A stretch of DNA of 51,279 nt from Deltaproteobacteria bacterium (GTDB lineage Bacteria; Bacillota; Desulfotomaculia; Desulfotomaculales; JAGUVT01), in the NCBI GenBank assembly GCA_020062745.1, contig JAGUVT010000011.1, positions 1-51,279 on the forward strand, read 5' to 3'. A program made the position numbers and the translations under genes. The notes under the pieces were generated by a model. The model was not told the DNA's origin. It ran no database searches and worked only from the letters and a program-made list of their open reading frames with translations. This document shows, piece by piece, positions 1 through 51,279 of this stretch (its first letter is position 1; the number at the start of each line of letters is the position of its first letter).

Positions 1-1048
1 TATAGTCCAGCGCATCATCCCTGGTCAGGGTCTTTTCTTCCAGCACGTCTTTCTGGTAGTAAGGCCAGAACCAGCGGTCGATCAGGGTCGGCCAGGCCCT
101 CTCGGCCCTTTCCCGCTTCCGGAGCATGGTCTGGAACTGCTCGAACTGCAGAGCCTCCGGGAAGTTCCGCGGCGGCTCCGCCGGCACCCGGTCGCATCTC
201 CCGGCGATATCCAGCAGTTCCTGCTTTCTTTGCGGGTCGGTCTCAAAGTTTTCGGCAACGATTTTGGCCAGCCGGCTGAACCGTTTGGCCCAGCGGATAC
301 CGGACTCGCCGATAATCTTCATGGCCCGCCAGTTGTCCAGCTTTTTCAGGTAATCATATTCCCTGTTGAAATCGGGAATGCTCCCCACCCCGTACAGAAA
401 CTCCTCCGCTTCGGCAATCCGTTCGTCGATTTCCTTCAGGATGGCGTTGAAGCCTTTAACATAGTAACTCCATTGGGATGTGCAGTAATTGGCGCCGGCC
501 GACGTGGAATCATTACCGGTAAAGGTCTGCGATGTTTTCGACATTACCTTCTGCCGCCGGCTCAAGATCCTGTCGACCATGGCCTGGTAAGTATATGGTT
601 TCATTAAATCCAGGCATCTCTTGATTTCCACTCTCTCTGCATCATCAATCAAACCGGTACGGTCGTTAAAAAAGTCTTCGTTGAGGGAATAGCCCAGGTT
701 AACATTCCAGAATATCTTATGAGGCGCGGAAGCGTTGTTGCCGACGATCCTGGAATGGTCAAGAATGAAAACGGGAATGGTATCGTTTACCTCCGCTTGC
801 GCCCTGGCCCAGGTGATGATGTACGGCTCGGTTTTGGCTTCTTCCCGGCCGAATACCTCGGCATATACTTTAACCGGATGGGTATCAGCCTTGGTCCCCG
901 GCAGGTAGGACGAGCCTTTGCTGGCCTTGGACCAGACGGCTTTTCTCAAGTAATCAACCCTGGGCGAACGGGCCTTCTCCGCCCACCACCAGTATTCTCT
1001 CTTTTCTAAAGATTCCTGCAATTCTTTTTCTCTGGTTCCCGTGGTCAT
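1..1048 (-). CDS. Glycyl radical enzyme, fumarate-adding (X-succinate synthase) type, N-terminal part
   Basis: About 349 N-terminal residues of a gene running off the left edge, so the catalytic Cys and glycyl loop lie outside the window. The start is an ATG at 1048 preceded by AAGGAGG, giving a protein beginning MTTGTREKELQ. The sequence is a clear paralogue of the two complete enzymes at 4235 and 6875, sharing the block EYWWWAEKARSPRVDYLRK near residue 20, SYLPGTK near 50, and the DNWRAMK and RLAKIVAENFETDP segments near 240-270. Family knowledge: members of this GRE group (BssA, AssA) add a substrate-derived radical to fumarate. It sits 140 bp downstream of the divergent GRE gene and is probably co-transcribed with it. 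Fumarate-adding function is inferred by paralogy only, because the diagnostic residues are not visible here. Confidence 0.85.
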   Translation of the reverse strand, partial: MTTGTREKELQESLEKREYWWWAEKARSPRVDYLRKAVWSKASKGSSYLPGTKADTHPVKVYAEVFGREEAKTEPYIITWARAQAEVNDTIPVFILDHSRIVGNNASAPHKIFWNVNLGYSLNEDFFNDRTGLIDDAERVEIKRCLDLMKPYTYQAMVDRILSRRQKVMSKTSQTFTGNDSTSAGANYCTSQWSYYVKGFNAILKEIDERIAEAEEFLYGVGSIPDFNREYDYLKKLDNWRAMKIIGESGIRWAKRFSRLAKIVAENFETDPQRKQELLDIAGRCDRVPAEPPRNFPEALQFEQFQTMLRKRERAERAWPTLIDRWFWPYYQKDVLEEKTLTRDDALDY

Positions 1049-1188
1049 TTTTTATTTGGCCTCCTTGTTTAAGATTTCTTCGTTTTCCACTGTTCAAGGA
1101 ACATCTGTTCCAGTGTCCGCTACTTCTAAAGAAGACAAAATGATAAAACTTAAAACACCGCCTCCTCTGTTAAAATATCCTTGAAAAA
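1049..1188. other. Intergenic gap with inverted repeat between two GRE genes
   Basis: This 140-bp gap separates the divergent GRE from the downstream partial GRE. It contains a perfect 6-bp inverted repeat GGAACA-TC-TGTTCC (1098-1111), flanked by CACTG (1089-1093) and AGTG, which extends it imperfectly. No T-run follows, so it does not look like an intrinsic terminator. It could be an operator or a processing hairpin. No promoter was recognised. Confidence 0.35.
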
Positions 1189-3627
1189 CTAAAAACATTG
1201 ATGCGTTCTTTCGATTACCGCATTCTGCAGTCCCCTGCTCAAGTCTATAAAATATGCCGCATAACCGCATACTCTTACTATTAACTCCGGATACTCCACC
1301 GGATTTTTTTGCGCGTCCAGCAATGTTTCTTTAGCAACCACCGAAAATTGTATGTGATGCGCCCCCAGATCTACCCATGTTTTTAAATAATCCGCAAACC
1401 TTTCGACAAATTCATCTTTTAAGTACTGAGGCATAAATGTCTGGTTAAACAGGTGATTCCAGGTTTTCAAGGGGTCAATTTTCGACACCGACAACAGCGC
1501 TGCAGTGGGGCCTTTCCGGTCTTTACCCATCATCGGTGATATGCTTCCATCATGGAATGGATCTCCGGCCCTCCTTCCGTCCGGGGTAGCCGCCGTATCA
1601 AGCGAATAGCCGTACGGCGCAGATGCCGCGCTTCCATCAACAACCGCCGGAGTCCAGGTATTGCTGAAATAAGACTTTACTTTACCCACTTCTTCGTTGA
1701 CCTTGATAAATAAATCACTCGCCAGCGAATCAACGTAGTCGTCATCATTCCCGAACTTCGGCGCATCCAGGCACATCTGGCGCAGTTCTTCACAGCCCTC
1801 CCAATTCTTTTTCAGAGCATTTAACAACTCGTCCATAGTTGTTTTTTTCTCATCAAATACCAGTTTTTTAATCGCTGCCAACGAATCCGCCACATTATTC
1901 ACCCCTATAACCATGCAGCAATTATATGGCATATAGGTCCATTTCCTCAGTTCTTCCCCTCTCTCAATACACCCGTCCAGCAAGGCTGACAAAAAAGGCC
2001 TTTGCAGGTATTCTTCGTACAACCAGTTCGCTATGTTGCCGACATAAAACAATCCCCGGGCAGCATACCCGACATGTTCCAGCACCGCATTCATTATTTC
2101 GTCAACTGAGGCAAACTCCAATGGGTCTTTGGTTTCCGGCCCGAGCTGCTCTCCCGTCCTCATATCCCTACCCCGATTTAAAGCCAGTTCAAGACATTTT
2201 GCCACAAAGAGAGGACCGGTGTTCGATGCCCTGTTCACAATGTTTTTGCCGGGAATCGTCGGCCACATACAGCCCATTATCCCATAATCCCTTGCTTCCC
2301 CTAAAGGAACCCCCAGATTTGTCAACCTCGGCACATTAACCTTATCATTAAAAAATGCCGGCTGGGCCACACCCGTATTGAGAACTTCAGTCGCCTTCAC
2401 CAGAAGTTCCCGCGGTGTTTTTTCATGCACTCTCAAGGCAAGCGGCGGCTGCAACGTGTTCAACGCTTTTATTGAATCCAGTACCAGGTGGGTTAGATCG
2501 TTCGTAATGTCCTGCCCATCGGCAGTCGTACCCCCTATTGTCACTGTCTGCCAGCCCAGTCCGCCTCCTCCCATTCCCGACCAGATCGGGGGATGCAGGA
2601 AGCCGGTTTCCAGGAATTTGAGCCATACGCACTCCAGCAACTCCCGTGCGTCTCCTTTTGCAATCCTTCCTTCCGCCAGGTCTTTTTGGTAAAAAGGGTT
2701 AAATATCTTGTCAAACCTTGCCCCGCAACCGGTTTGCGGCTCCTCAATATAATTGACTATGAGGTGAATAAACCAGAAACACTGCAGCGCCTCATGAAGT
2801 GTTCTCGCCGGTTTCTCCGGCACCCTGCCGCAAATTCCGGCTATCTCCCGCAAATTCATTTTTCTTTCTTGATCCTTTTCATTTTGAGCCATTTCCGAAG
2901 CAAGGGCAGAGTACCTCTTTGCCCACTTAACAACGCCGTTCAACGCTATCTTCATGGCTTCCAAATCTCTCTTCATTTCCAGGTATTTTCTGCTGTCAAT
3001 CAGCATTTTTTCATACTTCTCACCTGTATCCAATAATTTATCATTTATTTCCTCAATAATCCCTTCAAAACCGAGACGGAAAACTTTCTCGTAGTCGGGA
3101 GTGCCCCTCTCCCAGTGATAGGTCCAGAAAGCCACCCCCTTGTAGTAAAAAAACTTCTTTAGACTGTCAGGCAAAAGTTCCCGCTCCATACCGTGAACCG
3201 CTCTTGTTTTCCAGTATTTATGCAACTCTTTCATTTCCTCTTTTTCACTTTCGGAAAGCAATTCTTTATACGGCCCGTCCGGTGTGCAAATTGCCTTCTC
3301 CAGCCACCGCCACTGCAGTTCCGGGTAATGGGCCACACACTCCGGCCTGCTGGCAAAGTTGCCGACAATCAACTCATCAGGCTGGATAAAAATAGTCATG
3401 TTTTCAAGTATATGAGCAAGCGCCTTCGCCCGCCTGATTACCATGGGCTCATGTTCGGTTTGCCGGTATGCTTCCGTTATCAGTTTTGCCCTCTCCAGGC
3501 AAAGTTTTACATTCATTCCTTCCCTGAAAGGTTTTTCGCCGCCTGTTTCCTCCTGCAGGCCACGGGCAACAACTTTATGGGTTTTGATCACTACCCTGTC
3601 CTTTAACGTTTGTGTTCTGGCACTCAT
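1189..3627 (-). CDS. Divergent glycyl radical enzyme with GCMWP active-site motif
   Basis: An 812-residue PFL-like glycyl radical enzyme. The presumed thiyl Cys is Cys453 in GIMGCMWPTIPG; the glycyl-radical site is Gly788 in RVCGYAAYF, 24 residues from the C-terminus; the family GNDDD motif precedes it. It differs from the neighbouring GREs throughout: it lacks their WWWAEKARS N-terminus and has no Arg 15 residues after the Cys (nearest is at +13). It also lacks the GCVEP motif of GRE dehydratases and lyases and the CC pair of pyruvate formate-lyase. I cannot name its substrate; it may be another hydrocarbon-type or decarboxylase-type GRE. Start: ATG with GAGGT close upstream. A separate promoter (4032-4061) and a roughly 400-nt leader suggest independent control. 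Certain as a GRE, function unknown. Confidence 0.92.
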   Translation of the reverse strand: MSARTQTLKDRVVIKTHKVVARGLQEETGGEKPFREGMNVKLCLERAKLITEAYRQTEHEPMVIRRAKALAHILENMTIFIQPDELIVGNFASRPECVAHYPELQWRWLEKAICTPDGPYKELLSESEKEEMKELHKYWKTRAVHGMERELLPDSLKKFFYYKGVAFWTYHWERGTPDYEKVFRLGFEGIIEEINDKLLDTGEKYEKMLIDSRKYLEMKRDLEAMKIALNGVVKWAKRYSALASEMAQNEKDQERKMNLREIAGICGRVPEKPARTLHEALQCFWFIHLIVNYIEEPQTGCGARFDKIFNPFYQKDLAEGRIAKGDARELLECVWLKFLETGFLHPPIWSGMGGGGLGWQTVTIGGTTADGQDITNDLTHLVLDSIKALNTLQPPLALRVHEKTPRELLVKATEVLNTGVAQPAFFNDKVNVPRLTNLGVPLGEARDYGIMGCMWPTIPGKNIVNRASNTGPLFVAKCLELALNRGRDMRTGEQLGPETKDPLEFASVDEIMNAVLEHVGYAARGLFYVGNIANWLYEEYLQRPFLSALLDGCIERGEELRKWTYMPYNCCMVIGVNNVADSLAAIKKLVFDEKKTTMDELLNALKKNWEGCEELRQMCLDAPKFGNDDDYVDSLASDLFIKVNEEVGKVKSYFSNTWTPAVVDGSAASAPYGYSLDTAATPDGRRAGDPFHDGSISPMMGKDRKGPTAALLSVSKIDPLKTWNHLFNQTFMPQYLKDEFVERFADYLKTWVDLGAHHIQFSVVAKETLLDAQKNPVEYPELIVRVCGYAAYFIDLSRGLQNAVIERTHQCF

Positions 3628-4031
3628 ACTACCTCATCCCCTCATTTTAACTTTAAAATTAAGGAACCAGGTTCACATCTTTCCCAATAGAACACGTAAA
3701 AACATTCTCCCCCCTTTCTCCGAGATTGCTTCGCCCCGTTCGCAATGACATGAGAGTGTCGAGATCAACCCATCCCCCCACGACTGACATCAGCTCCGAG
3801 ATCTTCACTGAGATCATAATGACAGCAGGGCGTTTCAATTCACTGAAATGACATTACTATCTCTTTCTTATTCCAACTCCAATGGGCAATCTGCTAACAA
3901 GGAAGTGAAGTATTAAAGGTTGGGCACATGGAATCAACTTCTGACCGGGCCTGCCAGATCATGCAAGGACGATCTGAGAACCAACGATTTCAGACCCCTG
4001 AGGGATAAAAATACCATTTCTCATTTATCAT
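3628..4031. other. Long untranslated leader upstream of the divergent GRE
   Basis: No gene is visible here. If the promoter at 4032-4061 is used, this is a roughly 400-nt 5' leader for the 1189-3627 GRE. It contains a partial copy of the dispersed GATTGCTTCG...CGCAATGAC repeat at 3722-3749. I found no recognisable riboswitch consensus, including no cobalamin-box pattern. Confidence 0.4.
3722..3749. repeat. Dispersed palindromic repeat, partial copy
   Basis: A half-element reading GATTGCTTCG then CGCAATGAC around a short GC-rich core. It matches the copies near 9868, 28031 and 33947, so it belongs to a family of small non-coding interspersed elements in this genome. Confidence 0.7.
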
Positions 4032-4061
4032 ACGATAACATTTTTATAAATTGACTGTCAA
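4032..4061 (-). promoter_or_regulatory. Sigma-A-like promoter for the divergent GRE gene
   Basis: On the minus strand, TTGACA (4056-4061) is followed after 18 nt by TATCGT (4032-4037). It lies directly downstream of the terminator-like hairpin that ends the preceding GRE pair. The -35 box is embedded in a perfect palindrome (4050-4062), as expected for a repressor-controlled promoter. Judged by consensus only. Confidence 0.55.
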
Positions 4062-4062
4062 T
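4050..4062. promoter_or_regulatory. Palindromic operator candidate overlapping the -35 box
   Basis: The 13-bp palindrome ATTGAC-A-GTCAAT is centred on the -35 hexamer of the promoter at 4032-4061. Its position suggests a dimeric repressor site. The regulator is not encoded in this window. Confidence 0.4.
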
Positions 4063-4116
4063 AATAAATTTTCCTATAATTCTATCTATTCTTTCGGCTT
4101 TTCCTCCAAAAAAATT

Positions 4117-4162
4117 AAGCCTGCCGAACAAAACTCTTGAACGAGAAATGCTCAGCAGGCTT
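4117..4162 (-). terminator. Hairpin terminator downstream of the GRE pair
   Basis: Arms AAGCCTGC and GCAGGCTT (4117-4124 and 4155-4162) enclose a 30-nt loop. On the minus strand the stem is followed by AATTTTTTT, and on the plus strand by a T-run, so it could act in both directions. It lies 73 bp past the stop codon of the GRE at 4235. Confidence 0.6.
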
Positions 4163-4234
4163 TTTTAGCAAATTACAGGTTGATTTCTAAGTTCCAGCTA
4201 CCAGGCAAGCTGATAAGCCGACTGCCGTCAATTA

Positions 4235-6733
4235 CTAAAGCGTCTGTACCGTGCGGGCAATGATGGTGTCCTGCGTTTTCTTGTTCAATTCCACGAAGCA
4301 GGCGCTGTAACCGGCCACCCGCACAATCAACTCATTATATTTCTCCGGCTCTTTCTGAGCTGCTACCAATGTCTCATTATCAATCATATTAAACTGCACA
4401 TGGTTAATTCCCAGGTCATGCCAGGTTTTGATATAGTTGTGCCACAAATCAAACCCTTTGTCGCCGGCCAGTTGCGTTGGCGACAGCCGCTGGTTGAGCA
4501 GGTTGGCCCGGAACATCGTGGTATGATCCAGCTTGCCGACCGACCTTAAGACCGCCGTGGGCCCCTTTCTGTCCAGACCGGCGCCCGGCGAGCAGCCGCC
4601 GTCGTAGCAGGTGTCGCCGAGACGCCTGCCGTTCGGCAACGCCCCCAGCAGTATGCCGGCAACCGAGTAGGCCGCGATATTCTGCGGCACGCCGGGAATA
4701 CCCCGCGCCCTGGTTCCCCAGCATCTGCACGGCAGAAGAACCTTGTCGCGTACATCTTTATAGGCGCGCACGATAATCTCGTCCGCAGTATCATCGTCGT
4801 TGCCCCACTTGGGCGCATGCACAAAGTCCATCCGTTCGGTCTCGTAGCCTTCCCAGTTGGCCGCCAGCATCTTCAGCACCTGTTCCATACTATACTTCTT
4901 GTCGTCGTAGACCAGCTTTTTCAAGGCCGCCAGCGCGTCCCAGCCGTCCATCCAGATAAATATGGTCAACCAGTTGTTGCCGTATTCCCTTTTCTGGAAG
5001 GCATTCAGCCCCGTCTCCACACACTCTTCGTAGGTGGCGCTAAGGTAAGGCCTGCCTTTTATTTCTTCCACAAAACGCGTCATATTGCGGATTTTGCAGG
5101 CCTCCCAGTGTATCACCCGGTACTGCTCAACGGAGGCGTCAAAAAGTTCGTCAAAGGTCATCCTGGTCGGGTCGCCCGTTTTCGGCCCGATCTGCATTTT
5201 AAATATCGGATTATAGCCGTTCCACAAGGCCAGTTCGACGCATTTTGAACCTAAAGTAGCGCTGGAAGAGTATCTGGCCGGCATTACGCCGTGTCTCGTA
5301 TTGGGGCAGGGTACGATGCAGGCCTGAGCGTTCCAGGTACGGGCTTCCTCTAAAGGAGTGCCGCTCCAGTACATGTTGGACGCAATCAGCACTTCGTCGT
5401 GGCGCATGTTGGGATAACCCAGGCCGTGCCTGATGCATTCAAACACCTGCTTCAGGGTCTGCACCCGGCAGTTGCGGTGGTAGCGGAAGGCAAAGGTCGG
5501 TGAAACCACCCGCACCAGCCTGGCCGCTTCCATGAAGAGATCGGTCAGATCGCTGCAGGCGTCGCTGCCGTCCGGCCAGACTCCGCCAAACGTCCATACG
5601 TAGGGGCCCGGGTCCCCGGTCATCAGCTCCCGGTACTGGCGGTCGCGGAAGCTGCCGTATTCATAAGCCCGGATCAGGTATTCAGCGACATAATCCAGGG
5701 CATCTTCCCTGGTTAGAGATTTTTCTTCCAGCACTTCTTTTTTATAGTACGGCCAGAACCAGCGGTCCGGGGATGTCGGCCATGCGCCGTCGTGCATCTC
5801 GTATTTACGGCCCATTGACTGAAAATGCTCGAACTGCAAGGACTCGGCGAATGTTTCCGGCGCTTCGGCCGGGACATTCCAGCATCTTTGGGAAATTTCC
5901 ATCAGTTCTTGCTTTCTTACCGGGTCGGTTTCAAAGTTTTCGGCGATTATCTTGGCCAGCCGGCTGTATCTCCTGGCCCACCGGACGGCCGCTTCAAGCA
6001 CCATCTTCATGGCTTTCCAGTTATCCAGCTTTTTTAAATACTCGTACTCTTTATTAAAGTCGGGAATGCTCCCCACTCCATACAAGAATTCCTCCGCCTC
6101 AGCCAGTTTTTTATCGATATCGGCAATGATATTATTGAAACCCTTAATGTAATAATCAAACTGGGAGGTGCAGTATGTCGCCGCTTCCAGATGTTTCGCA
6201 CCGGTAAAGGTCTGCGAGGTTTTGGCCATAATCCTCTGCCGGCGGCTTAAATAACGCTCCGTCATGGCCTGGAAGGTAACCGGCCTGAGAAAGTCAATAC
6301 ACTCTTTTACCGTATCCCTTTCGCCTTCCTCAATCAGGCCGGAACGGTCGTTATAAGTGTCGTCGTTTAATGAATAGGACATGGCCGGAGTCCAGAAAAA
6401 CTTATTCGGCGCCGAACCGACATAGCCGACAATTCTGGCATTATCAATAATAAAAATGGGAATCGTATCGAACACTTCCGCCTGCGCTTTGGCCCAGGTG
6501 AACATGTACGGCTCGGTTCTTGCCTCGGGCTCGCTCCATACTTCTTTATACACCTTGAGGCCGTGAATGCACATTTTAGTCCCCGGCAAATAAGTAGAAC
6601 CCTTGCTGGCCTTGGACCAGACAGCTTTTCTCAAGTAATCAACCCTGGACGAGCGGGCTTTCTCCGCCCACCACCAGAATTCTCTTTTTTCCAAAGATTC
6701 TTGCGCTTCTTTTCCTCTTATCGCTGTTGTCAA
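4235..6733 (-). CDS. Fumarate-adding type glycyl radical enzyme, catalytic subunit (X-succinate synthase-like)
   Basis: An 832-residue GRE related to benzylsuccinate/alkylsuccinate synthase alpha subunits. Cys472 lies in NAQACIVPCPNTRHG; Arg487 is exactly 15 residues later, the spacing I recall between BssA Cys493 and fumarate-binding Arg508. The glycyl site is Gly808 in RVAGYSACF, and the C-terminus ends QDTIIARTVQTL, similar to the QDxII-RT tails of this subfamily. A GNDDD motif is present. Start: TTG at 6733 with AAAGGAGG nine bases upstream. It lies 141 bp downstream of its 832-residue paralogue at 6875. Expected role: addition of a C-H-activated substrate to fumarate in the cytoplasm, after activation by a radical-SAM activase not found in this window. 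Subfamily is well supported, substrate unknown. Confidence 0.88.
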   Translation of the reverse strand: MTTAIRGKEAQESLEKREFWWWAEKARSSRVDYLRKAVWSKASKGSTYLPGTKMCIHGLKVYKEVWSEPEARTEPYMFTWAKAQAEVFDTIPIFIIDNARIVGYVGSAPNKFFWTPAMSYSLNDDTYNDRSGLIEEGERDTVKECIDFLRPVTFQAMTERYLSRRQRIMAKTSQTFTGAKHLEAATYCTSQFDYYIKGFNNIIADIDKKLAEAEEFLYGVGSIPDFNKEYEYLKKLDNWKAMKMVLEAAVRWARRYSRLAKIIAENFETDPVRKQELMEISQRCWNVPAEAPETFAESLQFEHFQSMGRKYEMHDGAWPTSPDRWFWPYYKKEVLEEKSLTREDALDYVAEYLIRAYEYGSFRDRQYRELMTGDPGPYVWTFGGVWPDGSDACSDLTDLFMEAARLVRVVSPTFAFRYHRNCRVQTLKQVFECIRHGLGYPNMRHDEVLIASNMYWSGTPLEEARTWNAQACIVPCPNTRHGVMPARYSSSATLGSKCVELALWNGYNPIFKMQIGPKTGDPTRMTFDELFDASVEQYRVIHWEACKIRNMTRFVEEIKGRPYLSATYEECVETGLNAFQKREYGNNWLTIFIWMDGWDALAALKKLVYDDKKYSMEQVLKMLAANWEGYETERMDFVHAPKWGNDDDTADEIIVRAYKDVRDKVLLPCRCWGTRARGIPGVPQNIAAYSVAGILLGALPNGRRLGDTCYDGGCSPGAGLDRKGPTAVLRSVGKLDHTTMFRANLLNQRLSPTQLAGDKGFDLWHNYIKTWHDLGINHVQFNMIDNETLVAAQKEPEKYNELIVRVAGYSACFVELNKKTQDTIIARTVQTL

Positions 6734-6874
6734 CTTTGCGAACCTCCTTTAAACTTTTCAAACTGCAATTTTCAAAGACCTGACCTCATCTTTTGATAAG
6801 CTAAAACCTTAAGTTCAAACCACCTCCTGTTCTTGATATGCATCTTACTTATTACATGTATCTTACATATAAAG

Positions 6875-9373
6875 TTAAAGGGTCTGCACGTTGCGGGCAA
6901 TAATAGTGTCCTGGGTTTTCTTGTTTAAATCCACAAACATGGCGCTGTAACCGGCTACCCGCACCATCAACTCACTGTATTTCTCCGGTTCCCGCTGGGC
7001 CGCTACCAGGGTCTCGTTATCCACCATGTTGAACTGCACATGGTTGATTTCCAGGTCGTACCATGTCTTAATATAGCTCAACCACAACTCAAAACCCTTT
7101 TCTCCGGCTAGTTGAGTCGGGGACAGCCGCTGGTTCAACAGGGAGGCCCGGAACATGGTTTTGTGATCCAGCTTGCCTACCGACCGCAAGACTGCCGTAG
7201 GCCCCTTTTTGTCCAGACCGGCACCCGGCGAGCAGCCGCCGTCGTAACAGGTATCTCCCCAGCGCCGGCCGTTCGGTAAAGCGCCGATGCGGGTGCCGCC
7301 GACTACGTAACCGGCTATGTTCTGCGGCAGGATGCTCCAGGAGGTACCGCTCCATTCAATGGCCGGACGGCAGGCCTGTTCGGTAAAATCCTTATGGAAC
7401 TTTACCGCTACTTCATCCGCATAGTCGTCGTCGTTGCCCCATTTGGGCGCCCGCACGAAGTCCATCCGCATTTCCTCGTAACCTTCCCAGTTGGCGCGCA
7501 GGGCTTCCAGTAATTGCTTCATGGTGTACTTTTTCTCTTCAAAGACCAGCTTCTTAACCGCCACCAGACCGTCAAACATATCCATCCAGCAGAAGTAAGA
7601 CTTCCACGGGTTACCCCTTTCTCTTACCATGGCGGAGTTTTCACCGGCCTCCACGCACCGCTCAAAGGTGGCCGAGCAGAATGGCTTGGCAAATTCTTTC
7701 ATTTCTACATGGCGGCAAATATGGCGGATGCGCACGGTCTCCCACAAGATGTACTTCATCTGTTCCAGGGTGGCATTGTAAAGATCTTCATAGGTAAAAT
7801 TAAGGGGATCCCCCGTTTTCGGTCCGATCTGCATCTTAAAAAGCGGGTCCCAACCGTTGTTTAAAGCCAGTTCCATTGCTTTCGAGCAGATACTCATGGC
7901 GGTGGCATACCTTATCGGCTGGGCGCCCCATTTAGTAGTGGGACAGGGTGACATGCAGGCCTGGTGGACCCACGTGCGGGCTTCTTCCAGCGGGTGCTTG
8001 CACCAGTTCATGATATTGGCGATACAAACAGGGTCATGCCGGATAGACGGATAGCCCAGACCGTGACGGATGCATTCAAAAACTTTACGCAGGGTGGAAA
8101 CCCGCGCTTTGGCATGGTACCGGAAACCATAAGTCGGGTCGGCTACCCTGGTCAGAACGGCAGCTTCCAGCAAAGCATCAGTCAAATCGTTGCAGGCATC
8201 GGTGCCGTCTTCCGGCTTAACCCCGCCCAGCGTCCAGACATAAGGCCCGGAACTTCCCTGCATCAACTCGCGGGAAATGCGGCTGGCGCTGCGACTGCAT
8301 TCAAAGGCCCTGATCTGCCACTCACAGACATAGTCCAGAGCATCTTCCCTGGTAATATTCTTTTCGTCGATAACATCCTTTTTATAGTGCGGCCAGTACC
8401 AGTAATCCGGCCTTGCCGGCCAGGCAGTATAAGGCATTTCGTACTGCCTCAAATGGTTGAAGAAAAGGTCGAATTGAATGGCTTCCCACAAGTGCCCGGG
8501 CGGCTCGGCCGGTACTTTGTAACAGGTTTCTGCAATACGCAAAAGCTCCTGTTTTCTCACCGGGTCGGTCTCGAAGTTTTCGGCAATTATCCTGGCCAGC
8601 CGGCTGTAACGCCTGGCCCACCGGATTGCCGCTTCCAGGGTTATCCTCATGGCCTCCCAGGTATCAAGCTTATCCAGCAGGGGCAATTGTTCCGGCGCAT
8701 CGGGCACGTCTTCGTGCAGTTTCTTATGCGCTTCAGCCATTTTTTCTTCAATTACCTTAATAATGTGGTTAAAACCTTTCAGCACAAAATCATACTGAAT
8801 GGTGGGATTTTCATTACTGCTGTTGTGCGCGTTGCCGGAGTTGGTAATACAAAGGCTGGCATTCATTTTTTCCCGGCGGGTAAGATAACGTTCGCATTTC
8901 GCCTGGTAGGTGCGGGGTTGCCACCAGTCCAGCGCTTCCTTGATCCAGGGCCGGTCACTTTCTTCAATCAGGTCGGAGCGGTCGTTATAAGTATCCATGT
9001 TGAGGCTGTAGCAAACCAGGTGATTCCACATAATCATATGGGGGGCGGAGCCCATATACCCCACGATCCTGGCCCGGTCTACGATGAAGATGGGAATGGT
9101 ATCCAGCATCTCGGCCCAGGCCCTGGCTCTGGTAATAAAGAAAGGCTCCGTCGCTGCCAGCGGACGCTGGAACACTTCCGTAAACACTCTGAGCATGAAG
9201 GAATCGTACTTTATGCCCGGCAGGTAGAGGGAACCCTTGTGCGTCTTGGCCCAAACCGCTTTCCTCAGGTAATCAACCCTCGGCGAACGGGCCTTTTCCG
9301 CCCACCACCAGTACTCCCTCTTCTCATATAGTTCCTGTAATTCCTTTTCTTTTTCTTGGGATACCACCGTCAT
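6875..9373 (-). CDS. Fumarate-adding type glycyl radical enzyme, catalytic subunit (X-succinate synthase-like)
   Basis: An 832-residue paralogue of the 4235-6733 enzyme. Cys473 is in VHQACMSPCPTTKWG; Arg488 is at +15, matching the fumarate-binding Arg spacing in BssA; Gly808 lies in RVAGYSAMF; the C-terminus is again QDTIIARNVQTL. Start chosen at ATG 9373 (MTVVSQEKEKELQ) because AAAGGAGG lies just upstream; the reading frame is open further, but that extension crosses a tandem repeat and lacks similarity to the paralogues. It differs from its neighbour in a region (about residues 165-195) rich in Asn/Ser and around the Cys, as expected if the two act on different substrates. Probably the first GRE translated from the promoter at 11800. 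Confidence 0.9.
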   Translation of the reverse strand: MTVVSQEKEKELQELYEKREYWWWAEKARSPRVDYLRKAVWAKTHKGSLYLPGIKYDSFMLRVFTEVFQRPLAATEPFFITRARAWAEMLDTIPIFIVDRARIVGYMGSAPHMIMWNHLVCYSLNMDTYNDRSDLIEESDRPWIKEALDWWQPRTYQAKCERYLTRREKMNASLCITNSGNAHNSSNENPTIQYDFVLKGFNHIIKVIEEKMAEAHKKLHEDVPDAPEQLPLLDKLDTWEAMRITLEAAIRWARRYSRLARIIAENFETDPVRKQELLRIAETCYKVPAEPPGHLWEAIQFDLFFNHLRQYEMPYTAWPARPDYWYWPHYKKDVIDEKNITREDALDYVCEWQIRAFECSRSASRISRELMQGSSGPYVWTLGGVKPEDGTDACNDLTDALLEAAVLTRVADPTYGFRYHAKARVSTLRKVFECIRHGLGYPSIRHDPVCIANIMNWCKHPLEEARTWVHQACMSPCPTTKWGAQPIRYATAMSICSKAMELALNNGWDPLFKMQIGPKTGDPLNFTYEDLYNATLEQMKYILWETVRIRHICRHVEMKEFAKPFCSATFERCVEAGENSAMVRERGNPWKSYFCWMDMFDGLVAVKKLVFEEKKYTMKQLLEALRANWEGYEEMRMDFVRAPKWGNDDDYADEVAVKFHKDFTEQACRPAIEWSGTSWSILPQNIAGYVVGGTRIGALPNGRRWGDTCYDGGCSPGAGLDKKGPTAVLRSVGKLDHKTMFRASLLNQRLSPTQLAGEKGFELWLSYIKTWYDLEINHVQFNMVDNETLVAAQREPEKYSELMVRVAGYSAMFVDLNKKTQDTIIARNVQTL

Positions 9374-9387
9374 TTCCTTACCTCCTT

Positions 9388-9431
9388 TATACTTCTCACT
9401 GTATACAAATATACTTCTCACTGTATACAAA
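9388..9431. repeat. Perfect 22-bp tandem duplication with palindromic core, next to the GRE ribosome binding site
   Basis: Two identical 22-bp units abut (9388-9409 and 9410-9431), immediately before the GGAGG of the GRE at 6875. Read on the minus strand each begins TTTGTATACAGTGAG and so carries the 8-bp palindrome TGTATACA. Such cores are typical of GntR-family operators of catabolic genes. This may be a paired operator or a recent slippage duplication. Confidence 0.65.
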
Positions 9432-9465
9432 CAATGCAGCAAAAAAACATATCCTTCCTTTCTTC

Positions 9466-9789
9466 TTACTGCATGGCTATTTTCTTCTTCATTTGCCTGA
9501 TAAATATATTGATGCCTTCTATATGCAACAACTGGTTGAGAGTTCTGAGTTCTTTAATCAAACTTTTAGCATGAACAAAATCATTCTCGCTGACAGCCTG
9601 TTCTAACCGGCCGGAGAGAAATTTCGCCTTCTCTAAATTCTTTTCCCTTATTTCGTGACGATCAACCGTGATCGTCCGGCGGCAGTCGGGACACTCCCGC
9701 ACTTCTGTCGGACCGCATCATTTCGTATTACAGATAAACTTGAATAAACCGGCATCCCCTTCAAAACCGCAATGCTCGCATCTTACCAC
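9466..9789 (-). CDS. Small two-CxxC protein with in-frame TGA: selenoprotein candidate or broken gene
   Basis: Reading from a GTG at 9789 (GGAGG nine bases upstream) gives VVRCEHCGFEG...FICNTK, then TGA (9718-9720), then CGPTEVRECPDC and a helical Lys/Glu-rich tail to 9466. Across the TGA the frame matches the intact 53-residue protein at 11312 residue for residue in spacing (NTTLDAPTAYRECPKC against NTK-X-CGPTEVRECPDC), so the TGA interrupts a genuine gene and stands where the paralogue has Leu. It could encode selenocysteine, or be a nonsense mutation or a sequence error. The total would be 107 residues with CxxC pairs at residues 4-7 and 33-36. The tail (about 65 residues) is absent from the paralogues. 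It is next upstream of the 6875 GRE, so a role as a metal-binding accessory is plausible. Confidence 0.6.
9684..9703 (-). promoter_or_regulatory. Possible bacterial SECIS-like hairpin after the in-frame TGA
   Basis: Fourteen bases after the TGA a stem AGU(G)CGGG pairs with CCCGACU around the 5-nt loop AGUGU. The apical loop starts 22 nt after the TGA and has G in its second position, which fits the general bacterial SECIS layout. Caution: the CGGGAGTGTCCC core also occurs in the TGA-less paralogue because it encodes Arg-Glu-Cys-Pro, so the hairpin may be a by-product of coding. Confidence 0.25.
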
Positions 9790-9833
9790 CTTTCTTCACC
9801 TCCCGGCTTTTAAAGCGTGAAAAGCGAGTGCGA

Positions 9834-9893
9834 CGAAGCAATCCCCCCGGCTTTCCTGACAAAAAGGGATTGCTTCGCTCCGCCCGCAATGAC
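9834..9893. repeat. Dispersed palindromic repeat with perfect 12-bp arms
   Basis: CGAAGCAATCCC (9834-9845) and GGGATTGCTTCG (9866-9877) form perfect arms around a 20-nt loop. The right part continues as GATTGCTTCG...CGCAATGAC (9868-9893), matching the family seen at 3722, 28031 and 33901. It sits in the gap between the Cys-rich gene at 9466 and the small-subunit gene at 9931, possibly an insertion into the operon. Confidence 0.75.
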
Positions 9894-9930
9894 AACCCAA
9901 AATCTTTAAAGCCGGCCTTAGCTGCCAGCC

Positions 9931-10098
9931 CTATGATTTAGTCTGGAAGTTTGCGCACCCCTCGGCATTATCTTCAGATTTCCTGGGTTTTGCAGTCCAG
10001 TAAGCACACCTTGGATCAACCACCCTGGTCACACAGTCTCCCTGGGTGGGATCATCCTCCAATGGGAAAAACCATTTGCATTCCTCACAAATCGGCAT
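9931..10098 (-). CDS. BssC/AssC-like small GRE subunit ([4Fe-4S], HiPIP-like)
   Basis: A 55-residue protein, MPICEECKWFFPLEDD..., with the pattern CxxC near the start (Cys4, Cys7), GDCV (Cys21) and GCANF near the C-terminus. This spacing, with the YWTAKP segment between, resembles the small gamma subunit of benzylsuccinate/alkylsuccinate synthases, which carries a [4Fe-4S] cluster and packs on the catalytic subunit. An additional Cys lies at 31. The start ATG has AAAGGAGGAAG upstream. Position upstream of the GRE genes supports the assignment. Too short for routine gene callers. Confidence 0.75.
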   Translation of the reverse strand: MPICEECKWFFPLEDDPTQGDCVTRVVDPRCAYWTAKPRKSEDNAEGCANFQTKS

Positions 10099-10126
10099 TC
10101 TTTCTTCCTCCTTTAAGTTTCAAAAC

Positions 10127-10546
10127 TCAAGCCAATTTTTCTCCGGCAATCGGAATAGAGAGAGCATAGGCTTCAGTAACCTTTATCTTCCCTACCGCTT
10201 CCACCTTGCCCGGCAAGTTATACTTCTGCATTGTTTCGTTAATTTCTGCCGACATCTCTTCAAAAAGCGGGCCGGACGTCTCCCACTTAAGAAAGGTGCC
10301 TTTAATTTGAAAACCTTCAAACGGCGGCTGAAAAACTGCCACTGCCGCCTTACGGGTAGCTTCCAGGTTCTGCTTCGTCCTGCTGTTCGGCACACAGTTG
10401 GCAAATGCCAGCATTTCTTCGTCCAGTGCCCGCACCGACCCGATCGGCACCACGTTCACCTTTTTCCCCTTGTCTATCGTCGCCAGCATTTTCATATTTC
10501 CCCGGTTGTTTATAGCCTCAAGCACATCCTCAGGTAATTTGGCCAT
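10127..10546 (-). CDS. Pyridoxamine 5'-phosphate oxidase-like FMN-binding split-barrel protein
   Basis: A 139-residue protein with the layout of small flavin-binding split-barrel proteins: an N-terminal helix (LPEDVLEAINN), a strand MKMLATIDKGKKVNVVPIG, the MLAFANC segment, RTKQNLEATRKAAVAVF, and a central FQIKGTFLKWETSGP strand. It is paralogous to the adjacent gene at 10574. Start ATG with AGGAGGG upstream. Family members bind FMN, F420 or haem; the cofactor cannot be decided here. It lies inside the GRE operon between small-subunit genes, so a redox or protective role for the oxygen-sensitive radical enzymes is conceivable but unproven. Confidence 0.75.
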   Translation of the reverse strand: MAKLPEDVLEAINNRGNMKMLATIDKGKKVNVVPIGSVRALDEEMLAFANCVPNSRTKQNLEATRKAAVAVFQPPFEGFQIKGTFLKWETSGPLFEEMSAEINETMQKYNLPGKVEAVGKIKVTEAYALSIPIAGEKLA

Positions 10547-10573
10547 GCCTCACCCTCCTAACCAGGCCGCCCT

Positions 10574-10975
10574 CTAAGCCAGTTTCGCTCCCGGAGTATC
10601 CATACAAGCTGAATATACTTCGTCCACACTGCCCAGTCCAACAGCCTTGATCTGCATTTTAATGGCATTATATACCATCTCGTTTACTGAAGCAGCCAAC
10701 GGTCCGGTTTCCTGGAATCCTTCAAAAGTTCCCTTAATCTGGTAAGACTTCATCTGCGGCGTTAATACGGTCACCGCAAACTTCTTGGTGCTATCCAAAT
10801 TGTCCCGCGTCTTCCCCATTCTGAGATCAGCAAATGCCACCATTTCTTCTCCCAACGGTGTTATGGTGGCTACTATAGCGGCGTTCGGCAATCCGGTATC
10901 GTCTGCAGTAGCCAGTACCTTCAACGAATGTTCATCGCCCAAAGCAGTTATTACCTCTCGCGGCATCTTCGCCAT
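10574..10975 (-). CDS. Pyridoxamine 5'-phosphate oxidase-like FMN-binding split-barrel protein
   Basis: 133 residues when started at ATG 10975 (MAKMPREVITALG), which has AAAGGGGAA upstream and matches the start of the paralogue MAKLPEDVLEAIN; the longer open frame to 11038 lacks similarity. It shows the same landmarks: KVLATADDTGLPNAAIV, EMVAFADLRMGKTRDNL, KKFAVTVL and YQIKGTFEGFQETGP. Two tandem split-barrel genes inside a GRE operon suggest a heterodimer or a duplicated flavoprotein. Specific function unknown. Confidence 0.78.
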   Translation of the reverse strand: MAKMPREVITALGDEHSLKVLATADDTGLPNAAIVATITPLGEEMVAFADLRMGKTRDNLDSTKKFAVTVLTPQMKSYQIKGTFEGFQETGPLAASVNEMVYNAIKMQIKAVGLGSVDEVYSACMDTPGAKLA

Positions 10976-11044
10976 TACAATTCCCCTTTCCGGAACATCG
11001 TTCGGTGCGCCCTTAAACCACTCGACAACCTGCCGCAAAGACGC

Positions 11045-11278
11045 CTACTTTTCATCAAACCCTCTTGCTACCCGTACTGTTGGATCCGACATAAACTCCG
11101 AAACATTTGTCCTGATCCGATCTTGCTCGATAAACTGCTGGCACTTACCGGCATCATCATAAATTCCTACCTCTTTGCCAATCCCGTCATCATCTAAAAA
11201 GGCTATACAGTAACCATTGTCCGAAGCCGAGCTATCCGTGCAGTTCATAAAGTTTTTACAGTCACCACACCTTCTCAT
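11045..11278 (-). CDS. Second BssC/AssC-like small GRE subunit ([4Fe-4S], HiPIP-like)
   Basis: 77 residues, MRRCGDCKNFMNCTDSS..., with CxxC (Cys4, Cys7), GYC (Cys24) and GKCQQF (Cys46), plus Cys13. The Cys order and the acidic central part match the gamma-type small subunit of fumarate-adding GREs; compare GDCV...GCANF in the 55-residue protein at 9931. A roughly 28-residue C-terminal extension after the last Cys is extra. Strong ribosome site AAGGAGGGG five bases before the ATG. Two such subunits with several GREs suggest each catalytic subunit may have its own partner. Confidence 0.72.
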   Translation of the reverse strand: MRRCGDCKNFMNCTDSSASDNGYCIAFLDDDGIGKEVGIYDDAGKCQQFIEQDRIRTNVSEFMSDPTVRVARGFDEK

Positions 11279-11311
11279 GACGACCCCTCCTTATGGCTCC
11301 GGATACCCTTC

Positions 11312-11473
11312 TCAGGCCGACTTTTCCTTCTTTTCCTCTTCTAACTCGTTAACGATCACCCATTTGAAACACTTGGGACACTCCCGGTAAGCCGTCGGAG
11401 CATCCAGGGTGGTGTTGTAAAGATACCGGAACGTTGACTTAACACCCTCGTAACCACAATGCTCACACTTCAT
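11312..11473 (-). CDS. Small two-CxxC (zinc-ribbon/rubredoxin-like) protein
   Basis: 53 residues, MKCEHCGYEGVKSTF..., with CEHC near the N-terminus and RECPKC about 25 residues later, then an acidic/basic tail. The two CxxC pairs suggest a mononuclear metal site or a small Fe-S site. Its ATG overlaps the stop of the upstream 78-residue gene (ATGA), so translation is coupled, and AGGAG precedes it. It is the intact homologue of the TGA-interrupted gene at 9466. Likely an accessory or beta-like subunit of the GRE complex, by position only. Confidence 0.7.
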   Translation of the reverse strand: MKCEHCGYEGVKSTFRYLYNTTLDAPTAYRECPKCFKWVIVNELEEEKKEKSA

Positions 11474-11706
11474 TCCGCTTTTCTCTCCTTTCTTTTTTTA
11501 GCTTTAAATGTCTGGCCCCGCAACTTGCCCAGGCCCCACACTTCAATATCCCTCATTTTCTCATCTTCCACCATCTCATCGCAATATACCATTTCTCCAC
11601 ATCGAGGACAACGGCGAAGAGTGGCGGCGCCTATTTCTTCGGCCTGACAGATATACTTAAATTCCATACGCGAACCGTTATATCCACACTTTCCACACTC
11701 TGGCAT
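11470..11706 (-). CDS. Small two-CxxC protein, first gene of the GRE operon
   Basis: 78 residues from ATG 11706 (MPECGKCGYNGSRME), chosen because GGGGGAC lies about ten bases upstream and because the homologues start directly at the first CxxC; the frame is open further upstream. It has CGKC, then RRCPRC about 27 residues later, followed by an acidic stretch and a basic Lys/Arg tail. It is paralogous to the 53-residue protein that overlaps its 3' end by 4 bp. It is the first gene after the promoter at 11800-11829. Exact family not recognised. Confidence 0.65.
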   Translation of the reverse strand: MPECGKCGYNGSRMEFKYICQAEEIGAATLRRCPRCGEMVYCDEMVEDEKMRDIEVWGLGKLRGQTFKAKKRKERKAE

Positions 11707-11799
11707 CAAACCATGTCCCCCGTGTTTTGAATTACTGGATGTGATCTTAAGAGGCAAAAGCAATTTACGCAGCTAAGGAAGGAAATAATTCTTACCTGT

Positions 11800-11829
11800 A
11801 GTCTACCACCGCTTGCCTTATACTGTCAA
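11800..11829 (-). promoter_or_regulatory. Sigma-A-like promoter of the GRE operon
   Basis: On the minus strand a perfect TTGACA (11824-11829) is followed after 18 nt by TAGACT (11800-11805). The predicted start of transcription is near 11793, giving a leader of about 88 nt to the ATG at 11706. It lies in the 151-bp gap after the crotonase gene, so the GRE block can be transcribed separately from the CoA-metabolism block. Confidence 0.6.
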
Positions 11830-11857
11830 TACTTTTTAAAAAATTCTGATAGATTAT

Positions 11858-12625
11858 TTATTCTCCCTTAAACTCCGGTTTGCGTTTCTCAACAAAAGCA
11901 AGCGGGCCTTCTGCCGCATCCTTGCTCCAGTGCACCGCTTCCGCCATAGCCTTCAGTTCCTTTTCCACCGCCGGACTCAATTTCCGGTCTGCAATCAATT
12001 TGCTAATCATTCGCTTGGTTACTTTTACCGCCAGAGGCGCATTTTCCTCAGCCATTTCCCGGGCCAGAGAGTAAACAGCCGCAGGCAGTTCGGCGCCGGA
12101 AACAACCCGGTTCACCAGCCCCAACTCGCCGGCTCGCCGGACATCAATCAACCTGCCTGTTAAAAGCATCTCCTTGGCCGCACCCATACCCACCAGGTTA
12201 ATCAGTCTTTGGATAGCGGTATAGTAATAAATCCGCCCCAATTTAACCAGGTTGGCCCCAAAACAGGCATTCTCAGCAGCCAGCCGAAAATCGGCGATTA
12301 CCGCCAGATCAAGACCGGCGCCGATAGAATAACCATAAATCATGGCAATAACCGGAGCAGGGTAATTGATTAAACTCTCTAAACAATATTGCAAGGCAGT
12401 AATGGTATTTACACTCGCCCCGGCCAGGTCCACCCCGGAGCAGAAGGCTTTTTCCCCGGAACCGCGGAGCACAACCACCCTGTTCCTGCCTTCCTCTTTT
12501 AATTCATTTAAAACACCCCCCAGTTGCAATAAAGCTGCTTCGTTCAAAGCATTCTTCTTCTCAGGCCGGTTGATGGTAAGAGTACAGATATGCCCTTCTT
12601 CTTCTTTCAAAATTTCTTCTGCCAT
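11858..12625 (-). CDS. Crotonase-superfamily protein lacking hydratase glutamates (possible acyl-CoA decarboxylase or isomerase)
   Basis: 255 residues with the crotonase fold: INRPEKKNALNE at the N-terminus, CSGVDL oxyanion-hole segment and GYSIGAGLDLA. Compared from memory with rat enoyl-CoA hydratase, Glu144 is replaced by Asp (GAGLD) and the Glu164 position by Leu (FGANLVKLG). The following KLGRIYYYTAIQRL puts a Tyr where the crotonase-type methylmalonyl-CoA decarboxylase of E. coli has its active-site Tyr. It is therefore unlikely to be an ordinary hydratase; decarboxylation of an alkylmalonyl-CoA is one hypothesis, isomerisation another. Five bp separate it from the upstream crotonase. 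Confidence 0.85.
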   Translation of the reverse strand: MAEEILKEEEGHICTLTINRPEKKNALNEAALLQLGGVLNELKEEGRNRVVVLRGSGEKAFCSGVDLAGASVNTITALQYCLESLINYPAPVIAMIYGYSIGAGLDLAVIADFRLAAENACFGANLVKLGRIYYYTAIQRLINLVGMGAAKEMLLTGRLIDVRRAGELGLVNRVVSGAELPAAVYSLAREMAEENAPLAVKVTKRMISKLIADRKLSPAVEKELKAMAEAVHWSKDAAEGPLAFVEKRKPEFKGE

Positions 12626-12630
12626 AATTG

Positions 12631-13440
12631 CTATTTCCCTTTAAAAATCGGCGCTCTCTTTTCGCGGATGGCACTGACCCCTTCCAGGTAGTCCTGGGTG
12701 GTCAGGGTAATTGATTCACAAATGGCGGCAGCGTCCAGAGCTTCTTCCAGATCAGCGCCCAGACTTTTATATACCTGGGCTTTCATCAGCCTGACGGCAA
12801 CCGGCGGCCCGCCGGCAATCTTTTTAGCCATGATCATCGTTTCCTTCTCCAGGTCGGCGTCACTGTATACATTGTTTAAAATGCCGATGCGTCCGGCTTC
12901 TCTGCCGTCTATCGCATCTCCGGTAAACAGCATCTCCATAGCCTTACCCACCCCCATGGCCCTGGGGTAAAGCCAGGTGGCGCCAAAACCGGGGAAAAGG
13001 CCGATTTTCACAAAGCCGCACATAAACCTGCTTCCTTCACCGCCGGTCCGGATATCGCAGGCCAGGGCCAGGTCAAATCCAGCCCCCACGCAGGCCCCGT
13101 TAACCATGGCGATGGTCGGCTTCTCCAGCTTGTGAACGCCGTGGATCAGTTTCTTCGCCGCCCGGAACATGAAAGAACGCCGCAGACCCTCCACACTTTG
13201 AGCATCAATCTCTTCATTTGGCCCGCCGGCCATGATATCAATATCCGCCCCGGCACAGAATCCTTTGCCCGCGCCGGTAATTACCAGAACCCTGACGTCA
13301 TCATCATAAGCAACTTCTTCTACCGCCGCTACCAGTTCTTCCATCATCTTCCGGTTAATGGCATTTCTTCGGTCCGGCCGGTTTAAAATAAGGGTGGCGA
13401 TATGGTCTTCTTTTTTTAGAATAATGGTTTCAAAGGCCAT
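12631..13440 (-). CDS. Crotonase-superfamily (enoyl-CoA hydratase/isomerase family) protein
   Basis: 269 residues with LNRPDRRNAINRK, the CAGADIDIMAGG oxyanion-hole segment and VNGACVGAGFDLALACDIR. As in its neighbour, the Glu144 equivalent is Asp (GAGFD) and the Glu164 equivalent is not acidic (FMCGFVKIG), so normal hydration is doubtful. It does not have the Tyr cluster of the next gene, so the two probably catalyse different steps. It is preceded by AAGGAGGT in the 22-bp gap after the mutase gene. Acts on CoA thioesters; the exact reaction is unknown. Confidence 0.85.
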   Translation of the reverse strand: MAFETIILKKEDHIATLILNRPDRRNAINRKMMEELVAAVEEVAYDDDVRVLVITGAGKGFCAGADIDIMAGGPNEEIDAQSVEGLRRSFMFRAAKKLIHGVHKLEKPTIAMVNGACVGAGFDLALACDIRTGGEGSRFMCGFVKIGLFPGFGATWLYPRAMGVGKAMEMLFTGDAIDGREAGRIGILNNVYSDADLEKETMIMAKKIAGGPPVAVRLMKAQVYKSLGADLEEALDAAAICESITLTTQDYLEGVSAIREKRAPIFKGK

Positions 13441-13462
13441 TTTTCGTTTCGACCTCCTTCAA

Positions 13463-15205
13463 CTAAAAAAGTGATACCGGTTCGTATTCGCCAAAAACTT
13501 CCCTTAAAACATCGCACATTTCCTGCTCGGTAACATAAGCCCCGGCACAGTTGATAAAGTGCGGCATAAGGTTCTCTTCTTCTTTTCTGGCAGCCTCTCT
13601 CAGTTCCTTCAGCAACTGTGACACCAGGCGGTTATCCCTTGTTCTCTTTAACTCAGCCAGGTTCTTTATCTGCCGCTCTTCGGCCTGTTCTCTTTTAGCC
13701 GGATCATAGGGGTGATCCACCAGTCTGCTGGTAGTTACTTCCAGCTCAGCTTCGTCGGTAAAGCAGTTTGCGCCAATTATCAAATCTTCGCCTCTTTCAA
13801 TCCGCTGCTGGCGTTCATGAGCGCTCCTGGCTATCTCCCGCTGGATATAGCCGTTTTCAATGGCGGCCACCGCTCCGCCCATGGCTTCCACCCGCTCCAG
13901 TTCCCGCCAGGCCGCTGCTTCTATTTCGTCAGTCAAAGACTCCACATAATAAGAACCGGCCAGAGGATCCACAACCTCGGTCAGCCCGGCCTCGCACTGC
14001 AATATTCTAGCAGCATCTTCCGCCAGTTGGATTGCCTCCAGGCTCCAGCCCAAACCCAGCGGCTCGTCGTAAGGCGGCATGGCTACCGGCGGCCCGCCGC
14101 AAAGAGCGCCGGCAACAGCGCCGACCACCGCCCGCGTCAGGTTGTTAAGCGGACGCTGTTTTGCCGTACTGGAACAGCCGATATGAGCTGTTAACGGACA
14201 TCTGATCAACATGCTGCGCGGGTCTTTAGCGCCAAACCTTTCCTTTAAAATTCTCGCCCACATTCGCCGGGCCGCCCGCTGAAAGGCGATCTCTTTAAAA
14301 AACTCCATGCTCCCGCCAAAACCGTTGAAGGTGAATTTGGGTGCAAAAGAATCAATTTCCAGACCGGCGTTAATACCCTCCTGCAGGTAAACAATGCCGA
14401 TGGCCATACTATAAGCCAGATCCTGCTCCCTGGTCGCCCCCGCTTCCCGCATATGGTAACCGCCGATACTGGTTACATTTATGCCGGGCAGGTTTCTGGT
14501 AAAAAAGACCAGGCTGTCCCGCATCATCCGCATGGAAGGGCGGGGCGGGAAGATGTAAGTGCCCCGGGCCACAAATTCCTTCAGAATGTCGTTCTGCGGC
14601 GTGCCCTTCAGCTTATCCATGGAAATGCCCCGCTTTTCAGCCAGAGCAATATACATGGCGATAAGGACATTGGCCGGCGCATTGATGGTGAAGTTGGAAG
14701 CAATCCTATCGACATCCTGGTTTCCCTGAAAAGCTTCGTAAATGATCTCAAAATCCCGCAGCGAATCGATGGCCACCCCCACCTTCCCCACCTCACCCCG
14801 GATCAAAGGGTTGTCGGAGTCGTAGCCGCACTGGGTGGGCAGGTCAAGGGCAAAGTTAGGCCCGGCTTTTTGTCCCATAGCCTGCATCTGCTTGTAATAG
14901 TCACGGGTGTCCTCCGGCGTACCGTACCCCGAATAACGTCCGGCTCTCTTTAAACCGGGAGCGCCGGATATAAACCCGCCGCCCTTGACACCGGCGGCAT
15001 AAGGTAAAGTAGGATAAGGACAGGCGGTAAAAGGATACTCGCCGGGAAACCCGACTTTTTCCAGAAAGTCGAAATCCTTTAAATCTAAAGGGGTATAAAA
15101 CCTGGTGGGAGATTCCGCAAATTTAAAACGCATTAAGGCAAATTTTAAAGGCCCTTCTTCCCACCTTTTCTTTCTCTCAGCAATCTTCTCCAGATTTTGG
15201 TCCAT
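13463..15205 (-). CDS. B12-dependent acyl-CoA mutase, large (catalytic) subunit, methylmalonyl-CoA mutase family
   Basis: 580 residues covering only the TIM-barrel substrate domain; no B12-binding DxHxxG domain, so it needs a separate small subunit that is not in this window. Residues matching methylmalonyl-CoA mutase Tyr89, Gln197, Arg207 and Tyr243-His244 can be placed at Tyr91, Gln204, Arg214 and Tyr250-His251, so a carboxyl-bearing acyl-CoA is expected. The usual MYRGRLWTMRQ approach region is replaced by a Gly-rich segment (about residues 68-90), and the typical HSQTSGWSLT loop reads PLTAHIGCSST, so the substrate is probably not plain methylmalonyl-CoA. In anaerobic alkane pathways such a mutase converts alkylsuccinyl-CoA to alkylmalonyl-CoA. 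ATG start with AAGGAGG upstream. Confidence 0.9.
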   Translation of the reverse strand: MDQNLEKIAERKKRWEEGPLKFALMRFKFAESPTRFYTPLDLKDFDFLEKVGFPGEYPFTACPYPTLPYAAGVKGGGFISGAPGLKRAGRYSGYGTPEDTRDYYKQMQAMGQKAGPNFALDLPTQCGYDSDNPLIRGEVGKVGVAIDSLRDFEIIYEAFQGNQDVDRIASNFTINAPANVLIAMYIALAEKRGISMDKLKGTPQNDILKEFVARGTYIFPPRPSMRMMRDSLVFFTRNLPGINVTSIGGYHMREAGATREQDLAYSMAIGIVYLQEGINAGLEIDSFAPKFTFNGFGGSMEFFKEIAFQRAARRMWARILKERFGAKDPRSMLIRCPLTAHIGCSSTAKQRPLNNLTRAVVGAVAGALCGGPPVAMPPYDEPLGLGWSLEAIQLAEDAARILQCEAGLTEVVDPLAGSYYVESLTDEIEAAAWRELERVEAMGGAVAAIENGYIQREIARSAHERQQRIERGEDLIIGANCFTDEAELEVTTSRLVDHPYDPAKREQAEERQIKNLAELKRTRDNRLVSQLLKELREAARKEEENLMPHFINCAGAYVTEQEMCDVLREVFGEYEPVSLF

Positions 15206-15251
15206 CTCCTTATATTACCTCCTTAAAAGGTGGCGTGGCTAACAGACACCA

Positions 15252-15279
15252 GCCGTCAGGGCTGTTAACCGCTGACGGC
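15252..15279. other. Intercistronic hairpin between CoA-transferase and mutase genes
   Basis: GCCGTCAG and CTGACGGC form a perfect 8-bp stem around a 12-nt loop. A competing pairing of GGCTAACAG with CTGTTAACC just outside is also possible. No T-run follows, so this looks like an mRNA processing or stability element rather than a terminator. Confidence 0.45.
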
Positions 15280-15291
15280 CAAATAGCTGCT

Positions 15292-16788
15292 TTACGATTC
15301 CTTCATGCTGCCGGTCTTTTTTAACCTGGTATAGAAAGAAAAAGCCTCATCTAAAATGTGCGGCTCGTGGCCGCCCAGCTTCCCGGCCCTCTCCAGGTAG
15401 TCGGTTAAAAGCGGCCGGTAATCGGGGTGAGCGCAGTTGGCTATTATCTTCCCGGCTCTTTCTACGGGAGACAGCCCCCTCACATCAGCCAGCCCTTGCT
15501 CGGTAATAATCACATCCACACTGTGTTCGGTATGATCGACATGCGCTACCATGGGTACAACGCTCGAAACATTGCCGCCCTTACCTGTAGAGTTGGTTAA
15601 AAAGATAGACAGATAACCGTTGGCCGCATACACACCGCCGCCCCCGACGCCGTTAACCAGCAGTTTACCGCCGATATGGGTGGAATTTACATGTCCGTAT
15701 ATGTCCACCTCTAAAGCATTGTTCAGTACAATACAGCCCAGCCTCTTAATTATGCCGGGATCATGGGACACATCAACCGAGCGGACAATTACTTTCTTTT
15801 TGTACTCTTCTATATTATCGCAGAATCTTTTCCACACCTCGTTTGATACCAGAATACCGGGAGCAGTGGCAATGTTACATTTGCCGGCGTCAATCAACTC
15901 GAAAACGCCGTCACCAATTAATGGTGAAAAAACTTCCAGGTTTTCAAACTCTGATTTTGCCAGCAATTTCATCACCGCATCAGAAACATTGCCGATACCG
16001 CAGGCCAGGGGTAAAAGATTCGGCGGCATCTTCCCCTGCTTTACCTCTTCCCTTAAAAAAGAAAGCAACAGGTCCGCCATTACCTTGCTTTCCTCCGAAA
16101 TCGGCAAGACCGGGGGATGCATCTCCGGCAGGTCGGATTCAACAATATAGGTAATTTTATCTTCGCCGGCAGGGATATAAGGGGTGCCGATGCGATCGGA
16201 AAGCTTACGCAGCGGGATTATCTCCTGATGGGGAGGATTTTTGGCCACATAAACATCGCAAATACCTTCCATTTCTACCGGGATGGTGTTGTTTATCTCT
16301 ACAATCACAATATCCGCCGCTTCCACCTGGTTGGGCAACTCCACCAGGCCGGCCGGCGGAATGATATGCCCTTCTTCGGTAATACCAACTGCCTCTATAA
16401 CCGAGACATCCAGCTTGCCAATGGTTTTTGAACGAAGGTAATGGGAAAACATTTCCACCCTCAGGTCATTGCTGTAAATCTTGCCGGTATTGATGCCTTT
16501 TCTGATCGTATTATCCCATATCGACCCAAATCTCCGTTTGAGAACACCAGTTTCCGCCAGCAAACCGTCAATCTCATTACTGAGCAGTGCCACCGACCAG
16601 ATGTTGACCTCTTTGATTTCACCTTTCCTGGCCCGCTCGGCCAGAGCCTTAAAGAACATGCGGGGGCCGGAAGGCAGTATCCCGCCGGCCGTACCGATAT
16701 TCATCCCGTCTTTAACGGCTCCGGCAGCCACCTCCGGCGCCACCACTTTCTTAAGCAGATTCTTATTTCTAATTCTTTTCTCCAACAT
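15292..16788 (-). CDS. Acetyl-CoA hydrolase/transferase family class I CoA-transferase
   Basis: 498 residues, the usual length for Cat1/succinyl-CoA:acetate-type CoA-transferases. Landmarks are GTAGGILPSGPRMFF at the N-terminus, ALEVDIYGHVNSTH, the Gly-rich NGVGGGGVYAANGYLSIF and the C-terminal ITEQGLADVRGLSP. The Glu in ALEVDIYG is the probable catalytic residue. Family knowledge: these enzymes move CoA between carboxylic acids through a glutamyl-CoA intermediate. In this operon the natural role would be activation of an alkyl- or arylsuccinate with succinyl-CoA or acetyl-CoA as donor; that is inferred from context. Start ATG 13 bp after the PrpD-family gene. Confidence 0.88.
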   Translation of the reverse strand: MLEKRIRNKNLLKKVVAPEVAAGAVKDGMNIGTAGGILPSGPRMFFKALAERARKGEIKEVNIWSVALLSNEIDGLLAETGVLKRRFGSIWDNTIRKGINTGKIYSNDLRVEMFSHYLRSKTIGKLDVSVIEAVGITEEGHIIPPAGLVELPNQVEAADIVIVEINNTIPVEMEGICDVYVAKNPPHQEIIPLRKLSDRIGTPYIPAGEDKITYIVESDLPEMHPPVLPISEESKVMADLLLSFLREEVKQGKMPPNLLPLACGIGNVSDAVMKLLAKSEFENLEVFSPLIGDGVFELIDAGKCNIATAPGILVSNEVWKRFCDNIEEYKKKVIVRSVDVSHDPGIIKRLGCIVLNNALEVDIYGHVNSTHIGGKLLVNGVGGGGVYAANGYLSIFLTNSTGKGGNVSSVVPMVAHVDHTEHSVDVIITEQGLADVRGLSPVERAGKIIANCAHPDYRPLLTDYLERAGKLGGHEPHILDEAFSFYTRLKKTGSMKES

Positions 16789-16800
16789 ACTTCCACCCTC

Positions 16801-18135
16801 CTAAACAGGGTTACACAAAGATACCAGCGCGCTCACATCGGAAACTGTTTCCAGAGTCTTGATCAATTCCACTATCCGGTCGGCGTTGGACCCGGGTATT
16901 ACCAGCGTGGCCAGTCCCTTAAATTTCTGCACCATCTCCTCAAAGCTGAGGGGGTTGTTCGGCATTCCTTTGGGCATGGAAACAAAGTTAGTGTATTCTT
17001 TCCCGTCCTTTGTTTTTACGGCAGTTTTTGACTCGACCAGACTAAATTCCGGATTTACGGTCGCCTTTACCTTTTTCCTGAGCTTAACTATTTCCGGGTC
17101 GTTTACCTTTTCATCGGTAAACTGGCCTTCGTCGGCAGCACCCTTTAGAATAGCCAGCGCTGCGCAATGGTAAACGCTGAATTTGCCTTCCAATCCGGTC
17201 TTCGGATCGGTTTGCCCGGCCGCATCAAGGTTTAACTTGGCACATTCAATCTGCACTTCTTCAATGTCGTCAGCCTTCAAATTCAACTTGCTCAGTTCTT
17301 TAAGGGCTTCAATGGTGGTATGAGTGCCGGCGCAGGAGGCATAACCCTTAAAACCGACCCCGTATAAATGATAATCCTCCTCAAGACCGGCCAGCAACTT
17401 GCTTTCATCGGGTTCCTTGGTAAATATATCCAGAAAGCCGTACTTGCCCTCAAGAATCTCCTGTGAACTGGTAAACCCCCTTTCGGCCAGCATGGCTGCC
17501 ATCACCCCGCTCATAGCCGCTTTGCCGGGGTGGAAAGGCTTGCACATGGTGCCGAAAACCTGTCTTACACCACATACCTGAGTGCCGGCAATACCGAACG
17601 CATTAACCAGCCTGTCCGCATCCAGGTTGAGGAGCTTGCCAGCACCTGCCGCTGCGCCAAAGTGTCCGATGGTTGAAGTGGCATGCCAGCCAATATCGTA
17701 ATGCGACCGGCCGGCTGCCGCGCCGGCTCTTGCCTCCACTTCAAAACCCAGCGCGAAAGCCGTTAAAAGATCGGCCCCGCTTGCTTTTTTGTGCTCGGCC
17801 ACAGCCAGTACCGCCGGCGCCAGCGGGACGGTAGGATGGCTGAACGAGGCGGGATGAACGTCGTCATAGTCCAGCACATGAGACATGGCGCCGTTTACCA
17901 ATGCAGCGTTTAAAACACTGGTTTTGATCCCTTTACCCAGGATGGTTGCCTGCTTCTCACCTCCTATAGCCGTCACAAAGTCGATCAATATAGGCGCGAT
18001 ATCTTCTCTGGAACCGCCCAGGGTAACCCCCAGCCAGTCCAGAATACATAGTTTAGCCTGCTCAATGGCTTTACTGGAAATGTCCTTGTAAGCAGTTCTA
18101 CTGACATACTCAGCCAGTTTCCTGGTTGCTCCCAT
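16801..18135 (-). CDS. MmgE/PrpD family protein
   Basis: 444 residues matching the MmgE/PrpD fold: KLCILDWLGVTLGG near 30, HVLDYDDVHPASFSHPTVPLAPAVLA near 86-111, GWHATSTIGHFGAAA near 150, KPFHPGKAAMSG near 200 and YGVGFKGYASCAGTHTTIEAL near 255. The family contains 2-methylcitrate dehydratase, cis-aconitate decarboxylase and imino-disuccinate epimerase. No prpC or prpB is nearby, so a methylcitrate cycle is not supported. Between a carboxyltransferase and a CoA-transferase it more likely acts on a branched dicarboxylate of the pathway, but this is unknown. Start ATG, 18 bp after the preceding stop. Confidence 0.85.
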   Translation of the reverse strand: MGATRKLAEYVSRTAYKDISSKAIEQAKLCILDWLGVTLGGSREDIAPILIDFVTAIGGEKQATILGKGIKTSVLNAALVNGAMSHVLDYDDVHPASFSHPTVPLAPAVLAVAEHKKASGADLLTAFALGFEVEARAGAAAGRSHYDIGWHATSTIGHFGAAAGAGKLLNLDADRLVNAFGIAGTQVCGVRQVFGTMCKPFHPGKAAMSGVMAAMLAERGFTSSQEILEGKYGFLDIFTKEPDESKLLAGLEEDYHLYGVGFKGYASCAGTHTTIEALKELSKLNLKADDIEEVQIECAKLNLDAAGQTDPKTGLEGKFSVYHCAALAILKGAADEGQFTDEKVNDPEIVKLRKKVKATVNPEFSLVESKTAVKTKDGKEYTNFVSMPKGMPNNPLSFEEMVQKFKGLATLVIPGSNADRIVELIKTLETVSDVSALVSLCNPV

Positions 18136-18153
18136 ATTCGCTCGCTCCTTTCT

Positions 18154-19722
18154 TTAAAGGGGTATATTCCCATGCCGTTTGGAATACCGGGCTACTTTCT
18201 TGTCCGCCAGCAGTTTAAGACCCCTGATTAAAGCCCGCCTCGTTTCCCTGGGCTCGATAAGGTCGTCGATATACCAGTTATGATTGATCTCAAAAAGAGG
18301 ATTGGCATTCTTTTCCCGGTATTCTTTAAGCTTTTGTTCCCTGAATTCGGCCGGGTTCTCGGCTTTCATGATATCCGCCCCGTAGAACAGCGCCACCGCC
18401 TGCTCGGCCCCCAGCACACCCATTTCCACCGTCGGCCAGAAGTAGATAATATCCGTTCCCAGTCCTGGTACAATACCCATACCCAGGTTGCCGCCGCCGT
18501 ATGCCTTACGCAACACCACGGCCATCCGGGGTACCGTAGCTTCACAAAGAGCGTACAGCACTTTGGCCCCGTGCCGGATGATGCCGCCGTGCTCCTGGTT
18601 GGTGCCCGGCATATAAGCAGGAGTGTCGACCAGCAGAATGATCGGAATGTTGAAAGAATCACAAAAACGCATGAACCGGGCTTGCTTGTCCGAGCTGTCC
18701 ACAGTAAGGCTGCCGGCCCGCACCATCGGCTGGTTGGCTACTATACCGACGGTTTGACCGTCCAGGCGGCCGAACCCGACAATCATTTCCGGCGCAAATT
18801 CCGGCTTTATTTCAAAGAAATAGCCTTTATCAACCAGGGCATAAATCACATTATGCATATCGTAAGCCTTGTTTGGATTTGAAGGTACAATCTCGGCCAA
18901 CGAGTCGTCTAAACGCTCCGGGTCATCGCCGTAGTCAACACGGGGCGGCTTTTGATTGTGGTTGGAGGGAAGAAAATCCAACAGTTCTCTGATTCTCTGC
19001 AGACATGCTTCTTCATTCTCCGCTCTCAAATCCGCCACACCGGATACACTGCAGTGCACCGCCGCACCGCCCAGTTCTTCTGCCGTAACATCCTCACCCA
19101 TCACTGACTTAACCATCAAAGGACCGGTGATAAACATGTGGCTCGCCCCATCCACCATAAAGATGAAGTCGGTCAAAGCCGGTGAATAAACCGAGATGCC
19201 GGCGCAACTGCCCATAATGGCGGAAATCTGCGGAATTGCCCCCGAGGCCTGGGTGTTGGGGAAAAATATCGAGCCGCCGTTCTTTTCACCTATCGCACCG
19301 GTGCCTAAAGCGCCGCCCCCCTCCTCCGGTCTGGGTGTACGGGCGCCGGGCGAGTCATGAATGCCGACAAAAGGCACCTGCATCTCAAGCGCTCTTTCTA
19401 CCGTCCGGTACATTTTAAAACCATGCAACGCGCCGATTGAACCACCCTTAACGGTCGTATCCTGCGAATAAACGCATACAACCCTGCCGTTAACGGTTCC
19501 GTAACCGGCCACCACACCGTCACCGGGCATTTTATCAAGATGGCCGATCAGCATATTAAACTCCACAAAGCTACCCGGATCCAGAAGCCGGTCAATTCTC
19601 TCCCGGGCCGTAAGCTTGCCTTTCGCCCTCACCTTGGCCAGCTTGTCCTCGCCGCCGCCCAGCATCGCCCTGGCCTTGGCCTCCCTTAACTGAGCAATTC
19701 TTTCTTCTTTAAACTTTTCCAT
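18154..19722 (-). CDS. Acyl-CoA carboxylase beta / methylmalonyl-CoA decarboxylase alpha-type carboxyltransferase
   Basis: 522 residues with both crotonase-like carboxyltransferase halves: N-terminal KGKLTARERIDRLLDPGSF near 34, SQDTTVKGGSIG near 86, DSPGARTPRPEEGGGALG near 121, and a C-terminal half with VDTPAYMPGTNQEHGGIIRHGAK and RKAYGGGNLGMG. The family takes carboxyl from, or adds it to, the alpha carbon of acyl-CoA through biotin. Biotin carrier, biotin carboxylase and membrane subunits are absent here, so direction is undecided. In the proposed pathway it would remove the carboxyl from an alkylmalonyl-CoA, passing it to a biotin protein encoded elsewhere. Confidence 0.9.
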   Translation of the reverse strand: MEKFKEERIAQLREAKARAMLGGGEDKLAKVRAKGKLTARERIDRLLDPGSFVEFNMLIGHLDKMPGDGVVAGYGTVNGRVVCVYSQDTTVKGGSIGALHGFKMYRTVERALEMQVPFVGIHDSPGARTPRPEEGGGALGTGAIGEKNGGSIFFPNTQASGAIPQISAIMGSCAGISVYSPALTDFIFMVDGASHMFITGPLMVKSVMGEDVTAEELGGAAVHCSVSGVADLRAENEEACLQRIRELLDFLPSNHNQKPPRVDYGDDPERLDDSLAEIVPSNPNKAYDMHNVIYALVDKGYFFEIKPEFAPEMIVGFGRLDGQTVGIVANQPMVRAGSLTVDSSDKQARFMRFCDSFNIPIILLVDTPAYMPGTNQEHGGIIRHGAKVLYALCEATVPRMAVVLRKAYGGGNLGMGIVPGLGTDIIYFWPTVEMGVLGAEQAVALFYGADIMKAENPAEFREQKLKEYREKNANPLFEINHNWYIDDLIEPRETRRALIRGLKLLADKKVARYSKRHGNIPL

Positions 19723-19763
19723 GTAAGCACCTCCGGTTTTTAAAATCGCATCCTAGTAACAAT

Positions 19764-20966
19764 TCAACCTTTGAGCACCATAGCTTCACCCTGCGCCAGA
19801 CCACCGCATATTGCCGCTACTCCGCAGCCGCCGCCACGCCTTCTCAATTCATAAGCCATGGTCAAAACTATTCTGGCCCCGCTGGCGCCAACCGGGTGAC
19901 CAATGGCCACCGCACCGCCGTTGACGTTAATCTTTTCCCGGATCTTTTCTATTCTACCTTCATCACCGCCGGCCAGAACCTTGCTGGAAACCAGCGGCAT
20001 GGCCGAAAAAGCTTCGTTTATTTCGATAACATCCATATCGTCAACTGCCTTATTGACTGCAGCCAGAACATCCTTTATCACCATGCCGGGAATTGGCGCA
20101 ATATACCTGGGTTTGGTAGATCTGCCCAGAGCTGCTGTGATCGTGGCCAGTGGTTTAATACCCAATTCACTTGCTTTTTCTTTCGCCATCAGAACAATTG
20201 CCGAAGCCCCGTCATTTAAGCCGGGCGCATTGCCGGCCGTTACTGTAGGACTCCCGTAAACAGTAGGTAGTTTGGCCAGTTTTTCCAAACCGGTATCCGG
20301 CCGGGGCTGCTCATCCCTGTCTAAAATAACAGGAGCGCCTTTTTTTTGTGGTATTTCCACGGTCATCAACTCATCATTAAATTTTCCTTCAGCGTAAGCT
20401 TTCGCACACCGCTGCTGGCTGCGCAAAGCCCACTGATCCTGTTCTTCCCGGCCGACGCCGTACTCCAGGGCCACCTCCCCGGCATCAACCGAAACAGGGT
20501 TATAGCCGGTATACTCCAACCCCCTGATCCAGTCTATCACCCTGACATCGCCCAGTTTCTGACCCCAGCGCACAGGCGCCGCTGGCATGATCAGACCGGC
20601 CCGGCTCATGCTCTCGACACCCGCAACCAGAACAACATCGGCGTTCCCGTACTTAATCGATTGGTAACCAAGCCTGGCACAGGTTAAGCTGGAACAACAG
20701 GCCGTATCAACAGTAACAGTAAATATTTCCGGAGGCAACCCGGCTTTCAAAGCCACCTGCCTGCCTACCACCGAAGGCGATTCTGCTTCGGGAGCATAAC
20801 AGTTACCCGCGTAAACCTCATTCACCATAGTTCCGTCAATACCGGCTCTTCTCAAAACTTCTTTAACTACAAGGCTCCCCAGAACATCAACCGGCACATC
20901 CTTCAACGAGCCCCCGAACCGGCCAAAAGGAGTTCTCACCGCTGCGGCAATTACCACCTCTCTCAA
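19764..20966 (-). CDS. Thiolase (acetyl-CoA acyltransferase)
   Basis: 400 residues of the thiolase family. The acyl-accepting Cys is Cys90 in VDTACCSSLTC; the C-terminal NGGAVAIGHPVGASGAR supplies the active-site His, and AAICGGLAQGEAM the second Cys. Start is TTG at 20966 with AAGGAGGT upstream; 'MREVVIAAAVRTPFGRFGG' is the expected N-terminus. It performs the last, chain-shortening step of beta-oxidation. It is the first gene of the CoA-metabolism block, and a terminator-like hairpin precedes it. Confidence 0.92.
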   Translation of the reverse strand: MREVVIAAAVRTPFGRFGGSLKDVPVDVLGSLVVKEVLRRAGIDGTMVNEVYAGNCYAPEAESPSVVGRQVALKAGLPPEIFTVTVDTACCSSLTCARLGYQSIKYGNADVVLVAGVESMSRAGLIMPAAPVRWGQKLGDVRVIDWIRGLEYTGYNPVSVDAGEVALEYGVGREEQDQWALRSQQRCAKAYAEGKFNDELMTVEIPQKKGAPVILDRDEQPRPDTGLEKLAKLPTVYGSPTVTAGNAPGLNDGASAIVLMAKEKASELGIKPLATITAALGRSTKPRYIAPIPGMVIKDVLAAVNKAVDDMDVIEINEAFSAMPLVSSKVLAGGDEGRIEKIREKINVNGGAVAIGHPVGASGARIVLTMAYELRRRGGGCGVAAICGGLAQGEAMVLKG

Positions 20967-20995
20967 ATAAAGAACTACCTCCTTATTGAGCGGAA

Positions 20996-21029
20996 AAAGT
21001 GTTTCTTTTCACTTTGCAAGAAACACTTT
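20996..21029 (-). terminator. Terminator or attenuator hairpin between the second mutase and the thiolase
   Basis: AAAGTGTTTCTT (20996-21007) and AAGAAACACTTT (21018-21029) form a perfect 12-bp stem with a 10-nt loop. On the minus strand the stem runs into TTTTT then CCGC. It follows the mutase gene by about 115 bp and ends only some 25 bp before the thiolase ribosome site, so it may separate the units or attenuate read-through. Confidence 0.55.
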
Positions 21030-21143
21030 CCCCTTTTTATCAACCTTAATTTTTTACTATATTTTTACCTCCAGGCAGAAGGTTCTTTTCCCGGTTTCTT
21101 TCTATTTCAGGCCGTAGCTTTTCCGCAAAACGCAGTCGCATGT

Positions 21144-22886
21144 TTAAAACAACGATACCGGCTCATATTCGCCGAAGACCTCTCTTAGAACATCACACAT
21201 TTCCTGCTCGGTAGCATACGCCTTGGCGCAGTTTATAAAGTAAGGCATGAGGTTTTCCTCTTCTTTTTTGGCCGCTTCTTTTAATTCCTGCAAAAGTTGA
21301 GATACCAGGCGGTTATCCCTTGTACGCTTTACTTCGGCCAGATTCTTAATCTGCTGTTCCTCTGCTTTCTCTCTCTTCACCGGGTCGTATGGATGAGCTA
21401 CCAGCCTGCTGGTGGTCACTTCCAGTTCAGCTTCGTCAGTGAAGCAGTTTACCCCTACTACCAGTTCTTCGCCTCTTTCAATCTTTTGCTGGCGTTCATG
21501 AGCTCTCCTGGCTATCTCCCGCTGCATGTAGCCGCTTTCAATGGCCGCTACCGCTCCACCCATGGCATCGATTTTCTCTAATTCCTGCCATGCCGCCGCC
21601 TCTATCTCATCCGTCAACGACTCTATGTAGTAAGAACCGGCCAGCGGGTCGATTACCTCGTTCAATTTGGCTTCATACTGCAAAATCCGGCCCGCGTCTT
21701 CCGACAACTGGGTAGCCTCCAGACTCCAGCCCAAGCCCAGCGGTTCGTCGTAAGGCGGGAAGGGCATCGGCGGTCCGCCGGAAAGCGCCCCGGCTATGGC
21801 GCCGACCACCGCCCGCGCTAAATTATTCAGCGGGCGCTGTTTCGTTGTGCTGGAGCATCCGATATGGGCCGTAACCGGACAACGGATAATCATGCTCCGG
21901 AAATCTTTAGCGCCGAACCTTTCTTTCAAAATCCTGGCGTACGTCCGCCGCGCCGCCCGCTGGAAGGCAATCTCTTTGAAAAACTCCATGCTGCCGCCAA
22001 AAGCGTTGAAAGTAAACTTGGGGGCAAAAGAGTCAATCTCCAGGCCGGCGTTAATACCTTCCTGCAGGTAGGCAATAGCTATAGCCATACTGAAAGCCAG
22101 GTCCTGCACCCGGTTGGCTCCGGCCTCCCGGATGTGATAGCCGCCGATGCTGGTAATGTTTACATTGGGCAGGTTCTTGGCAAAGAATACGATGCTGTCC
22201 CGCATCATCCGCATCGAAGGCCTGGGAGGAAAAATATAAGTGCCGCGGGCCACAAATTCCTTCAAAATGTCATTTTGCGGAGTGGCTCTCAGTTTGTCCA
22301 TCGGAATGCCGCGCTTCTCGGCAAGGGCGATATACATAGACACCAGTATATTGGCCGGAGCGTTAATGGTAAAGTTGGAAGCAATGCGGTCAAGGTTGTT
22401 CTTCTCTCCCTGGAACGGTTCATAAATCACCTCAAAATCCCGCAGCGTGTCGATAGATACGCCTACTTTACCCACTTCGCCCCGGATCACCGGATTATCG
22501 GAGTCATAACCGCACTGGGTGGGTAAATCAAGGGCCAGGTTCGGGCCGGCTCTTTGCCCCATGGCCTGCATTTGTTTGTAGTAATCCCTGGTGTCTTCCG
22601 GCGTGCCGTAACCGGAATAACGGGCCGCCCTGACCAGTCCCTTGGCCGTCGGCAAAGACCCTTTGGTAGCAACTACAGCGTAAGGATAGGTTGGATAGGG
22701 ACAGGCGGTATAAGGATATTCGCCGGGAAAGCCTACTTTTTCAAGAAAGTTAAAATCTTTAATATCCAGAGGAGTGTAAAACCTGGTGGGAGACTCCTCA
22801 AACTTGAAACGTGCTAAGGCAAATTTTAACGGCCCTTCTTCCCATCTTTTTCTTCTTTCAGCAATTTTCCCCAGATCATTATTCAA
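21144..22886 (-). CDS. B12-dependent acyl-CoA mutase, large subunit (second copy)
   Basis: 580 residues, closely similar to the mutase at 13463 along its whole length and of identical length when started at TTG 22886 (MNNDLGKIAERRKRWEEG against MDQNLEKIAERKKRWEEG). GGGGGTG lies about eight bases upstream of that TTG, which favours it over the GTG at 22895. It conserves the Tyr, Gln, Arg and Tyr-His residues of the methylmalonyl-CoA mutase pocket and the same altered approach region and TAHIGCSST loop. It has no B12-binding domain. Unlike the first copy it has its own promoter (22920-22949), so the two may serve different conditions or substrates. Confidence 0.9.
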   Translation of the reverse strand: MNNDLGKIAERRKRWEEGPLKFALARFKFEESPTRFYTPLDIKDFNFLEKVGFPGEYPYTACPYPTYPYAVVATKGSLPTAKGLVRAARYSGYGTPEDTRDYYKQMQAMGQRAGPNLALDLPTQCGYDSDNPVIRGEVGKVGVSIDTLRDFEVIYEPFQGEKNNLDRIASNFTINAPANILVSMYIALAEKRGIPMDKLRATPQNDILKEFVARGTYIFPPRPSMRMMRDSIVFFAKNLPNVNITSIGGYHIREAGANRVQDLAFSMAIAIAYLQEGINAGLEIDSFAPKFTFNAFGGSMEFFKEIAFQRAARRTYARILKERFGAKDFRSMIIRCPVTAHIGCSSTTKQRPLNNLARAVVGAIAGALSGGPPMPFPPYDEPLGLGWSLEATQLSEDAGRILQYEAKLNEVIDPLAGSYYIESLTDEIEAAAWQELEKIDAMGGAVAAIESGYMQREIARRAHERQQKIERGEELVVGVNCFTDEAELEVTTSRLVAHPYDPVKREKAEEQQIKNLAEVKRTRDNRLVSQLLQELKEAAKKEEENLMPYFINCAKAYATEQEMCDVLREVFGEYEPVSLF

Positions 22887-22919
22887 TAGCTTCACCCCCG
22901 AATTTTGAATTATGGTTTT

Positions 22920-22949
22920 ATTCTAACTATTCCTCCCCACCCCTGTCAA
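22920..22949 (-). promoter_or_regulatory. Sigma-A-like promoter of the second mutase gene
   Basis: On the minus strand TTGACA (22944-22949) is followed after 18 nt by TAGAAT (22920-22925), a near-consensus pair. Transcription would start near 22913, about 27 nt before the TTG start codon. The 18-nt spacing is the same as in the two GRE-region promoters. Confidence 0.65.
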
Positions 22950-22976
22950 GGAATTTTCTCTCCTGATTGCCGTTCG

Positions 22977-24992
22977 TTACTTTTCCGCATTTTCAGCTTT
23001 AGCCTTCTTAATGATTTCCTCACTCAGCCTGGCCGGCACTTCTTCGTAACTGGCAAATTCCATCCGGAAAGAACCGCGGCCCTGGGTCATGGATTTTAAG
23101 TCAATAGCATAGCGGTACATTTCTGCCAGGGGCACCATAGCCTTTACCCTGGTCGTCTTGCCTTCCGGTTCCATACCCAGGATGCGGCCCCGCTTGGTGT
23201 TAAAGTCACCGATTATATCACCCATGTAGCTCTCCGGCACTATCACCTCCACATTCATTACGGGTTCAAGCAAGACCGGCTTTGCCTGTTGCGCACCCTT
23301 CTTAAAAGCCAGGATGGTGGCAAGCTTAAAGGCCAGTTCCGAGGAGTCAACCGGGTGGTAGGAACCGTCGTATAATACTACTTTTACCCCGGTAACCGGA
23401 TATCCGGCCAGTACGCCTTCGTTTAATGCCTCCCGCACGCCCTTTTCTACCGCCGGAACGTATTGCTTGGGCACGGAACCGCCAAAGATCTCTTCGGTAA
23501 ATTCAAAAGGCCCTTCCGGCAACGGTTCCAGGCGCAGCCACACATGACCGTACTGCCCGTGCCCGCCGGTTTGTTTTTTATGCTTGCCTTCCACTTTCAC
23601 CTCCGCACGAATTGTCTCCCGGTAAGGCACTCTGGGGTTATCCATTACAACATCCACACCGTACCGCCGCTTAAGCTTTTCCAGTGTGATATCCAGGTGC
23701 ATCTCACCCATGCCGGTCATGATATTATCCTTTGTTTCCAGGTTTTTATAAACACGGATGGCCTGGTCTTCTTCCATTATTCTGGCAACAGCGCCGCTCA
23801 GCTTGTCCTCGTCTCCTTTGCTTTTCGGTTGAATAGCCACAGAAAAAGCAGGCTCCGGGAAACTTATCCCTTCCAGCACCACCGGTTTGTCTTTTTCGCA
23901 AAGGGTATCGCCGGTCAGTGTTTCCTGCAGCTTGACCACTATAGCAATATCACCGGCCGGGACCGTTTCCGCGGCTATCTGATTCTTGCCCCGCAGGTAA
24001 AAAATCTGGCCGATCTTTTCAGCCTTTTCCTTATTACTGTTATAAACCGTCGAGTCGCTCTTCAACCGCCCGCTGAACACCCTTAAAAAACTCATTTTTC
24101 CTACGTAAGGGTCGGCCAAAGTCTTAAATACCAGGGCCGATAAGGGGCCGTCAGCGGCAGCAGGAGCAGGAAAGTAATCCGCCAGCACATCCATCAAAAG
24201 GGTGACGGCAATATTCCTGGTGGCGGAGCCGCAGAGCACCGGAACAAATTTTGCGGATTGAATGCTTTTACGCAGGCCGGTATGCACTTCTTCCGCAGTT
24301 AGCTCCTCGCCTTCCAGGTATTTCATTAATAGTTCGTCGTCTCCTTCAGCCGCCGCTTCAATTAACTTCTCCCGGTGTTCCTGCACCGCCCCGGCCAGAT
24401 CGGCTGGGACCGGAATTTCTTCAGCCTTGCCGTCAGCGCCGTAAGAATAGGCTTTCTGCGCTAAAACGTCCACCACTCCGGCAAAAGACGCCTCGGCGCC
24501 GATGGGCAGGGACATGACTATAAAGTTTGCGCCGAAGTGTTCTTTCAAACTATCCAGCACTTTATAAAAGCTGGCGTTTTCCCGGTCCATTTTATTGATA
24601 TAAACCGCCCTCGGCAGATTACTTTCCGTCAACTCCCAAATGATCTCGGTCTGCACCTCAACCCCGTCTACCGCGCTGACTACAAAGAGAGCGTTTTCCA
24701 CTACCCGTAAAGCGCCCCGCACCTCTCCGATAAAATCCGAATAGCCCGGAGTATCCAGCAGATTCAACTTACAGCCCTTCCACTCGCAAGGCACTATAGA
24801 TGTATGAATGGTTATTTTGCGGTTGATTTCTTCCTGGTGATAATCAGCGGTGGTAGTGCCGTCCTCCACCCGGCCCAGGCGGTTTATAGCGCCGGTATTA
24901 TAAAGCATCGCTTCTGCCAAAGAGGTTTTCCCGGCCCCTCCGTGGGCAACCACCGCAATATTTCGCAACTGCCCGGTCTGATAATTCTTCAA
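22977..24992 (-). CDS. Elongation factor G-like translational GTPase (EF-G paralogue)
   Basis: 671 residues with EF-G domain order: a GTPase domain with AHGGAGKTS (about 16-24), DTPGYSD and NKMD, then domain II and the C-terminal domains including GHGQYGHVWLRLEPLP and GDIIGDFNTKRGRILGM. The P-loop reads AHGGAGKTS rather than the AHIDAGKTT of standard EF-G, and the protein is about 20-30 residues shorter, so it belongs to the secondary EF-G-like group rather than the ribosomal-operon EF-G. Its function is poorly defined in the family. TTG start with AAGGAGG eight bases upstream. Not obviously linked to the catabolic genes despite adjacency. Confidence 0.9.
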   Translation of the reverse strand: MKNYQTGQLRNIAVVAHGGAGKTSLAEAMLYNTGAINRLGRVEDGTTTADYHQEEINRKITIHTSIVPCEWKGCKLNLLDTPGYSDFIGEVRGALRVVENALFVVSAVDGVEVQTEIIWELTESNLPRAVYINKMDRENASFYKVLDSLKEHFGANFIVMSLPIGAEASFAGVVDVLAQKAYSYGADGKAEEIPVPADLAGAVQEHREKLIEAAAEGDDELLMKYLEGEELTAEEVHTGLRKSIQSAKFVPVLCGSATRNIAVTLLMDVLADYFPAPAAADGPLSALVFKTLADPYVGKMSFLRVFSGRLKSDSTVYNSNKEKAEKIGQIFYLRGKNQIAAETVPAGDIAIVVKLQETLTGDTLCEKDKPVVLEGISFPEPAFSVAIQPKSKGDEDKLSGAVARIMEEDQAIRVYKNLETKDNIMTGMGEMHLDITLEKLKRRYGVDVVMDNPRVPYRETIRAEVKVEGKHKKQTGGHGQYGHVWLRLEPLPEGPFEFTEEIFGGSVPKQYVPAVEKGVREALNEGVLAGYPVTGVKVVLYDGSYHPVDSSELAFKLATILAFKKGAQQAKPVLLEPVMNVEVIVPESYMGDIIGDFNTKRGRILGMEPEGKTTRVKAMVPLAEMYRYAIDLKSMTQGRGSFRMEFASYEEVPARLSEEIIKKAKAENAEK

Positions 24993-25126
24993 ATAAAAAG
25001 CCTCCTTTTTTGCAAATAATGGTTCCCTAAATATTATTTTCTATACTTGTACCGTCCGACTATGGTAAAAAATTATAATCAGTTAGTATTCTATAAGCAT
25101 TAAAAAAATTCCTTGCTTAAAAAGAT

Positions 25127-25879
25127 TTATTTTGTCGCCAGCCACTTTTTTAAATCATCGATAATCCGGTAATCGGTCAGGTCGAAACTGACCGGTGTCA
25201 CCGAAACATATTGGTTTTTAACAGCACAAACATCGGTTTCCGGATCATCTGCATCCAAATCCAGCGGCTCTCCAGCCATCCAGAAGTACGTGCGTCCCCG
25301 TGGATCAGTTCTTTTCTCAAATACATTTATATAACGGCGGTTACACAGCCTTGTCACCCTGGCGCCGCGCGGTAGGCCCGGCGGCACGTTTATATTCAAC
25401 AGAGTACGAGCCGGTAAATAACGACCTGCGCGGCAGATAAGTTCTTTAACAAAAGAACCGGCATGGCTGAAATCCGAATCATGGTAACTGGCCAGAGAAA
25501 TGGCTACCGACGGTATATCATTGATGATGCCTTCAATAGCCGCTGAAACCGTTCCGGAATAAAGCACATCTATACCCAGGTTGGGACCGCCGTTTATACC
25601 GGAGACCACCAGGTCCGGAGGTTCCGGCAGAAGCGCTTCCAGCCCCAACTTAACACAGTCGGCGGGCGTACCGTCTACCGCCCAGCAACGGCACTGGCCG
25701 GCGTCCGCATCCAGTTCCTTTATCCGCAACGGGCGGTGCATGGTTATTTTGTGTCCGGTAGCACTCCTTTCCCGGTCGGGAGCTATCACAAACACTTCGG
25801 CAATTTCCTCTAAAGCTTTTCTCAACACGGTTATCCCCTCAGCGAGAATACCGTCGTCATTACTGATCAGAATACGCAT
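25127..25879 (-). CDS. surE: 5'/3'-nucleotidase SurE
   Basis: About 250 residues starting MRILISNDDGILAEG, the classic SurE N-terminus with metal-binding Asp-Asp; also APDRERSATGHKITMHRPLR, DGTPADCVKLG and VVSGINGGPNLG with the metal-binding Asn. Start placed at 25879 because the family begins at MRILxSNDDG and GGAGAGG lies six bases upstream; an in-frame ATG at 25894 overlaps the upstream stop (TAATG) and is also possible. It hydrolyses nucleoside monophosphates in the cytoplasm. Last gene of a run starting at queD. Confidence 0.95.
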   Translation of the reverse strand: MRILISNDDGILAEGITVLRKALEEIAEVFVIAPDRERSATGHKITMHRPLRIKELDADAGQCRCWAVDGTPADCVKLGLEALLPEPPDLVVSGINGGPNLGIDVLYSGTVSAAIEGIINDIPSVAISLASYHDSDFSHAGSFVKELICRAGRYLPARTLLNINVPPGLPRGARVTRLCNRRYINVFEKRTDPRGRTYFWMAGEPLDLDADDPETDVCAVKNQYVSVTPVSFDLTDYRIIDDLKKWLATK

Positions 25880-25893
25880 AGGTTTCCTCTCCA

Positions 25894-26076
25894 TTATATT
25901 TCATAAATGGAAATGATCATTTCCTCGCCCGGAACATCCCTGGTCAGGCCGAACAGCAACTGCCGGTCTTTTAAATTCTTATTCAGGAAATCTACCACCT
26001 TATACATTTCATCATAAGGTTTAAAAGTTTTAGTTGCCACCAGTCCCAGTTTTTCCTCATTCCTTACCTTATTCAC
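25894..26076 (-). CDS. YpmA-like (DUF4264 family) small protein
   Basis: 60 residues with the core FKPYDEMYKVVDFLNKNLKDR, LLFGLTRD and EEMIISIYE. The pattern YKVVDFLNKNLK...LxFGL...MxxxIY is what I recall of B. subtilis YpmA and the DUF4264 family. No catalytic motif. Its stop overlaps an in-frame ATG of surE. Function unknown. Confidence 0.65.
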   Translation of the reverse strand: MNKVRNEEKLGLVATKTFKPYDEMYKVVDFLNKNLKDRQLLFGLTRDVPGEEMIISIYEI

Positions 26077-26106
26077 GATCCTCGCCCCCTCAAAAAAATA
26101 AATTCT

Positions 26107-26667
26107 TTATGCCCTGATTAAAGAAAAAGCCTCGGCCCGGGTAGCCTCACTTCTTTCAAAAAGTCCCCGGACGGCAGAAGTAACAGTTTTTGAGCCGGGT
26201 TTTTTAACCCCCCGGATGGTCATACACATATGCTCCGCTTCAATTACTACCAGCACCCCATAAGGATTAAGCTTCCGCACAATGGCGTCGGCAACCTGAG
26301 AAGTAAGGCGCTCCTGCAGTTGCGGCCGCTTGGCGTACCCCTCCACTACCCGGGCCAGTTTGGAAAGGCCGGTAACATTGCCTCGCCGGGGAATATAAGC
26401 GACATGCGTTTTGCCAAAGAAAGGCAACAAGTGGTGCTCGCACATAGAATACATGGGAATATCTTTAACCAGAACCATTTCCTCATGCTCTTCTAAAAAC
26501 AATCTTTGCAAATAGGTTTCCGGGTCTTCTCTCAAACCGCAAAATATCTCCTCATACATCCTGGCCACTCTGGCCGGCGTGCTCCGCAAACCTTCCCTTT
26601 CCGGATTTTCCCCTATAGCCTCCAGGATCATGCGCACCGCTGATTCAATTTTTACCAGATCGATCAC
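26107..26667 (-). CDS. folE: GTP cyclohydrolase I
   Basis: 186 residues with the type I motifs: [21 protein letters not shown], the zinc-binding [41 protein letters not shown] and the second zinc Cys in [15 protein letters not shown]. It converts GTP to dihydroneopterin triphosphate, the shared precursor of folate and 7-deazaguanines. Here it follows queE by 18 bp in an operon with queD and queC, so it primarily feeds preQ0 synthesis. GTG start with AAAGGAG eight bases upstream. Confidence 0.95.
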
Positions 26668-26685
26668 TATCTCATCTCCTTTCTC

Positions 26686-27423
26686 TTACAGACAACCCGT
26701 AATCTTATGGGTTTGGGGAATAAGACGCACATCTTTTATTTTTCTTAAGGCTGTTTCCTGCAGTTCCAGCATCCTTGCTGGGCCGATACCCTGAATACCG
26801 CCCGGCAAAACAACGGGTTGCAACACCAGGGCAGTACCCGGTGAAACTTCGTTGATCAGGCTGGCGGCAGTTTCTATCTCCTCGTTTTTCGTCCCTTCTC
26901 CCACCACTGCTTTGACAAAAACTTCTCTCTGCCCGGCTATCTCCAGAAAACGCCTGTGCTCTTCCCAGTACGGCGGCAGGCCGGTCGTGCCGGGCAGCTT
27001 AAAATCCACCCCGATAATATCAACCAGGTTTATTACCTCCAACAACGCCCTGGGCAGTGTTCCGTTGGTTTCCAGGAAGATACCCCGCCTGGCGCCTTTT
27101 AACAGTGGCGCCAGTTCCCTGATAAACAGGGGGTACAGCAAAGGCTCCCCCCCCGTCAGGGCCACTGAATGATGCCGGGAAAGACAAAAGCTGTTTGCCA
27201 GGGAGGCTACTTCCTGTGGGGAAAGAGGATTTTGCACCAATCTGTAGTTTTTGAGGCCGGGTTTCTGTTCCACCCGGCAAAAACGCGCACCGGCGGAAGC
27301 ATCCGTATCGCAATAAGTACAGTTCAAATTACAGCCGCCAAAACGAATAAATACCTGGCGGCAACCCACCAACAACCCTTCTCCCTGGCTGGAAGAAAAA
27401 ATCTCCGTAACGGGGGCCAGCAG
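26686..27423 (-). CDS. queE: 7-carboxy-7-deazaguanine synthase (radical SAM)
   Basis: About 245 residues. The radical-SAM cluster motif is CNLNCTYCD; the QueE signature EIFSSSQGEGLLVGCRQVF precedes it. That signature lies upstream of the first TTG (27375), so the true start must be earlier; an in-frame stop at 27430-27432 leaves CTG at 27423 (CTG CTG GCC CCC) as the only sensible initiation codon, one base after the upstream gene's stop and just downstream of a G-rich AGGGGGGTG-like site. The use of CTG is inferred. It catalyses the ring contraction giving CDG. LTGGEPLL and later SAM-binding segments are also present. Confidence 0.93.
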   Translation of the reverse strand: MLAPVTEIFSSSQGEGLLVGCRQVFIRFGGCNLNCTYCDTDASAGARFCRVEQKPGLKNYRLVQNPLSPQEVASLANSFCLSRHHSVALTGGEPLLYPLFIRELAPLLKGARRGIFLETNGTLPRALLEVINLVDIIGVDFKLPGTTGLPPYWEEHRRFLEIAGQREVFVKAVVGEGTKNEEIETAASLINEVSPGTALVLQPVVLPGGIQGIGPARMLELQETALRKIKDVRLIPQTHKITGCL

Positions 27424-27424
27424 T

Positions 27425-27988
27425 TTACTTCACCCCCCGCACCTTGCACCGGGCCATTTTAACCTGTTCGATCTCTTCGGCATAAGACCGGCAAACAGTT
27501 TCACCGAGCACAAAAATCCGGTCATCCGCCAGACCCAGGCCGGACAAACTAGCAGCCGGAACCGGAACACCCTCCCCGGAAACATTCAAACCGGCATGAA
27601 TCATTGTGGAAACCGGTGTCAGGGTGGCAATTGAAACCGATAATTTTTTTTCATTATAAAATAAATCGTCGCCGGAGCGAATTAAATTAAACCCGGTACA
27701 GTCTTCCAAAACATCTTTTATGATCGCTGCCAGCAAGCGTTGACGGATAATTGTTTTCTCCAGGTCCAGATCGAAATGTTCCACTATAAAATGCAACATA
27801 TCCCGGCTGGCGATGGGGGCACATTCGCGTACATCAGCTACATCAACAAGCCGCTCGACATCTACCCGGCAGGAACCGCGAAAACATACTATACTGTCGC
27901 CCTGGAGGCCAAATGTACGGAAAGCCCACAGGGAAGAAAGCTGCGTTCCATCATAATCAATTAAATCATGCACAAAGCAGGCATGCAT
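27425..27988 (-). CDS. DUF366 family protein
   Basis: 187 residues with HDLIDYDGTQLSSLWAFRTFGLQGDSIVCFRGSC near the N-terminus, which I recognise as the DUF366 pattern, then VDVADVRECAPIAS, MLHFIVEHFD and SIATLTPVSTMIHAGLNV. It lies between queC and queE in a 7-deazaguanine operon, so a role linked to preQ0/queuosine is likely by context. No catalytic motif is recognised. Confidence 0.75.
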   Translation of the reverse strand: MHACFVHDLIDYDGTQLSSLWAFRTFGLQGDSIVCFRGSCRVDVERLVDVADVRECAPIASRDMLHFIVEHFDLDLEKTIIRQRLLAAIIKDVLEDCTGFNLIRSGDDLFYNEKKLSVSIATLTPVSTMIHAGLNVSGEGVPVPAASLSGLGLADDRIFVLGETVCRSYAEEIEQVKMARCKVRGVK

Positions 27989-28030
27989 TCCATGATCCGC
28001 CTCCTTTTAAGCCGTCTGCCACCAGCTTAA

Positions 28031-28063
28031 GATTGCTTTAAGGCTTAAAGCCCTCGCAATGAC
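28031..28063. repeat. Dispersed palindromic repeat copy between queC and the DUF366 gene
   Basis: GATTGCTTTAAGGCTTAAAG followed by CCCTCGCAATGAC: the same outer sequences as the copies at 33947 and 9868 but a different inner hairpin (TTTAAG-G-CTTAAA). It sits in the 138-bp gap that interrupts the queD-queC-DUF366-queE operon. Confidence 0.65.
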
Positions 28064-28126
28064 GCGGGGGTTGCAAAGCACGTGAGAAACTCGTTAAATT
28101 GTCTGCTCCGTTGGCGTACCGGTAAA

Positions 28127-28786
28127 CTAGCAACGACCTGGTGATTGCAGGGCTCGTGAGAAACGGCGGCAGCTTTCACACCTGCCGCACATTTCCTCCC
28201 CGCCGAGATAGCAGCTCCAGATATGCTCCAACGGCACCTTGAGCCGCCGCCCCAACTGCACAATCTCTTCCTTATCCAATTGCTGGGTGTAACTGACCAC
28301 TTTTACCTGATTTAAAGTGGAATAAGCTAAAGCGTTGTTTGCCGCCTGCACAAAAGCAAAGCTGTTGTCCGGAAAGGTTTTTGCTTCTTCCCGGTTAAAG
28401 CCGGTAACAATAATACCGCACTGCCGGGCTTCGGCAAAGACCGCCGCAACATTGATAAAAAGGCCGTTTCGATTGGGTACCCAAACCCGGACGGCATTAG
28501 AAAGCGCCTGTTCATGAACATCCAGATCGGAAACTAAAGGCTCGGGTATTGCCTGATTTTCCCTTACCAGGGCCGTACCGGTAACATCCTTTAAAAAAGA
28601 CAGCGCCAGCACTTGATGACAGATACCGTAATAACCGGCGATTTTTTTAGCTGCCATAATTTCCCTGGCTGCCGACCGCTGGCCATAATCAAAAGTAAGG
28701 GCCAGGGAAACTTCTGTTTCCCTCAACGCCTGGGCCAGGGAAACCGTAGAATCCAAACCGCCGGAAAGAAGAACAACGCTTTTCAC
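28127..28786 (-). CDS. queC: 7-cyano-7-deazaguanine (preQ0) synthase
   Basis: 219 residues with the PP-loop VVLLSGGLDSTVSLA at the N-terminus, VWVPNRNGLFINVAAVFAE in the middle and a C-terminal zinc site CYLGGEEMCGRCESC. It converts CDG to preQ0 using ATP and ammonia. GTG start with GGAGG nine bases upstream; the site overlaps the 3' end of queD. Confidence 0.95.
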   Translation of the reverse strand: MKSVVLLSGGLDSTVSLAQALRETEVSLALTFDYGQRSAAREIMAAKKIAGYYGICHQVLALSFLKDVTGTALVRENQAIPEPLVSDLDVHEQALSNAVRVWVPNRNGLFINVAAVFAEARQCGIIVTGFNREEAKTFPDNSFAFVQAANNALAYSTLNQVKVVSYTQQLDKEEIVQLGRRLKVPLEHIWSCYLGGEEMCGRCESCRRFSRALQSPGRC

Positions 28787-28790
28787 CCGG

Positions 28791-29183
28791 TTATGCCTCC
28801 TCCCGGTAGGTTACCGCAGCATCGGGAGATTCCCATACCCTGACGCCGGTTACCGTCAGGGGTATGGAATAAGCAGTCAGCAATAATTTGATCCGCTTAA
28901 AAATATAAACGGCAACATTTTCGGCTGTTGGATTACCCGCCTCGCCACTCATTCCAAAGGCAGGAAGGTCGTTTAAGTTATGGTGATCGAGTTCGACGAG
29001 CACCTTTTGCACTTCTTCTTTTAACTTCTTAAAATCTATCAGCATGCCGTTCCGGTCGAGTTCCCGGCCGGCCACCGATACTTCCACCATCCAGGTGTGA
29101 CCATGCAGATTGGCGCACGAGCCGTCATACCCGTGCAGTTGATGGGCAGCAGCAAAACGTGTTCTAACCAAAAGTTCGTACAT
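28791..29183 (-). CDS. queD: 6-carboxy-5,6,7,8-tetrahydropterin synthase
   Basis: 130 residues of the PTPS/QueD family: zinc His residues in AAHQLHGY and NLHGHTW, catalytic Cys in SCANLHGH, and DFKKLKEEV, LDHHNLND, PTAENVA landmarks. First gene of the preQ0 operon. I looked upstream for a preQ1 riboswitch and did not see a convincing one. Confidence 0.95.
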   Translation of the reverse strand: MYELLVRTRFAAAHQLHGYDGSCANLHGHTWMVEVSVAGRELDRNGMLIDFKKLKEEVQKVLVELDHHNLNDLPAFGMSGEAGNPTAENVAVYIFKRIKLLLTAYSIPLTVTGVRVWESPDAAVTYREEA

Positions 29184-29358
29184 AAAAGACGGGCTCCCTT
29201 CATTACTACGTGACGCAATAAGGATATGCTTATTATCTCTTTTTCCGTTTAAATATTTCGCCGTTTTCTTGCAATCATCCTGCTATTTTTTAAGTCATAT
29301 TCAAAGTATCAAGATACATAACAATAATTATATAATTACTACAAGGAAGTGTCAGCCG

Positions 29359-29730
29359 ATGCCTAACCTCAATTACCCGGCCATACTGAAAGGAACTGCC
29401 ATTACCATCTGCCTTTCACTTCTACTCAGCGCCGTTGCCGGACTCATTTACCATCTTTCACCGCTTTCAGAGCAAACACTACCCTGGTCAACCATATTGA
29501 TTATTTTTATCAGCGTATTCAGCGGCGCTTTTCTAGCCGGTCGGGAAGCAAGCAGCAACGGCTTGTTTCACGGCCTGGCCGTCGGACTGCTGCTTTTTTT
29601 AATAAGCTGGTTAGTAGTATTATTATTCCTGGCCGGTCCATTGGCAAATATCATTTTGCTCGAAAAGCTACTGCTTTGTACAGCATCCGGAGCTTTGGGA
29701 GGGGCGGTGGGAGTAGGCTTTGGCTCTTAA
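29359..29730 (+). CDS. TIGR04086-type small membrane protein
   Basis: 123 residues from ATG 29359 (MPNLNYPAILKGTAITIC), chosen for AAGGAAG eight bases upstream. Four predicted membrane helices: about residues 10-32, 42-62, 70-95 and 100-120, with an AGREASSNGLFHGLAVG segment between helices 2 and 3 that is typical of TIGR04086 family proteins of Firmicutes. Function unknown. Divergent from queD. Confidence 0.7.
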   Translation: MPNLNYPAILKGTAITICLSLLLSAVAGLIYHLSPLSEQTLPWSTILIIFISVFSGAFLAGREASSNGLFHGLAVGLLLFLISWLVVLLFLAGPLANIILLEKLLLCTASGALGGAVGVGFGS

Positions 29731-29762
29731 AAAAACAATATGAGCAGGTTTTTGACCTGCTC
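29731..29762 (-). terminator. Rho-independent terminator, best oriented for dinG
   Basis: GAGCAGGT and ACCTGCTC (29742-29749 and 29755-29762) form an 8-bp stem with a 5-nt loop. On the minus strand it is followed within five bases by TTTTTTT; on the plus strand the downstream T-run is missing. It lies between the convergent small membrane gene and dinG. Confidence 0.65.
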
Positions 29763-29901
29763 CATTGAAACTTATTTCCAAACTTTTAACAGCCAATTCC
29801 TGATAAAAGACGGCAACCGGACAAAATATACGCGCAACTTCTCTCACCCCTTTGCCCAATTCGCTTTAATTTATAATATTTCTCAAACAGCTCAAATGTG
29901 T

Positions 29902-32772
29902 CTAATATCTTTTCAAGTAGCCGGCTACCTGTTCAGCATTTTCCATAATGTGCCATGAAACTGGTTCGCTGTCAATATCAGCCAGCCATTCAGCCACCTT
30001 CCGGGAAATCATCCCCGTATCTCCCCGAACATGGCTTCTCAGTGGAAGAGAGTTTAAAAAATGCCGGCCATATTTTTTTTCCACGAGCCGCCGGTCCAGA
30101 ACAACCACTATGCCGCGATCCTGACGGCTCCTGATCAGCCGCCCGAAGCCCTGCTTAAACCGGATCACCGCCTGAGGCAAACTGAGAGAAAAAAAGCCGT
30201 CCCGATCCTGCCTGGCAAGTTCTTCCAACCTGGCTTCAACCACCGGAATACCGGGCGACCAAAAAGGCAGCTTTACTATGATCACGCACTGCAGCGATTC
30301 TCCCTGAATATCTACTCCTTCCCAAAAACTCGCAGCCCCAAAAAGAATCGTCCTTTCGGTGGTGCGAAATTCTTCCAGTAAACGGGAACGCCCGCCGTCG
30401 ATATTATGTCCCAATAGACAGATATCCATTTCCTCCAGGGCAGGCTTAAGCCTCCCGTATACCTCCCGTAGGGTGCGGTGGGAGGTAAATAAAACCATCG
30501 TTTTGCCCCGGACAGCGCCGATCAAGTCCTTCAATGCGGCAGCCAGGGCATCCAAATATTCTTCTTCCGGTACCGCTCCGGGAAGAGGCAAATCCCGGGC
30601 AATACACAAAAGAGCCTGCTTTTCATAAGAAAAAGGGGAATCAAGCCGGACCGAAACAAGCTTTTCCGGAGACAAACGGCTTAAACCCGTTCTCTCCAGG
30701 TAGTGTTCAAAAGAACCGTCAATAGTAAGTGTAGCCGAGGTAAAAATAATGCATTCTTTATTTTTAAAAAGTTGCTCATAAAGCAAATCGCCCACCGCCA
30801 CCGGCGCAGCCAGAAGGACAGTTGACTCTTGCTGCAAAGAACCGGTCTCAACCCAGTAAACATATCCGTCATCCCGGCAATTAAAAATGAACCCCAGATC
30901 TTCAATTACCTGCAGGCCGGCCTTGATTACCTGCGTCAGGTCAAAAGCCAGCCCCTCCCAGGATTCTTCGGAAATAGCCCACAATTCCAGCAATTCCCTC
31001 AACTTGTGCAAAGCGCCGGTGAGGTTATCAAAGTAATTTACCAGACCGGCATAATAATCCGACAAAACGGCCCACTCGCTGATCCGGCTCAGCAGAAGGG
31101 GATTGAGGCGAAAAGTTATCTTTGAGTACCCCTCCCCGTTATCCGGACTTGTCCGGATTAAGATCTCAGTCAGCATGGTAAAAAATGTCCGGCAGGCCTC
31201 CGTCGTTAAAGCCACGGCTTCTTTAACTTCGGCCATGGTGTTGTTCCATCGTAATAAATCACCGGCCGGCGGCACAATTTCAGCCAGTTTAACCAGATTC
31301 TTGCCCGTCATACCGAACCAACGGTTGAAGGCTCCCCGGGAAACCTGGCATCCCAGGTGCAGGGTAGCGGAATCTTCCAAATGATGAGCTTCATCAATAA
31401 TCAACGGCCCATAAGCAGGCAACACTCTGTTTTCAACCCGGAGGTCGGAGAACAGCAAGGAATGATTGGTAATAATAAGATCAGCTTCTTCCGCCTCCCG
31501 CCTTGCCCTGATCACAAAACAGGCCCTTTGAAACCAGCGGCAACGGGATCCAAGACAGCCGTCAGCATCGGCACAGACCAGATACCACCACTCGTTCTCC
31601 TGGCCGATCAGGTTGAGTTCGCTCCGGTCACCGGTCCTGGTCACGGTCAGCCAGGTCAGGATGCGGGCAAACAGGGCCGCTTCTTCCGGCGTAAAGTCGC
31701 TGTCAGTCATGCTGAACCAGCGGCGCAGGCACAAATAGTTCTGACGCCCCTTGACCAGGGCAACGCGAAACGGCTGATTCAGCAACTGCTGCAGTAACGG
31801 AATATCCTTAAACCATAGTTGTTCCTGCAAATTTATAGTGTGAGTGGATACCATTACCCGCTGCCGTTTCAATAACGACCATAAAACAGCCGGGATTAGG
31901 TAGGCCATCGATTTTCCAACCCCCGTGCCGGCTTCAACCAGCAGGTACTGCCCTTTATTCAAGGCGCCGGTCACTTCGACGGCCATGGCTTCCTGCTGCG
32001 GCCGGCGCTCATAGCCGGGCAGGCAGGAAGAAATACCCTCCATAAAGGTTAAAACCTTTTCCTGTTCCAGTTCAACACCTGTTCCATCTTCATTCGTCCC
32101 CGGCGCTGTACGGCTTTTACCAGACTCAGGCTCTTCCATCACTTGAAAAGGATAAAAAAACAATTTCTGATCGGGAAAACGGGACAACTTCTTTTTTACC
32201 AGGTCGGACATAACAGGCGCCCAGTTGGAATTCGCCTTGCTTAAAAAATCGTTTAATTGAGTCAGAACATTAAGATCAAACTCATTCAATTTTTCCATTA
32301 AAACAAGAAACAAACGGGCGGTGGCCACGGCGTCATCCAGGGCGCGGTGTTGAACCGGCATCTCAATGCCCAAAAATGTACATAACGATTCCAACCGGTA
32401 AGAAGAGGTCCCCGGCAGGACGAACCGGGCAAGTTCCCTGGTATCATAAAGCGGGTTGGGCAAACAACCCCCCAATGCGGCAGATAAAAAACCGGCGTCA
32501 AAAGATACGTTATGCCCGACCACCGGGCTGTCGCCGATAAAACCGATTACCTCGGGCAGAACCAAGTCAATCGTCGGGCTGGAACATAATTCTTGATCAC
32601 CCAGTCCGGTAAGCCTCTTAATTTTTACCGGCAGCAGCCTGCCCGGCCTGACCAGGGAGTGAAACGTACCGGCAATACTCCCCATCTCCAGCCTGACCAG
32701 GCCGACTTCAATAATCTCATCCTTCTCCGGATCCAGTCCGGTGGTTTCCAGATCACACACAACATAGTTCAT
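29902..32772 (-). CDS. dinG: DinG-type ATP-dependent helicase with N-terminal 3'-5' exonuclease domain
   Basis: About 956 residues from ATG 32772 (MNYVVCDLETTGLDPEKDE), preferred because the DEDDh exonuclease domain begins there and AAAGGAT lies upstream. The exonuclease part (1-170) has DLETTG, GHNVSFDAGFL and HRALDDAVATARLF. The helicase part has Walker A EAGTGVGKSMAYLIP, the DEAH box IIDEAHHLEDSA and the C-terminal QGFGRLIRSRQDRG. Four Cys (VCADADGCLGSRCRWFQRAC) lie where XPD-like helicases hold an Fe-S cluster, but spacing differs, so a cluster is uncertain. Probable role: DNA repair, unwinding of damaged or structured DNA. Confidence 0.93.
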   Translation of the reverse strand: MNYVVCDLETTGLDPEKDEIIEVGLVRLEMGSIAGTFHSLVRPGRLLPVKIKRLTGLGDQELCSSPTIDLVLPEVIGFIGDSPVVGHNVSFDAGFLSAALGGCLPNPLYDTRELARFVLPGTSSYRLESLCTFLGIEMPVQHRALDDAVATARLFLVLMEKLNEFDLNVLTQLNDFLSKANSNWAPVMSDLVKKKLSRFPDQKLFFYPFQVMEEPESGKSRTAPGTNEDGTGVELEQEKVLTFMEGISSCLPGYERRPQQEAMAVEVTGALNKGQYLLVEAGTGVGKSMAYLIPAVLWSLLKRQRVMVSTHTINLQEQLWFKDIPLLQQLLNQPFRVALVKGRQNYLCLRRWFSMTDSDFTPEEAALFARILTWLTVTRTGDRSELNLIGQENEWWYLVCADADGCLGSRCRWFQRACFVIRARREAEEADLIITNHSLLFSDLRVENRVLPAYGPLIIDEAHHLEDSATLHLGCQVSRGAFNRWFGMTGKNLVKLAEIVPPAGDLLRWNNTMAEVKEAVALTTEACRTFFTMLTEILIRTSPDNGEGYSKITFRLNPLLLSRISEWAVLSDYYAGLVNYFDNLTGALHKLRELLELWAISEESWEGLAFDLTQVIKAGLQVIEDLGFIFNCRDDGYVYWVETGSLQQESTVLLAAPVAVGDLLYEQLFKNKECIIFTSATLTIDGSFEHYLERTGLSRLSPEKLVSVRLDSPFSYEKQALLCIARDLPLPGAVPEEEYLDALAAALKDLIGAVRGKTMVLFTSHRTLREVYGRLKPALEEMDICLLGHNIDGGRSRLLEEFRTTERTILFGAASFWEGVDIQGESLQCVIIVKLPFWSPGIPVVEARLEELARQDRDGFFSLSLPQAVIRFKQGFGRLIRSRQDRGIVVVLDRRLVEKKYGRHFLNSLPLRSHVRGDTGMISRKVAEWLADIDSEPVSWHIMENAEQVAGYLKRY

Positions 32773-32852
32773 AAAAAATATCCTTTGATAACAGAACCCC
32801 GGTTGCACCGGAGCCCTGGCATTTCGTTAGACCCGTCGCCTGTATCTCTCAT

Positions 32853-32869
32853 GTCATTGCGAGAGCGAA
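32853..32869. repeat. Dispersed repeat half-element overlapping the 3' end of the MeaB gene
   Basis: GTCATTGCGAGAGCGAA matches the left arm of the element at 33901. It supplies the stop codon and last codons of the MeaB-family gene (C-terminal SLSQ), so the repeat has altered the protein's tail. Confidence 0.6.
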
Positions 32870-33834
32870 ACCTGATCATTCTTCTTTAACCCGGATTGTT
32901 CGATAATCCATTCCATTATCGAAGCAGCAGCGCTATAGGGATCTGTTTCCCGGGCCGCCACACTGTTCAAAAGCTCGTTTACCTTTCCATAACTCATCTG
33001 GCGGCGAACCAGCCGCTGCCACTGGTAATTTACAATCTCCAGGGCTTCATTGCGCAACCGCTGCTGCCGGCGCTCGGCAAAAACACCGTTGTCCTGCAAG
33101 TAATCACGGTGTTTCTCAACATCCGCCAGCAAATCGGCAACCCCCTCCCTGGAAACAGACGAAGTTTTTACTACCGGCGGCCGCCATTTCACTTGATCAC
33201 GCTGCAGGTCCAACATCATCTCTACTTCTGTCGCCACTTTATCAGCGCCCGGCAGGTCGCACTTGTTAACCGCAAATACATCGGCAATCTCCATGATCCC
33301 GGCTTTAATGGTTTGGATACTGTCACCCGCGCCGGGGGTCAGGACCACCACGGTAGTGTCGGCGATATACATGACATCCATCTCCGCCTGGCCCACACCG
33401 ACTGTTTCAATAATAACCCAGTCCATCCCAAAGGCATCAACTACTTTTACCACTTCTTTAGTTGTCTTGGCCAGGCCTCCCAGGCTACCCCTGGTACCCA
33501 TACTGCGGATAAACACACCTTTATCAAGGGTGTGCTCCTGCATGCGAATACGGTCACCCAGGAGAGCGCCGCCGCTAAAGGGGCTGGTCGGGTCTATTGC
33601 CACAATCCCGACCGTTTCACCTTTCTCCCGGATAACACTGGTCAACCGGTCAACCAGCGAACTTTTACCGGCGCCCGGTGAACCGGTAACGCCCAGTATA
33701 TAAGCATTCCCAGTGCGCGGATAGAGCTGGCGGAGCAACTCATCTTTTTCCGGCATCTCATTTTCCACTACAGAAATCAGCCTGGCCAGGGCCCGCTGTT
33801 CTCCGGCCCAAAATCTTTTAAGCATTTCTTGCAA
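32854..33834 (-). CDS. MeaB/ArgK-type GTPase (methylmalonyl-CoA mutase chaperone family)
   Basis: 326 residues from TTG 33834 (MQEMLKRFWAGEQRALARL), seven bases after GGAGG; the open frame continues to 34056 but only through repeat-derived sequence. Walker A GVTGSPGAGKSSLVDRL, AIDPTSPFSGGALLGDRIRMQEH, SMGTRGSLGGLA, IIETVGVGQAE and NKCDLPGA are all typical of MeaB/ArgK. The family protects and reloads the adenosylcobalamin cofactor of acyl-CoA mutases, which fits the two mutase genes elsewhere in the window. The last residues (QVSLSQ) are encoded by a copy of the dispersed repeat. Confidence 0.93.
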   Translation of the reverse strand: MQEMLKRFWAGEQRALARLISVVENEMPEKDELLRQLYPRTGNAYILGVTGSPGAGKSSLVDRLTSVIREKGETVGIVAIDPTSPFSGGALLGDRIRMQEHTLDKGVFIRSMGTRGSLGGLAKTTKEVVKVVDAFGMDWVIIETVGVGQAEMDVMYIADTTVVVLTPGAGDSIQTIKAGIMEIADVFAVNKCDLPGADKVATEVEMMLDLQRDQVKWRPPVVKTSSVSREGVADLLADVEKHRDYLQDNGVFAERRQQRLRNEALEIVNYQWQRLVRRQMSYGKVNELLNSVAARETDPYSAAASIMEWIIEQSGLKKNDQVSLSQ

Positions 33835-33900
33835 AGATATACCTCCATTCTTACTATTTTTTGTAAACGTCAATCTGCCCCGAAAATAACCCCTTACTGG

Positions 33901-33982
33901 GTCATTGCGAGCCGCAGGCGAAGCAATCTCTCTTACCACCGGAGCGGATTGCTTCGTCGGCCTTCGGCCTCCTCGCAATGAC
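33901..33982. repeat. Complete dispersed palindromic element (MITE-like)
   Basis: GTCATTGCGAGCCGCAGGCG then AAGCAATC at the left (33901-33928) and GATTGCTTCG...CTCGCAATGAC at the right (33947-33982) form inverted termini; inside the right half GGCC-TTC-GGCC makes a further hairpin. It is the most complete of five copies or fragments in this window. No coding capacity. Confidence 0.75.
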
Positions 33983-34095
33983 ACTGAGAAGACATTTTCA
34001 TTCCTCTGATGGTGCCGCCGTAGGCGGCGTGGGAGTCTGACTTCTGTGTTCTTCACATGGAAGATTGCTTTAAGACTCTACCCCCGCCATGTTAC

Positions 34096-34127
34096 GCTGT
34101 AATGCAAACACATGTTTGCATTACAGC
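34096..34127. promoter_or_regulatory. 32-bp perfect palindrome (operator or cruciform candidate)
   Basis: Arms GCTGTAATGCAAACA and TGTTTGCATTACAGC are perfect 15-bp inverses separated by CA. No T-run follows on either strand, so a terminator is unlikely. It lies about 260 bp upstream of the meaB start and 260 bp downstream of trxB. Operator, element terminus or replication-fork feature are all possible. Confidence 0.5.
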
Positions 34128-34341
34128 ACCGAAAGCCCTTCTCTGCTCTCCGAATAATAACTTTCCCTAATATTCTTTCCCGGCCCCCGTGAGATTTCTA
34201 AAACTCCTTCAGATACAGCCACTCAGGCATAAAATATTACCATTGGCCAGATAAAGCTTCCGCTTTAATAAAACTTCCATTACAATAAACTTAAGTTTTA
34301 GTTTTACAATGTTTACAACCTAATCTCCTCTCCCTTTCTCC

Positions 34342-34364
34342 GCTGTATCAAAAATTGATACAGC
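34342..34364. repeat. Perfect 10-bp inverted repeat downstream of trxB
   Basis: GCTGTATCAA-AAA-TTGATACAGC. It lies 26 bp after the trxB stop. On the plus strand a T-rich tract follows (ATTTTCTTTTA); on the minus strand none does, so as a trxB terminator it would be weak. Its ends match those of the palindrome at 34096. Confidence 0.5.
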
Positions 34365-34390
34365 ATTTTCTTTTATATTGCGTTTTCCTC

Positions 34391-35305
34391 CTACTTTGTT
34401 AAATAACTTTCCGCCGCCATTGCGGCAATTGCCCCGTCCGCTACCGCGGTAACCACCTGCCGCAACAGCTTCCGGCGAATATCCCCCGCCGCATAAATAC
34501 CGGGACGGGAAGTCCTCATATTTTCATCAGTAATGATATAGCCTTTTTCATCAACTTCCACCAGTCCGGAAACCAGTTCGGAATTCGGTTTGTTACCGAT
34601 ATACATAAAAACCCCCCCAACCGGGAGAAGCCTGGTTTCTCCATTACGCACATCTTCAATAACCACCGCTTCAATGGTTGTCGAACCCCTGATTTCGGCG
34701 ACGGTACTGTTCCAGATAAATTCAATTTTGGGATTTTGAAAAGCACGTCGTTGAACAACCTTTGTTGCCCTTAATTCATCGCGGCGGTGGATTAAGTAAA
34801 CCTTCGAAGCAAACCTGGTCAAAAACATCGCTTCTTCCACCGCTGCATCTCCTCCGCCAATAACAGCCACCTCTTTATCCCGAAAGAAGGCCCCGTCGCA
34901 GGTGGCGCAAAAAGAAACCCCTCTCCCCAGAAATTCTGCTTCCCCTTTTACTCCCAGCGCTCTAGCCTGCATTCCGGTAGCTATAATAACCGCCCTGGCC
35001 TGAATATCGCCGTCATCGCTACCAATCAGGAAACCAGCCTCGTCAGGAATCAACTTCTCTACATTGGCGCTGTCAACCTCCAGACCGAACCGGCGGGCCT
35101 GGCTTTCCATCTGGCTCATTAATTCCGGGCCGCCGACACCCTCGCTAAAACCGGGATAGTTTTCGACAAATTCGGTAGAAACAGCCCGGCCGCCGGGAAC
35201 ACCGCGTTCCAGCAAAACCGCATCAAGAGCCGCCCTGGCAGCATAAATCCCGGCCGTAAGCCCGGCCGGGCCGCCACCGATAATAACCAGGTCCTTTTTC
35301 TTCAC
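34391..35305 (-). CDS. trxB: Thioredoxin-disulfide reductase
   Basis: 304 residues from GTG 35305 (MKKKDLVIIGGGPAGLT), seven bases after GGAGGAG. FAD motif GGGPAGLTAGIYAARA, redox-active CATCDGAFF, second nucleotide motif AVIGGGDAAVEEAMFLTRFA and C-terminal GIYAAGDI. It reduces thioredoxin with NAD(P)H in the cytoplasm. A good promoter lies upstream. Close relatives with ferredoxin dependence exist; the sequence alone does not separate these. Confidence 0.93.
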   Translation of the reverse strand: MKKKDLVIIGGGPAGLTAGIYAARAALDAVLLERGVPGGRAVSTEFVENYPGFSEGVGGPELMSQMESQARRFGLEVDSANVEKLIPDEAGFLIGSDDGDIQARAVIIATGMQARALGVKGEAEFLGRGVSFCATCDGAFFRDKEVAVIGGGDAAVEEAMFLTRFASKVYLIHRRDELRATKVVQRRAFQNPKIEFIWNSTVAEIRGSTTIEAVVIEDVRNGETRLLPVGGVFMYIGNKPNSELVSGLVEVDEKGYIITDENMRTSRPGIYAAGDIRRKLLRQVVTAVADGAIAAMAAESYLTK

Positions 35306-35345
35306 AACAAAACTCCTCCCTGATGCCACTTCATATACTTTAAAT

Positions 35346-35375
35346 ATCTTAACGCATTTTTCACTCTACCGTCAA
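35346..35375 (-). promoter_or_regulatory. Sigma-A-like promoter of trxB
   Basis: On the minus strand TTGACG (35370-35375) and TAAGAT (35346-35351) are separated by 18 nt, with the start codon about 40 bp downstream of the -10 box. Confidence 0.55.
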
Positions 35376-35530
35376 TCCTTAACAATTTCCTCTTTTTCTA
35401 TGCAAAACAAGAACCTCGTTTATAAAAAAGAGCCCCCCATTTTACAATATTCCGTTCCGGCAGCAGGAAAAACTCCAAACCAGGTAAAATAAAAATAAAT
35501 TAGGCATTTAATAAAAGGAGCAAAAATTTC

Positions 35531-36385
35531 ATGCATAAAATTTTAGGCATTACCTGCTCTCACAGACATCTGGGCAACTCCGACGTGCTCTTAAAAGAAG
35601 CTTTAATGGAAGCAAAAAAAGACTGTCCTGATATTGAATATCTCCGCCTTTCCGATATGGTGATCAAACCTTGCCGGGGCTGTCTTAAGTGTGTATATAA
35701 AGGTACATGCGCCATTTTAGACGACGATTTTGGTGTCTTATGGGAGAAACTAAAAAGTGCAGACGGATTGATCATTGCCGCTCCCACTTACCTTTTCAGC
35801 CCGCCAGGCATTGTAAAAATGGTGGTAGACCGTTGTCTGACCATTTCCAAAGACCTGGACTCAATCGCCGGCCGTACCAGAGTGGCGGCCACCATCAACG
35901 TTGCCGGCAACCGCAAGTGGAACTACCTGGGGGTTGAAATCTTAAACCTTTTACCGCTGGCCTACGGTTACGAGGTGATAGACTACCTGGAAGCCTATGC
36001 TCCCGGGCCGGGTGAAGTCCTACTAAACCCAGAAAACGTCAATGGCGCGCGCCGGCTGGGAGCAAGAGTGGCCAAAGCTTTGCACGGCGCCGTCGAACAC
36101 CGCCAGGTTGCCGACGGCCAGTGCCCGGCCTGCTACAGCAAAACATTTCGTTTTGGCCCGGCAGGTATAGTCGAATGCTGCACCTGCGGGATCAAAGGCA
36201 GCCTGACAGCAATAAAAGAAAACTGGCAGCTTGGTTTTAGCCGGGAGGAAATTGCTTACCACTTTTGGACTCTGCAACATCGCAGAAATCACTTAAACGG
36301 TTGGGTAATCCCGACCAGGGATGTCTATCTCAAAAAGAGGGAGGAAATCAAAAAATTATTACCTCGCTATCGGGAAATAAAGTAA
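35531..36385 (+). CDS. Iron-sulfur flavoprotein (flavodoxin fold, Isf-like) with C-terminal Cys-rich domain
   Basis: 284 residues. The flavodoxin-like N-terminal half (ITCSHRHLGNSDVLLKEAL, GLIIAAPTYLFSPPG) contains CRGCLKCVYKGTC at residues 48-60, spacing Cx2Cx2Cx5C, which fits the compact [4Fe-4S] motif of archaeal and clostridial iron-sulfur flavoproteins. A C-terminal domain (about 195-284) adds CPAC...CCTC, likely a zinc or Fe-S knuckle, and a basic helix. It is an electron-transfer flavoprotein of unknown partner. ATG start with AAAAGGAG upstream. Confidence 0.82.
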   Translation: MHKILGITCSHRHLGNSDVLLKEALMEAKKDCPDIEYLRLSDMVIKPCRGCLKCVYKGTCAILDDDFGVLWEKLKSADGLIIAAPTYLFSPPGIVKMVVDRCLTISKDLDSIAGRTRVAATINVAGNRKWNYLGVEILNLLPLAYGYEVIDYLEAYAPGPGEVLLNPENVNGARRLGARVAKALHGAVEHRQVADGQCPACYSKTFRFGPAGIVECCTCGIKGSLTAIKENWQLGFSREEIAYHFWTLQHRRNHLNGWVIPTRDVYLKKREEIKKLLPRYREIK

Positions 36386-36389
36386 AAGC

Positions 36390-37226
36390 TCATCCTTTAT
36401 CCCGGAGCAGGGTATCCCGGCGCAGGTCCGGGCAGCCGCAGGTCTGGCCGGCGTCAAGGCGGGACAAGGCTTCCAGGATAATTTTAGCGGAGTTGACTGC
36501 TTCCTTATAGAAAATATCCTCCAATAGATAATAATCCCACTCCCCGGCTATACCTTCAGCGTAGTTGGACACTATATCCAGCCGTCCGTAACAGGCCCCG
36601 ATTTCCCTGGCCAGGTAAACCTCGGGGCACATGCTCTGGCCGACAATATCCGCCCCCAGGCGGTCAAGCATAGCCACTTCCGCCGGGCTTTCAAAGTGCC
36701 GCCCGTCAGTAACGGCATAGACGCCGCAGTCAAACACGCGCCGGCCCGGCCCAACCCTCTTTTCCGCCGCCGTCACCAGTTCTTTTTTTATCAGGGGACA
36801 TACGGGCCGACGCATGGTCAGGAGGTATTCCCCTCCCAACCCTACGTCCTTACGCATGGAAAAATCCAGGTAGTCGGAAGGAATCAGCAAATCCCCGGGC
36901 CGCAGCAACCGGTTAATTGAACCCACACCGCCCTCGGCAATGATTTTCTTTACCCCGGCTTCACGCAGCACCCAAAACACCTGCCGGGAAGCTGAAGCCC
37001 TGGAGACGCCGGAACGCCAGCCGTGCATCCTGACCGTCAATATCTTTTTTTCATCCAGTTTAAATAACTTAAAAGGCGGGCTTTTGCCAAAAGGGGTGGT
37101 AAAAACCAGGCCGGCGGCAATTACCTGAATCCCGGCCTGTTCCAGGTCCTCCGGAAAACTGATGGAAAATGTGCCGGAACCGCCGATTACGGCAAATTCG
37201 GCTCGCGAAACAGAGTCCGGATGCAC
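36390..37226 (-). CDS. 5'-methylthioadenosine/purine nucleoside phosphorylase family
   Basis: About 278 residues of the MTAP/PNP family: AVIGGSGTFS at the N-terminus, the phosphate-contact region around RMHGWR, IIAEGGVGSINRLLRPGDLLIPSDYLDF, and GADIVGQSMCPEVYLAREIGACYGRLDIVSNYAEG near the purine site. It phosphorolyses methylthioadenosine or a related nucleoside. GTG at 37226 is preferred, seven bases after GAGG; TTG at 37229 is the alternative. Convergent with the flavoprotein gene, 4 bp apart. Confidence 0.88.
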   Translation of the reverse strand: MHPDSVSRAEFAVIGGSGTFSISFPEDLEQAGIQVIAAGLVFTTPFGKSPPFKLFKLDEKKILTVRMHGWRSGVSRASASRQVFWVLREAGVKKIIAEGGVGSINRLLRPGDLLIPSDYLDFSMRKDVGLGGEYLLTMRRPVCPLIKKELVTAAEKRVGPGRRVFDCGVYAVTDGRHFESPAEVAMLDRLGADIVGQSMCPEVYLAREIGACYGRLDIVSNYAEGIAGEWDYYLLEDIFYKEAVNSAKIILEALSRLDAGQTCGCPDLRRDTLLRDKG

Positions 37227-37301
37227 CAAACCACCTCGTTAGCAGTAGTCAGTAGTTGGTAGTCGGCAGTCATTAGGAAGAAGAACTCAGTAGACAGATA
37301 C

Positions 37302-37322
37302 TCATGCCGTATTGCGGCATGA
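37302..37322. repeat. Intergenic inverted repeat upstream of the MTAP-family gene
   Basis: TCATGCCG-TATTG-CGGCATGA, 8-bp arms. It lies in the 117-bp gap between adk and the phosphorylase gene with no T-run. The same gap carries short direct repeats of an AGTAGTCAGTAG type. Confidence 0.4.
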
Positions 37323-37343
37323 GCATAGCTGAAGGCTGGATGG

Positions 37344-38024
<681 letters not shown>

Positions 38025-38054
38025 TCAGCAAGTGAAATTGCCCCGCTGTCCCGT

Positions 38055-38267
38055 CTATTCTTCTATATAAAAACGTTCCTTGCAGGACGGGCACTCGAGG
38101 TATTCCCCCTTTTCATCCTGATGCAAACAACCTTCGCCGATCTTTTCCACTTCCTTTCCCTGCTCATCCCGGCATTTCTGATTCATTTCGGGACAGTACA
38201 CCCACTCACCGCACCGGATGCAGTAAAAATTTTCGGAGAGAACCTGTGCAAGGCCAACAGACGACAC
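38055..38267 (-). CDS. Small Cys-rich zinc-ribbon-like protein
   Basis: 70 residues from GTG 38267 (MSSVGLAQVLSENFYC), eight bases after GGGGGG; GTG at 38276 is the alternative. Two CxxC pairs, CIRC and CPSC, with two single Cys between (NQKCRDEQ, GEGCLH) suggest one or two metal sites. I do not recognise the family. It lies between adk and the corrinoid adenosyltransferase. Confidence 0.6.
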   Translation of the reverse strand: MSSVGLAQVLSENFYCIRCGEWVYCPEMNQKCRDEQGKEVEKIGEGCLHQDEKGEYLECPSCKERFYIEE

Positions 38268-38292
38268 GCTGAGCACCCCCCTGATTTAGCTA

Positions 38293-38832
38293 TTAGCGTT
38301 CTATCCCTTCCCGGGCCGAAACGCCTTTTTCATAGTAATGTTTGACTTCCACCATCTCCGTTACCAGGTCGGCTGCTTCGATAATTTCAGGCGGCGCGTA
38401 GCGGCCGGTAAAAATCACTTCCACACCGTCCGGCTTGGACTTTATTATGTCCAGCATTTCCTCCGTCGAAATCAGATGAAAGTAGTGGGCGGTGTTGATT
38501 TCATCAAATATGATAATATCGTATTCCCCGGAAAGCATCGCCTTCTTTGCTTTCGCCAGCCCCTCCCGGGCCATCCGGACGTCCTCTTCCAAAGGAGGGT
38601 CTTGCACATGGATGAAAGTATCCTTCCCGTACTGCTCAATGGTAACATACGGCCGCACCATTTCAGCCGACTTGAGCTCGCTGTAATACTGGCCTTTCAT
38701 GAATTGCCCGATATAAGTTTTCAAGCCCCGGCCCATGGCCCGGAAGGCAAGCCCGAGGGCAGCCGTGGTTTTTCCCTTGCAGTTGCCGGTATAAACCTGC
38801 ACGTACCCTTTCTTTAGAAGTTCATTACTCAA
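38293..38832 (-). CDS. ATP:corrinoid adenosyltransferase (CobA/CobO/BtuR family)
   Basis: About 179 residues from TTG 38832 (MSNELLKKGYVQVYTG), eight bases after GGAGGAG. The P-loop reads GNCKGKTTAALG, with Cys where most relatives have Gly (GNGKGKTT); FMKGQYYSE, DIIIFDEINTAHYF and VIFTGRYAPPEIIEAADLVTEM are family features. It makes adenosylcobalamin, the cofactor required by the two mutases in the window. The Cys substitution is visible; its effect is not known to me. Confidence 0.9.
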   Translation of the reverse strand: MSNELLKKGYVQVYTGNCKGKTTAALGLAFRAMGRGLKTYIGQFMKGQYYSELKSAEMVRPYVTIEQYGKDTFIHVQDPPLEEDVRMAREGLAKAKKAMLSGEYDIIIFDEINTAHYFHLISTEEMLDIIKSKPDGVEVIFTGRYAPPEIIEAADLVTEMVEVKHYYEKGVSAREGIER

Positions 38833-38878
38833 CTGGACAACTCCTCCCTTTCGCGGATAATCCTGTCTCACTTCATCA

Positions 38879-40087
38879 TTAAAGTATGTTTCGCGCGCGG
38901 CGCAAGGTCAGCACTTCATCCAGAATGCGGTGGGCTAAAGAAAGCTTGTCCATTTTCGGCAGGGGAATTACAGTTCCGTCAGGGTAAACAAGCGTGGCAA
39001 TATTGGTATCGGCGCCAAAACCGGCGCCCGGCAGGGTAACGTCGTTGGCCACCAAAAGGTCAAGGTTCTTGTGCCGCACTTTCGATAAAGCATTTTCTTC
39101 CACATCGCCGGTTTCAGCCGCAAAACCAACCAGCAACTGCCGTCCCTTACGCCTGCCCAGTTCAAATAATATATCAGGGTTCTTTTCCAGTTCCAAAATC
39201 AGGTTGTTCTCATTCTTTTTTATCTTTTGGACGGCCATTTCTTTAGGCCGGTAATCGGCTACAGCCGCAGATTTCACTACCATGTCAACAGTCGGAAATT
39301 GTTCCATCACCACATCAAACATCTGCCGTGCCGTTTCCACCGGAATCAGCTTTATTCCCGGCGGCGGTTCAAGTCCAACCGCGCCGCTGACCAGGATCAC
39401 CCTGGCACCCCGTCTGGATGCCGCCCTGGCCACAGCATACCCCATCTTGCCGGAACTGCGATTGGTAATATAGCGTACGGGGTCCAGCGGTTCCCTGGTC
39501 GGACCGGCCGTTACCAGCACCGTCATCCCACTTAAATCACCGGCGCGACTCAAAATATCCTTAATCTGCTCCAGAATGATTTCCGGTTCAGGTAACCGCC
39601 CCCTTCCTTCTGTGCCGCAGGCCAGCCTCCCCACCTCCGGCTCCGCCAGGTGGTAGCCCAGTTCCCGAAGCATAGCCAGGTTGCGCTGAACCACCGGGTT
39701 CCGGTACATGTTCACATTCATCGCCGGGCAAAACAGCACCGGGCAGGTAGCTGCCATAATCGTAGTAGAAAGCAAATCGTCGGCAATGCCGCCGGCAACC
39801 TTGCCGATAATATTAGCTGTTGCCGGCACAATCACCAGCAGGTCGGAGCGAGCGGCCATTTCAACATGAGGAATGGGAGCATCTTCCCCGGCAGTAAACA
39901 AACCGGTCCGTACCGGATGACCGGAAAGCACCTGAAAGGTAAGCGGGCTTACAAACGCTTTCGCCGACCTGGTCATCATCACATGTACCTCCGCTTCCAG
40001 TCCGGCCAGGTTGCTGACCAACCAGGCCGCCTTATAAGCAGCAATGCCTCCGGTCACTCCTATAGTAATTACTTTTCCAGCCAGCAT
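38879..40087 (-). CDS. coaBC: Bifunctional phosphopantothenoylcysteine decarboxylase/synthetase CoaBC
   Basis: 402 residues. The N-terminal flavin decarboxylase half has GVTGGIAAYKAAWLVSNL, PIPHVEMAARSDLLVI with the active-site His, and CPAMNVNMY. The C-terminal synthetase half has TAGPTREPLDPVRYITNRSSGKMG, KSAAVADYRPKE and VGFAAETGD. It carries out two steps of coenzyme A synthesis. Part of the conserved yicC-remA-gmk-rpoZ-coaBC order of Firmicutes. Confidence 0.96.
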   Translation of the reverse strand: MLAGKVITIGVTGGIAAYKAAWLVSNLAGLEAEVHVMMTRSAKAFVSPLTFQVLSGHPVRTGLFTAGEDAPIPHVEMAARSDLLVIVPATANIIGKVAGGIADDLLSTTIMAATCPVLFCPAMNVNMYRNPVVQRNLAMLRELGYHLAEPEVGRLACGTEGRGRLPEPEIILEQIKDILSRAGDLSGMTVLVTAGPTREPLDPVRYITNRSSGKMGYAVARAASRRGARVILVSGAVGLEPPPGIKLIPVETARQMFDVVMEQFPTVDMVVKSAAVADYRPKEMAVQKIKKNENNLILELEKNPDILFELGRRKGRQLLVGFAAETGDVEENALSKVRHKNLDLLVANDVTLPGAGFGADTNIATLVYPDGTVIPLPKMDKLSLAHRILDEVLTLRRARNIL

Positions 40088-40100
40088 TTTCCCTCTCCTG

Positions 40101-40307
40101 TTATTTTATCCCCATCCTGGTCCGCCTGTATTTAACCTTATCATCGAAAATCTCCTTTAAGGCCACGGTCACAGGCTTAACTCCAGCGCCGTTACTTTCA
40201 ACATCCATGTTATCAGTTATATTCCGGGCCCTTTTAGCAGCCAGCACCACCAGCGTATAGCGGCTGTCCACCTTCTGCAAAAGCTGATCAAGAGTTGGTT
40301 GATTCAT
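40101..40307 (-). CDS. rpoZ: RNA polymerase omega subunit
   Basis: 68 residues from ATG 40307 (MNQPTLDQLLQKVDSRYTLV); the core DSRYTLVVLAAKRARNI and PVTVALKEIFDDKVKY match omega. The start overlaps the gmk stop by about 20 bp. It stabilises the RNA polymerase core. Confidence 0.93.
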   Translation of the reverse strand: MNQPTLDQLLQKVDSRYTLVVLAAKRARNITDNMDVESNGAGVKPVTVALKEIFDDKVKYRRTRMGIK

Positions 40308-40905
40308 TGAGTCCCCCACTTTTATTCAAATAATATTGAGAACGACACTTCTCGGCGGTAATAATGGAACAGATTTTCGATACCGCCCGTTCTACCTCAT
40401 CATTCACCACCACATAGTCATAACGGCCGGCCAGGCTCATTTCAGCAGCGGCAGAGCGAAGGCGCTTTTCAATCTCCTGCGGCGCATCCGCGCCACGCCG
40501 GCGCAAACGGCGCTCCAGTTCGGCCGGAGAAGGCGGCGCGATAAAAATTAAAACAGCATCCGGATATTTTTCTTTAACCTGCAAAGCACCCTGAATATCT
40601 ATCTCCAATACCACGTCTCTGCCTTCTTCCAGCATCTTTTCAACTGCCTGGCGCGGTGTCCCATAATAATTATCGTAAACTTTTGCCCATTCCAGCAACT
40701 TATCAGCCGCAATCATTTCTTGAAACTTTTCCCCAGTTACAAAATAATAATTTACTCCATTCGTTTCCCCGTTTCTAGGCAACCTGGTAGTTGCCGAAAT
40801 GGAATAAGAAAGGTCTGATAAAAGGGAAAGCAAGGCCCGGTTTACAGTTCCCTTACCGGCCCCGGACGGCCCGGAAATAACAATCAGAATACCTTTCCTG
40901 CCCAC
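40288..40905 (-). CDS. gmk: Guanylate kinase
   Basis: 205 residues from GTG 40905 (MGRKGILIVISGPSGAGKGT), five bases after GGGAG; the open frame upstream is not needed by the family. P-loop SGPSGAGKGT, SATTRLPRNGETNGVNYYF, WAKVYDNYYGTP, EIDIQGALQVK and IFIAPPS are all present. Phosphorylates GMP to GDP. Confidence 0.95.
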   Translation of the reverse strand: MGRKGILIVISGPSGAGKGTVNRALLSLLSDLSYSISATTRLPRNGETNGVNYYFVTGEKFQEMIAADKLLEWAKVYDNYYGTPRQAVEKMLEEGRDVVLEIDIQGALQVKEKYPDAVLIFIAPPSPAELERRLRRRGADAPQEIEKRLRSAAAEMSLAGRYDYVVVNDEVERAVSKICSIITAEKCRSQYYLNKSGGLNESTNS

Positions 40906-40927
40906 AGCCTCTCCCTGCTCAAAATTA

Positions 40928-41203
40928 TTATGCACTTTCTTCCGGGTGAACCGCCGTTGCTTCTTTTGAAACCACACGGTTAGCCACCGTCTCGGGCTGC
41001 ACGGCAGAAAGGATTACGTGTTCACTGTCGGTTACTATTACCGCCCTGGTACGGCGGCCATAAGTGGCATCAATCAGCATACCTCTTTCCCGGGCCTCAT
41101 TAATAACCCGCTTAATTGGAGCCGACTCGGGGCTGATAATAGCTATAACCCGGTTGGCCGAAACAATATTCCCGAAGCCAATATTGATTAACTTGATTTC
41201 CAT
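40928..41203 (-). CDS. remA: RemA/DUF370 family regulatory protein
   Basis: 91 residues: [32 protein letters not shown] (opening part), then [31 protein letters not shown]. This is the RemA (DUF370) family, a DNA-binding regulator of biofilm matrix genes in Bacillus. Gene order next to gmk is conserved. The tail after residue 75 is longer than in Bacillus. Confidence 0.92.
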
Positions 41204-41223
41204 TTGCTTTTCCCTCCCTAAAT

Positions 41224-42105
41224 TTACTCGACATTCTGCACCTGCTCGCGAATCTTTTCCAATTCACTTTTTAACTCCACTACTGCCTGACTGATTACCA
41301 GGTCACCTGCTTTAGAAGCAATCGTATTGACTTCCCTGTTCACTTCCTGAAGCAGAAAATCAAGTTTCCTGCCCACCGCTTCTTCCGCCGCCAGGCAAGC
41401 CTGTACCTGCTTCAGGTGGCTTGCCAGACGGACAACTTCTTCAGTTATATCAGAACGCTCGGCAAGCAAGGCCACTTCACAAGCCAGCCTGTTCTCATCA
41501 ATTAAACTGCCGGCCATGATTTCCTGCAAGCGCACATGCAGCCTTTCCCGGTACTCCTCGACAACCAGCGGAGATCTTTCCTTGATCTTTTCGTTTAGCC
41601 GGGCCACCACCTCCAACCGTCTGGAAATGTCCGCCGCCAGCTCCGCTCCCTCCGCTGCCTTCATTTGAACCAGGTGTTCCGTAGCGTCTTCCACCGCCTG
41701 CTTGACAGCCGGCCAACATTCTAAAGCATCTATCACCGGTTCTCCAACCACAAAAATATTGGGTAAATTAACCAGATCCTCCAACTCGATTTCTCCGGCC
41801 GCTCCGGTAATTTCCTGAAGTTCTTTTATTGCCTTATAATACGCCACCGCCAAAAGCTTGTCAACTTTTACCGTCCTGGCTGCATCAGGATTCTCCTGTA
41901 TGGATAAAAAAACATCTACCCGGCCCCGGGCCACACGCCCCAGAATCAAGCGTCTGATCCGGTCTTCCAAAAGCAACAGAAGTCGCGGCAGCCTCGGAAA
42001 AACAACTTCTTTGTAACGGTGGTTAACAGCCTTAAGCTCCACAATAAATTGATACTCCTGAACAATAGCTTCCCCCCGGCCATAGCCGGTCATGCTCTTT
42101 AACAA
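41224..42105 (-). CDS. YicC family protein
   Basis: 293 residues with [10 protein letters not shown] at the N-terminus, [26 protein letters not shown] and the C-terminal [24 protein letters not shown]. YicC proteins are conserved endoribonuclease-type proteins whose gene sits by remA and gmk in Firmicutes. Complete and of normal length. Confidence 0.93.
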
Positions 42106-42137
42106 ATCTGCACCACCTTAAAACCTTAAATTTCTAC

Positions 42138-43331
42138 CTATTTTATCATGGCCAGAACGGCCGCCATACGGTTCAAGCCATCCTCGATATTTTTCAGGGA
42201 GGTAGCATAAGAAAGGCGGAAATAATTATCATTGCCGAAAGCTGCGCCGGGTACAACCGCTACTCTGGCTTCATCCAGTAAAACTTCAGCCAGATCACTC
42301 GCCGAACGAATAACCTTACCCTGATAAGGCCAGCCGAAGTAGGCCTGCACATTAGGGAAAAGGTAAAAGGCTCCGCCGGGCCGGTTGCAGACCAGACCGG
42401 GAATTATCAGCAGTCGTTCCAGCATGTAGTCCCTGCGGGAGGCAAACTCCGCTACCATTTGTCCTAAGGGTTCCTGCGGCCCGGCCAGGGCTGCCACAGC
42501 AGCCTGCTGCGCTATTGAAGCAGGGTTGGAAGTAGCATGGCTTTGTAAATCGGCCATAGCTGAAGCCACCGGCAGCGGCGCTGCCGCATAACCAATCCGC
42601 CAACCGGTCATGGCATAGGCTTTGGAAACTCCATTAATGATTACCGTGCGCTCTTTCAGCGCCGGACTCAGAGAAACAATGCTTATATGTTCCAGCCCGT
42701 CGTAAATCAGCTTCTCGTAAATCTCATCGGAAATTACCGCCATTTCATGCTTCAAAATTATTTCTGCCAGAGCTTGCAGCTCTGCCCCGGTATAAACCGC
42801 CCCGGTAGGATTGCCGGGACTGTTTAAAATTAAAAGCCTGGTATGGGAAGTAACAGCCGCCGACAGCCCAGCCGGGGTCAGCTTGAACCCGTTCTCCATT
42901 GCGGTATTAACAATGACCGGCCTCGCTCCGGCCAGCTTGATCTGCTCCAGGTAACTGACCCAGTAAGGAGCCGGCAGAATCACCTCATCCCCGGGTTGAC
43001 AAAGCACCTGAATAGCATTATAAAGCGAATGTTTGGCCCCAACCGAAACCACGATTTGCGCCGGGTCATACTCCAGATTTTGATCCCGGCGCAGCTTTTG
43101 GACAATGGCCTTTTTCAACTCCACCGTCCCCGCTACCGGAGTGTACTTGGTCATGCCGGCACGGATCGCATCAACAGCCGCTGCTTTTATATGCTCCGGA
43201 GTATCAAAATCCGGCTCACCCACGCCAAAGTTGATTACCTTTTCACCGGCCGCCATCATCTGCTTGGCCCTGGCGTCAATCGCCAGAGTGGGTGACGGGC
43301 TTATTTGCAAGGCCCGGTCCGCTAATCTCAC
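42138..43331 (-). CDS. Class I/II aminotransferase, probably aspartate aminotransferase
   Basis: 397 residues of the PLP fold-type I family: NFGVGEPDFDTPEHIK, GAKHSLYNAIQVL, NSPGNPTGAVY, SDEIYEKLIYDG and the PLP Lys in NGVSKAYAMTGWRIGY. The sequence pattern is that of Ib-type aspartate aminotransferases. Located next to dapL and dapF, so it may supply amino donors for aspartate-family synthesis. Confidence 0.9.
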   Translation of the reverse strand: MRLADRALQISPSPTLAIDARAKQMMAAGEKVINFGVGEPDFDTPEHIKAAAVDAIRAGMTKYTPVAGTVELKKAIVQKLRRDQNLEYDPAQIVVSVGAKHSLYNAIQVLCQPGDEVILPAPYWVSYLEQIKLAGARPVIVNTAMENGFKLTPAGLSAAVTSHTRLLILNSPGNPTGAVYTGAELQALAEIILKHEMAVISDEIYEKLIYDGLEHISIVSLSPALKERTVIINGVSKAYAMTGWRIGYAAAPLPVASAMADLQSHATSNPASIAQQAAVAALAGPQEPLGQMVAEFASRRDYMLERLLIIPGLVCNRPGGAFYLFPNVQAYFGWPYQGKVIRSASDLAEVLLDEARVAVVPGAAFGNDNYFRLSYATSLKNIEDGLNRMAAVLAMIK

Positions 43332-43379
43332 TTTACCCCCTCCTATAAATGAAGAAAATTAGCCACAGCAAATTTACTC

Positions 43380-44558
43380 CTAAAATTGCACCCTATCGAT
43401 ACTCTGTCCGATCCGGCCGACAGCTTCTAGAATCCGTTCCTTTTCTACAGTTAAAGCCATGCGGATGTAGCCGGCGCCGCCCGGGCCGTAGCCGGTGCCC
43501 GGCGTGATGACCACGCCGGCCTTCTCCAGCACCAGTTCGGCAAAAGATTCCGATGAATATCCGGCCGGTACCGGCGCCCAAACGTAAAAAGTAGCTTTAG
43601 GCTTCTGGAGCCGCCAGCCCAGGCTGTTTAAGCCGTCAACCAGGGCATCCCGCCGCTCCCGGTAAACTTCGTTCATTTCGGCCACACTGTCCTGCACACC
43701 GCTCAGCGCGGCAACAGCAGCATACTGGATGGCCTGAAACACACCGGAGTCAATATTGGACTTAAGCCTGCCCAGAGCTTCGATGACCCGGGCGTTACCC
43801 GCCTCCCAGCCGATCCGCCAGCCGGTCATGTTATAAATCTTGGACAGGGAATGAAACTCAATCCCCACCTCTTTAGCTCCGGGCACCTGCAAGAAACTGG
43901 ACGGCCGGTAACCGTCATAGGCCATGTCCGAATAAGGCGCATCATGACAGACCAGGATGTTGTACCGGCGGGCAAAAGCTACCACTTCCCGGAAGAAAGA
44001 TTCACCGGCCACCGCCCCGGTGGGATTATTCGGGTAATTGATAAACATCATCTTCGCCTTCTCCGCCACCGCCCCGGGAATGGCCGCCAGGTCCGGCAGG
44101 TACCCCCTTTCGGCATATAGCGTCATCAGGTAAGGTTCGGCTCCGGCCAGGATCGCCCCTCCGGCATAAACCGGATAGGCCGGGTCGGGCACCAGAACGG
44201 TATCACCAGGATCCAGGTAACACCAGGAAATATGGGCGATACCTTCTTTCGATCCGAGCAGGGAAACAACCTCGGTACGAGGGTCCAGTTCCACCCCGAA
44301 CCTTTTCCGGTACCACTCCGCCACCGCCCGCCGGTAGCTCAACATGCCGGCCGACGAAGGGTACTGGTGATTGGCCGGGTTCTGCGCCTCCTTGATCAGT
44401 TCCCGGATAATATGTTCCGGTGTCGGCCGGTCGGGATCTCCGATACCCAGATTGATTAGATCCACCCCGGCCTCCCGCTTTTCTTCAATGAGCCGCTCAA
44501 TCCGGGCAAAAAGATAAGGCGGCAAATTTTTAATCCGCTGCGCTTCCGTAAACTGCAA
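43380..44558 (-). CDS. dapL: LL-diaminopimelate aminotransferase
   Basis: 392 residues with [52 protein letters not shown] and PLP Lys in [20 protein letters not shown]. The SKEGI and GYRPSSFL features point to DapL rather than AspC. It makes LL-diaminopimelate directly from tetrahydrodipicolinate, and dapF lies immediately upstream, which supports the call. TTG start with AAAGGGG upstream. Confidence 0.87.
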
Positions 44559-44633
44559 CCTGCCTTAACCCCTTTCTCTTAGAAATTAAGCTATCAGCGT
44601 TCAGCGCTAAGTTTTCATACTACGGACTACCGA

Positions 44634-45476
44634 CTACCGTCCCTCAGGCCAGTTCCCCGTGAACACTTCTTCGGCCGGGCCGGTCATGTAAACATGACCG
44701 TCTTTTGACCATTCGATCAGGAGGTCACCCGCAGCCAGATGCACCGTTACCGCACGCCCGGTAAAGCCGTTCAACGCTCCGGCCACCGCCGCGGCACAGG
44801 CCCCGGTGCCGCAGGCCATGGTCTCTCCGGCCCCCCGTTCCCACACCTTCATCCGCACTTGCGCCGGGTTTACCGCCTCAACGAATTCCACGTTGGTTCT
44901 CTGCGGAAAGGACGGATGCGTCTCCAGGCGAGGCCCGATTTCAGCCAGGGGCACTTTTTCAATATCAGGCACAAAAATAACGCAGTGCGGGTTACCCATT
45001 GAAACGCCGGTAACGTGCCAGGTACTGCCGTCCAGAACCAGCGGCTCGTTCAACACCCGGCCGGGCGGGCCGGTCATGGGAATTTCCGACCGTTCCAGGT
45101 GCGGCTCGCCCATATCCACCCGCACGGCAGCCACCCGGTTTCCTTCAAAAAGCAATACCGGCTTCATAACCCCGGCCAGCGTCTCCACCCGCACCTCTTT
45201 CCGGCAAACAATGCCGCGTTCGTAAAGAAACCTGGCCGCACACCGGACGGCATTGCCGCACATCTCCGCCTCACTGCCGTCAGGATTGAAAATGCGCATC
45301 CCAACGTCCGCCTTATCCGACGGAAGCAAAAGCACCAGGCCATCCGCCCCGATACCGAAACGCCGGTCGCACGCCCGGCGGGCCAACCCCGGAAGATCCC
45401 CGGACCAAACCGGCTCCTGCAAACAATTAATCAGTATAAAATCATTGCCCAACCCCTGCACCTTGGTAAACAACAA
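44634..45476 (-). CDS. dapF: Diaminopimelate epimerase
   Basis: 280 residues with both catalytic Cys motifs, [11 protein letters not shown] and [11 protein letters not shown], plus [16 protein letters not shown] at the N-terminus and GNPHCVIFV. Converts LL- to meso-diaminopimelate for lysine and peptidoglycan. TTG start; GGAGGGGG lies 11 bases upstream. Confidence 0.95.
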
Positions 45477-45575
45477 GACAAATCAAGCCCCCTCCGGATA
45501 AAGGACTGGTAGAACAGTTTAATTAAAAATTGCCTAACCGGCTTTATTTTAACTGAATTTCATTAATTATACCAT

Positions 45576-48311
45576 TTAAACTTTCAAATAGACAATTTTT
45601 TCTCCGGCCCTGGTCTGCAGTCGGCGGAAGAAAATACCCGCCACCAGCGGCGCCGCAGAGATACTCAGAACCAGCGCCCAGTGTTCTATTCCTAAAGGCA
45701 CGGTATGAAACACCGGATTTAAAAACGGTACGTAGTTCGCCGCCAGTTGAAGCATAGCCGACACTGCCACTGCCAGCACCAGGTAAGGGTTGGTAAACAG
45801 ACCCAGTTCCAAAATGGTATGAAACTCGGAACGGCAGGCAAAAACATAAAACAACTGAAAAAAAACCAGGGTATTGAAAGCAATGGTACGCGCCAGATCA
45901 ACACTTCCCGCAGCCAGCCCGATGTAAAAAGCAAGCAGGGTTCCAATGCCGACTGCCACCCCGGTGGCAACTATCCGCCAAGCCAGTCCGTGGGCAAAAA
46001 TGCTTTCCTGCGGCACTCTCGGCGGGCGGTACATAATATCCCGGTCTGCCGGATCAATGCCCAGCGCAATTGCCGGCAGGCCGTCGGTAACCAGGTTCAT
46101 CCAGAGCAACTGAATAGGCAGAAGAGGCAGAGGCAGCCCGGCCAACATGGCCAGAAACAACGCTAAAACCTCGCCCACATTGCAGGAAAGGAGGTAGCGA
46201 ATAAACTTGCGGATATTGTCATAGATGCCTCTTCCTTCTTCCACGGCAGCAACAATACTGCTGAAGTTGTCATCGGTTAAAACCATGGCTGAAGCCTCCT
46301 TGGTAACGTCAGTACCGTTTATGCCCATGGCAATCCCAATATCGGCTTCTTTTACCGCCGGGGCATCATTTACACCGTCTCCGGTCATGGCCACTACGTG
46401 ACCGGCCTGTTTGAGCGCCCGCACAATACTCAGCTTGTGCCTGGGTGAAACCCTGGCGTATACTCCCACTTGATTGACCGCCTCCTGCAGTTCCCGGTCA
46501 GACATCCGGTCCAGGTCGGCCCCGCTGAGCACACGCCCGCCTTTTACCAGCAAACCCAGCTCCCTTGCTGTCGCCCTGGCCGTGAGCTCATGATCGCCGG
46601 TTATCATCACCGCCTTGATGCCGGCATGGCGGCAGGTCTGCACAGCCTGTACCGCTGCCGGTCGGGGCGGGTCGATCATCCCCGCCAGCCCGGCAAAAAC
46701 CAGTCGCTGTTCCATATTTTCTTCCGTATAGTCTTCGAAATCCGCCGGCAGTTCCCGGTAAGCAAAAGCCAGCACCCGCAGCGCCCGGCCGGCCAGCAGA
46801 GAAATTTGCTCCAAAATAATCGCCCGCCCGGCATCACTAAGGGGCAGCAACCGGTCATTCCGGTAATGATGGGTACAAAGTCTCAATACATTCTCCGGAG
46901 CTCCTTTAGTATAAACCACCCGGGTTCCGTCAGCACGCCGGTATACTACAGTCATCATCTTACGCCCGGAATCAAAAGGTAGTTCCGCCACCCTTTCTTC
47001 CCCTTGCTCGACTCTCTCCCGCCAAACTCCAGCCTTTGCCGCCATAACCAGCAGCGCCCCCTCGGTGGGATCCCCGGAAATATTCCACTTTCTTGCCGGG
47101 CAACCGGAAACAATTTCACGAAAAACCCCGCCCACGGAAATCGAATCCTTCTTTAATAAAGCATTATTGCAAAGGGCGGCAACCCGCATCATAATCTCAA
47201 AAGCCGTTCCACGCCTGTCCCTCAAATCGACAAACTCTCCCTTGGGATCATATCCCTCACCGGTTACATCATATACTTCCCCGTTTACCAGTATTTTTCT
47301 AACCGTCATCTCGTTCCGGGTCAGGGTGCCGGTCTTATCCGCACAAACCACAGTGGCACAGCCCAGGGTTTCCACGGTGGATAACTTGCGGACAATGGCA
47401 TGGCGGCGAATCATTCGCTGTACCCCAATAGCCAGAGTAACTGTAACAATAGCCGGCAGACTTTCCGGAATAGCCGCCACCGCCAGGCTTATTCCGGTAA
47501 GCAGCATCAGGTAAGCCTCTTCGCCCCGCAAAATTCCCGCTACCGCCACCACCACACAAATAGCCAGGCAAAAAACTACAATTGTCTTTCCCAAGCGATC
47601 CAGACGGCGTTGCAGGGGAGTTTCTTCCGGACCGGCTTCCTGAATCATACCGGCAATGCGGCCCATTTCAGTCGCCATGCCGGTAGCCACCACCACACCC
47701 CGGCCCCGGCCCCGGCTCACTAACGTCCCCATAAAGGCCATGTTGCCGGCATCGCCCGGCGCCAGATTCTTCCCTCGCAGGGTTTCGACCTGTTTTCTGA
47801 CCGGCATTGACTCACCAGTTAGAGAAGATTCCTCAATTTCCAGACTGCTCACTTTAAGCAAACGGACATCGGCCGGCACCCGGTCTCCGGCCTCCAGCAG
47901 CACAATATCACCGGGCGCAAGTTCCTTAGCCGGTATACGGCGCTCCTGCCCGTCACGAATTATTCTTGCTTCCGGGGCAGTCAACTGCTGCAAAGCTTCC
48001 ATGGAACGTTCGGCCCGGTACTCCTGGATAAAACCAAGGAAAGCATTCACTACTATGATAAATATTATGGTCAGAGCATCAGCGTATTCGCCCAGAAAAC
48101 CGGAAATCAACACGGCAGCCAGGAGAGTCAACACCATAAAATCTTTAAACTGCCTGAGAAACAGTTGCCAGGGAGAAATTCCCGGCAGCCCGTCCAGTTG
48201 ATTGGGCCCGATCCTCCCGGCTCTTTCCCTTGCTTCCTTCTCCGTCAGTCCTTTTTCTTCACTCGACTGCAGCCGTTCCAGCACTTCCTGCCCTGCCAGA
48301 TTATACCACAC
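45576..48311 (-). CDS. P-type cation ATPase, PMCA/SERCA-like (probable Ca2+ exporter)
   Basis: 911 residues with the type IIA P-ATPase plan: an N-terminal cation domain, LTGESMPVRK actuator loop, TM4 AVAAIPESLPAIVTVTLAIGVQRM, phosphorylation site CADKTGTLTRNEMT, MTGDGVNDAPAVKEADIGIAMG hinge, TM5 NVGEVLALFLAML and TM6 LLWMNLVTDGLPAIALGIDP. TM4 reads PESL where many relatives have PEGL, otherwise the SERCA-type calcium-binding residues are kept. About ten membrane segments. GTG start with GGGGTGA upstream. Substrate Ca2+ inferred from family; other divalent ions possible. Confidence 0.92.
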   Translation of the reverse strand: MWYNLAGQEVLERLQSSEEKGLTEKEARERAGRIGPNQLDGLPGISPWQLFLRQFKDFMVLTLLAAVLISGFLGEYADALTIIFIIVVNAFLGFIQEYRAERSMEALQQLTAPEARIIRDGQERRIPAKELAPGDIVLLEAGDRVPADVRLLKVSSLEIEESSLTGESMPVRKQVETLRGKNLAPGDAGNMAFMGTLVSRGRGRGVVVATGMATEMGRIAGMIQEAGPEETPLQRRLDRLGKTIVVFCLAICVVVAVAGILRGEEAYLMLLTGISLAVAAIPESLPAIVTVTLAIGVQRMIRRHAIVRKLSTVETLGCATVVCADKTGTLTRNEMTVRKILVNGEVYDVTGEGYDPKGEFVDLRDRRGTAFEIMMRVAALCNNALLKKDSISVGGVFREIVSGCPARKWNISGDPTEGALLVMAAKAGVWRERVEQGEERVAELPFDSGRKMMTVVYRRADGTRVVYTKGAPENVLRLCTHHYRNDRLLPLSDAGRAIILEQISLLAGRALRVLAFAYRELPADFEDYTEENMEQRLVFAGLAGMIDPPRPAAVQAVQTCRHAGIKAVMITGDHELTARATARELGLLVKGGRVLSGADLDRMSDRELQEAVNQVGVYARVSPRHKLSIVRALKQAGHVVAMTGDGVNDAPAVKEADIGIAMGINGTDVTKEASAMVLTDDNFSSIVAAVEEGRGIYDNIRKFIRYLLSCNVGEVLALFLAMLAGLPLPLLPIQLLWMNLVTDGLPAIALGIDPADRDIMYRPPRVPQESIFAHGLAWRIVATGVAVGIGTLLAFYIGLAAGSVDLARTIAFNTLVFFQLFYVFACRSEFHTILELGLFTNPYLVLAVAVSAMLQLAANYVPFLNPVFHTVPLGIEHWALVLSISAAPLVAGIFFRRLQTRAGEKIVYLKV

Positions 48312-48438
48312 CGGAATGTCACCCCTTTTTCCTGATTATTCCTTATGGATATTCAACGCACCAAAAAAAAATAACCCGGCAACACGGTAAAGACAATTTT
48401 CTGAACCTCCAGGCCACAATCAAAATTACAATTTTTGC

Positions 48439-48467
48439 TTTACAAATCATCTCCAGTTTTTTATAAT
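48439..48467 (+). promoter_or_regulatory. Sigma-A-like promoter of the SLH-protein gene
   Basis: TTTACA (48439-48444), a 17-nt spacer and a perfect TATAAT (48462-48467). The predicted transcript starts near 48474, about 57 nt before the ATG at 48531. Confidence 0.7.
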
Positions 48468-48530
48468 AAATGTCAATGCATTTCACAACGAGCAGGAATA
48501 AATTTTTTTAAGTGCACTGGTAAATAAAAG

Positions 48531-51279
48531 ATGACCACCCAGTTTCTCCTGGCACTCATACTAATATCTGCGCTGCTGTATATCCCCGGCACACCCCGCT
48601 CCGGAGAAACGTCACCACCCATTACAGCTTCTCCGATAAGCCGGAAATTTACCGACCTGACCCGGGAAACCCCTTGCTTCATATTCGTTAATTATTTGAC
48701 CAGCCGTGGAATTCTAAAAGGTTTCCCGGACGGCACCTTCCGGCCCCGGGAAAGTATAACCAGAGCCCAGGCAGCCCGGGTGCTGGTGCTGACAAAGGGT
48801 TTACCGGCGGTTGATTCCAGTACGCTATTCAGCGACGTGCCGGAATCACACTGGGCTTGCGGGGAAATCAACGCTGCGGCAAAAGCCGGCCTCGTCAGGG
48901 GGTTCCCCGACGGCACTTTCCAGCCGGAAAAGCAACTCTCCAGGGCAGAAGCCGCAACTCTTCTGTTCAGGCTGGCAGGTTATCCGCCGCTTTCAGTAAC
49001 AGCACCCGTTGTAAATGACGTTAAGCCCAATCACTGGGCTTACCGGCCGGTCACAGCCGCTATAGAAGCCGGAATTACAGGAATATCAAGTGACAAAACC
49101 AGGTTCGCCCCGGAGTTGCCTTTTACCAGAGGCGAAATGGCCCGCGGCCTGGCAATCACAATCATCACCAGCCCTCATTTGAACGAAGCGCTCCCGGAAA
49201 GCAAACTTACGGTATTGAAGGGAAAAGTTCTTCTGATCCGGTCCGGGCAAAGCATACCCCTTTTTGAGACCGAAACAAGCGGCCTCAGAGCCGGCGATGC
49301 TTTAAAAACAGACCGGAACGGTATTGCGGAGATTTCTTTTACAGATGGAACCGGCATCAGGATGGAGAACAGCAGCAACCTGATCATAGGCCGGATGAAA
49401 GGCCGCACCTGCCTTACAGAATCGGGAACTCCCGGCGTCTTAACCGACTGCCTGGAGCTTCACCTTGCGGGGGGCCGGCTTTACGGCGCCCACGCCACCA
49501 GGCAGTCCAGTTTTCTAAAACCGGAACCGGCGGAACAAAACCGGCTCCCCTGGAACAGTGCAGACGCAGATAAGGTATGGGCCAGAATAGAAATGCCCGG
49601 AAGCAAAGTGGAAATAAATGACGGTTTCTGGGAAGCAACTGTTTCACCAGAAGCCGGCGCCCAGGTCACCTTGCTTGTCGGTAAAGGACAGGTGACAGTG
49701 GGCAACCGAAAAGTAAATTTAGAATCCGGGCAAAGAACACAGGTTATCAACCCGGGGACTTCTTCACCTGCACCGCCTTCAGCATTAACCACAACTGATA
49801 AACGCATCTGGCTGAATGTCAAAGGTTGGGCCTTAAAGCAGTCTCAGCAAATTGAAAGGCAGTTGCCGCCGACACTTTTACCGCCGCCTGCTTTTGACCT
49901 GCCTGCCAACCAGTGGTCCAGCTTCTTAAATGAAAAGCCGCAAATAAAAGAAACTGTCTCCCTGGCCCTAAAACAAATAGAGCGGGATTTAAATTCTGCC
50001 GGCAGTGCATTTAAAGACCGGATACCACCTGCCGCTCCGGCGGATCTGGCTGCCGCTCCGGCCGGCCCGGAGCAGATAAATCTTACCTGGACCGCTTCTA
50101 CCGATAACGTGGGGGTGGTTGGTTACGCCGTCTACCGCAGCAACCTGGCGGAAGGCCCTTTCGCGCAAACCGCCACCGTCAGCGATACTTCATACAGCGA
50201 TACCGGCCTCTCCCCTGCCACCAGGTATTATTATCAGGTTAAAGCCTTCGACGCCGCCGGCAATTGCTCGGAACCCGGCAACATCACCAGCGCCATTACT
50301 GAGGCAACGCCCGACACCTCTCCGCCCATTGCCCCCTCTGATTTAACTGCCGTCCCGGCCGGCCCGGAACAGATAAATCTTACCTGGACCGCTTCTGCTA
50401 ACAACGTGGGGGTGGTTGGTTACGCCGTCTACCGCAGCAGCCTGGCGGAAGGCCCTTTCGCGCAAACCGCCACCGTCAGCGATACTTCATACAGCGATAC
50501 CGGCCTCTCCCCTGCTACCAGGTACTATTATCAGGTTAAAGCCTTCGACGCCGCCGGTAACTGCTCGGAACCCGGCAATACCGCCAGCGCCAGGACATTG
50601 CCGGCAGCAGGGCAAACCATCCGTGTTTCAATAGCCTCGGATGGAACCCAGGGAAACGACTCCTCAGCAGTATACCACCGCGGGTCTATCAGCGGCGACG
50701 GCCGCTATGTTGTATTCGAGAGTAACGCCAACAACCTGGTGGCCGGCGACACCAACGGCAGAACAGATATATTCGTCCATGATTACCAAACCGGCGAAAC
50801 CACCCGCGTATCAGCAACTTCCGATGGTACCCAGGGAAACGGCAATTCCAGCAGGTCTTCTATAAGCGCCGACGGCCGCTACCTCGTCTTCGAGAGCAAA
50901 GCCACCAACCTGGTGGCCGGCGACACCAACAGCGCATCCGATATCTTCGTCCACAACCGCGAAACCGGACAGACCACCCGCGTCTCCGTTTACTCCGACG
51001 GCGCCCAGGGAAACGGCAATTCCTACAACTCCTCCATCAGCGCCGACGGCCGCTACGTCACCTTTGAAAGCAACGCCACCAACCTGGTGGCCGGCGACAC
51101 CAACAGCAAATCCGACATCTTCGTCCACGACCGCCAGACCGGCGAAACCATCCGCGTATCCGTATACTCCGATGGAACACAGGGAAACAACAGCTCATTT
51201 TACCCTTCCATCAGTACCGACGGCCGCTACGTTGCCTTCCAGAGCCTCGCCAGCAACCTGACAGCCGGCGATACCAACA
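48531..51279 (+). CDS. Secreted SLH-FecR-FN3-beta-propeller surface protein, N-terminal part
   Basis: At least 916 residues, running off the right edge. After a hydrophobic signal segment (about 4-18) come three S-layer homology domains (about 40-89, 100-149 and 162-210; GFPDGTFRPRESITRAQAARV and GFPDGTFQPEKQLSRAEAA are typical), which anchor proteins to cell-wall polymer. Next is a FecR-like domain (about 227-395; AGDALKTDRNGIAEISFTDG), then two nearly identical fibronectin type III domains (about 500-693), then at least four 58-61-residue PD40/WD40-like propeller repeats with SADGRYxxFES, NLVAGDTN and DIFVHD. In-frame stop at 48525-48527 limits the start; the ribosome site is weak. Role: cell-surface binding or adhesion is inferred; no enzyme domain is seen. 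Confidence 0.88.
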   Translation, partial: MTTQFLLALILISALLYIPGTPRSGETSPPITASPISRKFTDLTRETPCFIFVNYLTSRGILKGFPDGTFRPRESITRAQAARVLVLTKGLPAVDSSTLFSDVPESHWACGEINAAAKAGLVRGFPDGTFQPEKQLSRAEAATLLFRLAGYPPLSVTAPVVNDVKPNHWAYRPVTAAIEAGITGISSDKTRFAPELPFTRGEMARGLAITIITSPHLNEALPESKLTVLKGKVLLIRSGQSIPLFETETSGLRAGDALKTDRNGIAEISFTDGTGIRMENSSNLIIGRMKGRTCLTESGTPGVLTDCLELHLAGGRLYGAHATRQSSFLKPEPAEQNRLPWNSADADKVWARIEMPGSKVEINDGFWEATVSPEAGAQVTLLVGKGQVTVGNRKVNLESGQRTQVINPGTSSPAPPSALTTTDKRIWLNVKGWALKQSQQIERQLPPTLLPPPAFDLPANQWSSFLNEKPQIKETVSLALKQIERDLNSAGSAFKDRIPPAAPADLAAAPAGPEQINLTWTASTDNVGVVGYAVYRSNLAEGPFAQTATVSDTSYSDTGLSPATRYYYQVKAFDAAGNCSEPGNITSAITEATPDTSPPIAPSDLTAVPAGPEQINLTWTASANNVGVVGYAVYRSSLAEGPFAQTATVSDTSYSDTGLSPATRYYYQVKAFDAAGNCSEPGNTASARTLPAAGQTIRVSIASDGTQGNDSSAVYHRGSISGDGRYVVFESNANNLVAGDTNGRTDIFVHDYQTGETTRVSATSDGTQGNGNSSRSSISADGRYLVFESKATNLVAGDTNSASDIFVHNRETGQTTRVSVYSDGAQGNGNSYNSSISADGRYVTFESNATNLVAGDTNSKSDIFVHDRQTGETIRVSVYSDGTQGNNSSFYPSISTDGRYVAFQSLASNLTAGDTN
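50050..50578 (+). repeat. Tandem near-identical fibronectin type III coding repeats
   Basis: Two copies of a 297-bp (99-codon) unit: 50050-50281 matches 50347-50578 at a constant offset of 297, differing by only scattered bases, including synonymous ones. Such near-identity implies recent duplication or gene conversion inside the surface protein. Confidence 0.85.
50620..51279 (+). repeat. Propeller-type repeats (about 174 bp each)
   Basis: At least three and a half consecutive units encode TxRVSxxSDGxQGN...SISADGRYxxFESxAxNLVAGDTN...DIFVHD. Unit length is 58 residues (61 in the first). They continue past the window edge. Confidence 0.8.

Follow-up and report, generated by a model that had tools for sequence, protein, structure and literature searches.

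The C-H bonds that alkylsuccinate synthases cleave are among the strongest in biology, and these enzymes control how components of natural gas and oil are removed anaerobically. The window analyzed here, a stretch of 51,279 nucleotides that contig-end analysis identifies as the complete contig C90, has, in its left 9.4 kb, a head-to-tail row of four glycyl radical enzyme (GRE) genes, all on the minus strand. The four genes are:

2-1048 (listed as 1..1048), minus strand: N-terminal 349 aa of a third X-succinate synthase (XSS) alpha paralogue, truncated by the contig end
1189-3627, minus strand: divergent GRE, 812 aa, subfamily 'Cb' (tree, motif comparison, predicted GRE fold)
4235-6733, minus strand: putative alkylsuccinate synthase alpha, 832 aa, TTG start, Cys472/Arg487 (tree, residue map, 46% identity to MasD)
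6875-9373, minus strand: putative alkylsuccinate synthase alpha, 832 aa counted from the ATG preceded by AAAGGAGG, Cys473/Arg488 (tree, residue map, MasD match)

Gene coordinates and tree agree with the original prediction of four tandem GREs, three of them fumarate-adding, and the two complete fumarate-type enzymes have the predicted length, catalytic Cys, Arg at +15 and RVAGYSA glycyl radical loop, the partial copy ending before these positions. The left edge, which had been thought to cut the array, is an assembly break within a repeated gene, since C90 is complete, a second N-terminal piece on contig C23 (91% DNA identity) ends on the same codon as the C90 edge, and contigs C104 and C107 both begin at one same codon near the 3' end. 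The partial alpha shares 91% amino acid identity with this C23 contig-end copy. About nine alkyl-type catalytic genes are found in the source genome, while more than one occurs in none of the 112 other genomes of the same class. Well-known bss/ass loci usually have one or two catalytic subunits, as the original prediction noted. Such arrangements are not unique, since tandem arrays are also found in some Desulfobacterota MAGs, a tandem triple is present in CSMAG_2994 (L048), and three AssA genes have been published for 'Ca. Alkanivorans nitratireducens' (PMC9576796).

The divergent GRE has to be considered separately. The tree used here is a quick, midpoint-rooted one with long branches, in which this enzyme lies outside the XSS clade and groups with non-XSS GREs; its assignment to an unnamed GRE subfamily follows this placement and its motifs. 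It is possible, though doubtful, that it belongs with the dehydratases or lyases of the PFL2/glycerol dehydratase type and works in an unrelated pathway: glycerol dehydratase 1r8w is its best match both in sequence and in predicted GRE fold, and the tree position agrees. Nevertheless, the dehydratase C-x-E motif of the Cys loop occurs in 0/23 subfamily members versus 18/23 other GREs, the subfamily conserves PGKN...R and an Arg after the Cys, and its members adjoin XSS, alkylmalonyl-CoA-type mutase or 2-oxoacid oxidoreductase genes. These neighbors suggest that the substrate may be an acid. The closest relatives (57-61% identity) are found in XSS-rich Desulfobacterota MAGs. A constant association with XSS was ruled out: of the relatives whose loci were compared, one is XSS-adjacent (L055), and adjacency is no rule because the others neighbor 2-oxoacid oxidoreductases, acyl-CoA genes or B12 mutases.

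For the XSS genes themselves, redundancy is an unlikely explanation, by which the copies would have arisen by recent duplication and be retained for dosage, or be in decay, rather than form a substrate set. Some copies do look damaged, as in-frame deletions remove the Cys loop of the alpha copy on C34 and that on C23 lacks its N-terminus, and the middle part of two alpha copies is probably identical, at the assembly break. However, the window alphas have diverged considerably (61% identity between the two complete ones; 67% between the partial alpha and 4235-6733), their gate and pocket-lining positions vary in the residue map, and the two complete alphas fall in different starred subclades, each with close relatives in other genomes.

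Placement of the array enzymes outside the XSS clade, or a mismatched fumarate-site Arg, had been named as results that would speak against the original prediction. Neither was found, because the array alphas lie inside the XSS clade, on its alkyl side, with starred support and apart from the BssA clade, and because Cys/Arg/Gly of the two complete ones align with Cys477/Arg492/Gly814 of MASS and Cys493/Arg508/Gly829 of BSS, the Arg being matched by alignment rather than by model. They form a subclade sister to Mas/Ass, together with the Peptococcaceae SCADC enzyme, and the alpha at 6875-9373 scores 841 bits against MasD (9o8u) versus 555 against BssA. Tree, active-site residues and accessory subunits, thus, identify them as predicted alkylsuccinate synthases.

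Activity on aromatic or other activated hydrocarbons instead of alkanes is very unlikely. It would be favored by the aryl-like residues of 6875-9373 (N at MASS position 194, S at 598 and Q at 690), but is opposed by the alkyl clade, by F600, which 4235-6733 keeps together with T598 as in MASS, and by the MASS-type gamma and delta subunits; moreover, alignment does not recover the BSS pocket set (S199, N615, I617, G512/G513) in the array enzymes, I617 and G512/G513 being absent. The MASS Trp185 gate and Glu690 are also missing from the aligned array enzymes, which have Thr/Ser and Gln instead, as do SCADC and UBA2203, so that substrates cannot be read off MASS. Trp185 and Glu690 are features of the solved MASS and are not known to define the family. 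The predicted substrates are probably short-chain or branched alkanes and, since the paralogues differ at gate and pocket, the set probably spans several of them. These differences fit, without proving, the earlier idea of an enzyme set for a range of hydrocarbons, while its 'alkanes or aromatics' is narrowed to alkanes.

Just upstream of the array, small-subunit genes that the original prediction had missed occupy 9466-11763. Apart from delta3, described below, they are:

9931-10098, minus strand: gamma subunit, 55 aa, CX2C...C...C (MasC E=1.7e-11; BSS gamma E=1.2e-4)
10127-10546, minus strand: PNPOx-like flavin-fold protein 2 (PF01243; 81% identical copy in C104)
10574-11038, minus strand: PNPOx-like flavin-fold protein 1 (PF01243 just below cut-off; 68% identical copy in C104)
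11045-11278, minus strand: beta subunit candidate, 77 aa, CX2C...C...C (homologous to C107 beta)
11312-11473, minus strand: delta subunit, 53 aa, Cys3/Cys6/Cys32/Cys35 as in MASS delta (MasE E=1.5e-9; 100% identical copy in C104)
11470-11763, minus strand: delta2, a second delta-like rubredoxin-type subunit (MasE E=2.8e-4)

The beta candidate has no direct PDB match, and is linked to MasB through its C107 homologue (E=3.5e-10). Where tested, gamma, beta, delta and delta3 gave no Pfam or NCBIfam family above cut-off; one of the two PNPOx-like proteins exceeds the Pfam cut-off. Delta and beta of MASS have no sequence relatives among the BSS subunits (PMC12358834). Two GRE-type activases are carried by C104. 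From the gene order, a single accessory set would be common to all array alphas.

The remaining small gene is a selenoprotein candidate:

9466-9789, minus strand: delta3, third delta-like gene, rubredoxin-like plus three-helix domain, GTG start, in-frame TGA at 9720-9718

A pseudogene or a sequencing error, with the TGA as a real stop, is hardly tenable and was ruled out: although the TGA splits the frame and the window gene shows no clear SECIS of its own after it, a 51% identical paralogue in C104 has TGA at the same aligned codon, as do 20 or more other genes, most others having Cys and none TAA or TAG, the coding frame downstream is conserved under purifying selection, and the source genome encodes SelA, SelB and tRNA-Sec(TCA). 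Among 34 distinct homologues, this codon is TGA in 19, Cys in 14 and Ile in 1, and four additional delta3-like TGA genes are found beyond this set. Desulfatibacillum (L056/L064) has a Cys form. Reading of the TGA as tryptophan (code 4) was rejected because homologues have Cys there. SECIS-like hairpins with at least 6/7 pairs are found in 14/18 TGA forms versus 1/10 Cys forms; they occur in most Desulfobacterota TGA forms and are mostly lost in Cys forms. No SelB was found above cut-off in 3/19 TGA genomes, probably because the MAGs are incomplete.

Delta3 homologues adjoin alkylsuccinate synthases in at least four phyla (with Cys forms only so far in Actinomycetota), on the same strand as the alpha gene wherever one is present in the locus, and are nearly confined to XSS genomes within the class. 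The best fold match of delta3 is MASS delta (9o8u_D). These comparisons indicate that delta3 very probably represents a new family of selenoproteins, linked to the activation of alkanes under anaerobic conditions. There is a good likelihood that a MASS-delta-like rubredoxin domain, with Sec in a hairpin between two metal knuckles, and a helical domain define an undescribed family that is a standing partner of alkylsuccinate synthase in these phyla; selenium chemistry would, therefore, be part of oxygen-free alkane activation. Searches of the openly accessible literature found no selenoprotein associated with alkylsuccinate synthase.

Overall, with a rough probability of 0.8, the window carries an alkylsuccinate synthase operon combining tandem diverged alphas, a common accessory set and the selenoprotein delta3, a reading based on the genes present, their clade, the conservation of catalytic residues, the homology of the accessory subunits and TGA/Cys exchange. 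Besides the Fe-S subunits gamma and beta, the accessory set would comprise the rubredoxin-like delta and delta2 as well as delta3. The activases encoded on C104 would generate the radical on the alpha C-terminal glycine, from which it would move to the active-site cysteine; this cysteine would abstract a hydrogen atom from the alkane, and the +15 arginine would hold the fumarate to which the alkyl radical adds. Translated through the TGA, delta3 would probably dock its rubredoxin-like domain at the MASS delta site, near the glycyl radical domain, where its selenol probably acts as a redox or H-atom donor protecting or resetting the radical enzyme. Should a selenoprotein regularly accompany the synthases, the subunit lists published so far may have a gap, as ordinary gene callers would truncate or overlook a delta3-type gene at its TGA, and in vitro assays of synthases from such hosts may be run without a component that protects or resets the radical. 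The isolate Desulfosarcina alkanivorans PL12, which has a TGA form, makes the role of the selenol directly testable, while a genome with about nine alkylsuccinate synthases constitutes a natural set linking pocket residues to substrates.

The closest solved system, MasBCDE of strain HxN1 (PDB 9o8u, PMC12358834), has an alpha of the same clade with the same catalytic Cys/Arg/Gly, homologous gamma and delta subunits and, via a paralogue, a counterpart of the beta candidate. The window alphas are 46-48% identical to it, lack the Trp185 gate and have Gln for Glu690; several alphas stand beside one accessory set, with the extra delta2 and delta3, neither of which is listed in the published seven-gene mas cluster (PMC12358834). 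SCADC AssA (71% identity to 4235-6733) belongs to the same subclade, and its operon likewise carries activases, gamma, delta3 and a MoxR ATPase, but has a single alpha, versus three in tandem here. By literature, MasD cluster III, with the BuS5 propane/butane cluster and Propane60-GuB, is the SCADC subclade (PMC4161757, PMC4703814); one masD is reported for BuS5 (PMC5660070). 'Ca. Alkanivorans nitratireducens' similarly has several AssA (AssA1-3) in one gaseous-alkane oxidizer (PMC9576796, PMC10811727), but these are, compared by description, about 90% alike, versus 61-67% for the window alphas, which are accompanied by a non-XSS GRE. BssABC is a GRE system with equivalent Cys/Arg/Gly and a gamma homologue, but its identity is 35-40%, BSS has no delta and pocket residues differ.

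Candidate genes for downstream steps follow the small subunits:

11858-12625 and 12631-13440, minus strand: two enoyl-CoA hydratase-family genes (PF00378)
13463-15205, minus strand: methylmalonyl-CoA mutase-type large subunit, candidate alkylmalonyl-CoA mutase (PF01642)
15292-16788, minus strand: CoA transferase family, candidate for alkylsuccinate activation (PF13336/PF02550)
16801-20966, minus strand: MmgE/PrpD, carboxyltransferase and thiolase genes, candidates for decarboxylation and beta-oxidation (PF03972, PF01039, PF00108)
21144-22895, minus strand: second methylmalonyl-CoA mutase-type large subunit (PF01642)

The host, whose genome carries dsrA, belongs to the sulfate reducers of the Desulfotomaculum kind.

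The glycyl radical enzyme (GRE) array lies on the minus strand, and re-examination of the window sequence confirmed the coordinates, lengths, and motifs first given for its genes.

2-1048, minus strand, GRE
1189-3627, minus strand, GRE
4235-6733, minus strand, GRE
6875-9373, minus strand, GRE

As their scores are far above the Pfam PFL-like cut-off, a chance match is of no concern. Placement of the array's fumarate-type enzymes among the X-succinate synthases (XSS), claimed in the original prediction, was borne out by a tree built with a quick method and supported by SH-aLRT alone. The split between aryl and alkyl enzymes is fully supported, and on the alkyl side the array's fumarate-type enzymes fall in the second (starred) clade. 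Also in this clade are genes from contigs C84 and C23 of the source genome, Peptococcaceae SCADC, UBA2203, UBA9916, and several MAGs from Desulfobacterota and Chloroflexota. The first clade (Mas/Ass) comprises MasD, Desulfatibacillum, Smithella, and the genome's own genes on C107 and C145, which branch beside Actinomycetota. Among solved structures, the closest to 6875-9373 is MasD (841 bits), followed by BssA (555). Stagars et al. assign BuS5, Propane60-GuB, and the single cell of Peptococcaceae to MasD cluster III (PMC4703814); short-chain alkanes are, therefore, the best guess for the predicted substrates, the BuS5 kinship being taken from the literature. Iso-alkanes likewise enrich Peptococcaceae (PMC8161226).

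Mapping onto the structure of (1-methylalkyl)succinate synthase (MASS; PMC12358834) showed that the fumarate-type catalytic residues reported for the array enzymes (MASS Cys477, Arg492, and Gly814) are all retained. Positions 384/385 of benzylsuccinate synthase (BSS) are Leu/Met in both 4235-6733 and 6875-9373. Unlike MASS, the array enzymes carry Gln instead of Glu690, most second-clade members lack the Trp185 gate (Thr, Ser, Ala, or Gly there), and 6875-9373 has Asn at Tyr194 and Ser at Thr598, both of which are retained in 4235-6733. Given these mapped differences, the paralogues diverge, at sequence level, at fumarate-binding or pocket-lining positions. The chemistry of the catalytic (alpha) subunit is established for BSS and MASS, and the array alphas would follow it; we infer that they divide substrates among themselves and share accessory subunits.

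In the source genome (2.69 Mb, 148 contigs, 99.65% completeness), of which the window is one entire contig, C90 (51,279 bp), whole alkyl-type XSS genes are found on C90 (two), C107, C145, and C84. The C23 copy lacks its N-terminus, and the C34 copy has lost the Cys loop through in-frame deletions. N-terminal pieces end contigs C90, C23, and C72, and C-terminal pieces C104, C107, and C37. The N-terminal pieces of C90 and C23 share their last codon, and the C-terminal pieces of C104 and C107 (96% DNA identity) share their first, so at least two genes probably have a common, collapsed middle part. A fair count is about nine genes. The C34 copy (L022:8275-9273) is either a paralogue in decay or a chimera produced during assembly. 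Four other genomes among the 113 in the class hold one alkyl-type gene each, and seven hold only aryl-type genes, a split resting on the assignment of the hits (tree included). XSS arrays also occur outside the source genome: CSMAG_2994 has three alkylsuccinate synthases in tandem (L048) and nine whole copies in total. It also holds several GREs of the 1189-3627 kind. Look-alike short sequences flank array genes at about 3673-3768 and 9761-9900 (frames SLRAERSNP / CHCERGEAIS), possibly an interspersed repeat.

The fourth GRE, 1189-3627, lies outside the XSS clade and shares 57-61% identity with GREs of XSS-rich MAGs. Its unnamed subfamily is characterized by C-M/V-x, then mostly PGKN, with Arg at +13, and by sequence lacks the dehydratase C-x-E motif (0/23 members vs 18/23 other GREs). 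The predicted fold is that of a GRE, with glycerol dehydratase and BSS as its nearest matches; the substrate may be a carboxylate, though this is a guess. Relatives include L055:12839-15280 and L218:9808-12234, and some adjoin their own activase and 2-oxoacid:ferredoxin oxidoreductase-like genes. Broken remains of a related GRE (46% over the N-terminus) occur on C43 (L023:5785-6641).

While its GREs were rightly described, the small accessory-subunit genes of the locus had been overlooked at first reading.

9466-9789, minus strand, delta3, selenoprotein candidate: MVRCEHCGFEGDAGLFKFICNTK-TGA-CGPTEVRECPDC..., GTG start after GGAGGTG
9931-10098, minus strand, gamma (MasC match, 1.7e-11)
11045-11278, minus strand, beta candidate, tied to MasB (3.5e-10) via the C107 beta
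11312-11473, minus strand, delta (1.5e-9), Cys spacing exactly that of MASS delta
11470-11763, minus strand, second delta-like protein, delta2 (2.8e-4)

A parallel module on C104 encodes two activases, the subunits gamma, delta (100% identical), delta2, and beta, a pair of PNPOx-like proteins, one MoxR-type ATPase, and one radical SAM protein, in an order kept in SCADC and UBA9916 as far as these fragments extend. The MoxR-type ATPase and a partner of approximately 560-590 aa are conserved beside the selenoprotein gene (L018:4994-7544; L264:4110-6627; L268:6519-8216) and may form a chaperone pair for the enzyme; the C104 partner has no Pfam match. Downstream window genes suit CoA activation, mutase, carboxyltransferase, and beta-oxidation steps, and dsrA, found in the genome, indicates sulfate or sulfite reduction by sequence.

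In the C104 delta3 paralogue, the corresponding codon is also TGA; over the 83 codons past it the two genes are 51% identical, codon position 3 having changed most often and position 2 least. Among the loci fetched, 34 distinct homologues carry TGA (19), TGC/TGT (14), or ATT (1) at this codon, and never TAA or TAG. In-frame TGA, with Cys in homologues, predicts a selenoprotein family. Four further TGA cases are BRH_c4a, SCADC, UBA9916, and C104; rubredoxin-like TGA genes stand beside alkylsuccinate synthases at, for example, L018:4590-4916 and L066:13295-13645. Delta3 shares the alpha strand in every locus holding both, mostly 0.3-3.3 kb downstream of alpha; the window copy lies immediately upstream of the array. 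The family matches 12 of the 113 genomes, 11 of them with XSS, the sole exception (G053) having a Cys form; in aryl-type genomes, matches span the rubredoxin domain only.

In most Desulfobacterota TGA forms there is a hairpin of 7 bp whose loop is 6 nt long and whose 5' arm starts at base 11, counted from the first base of the UGA. Six or more of the seven pairs form in 14/18 TGA genes vs 1/10 Cys genes (Fisher p = 0.0008, ignoring kinship), and the hairpin base shows a G-C to C-G exchange. The genome encodes SelA, SelB, and tRNA-Sec (TCA). SelB is consistent with the selenoprotein reading, yet does not separate the two groups, being above cut-off in 16/19 TGA genomes tested and 12/13 Cys genomes.

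The delta3 model (pLDDT 93) combines a rubredoxin-like part with three helices; of PDB entries, MASS delta (9o8u_D) matches it best, with a weak E-value of 8.6e-3 but an rmsd of 1.3 Å over 45 columns. In the model, two strands flank the loop that holds the Sec position, which is distinct from the four metal-knuckle cysteines. Neither Pfam nor NCBIfam holds a family covering delta3, and no prior publication on such a selenoprotein with alkylsuccinate synthase was found in the open-access literature. Its selenol may serve radical care of the alkylsuccinate synthase, a role judged less likely than not.

BSS itself has no delta subunit, yet short MASS-delta-like rubredoxin genes lie near aryl-type XSS in six genomes (L249-L254; G103, G109, G035, G126, G025, and G044). 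At the right end of the window, a large open-ended gene (48531-51278, plus strand), cut by the contig end, shows S-layer homology, fibronectin-like, and repeated beta-propeller-like segments, as judged by eye.
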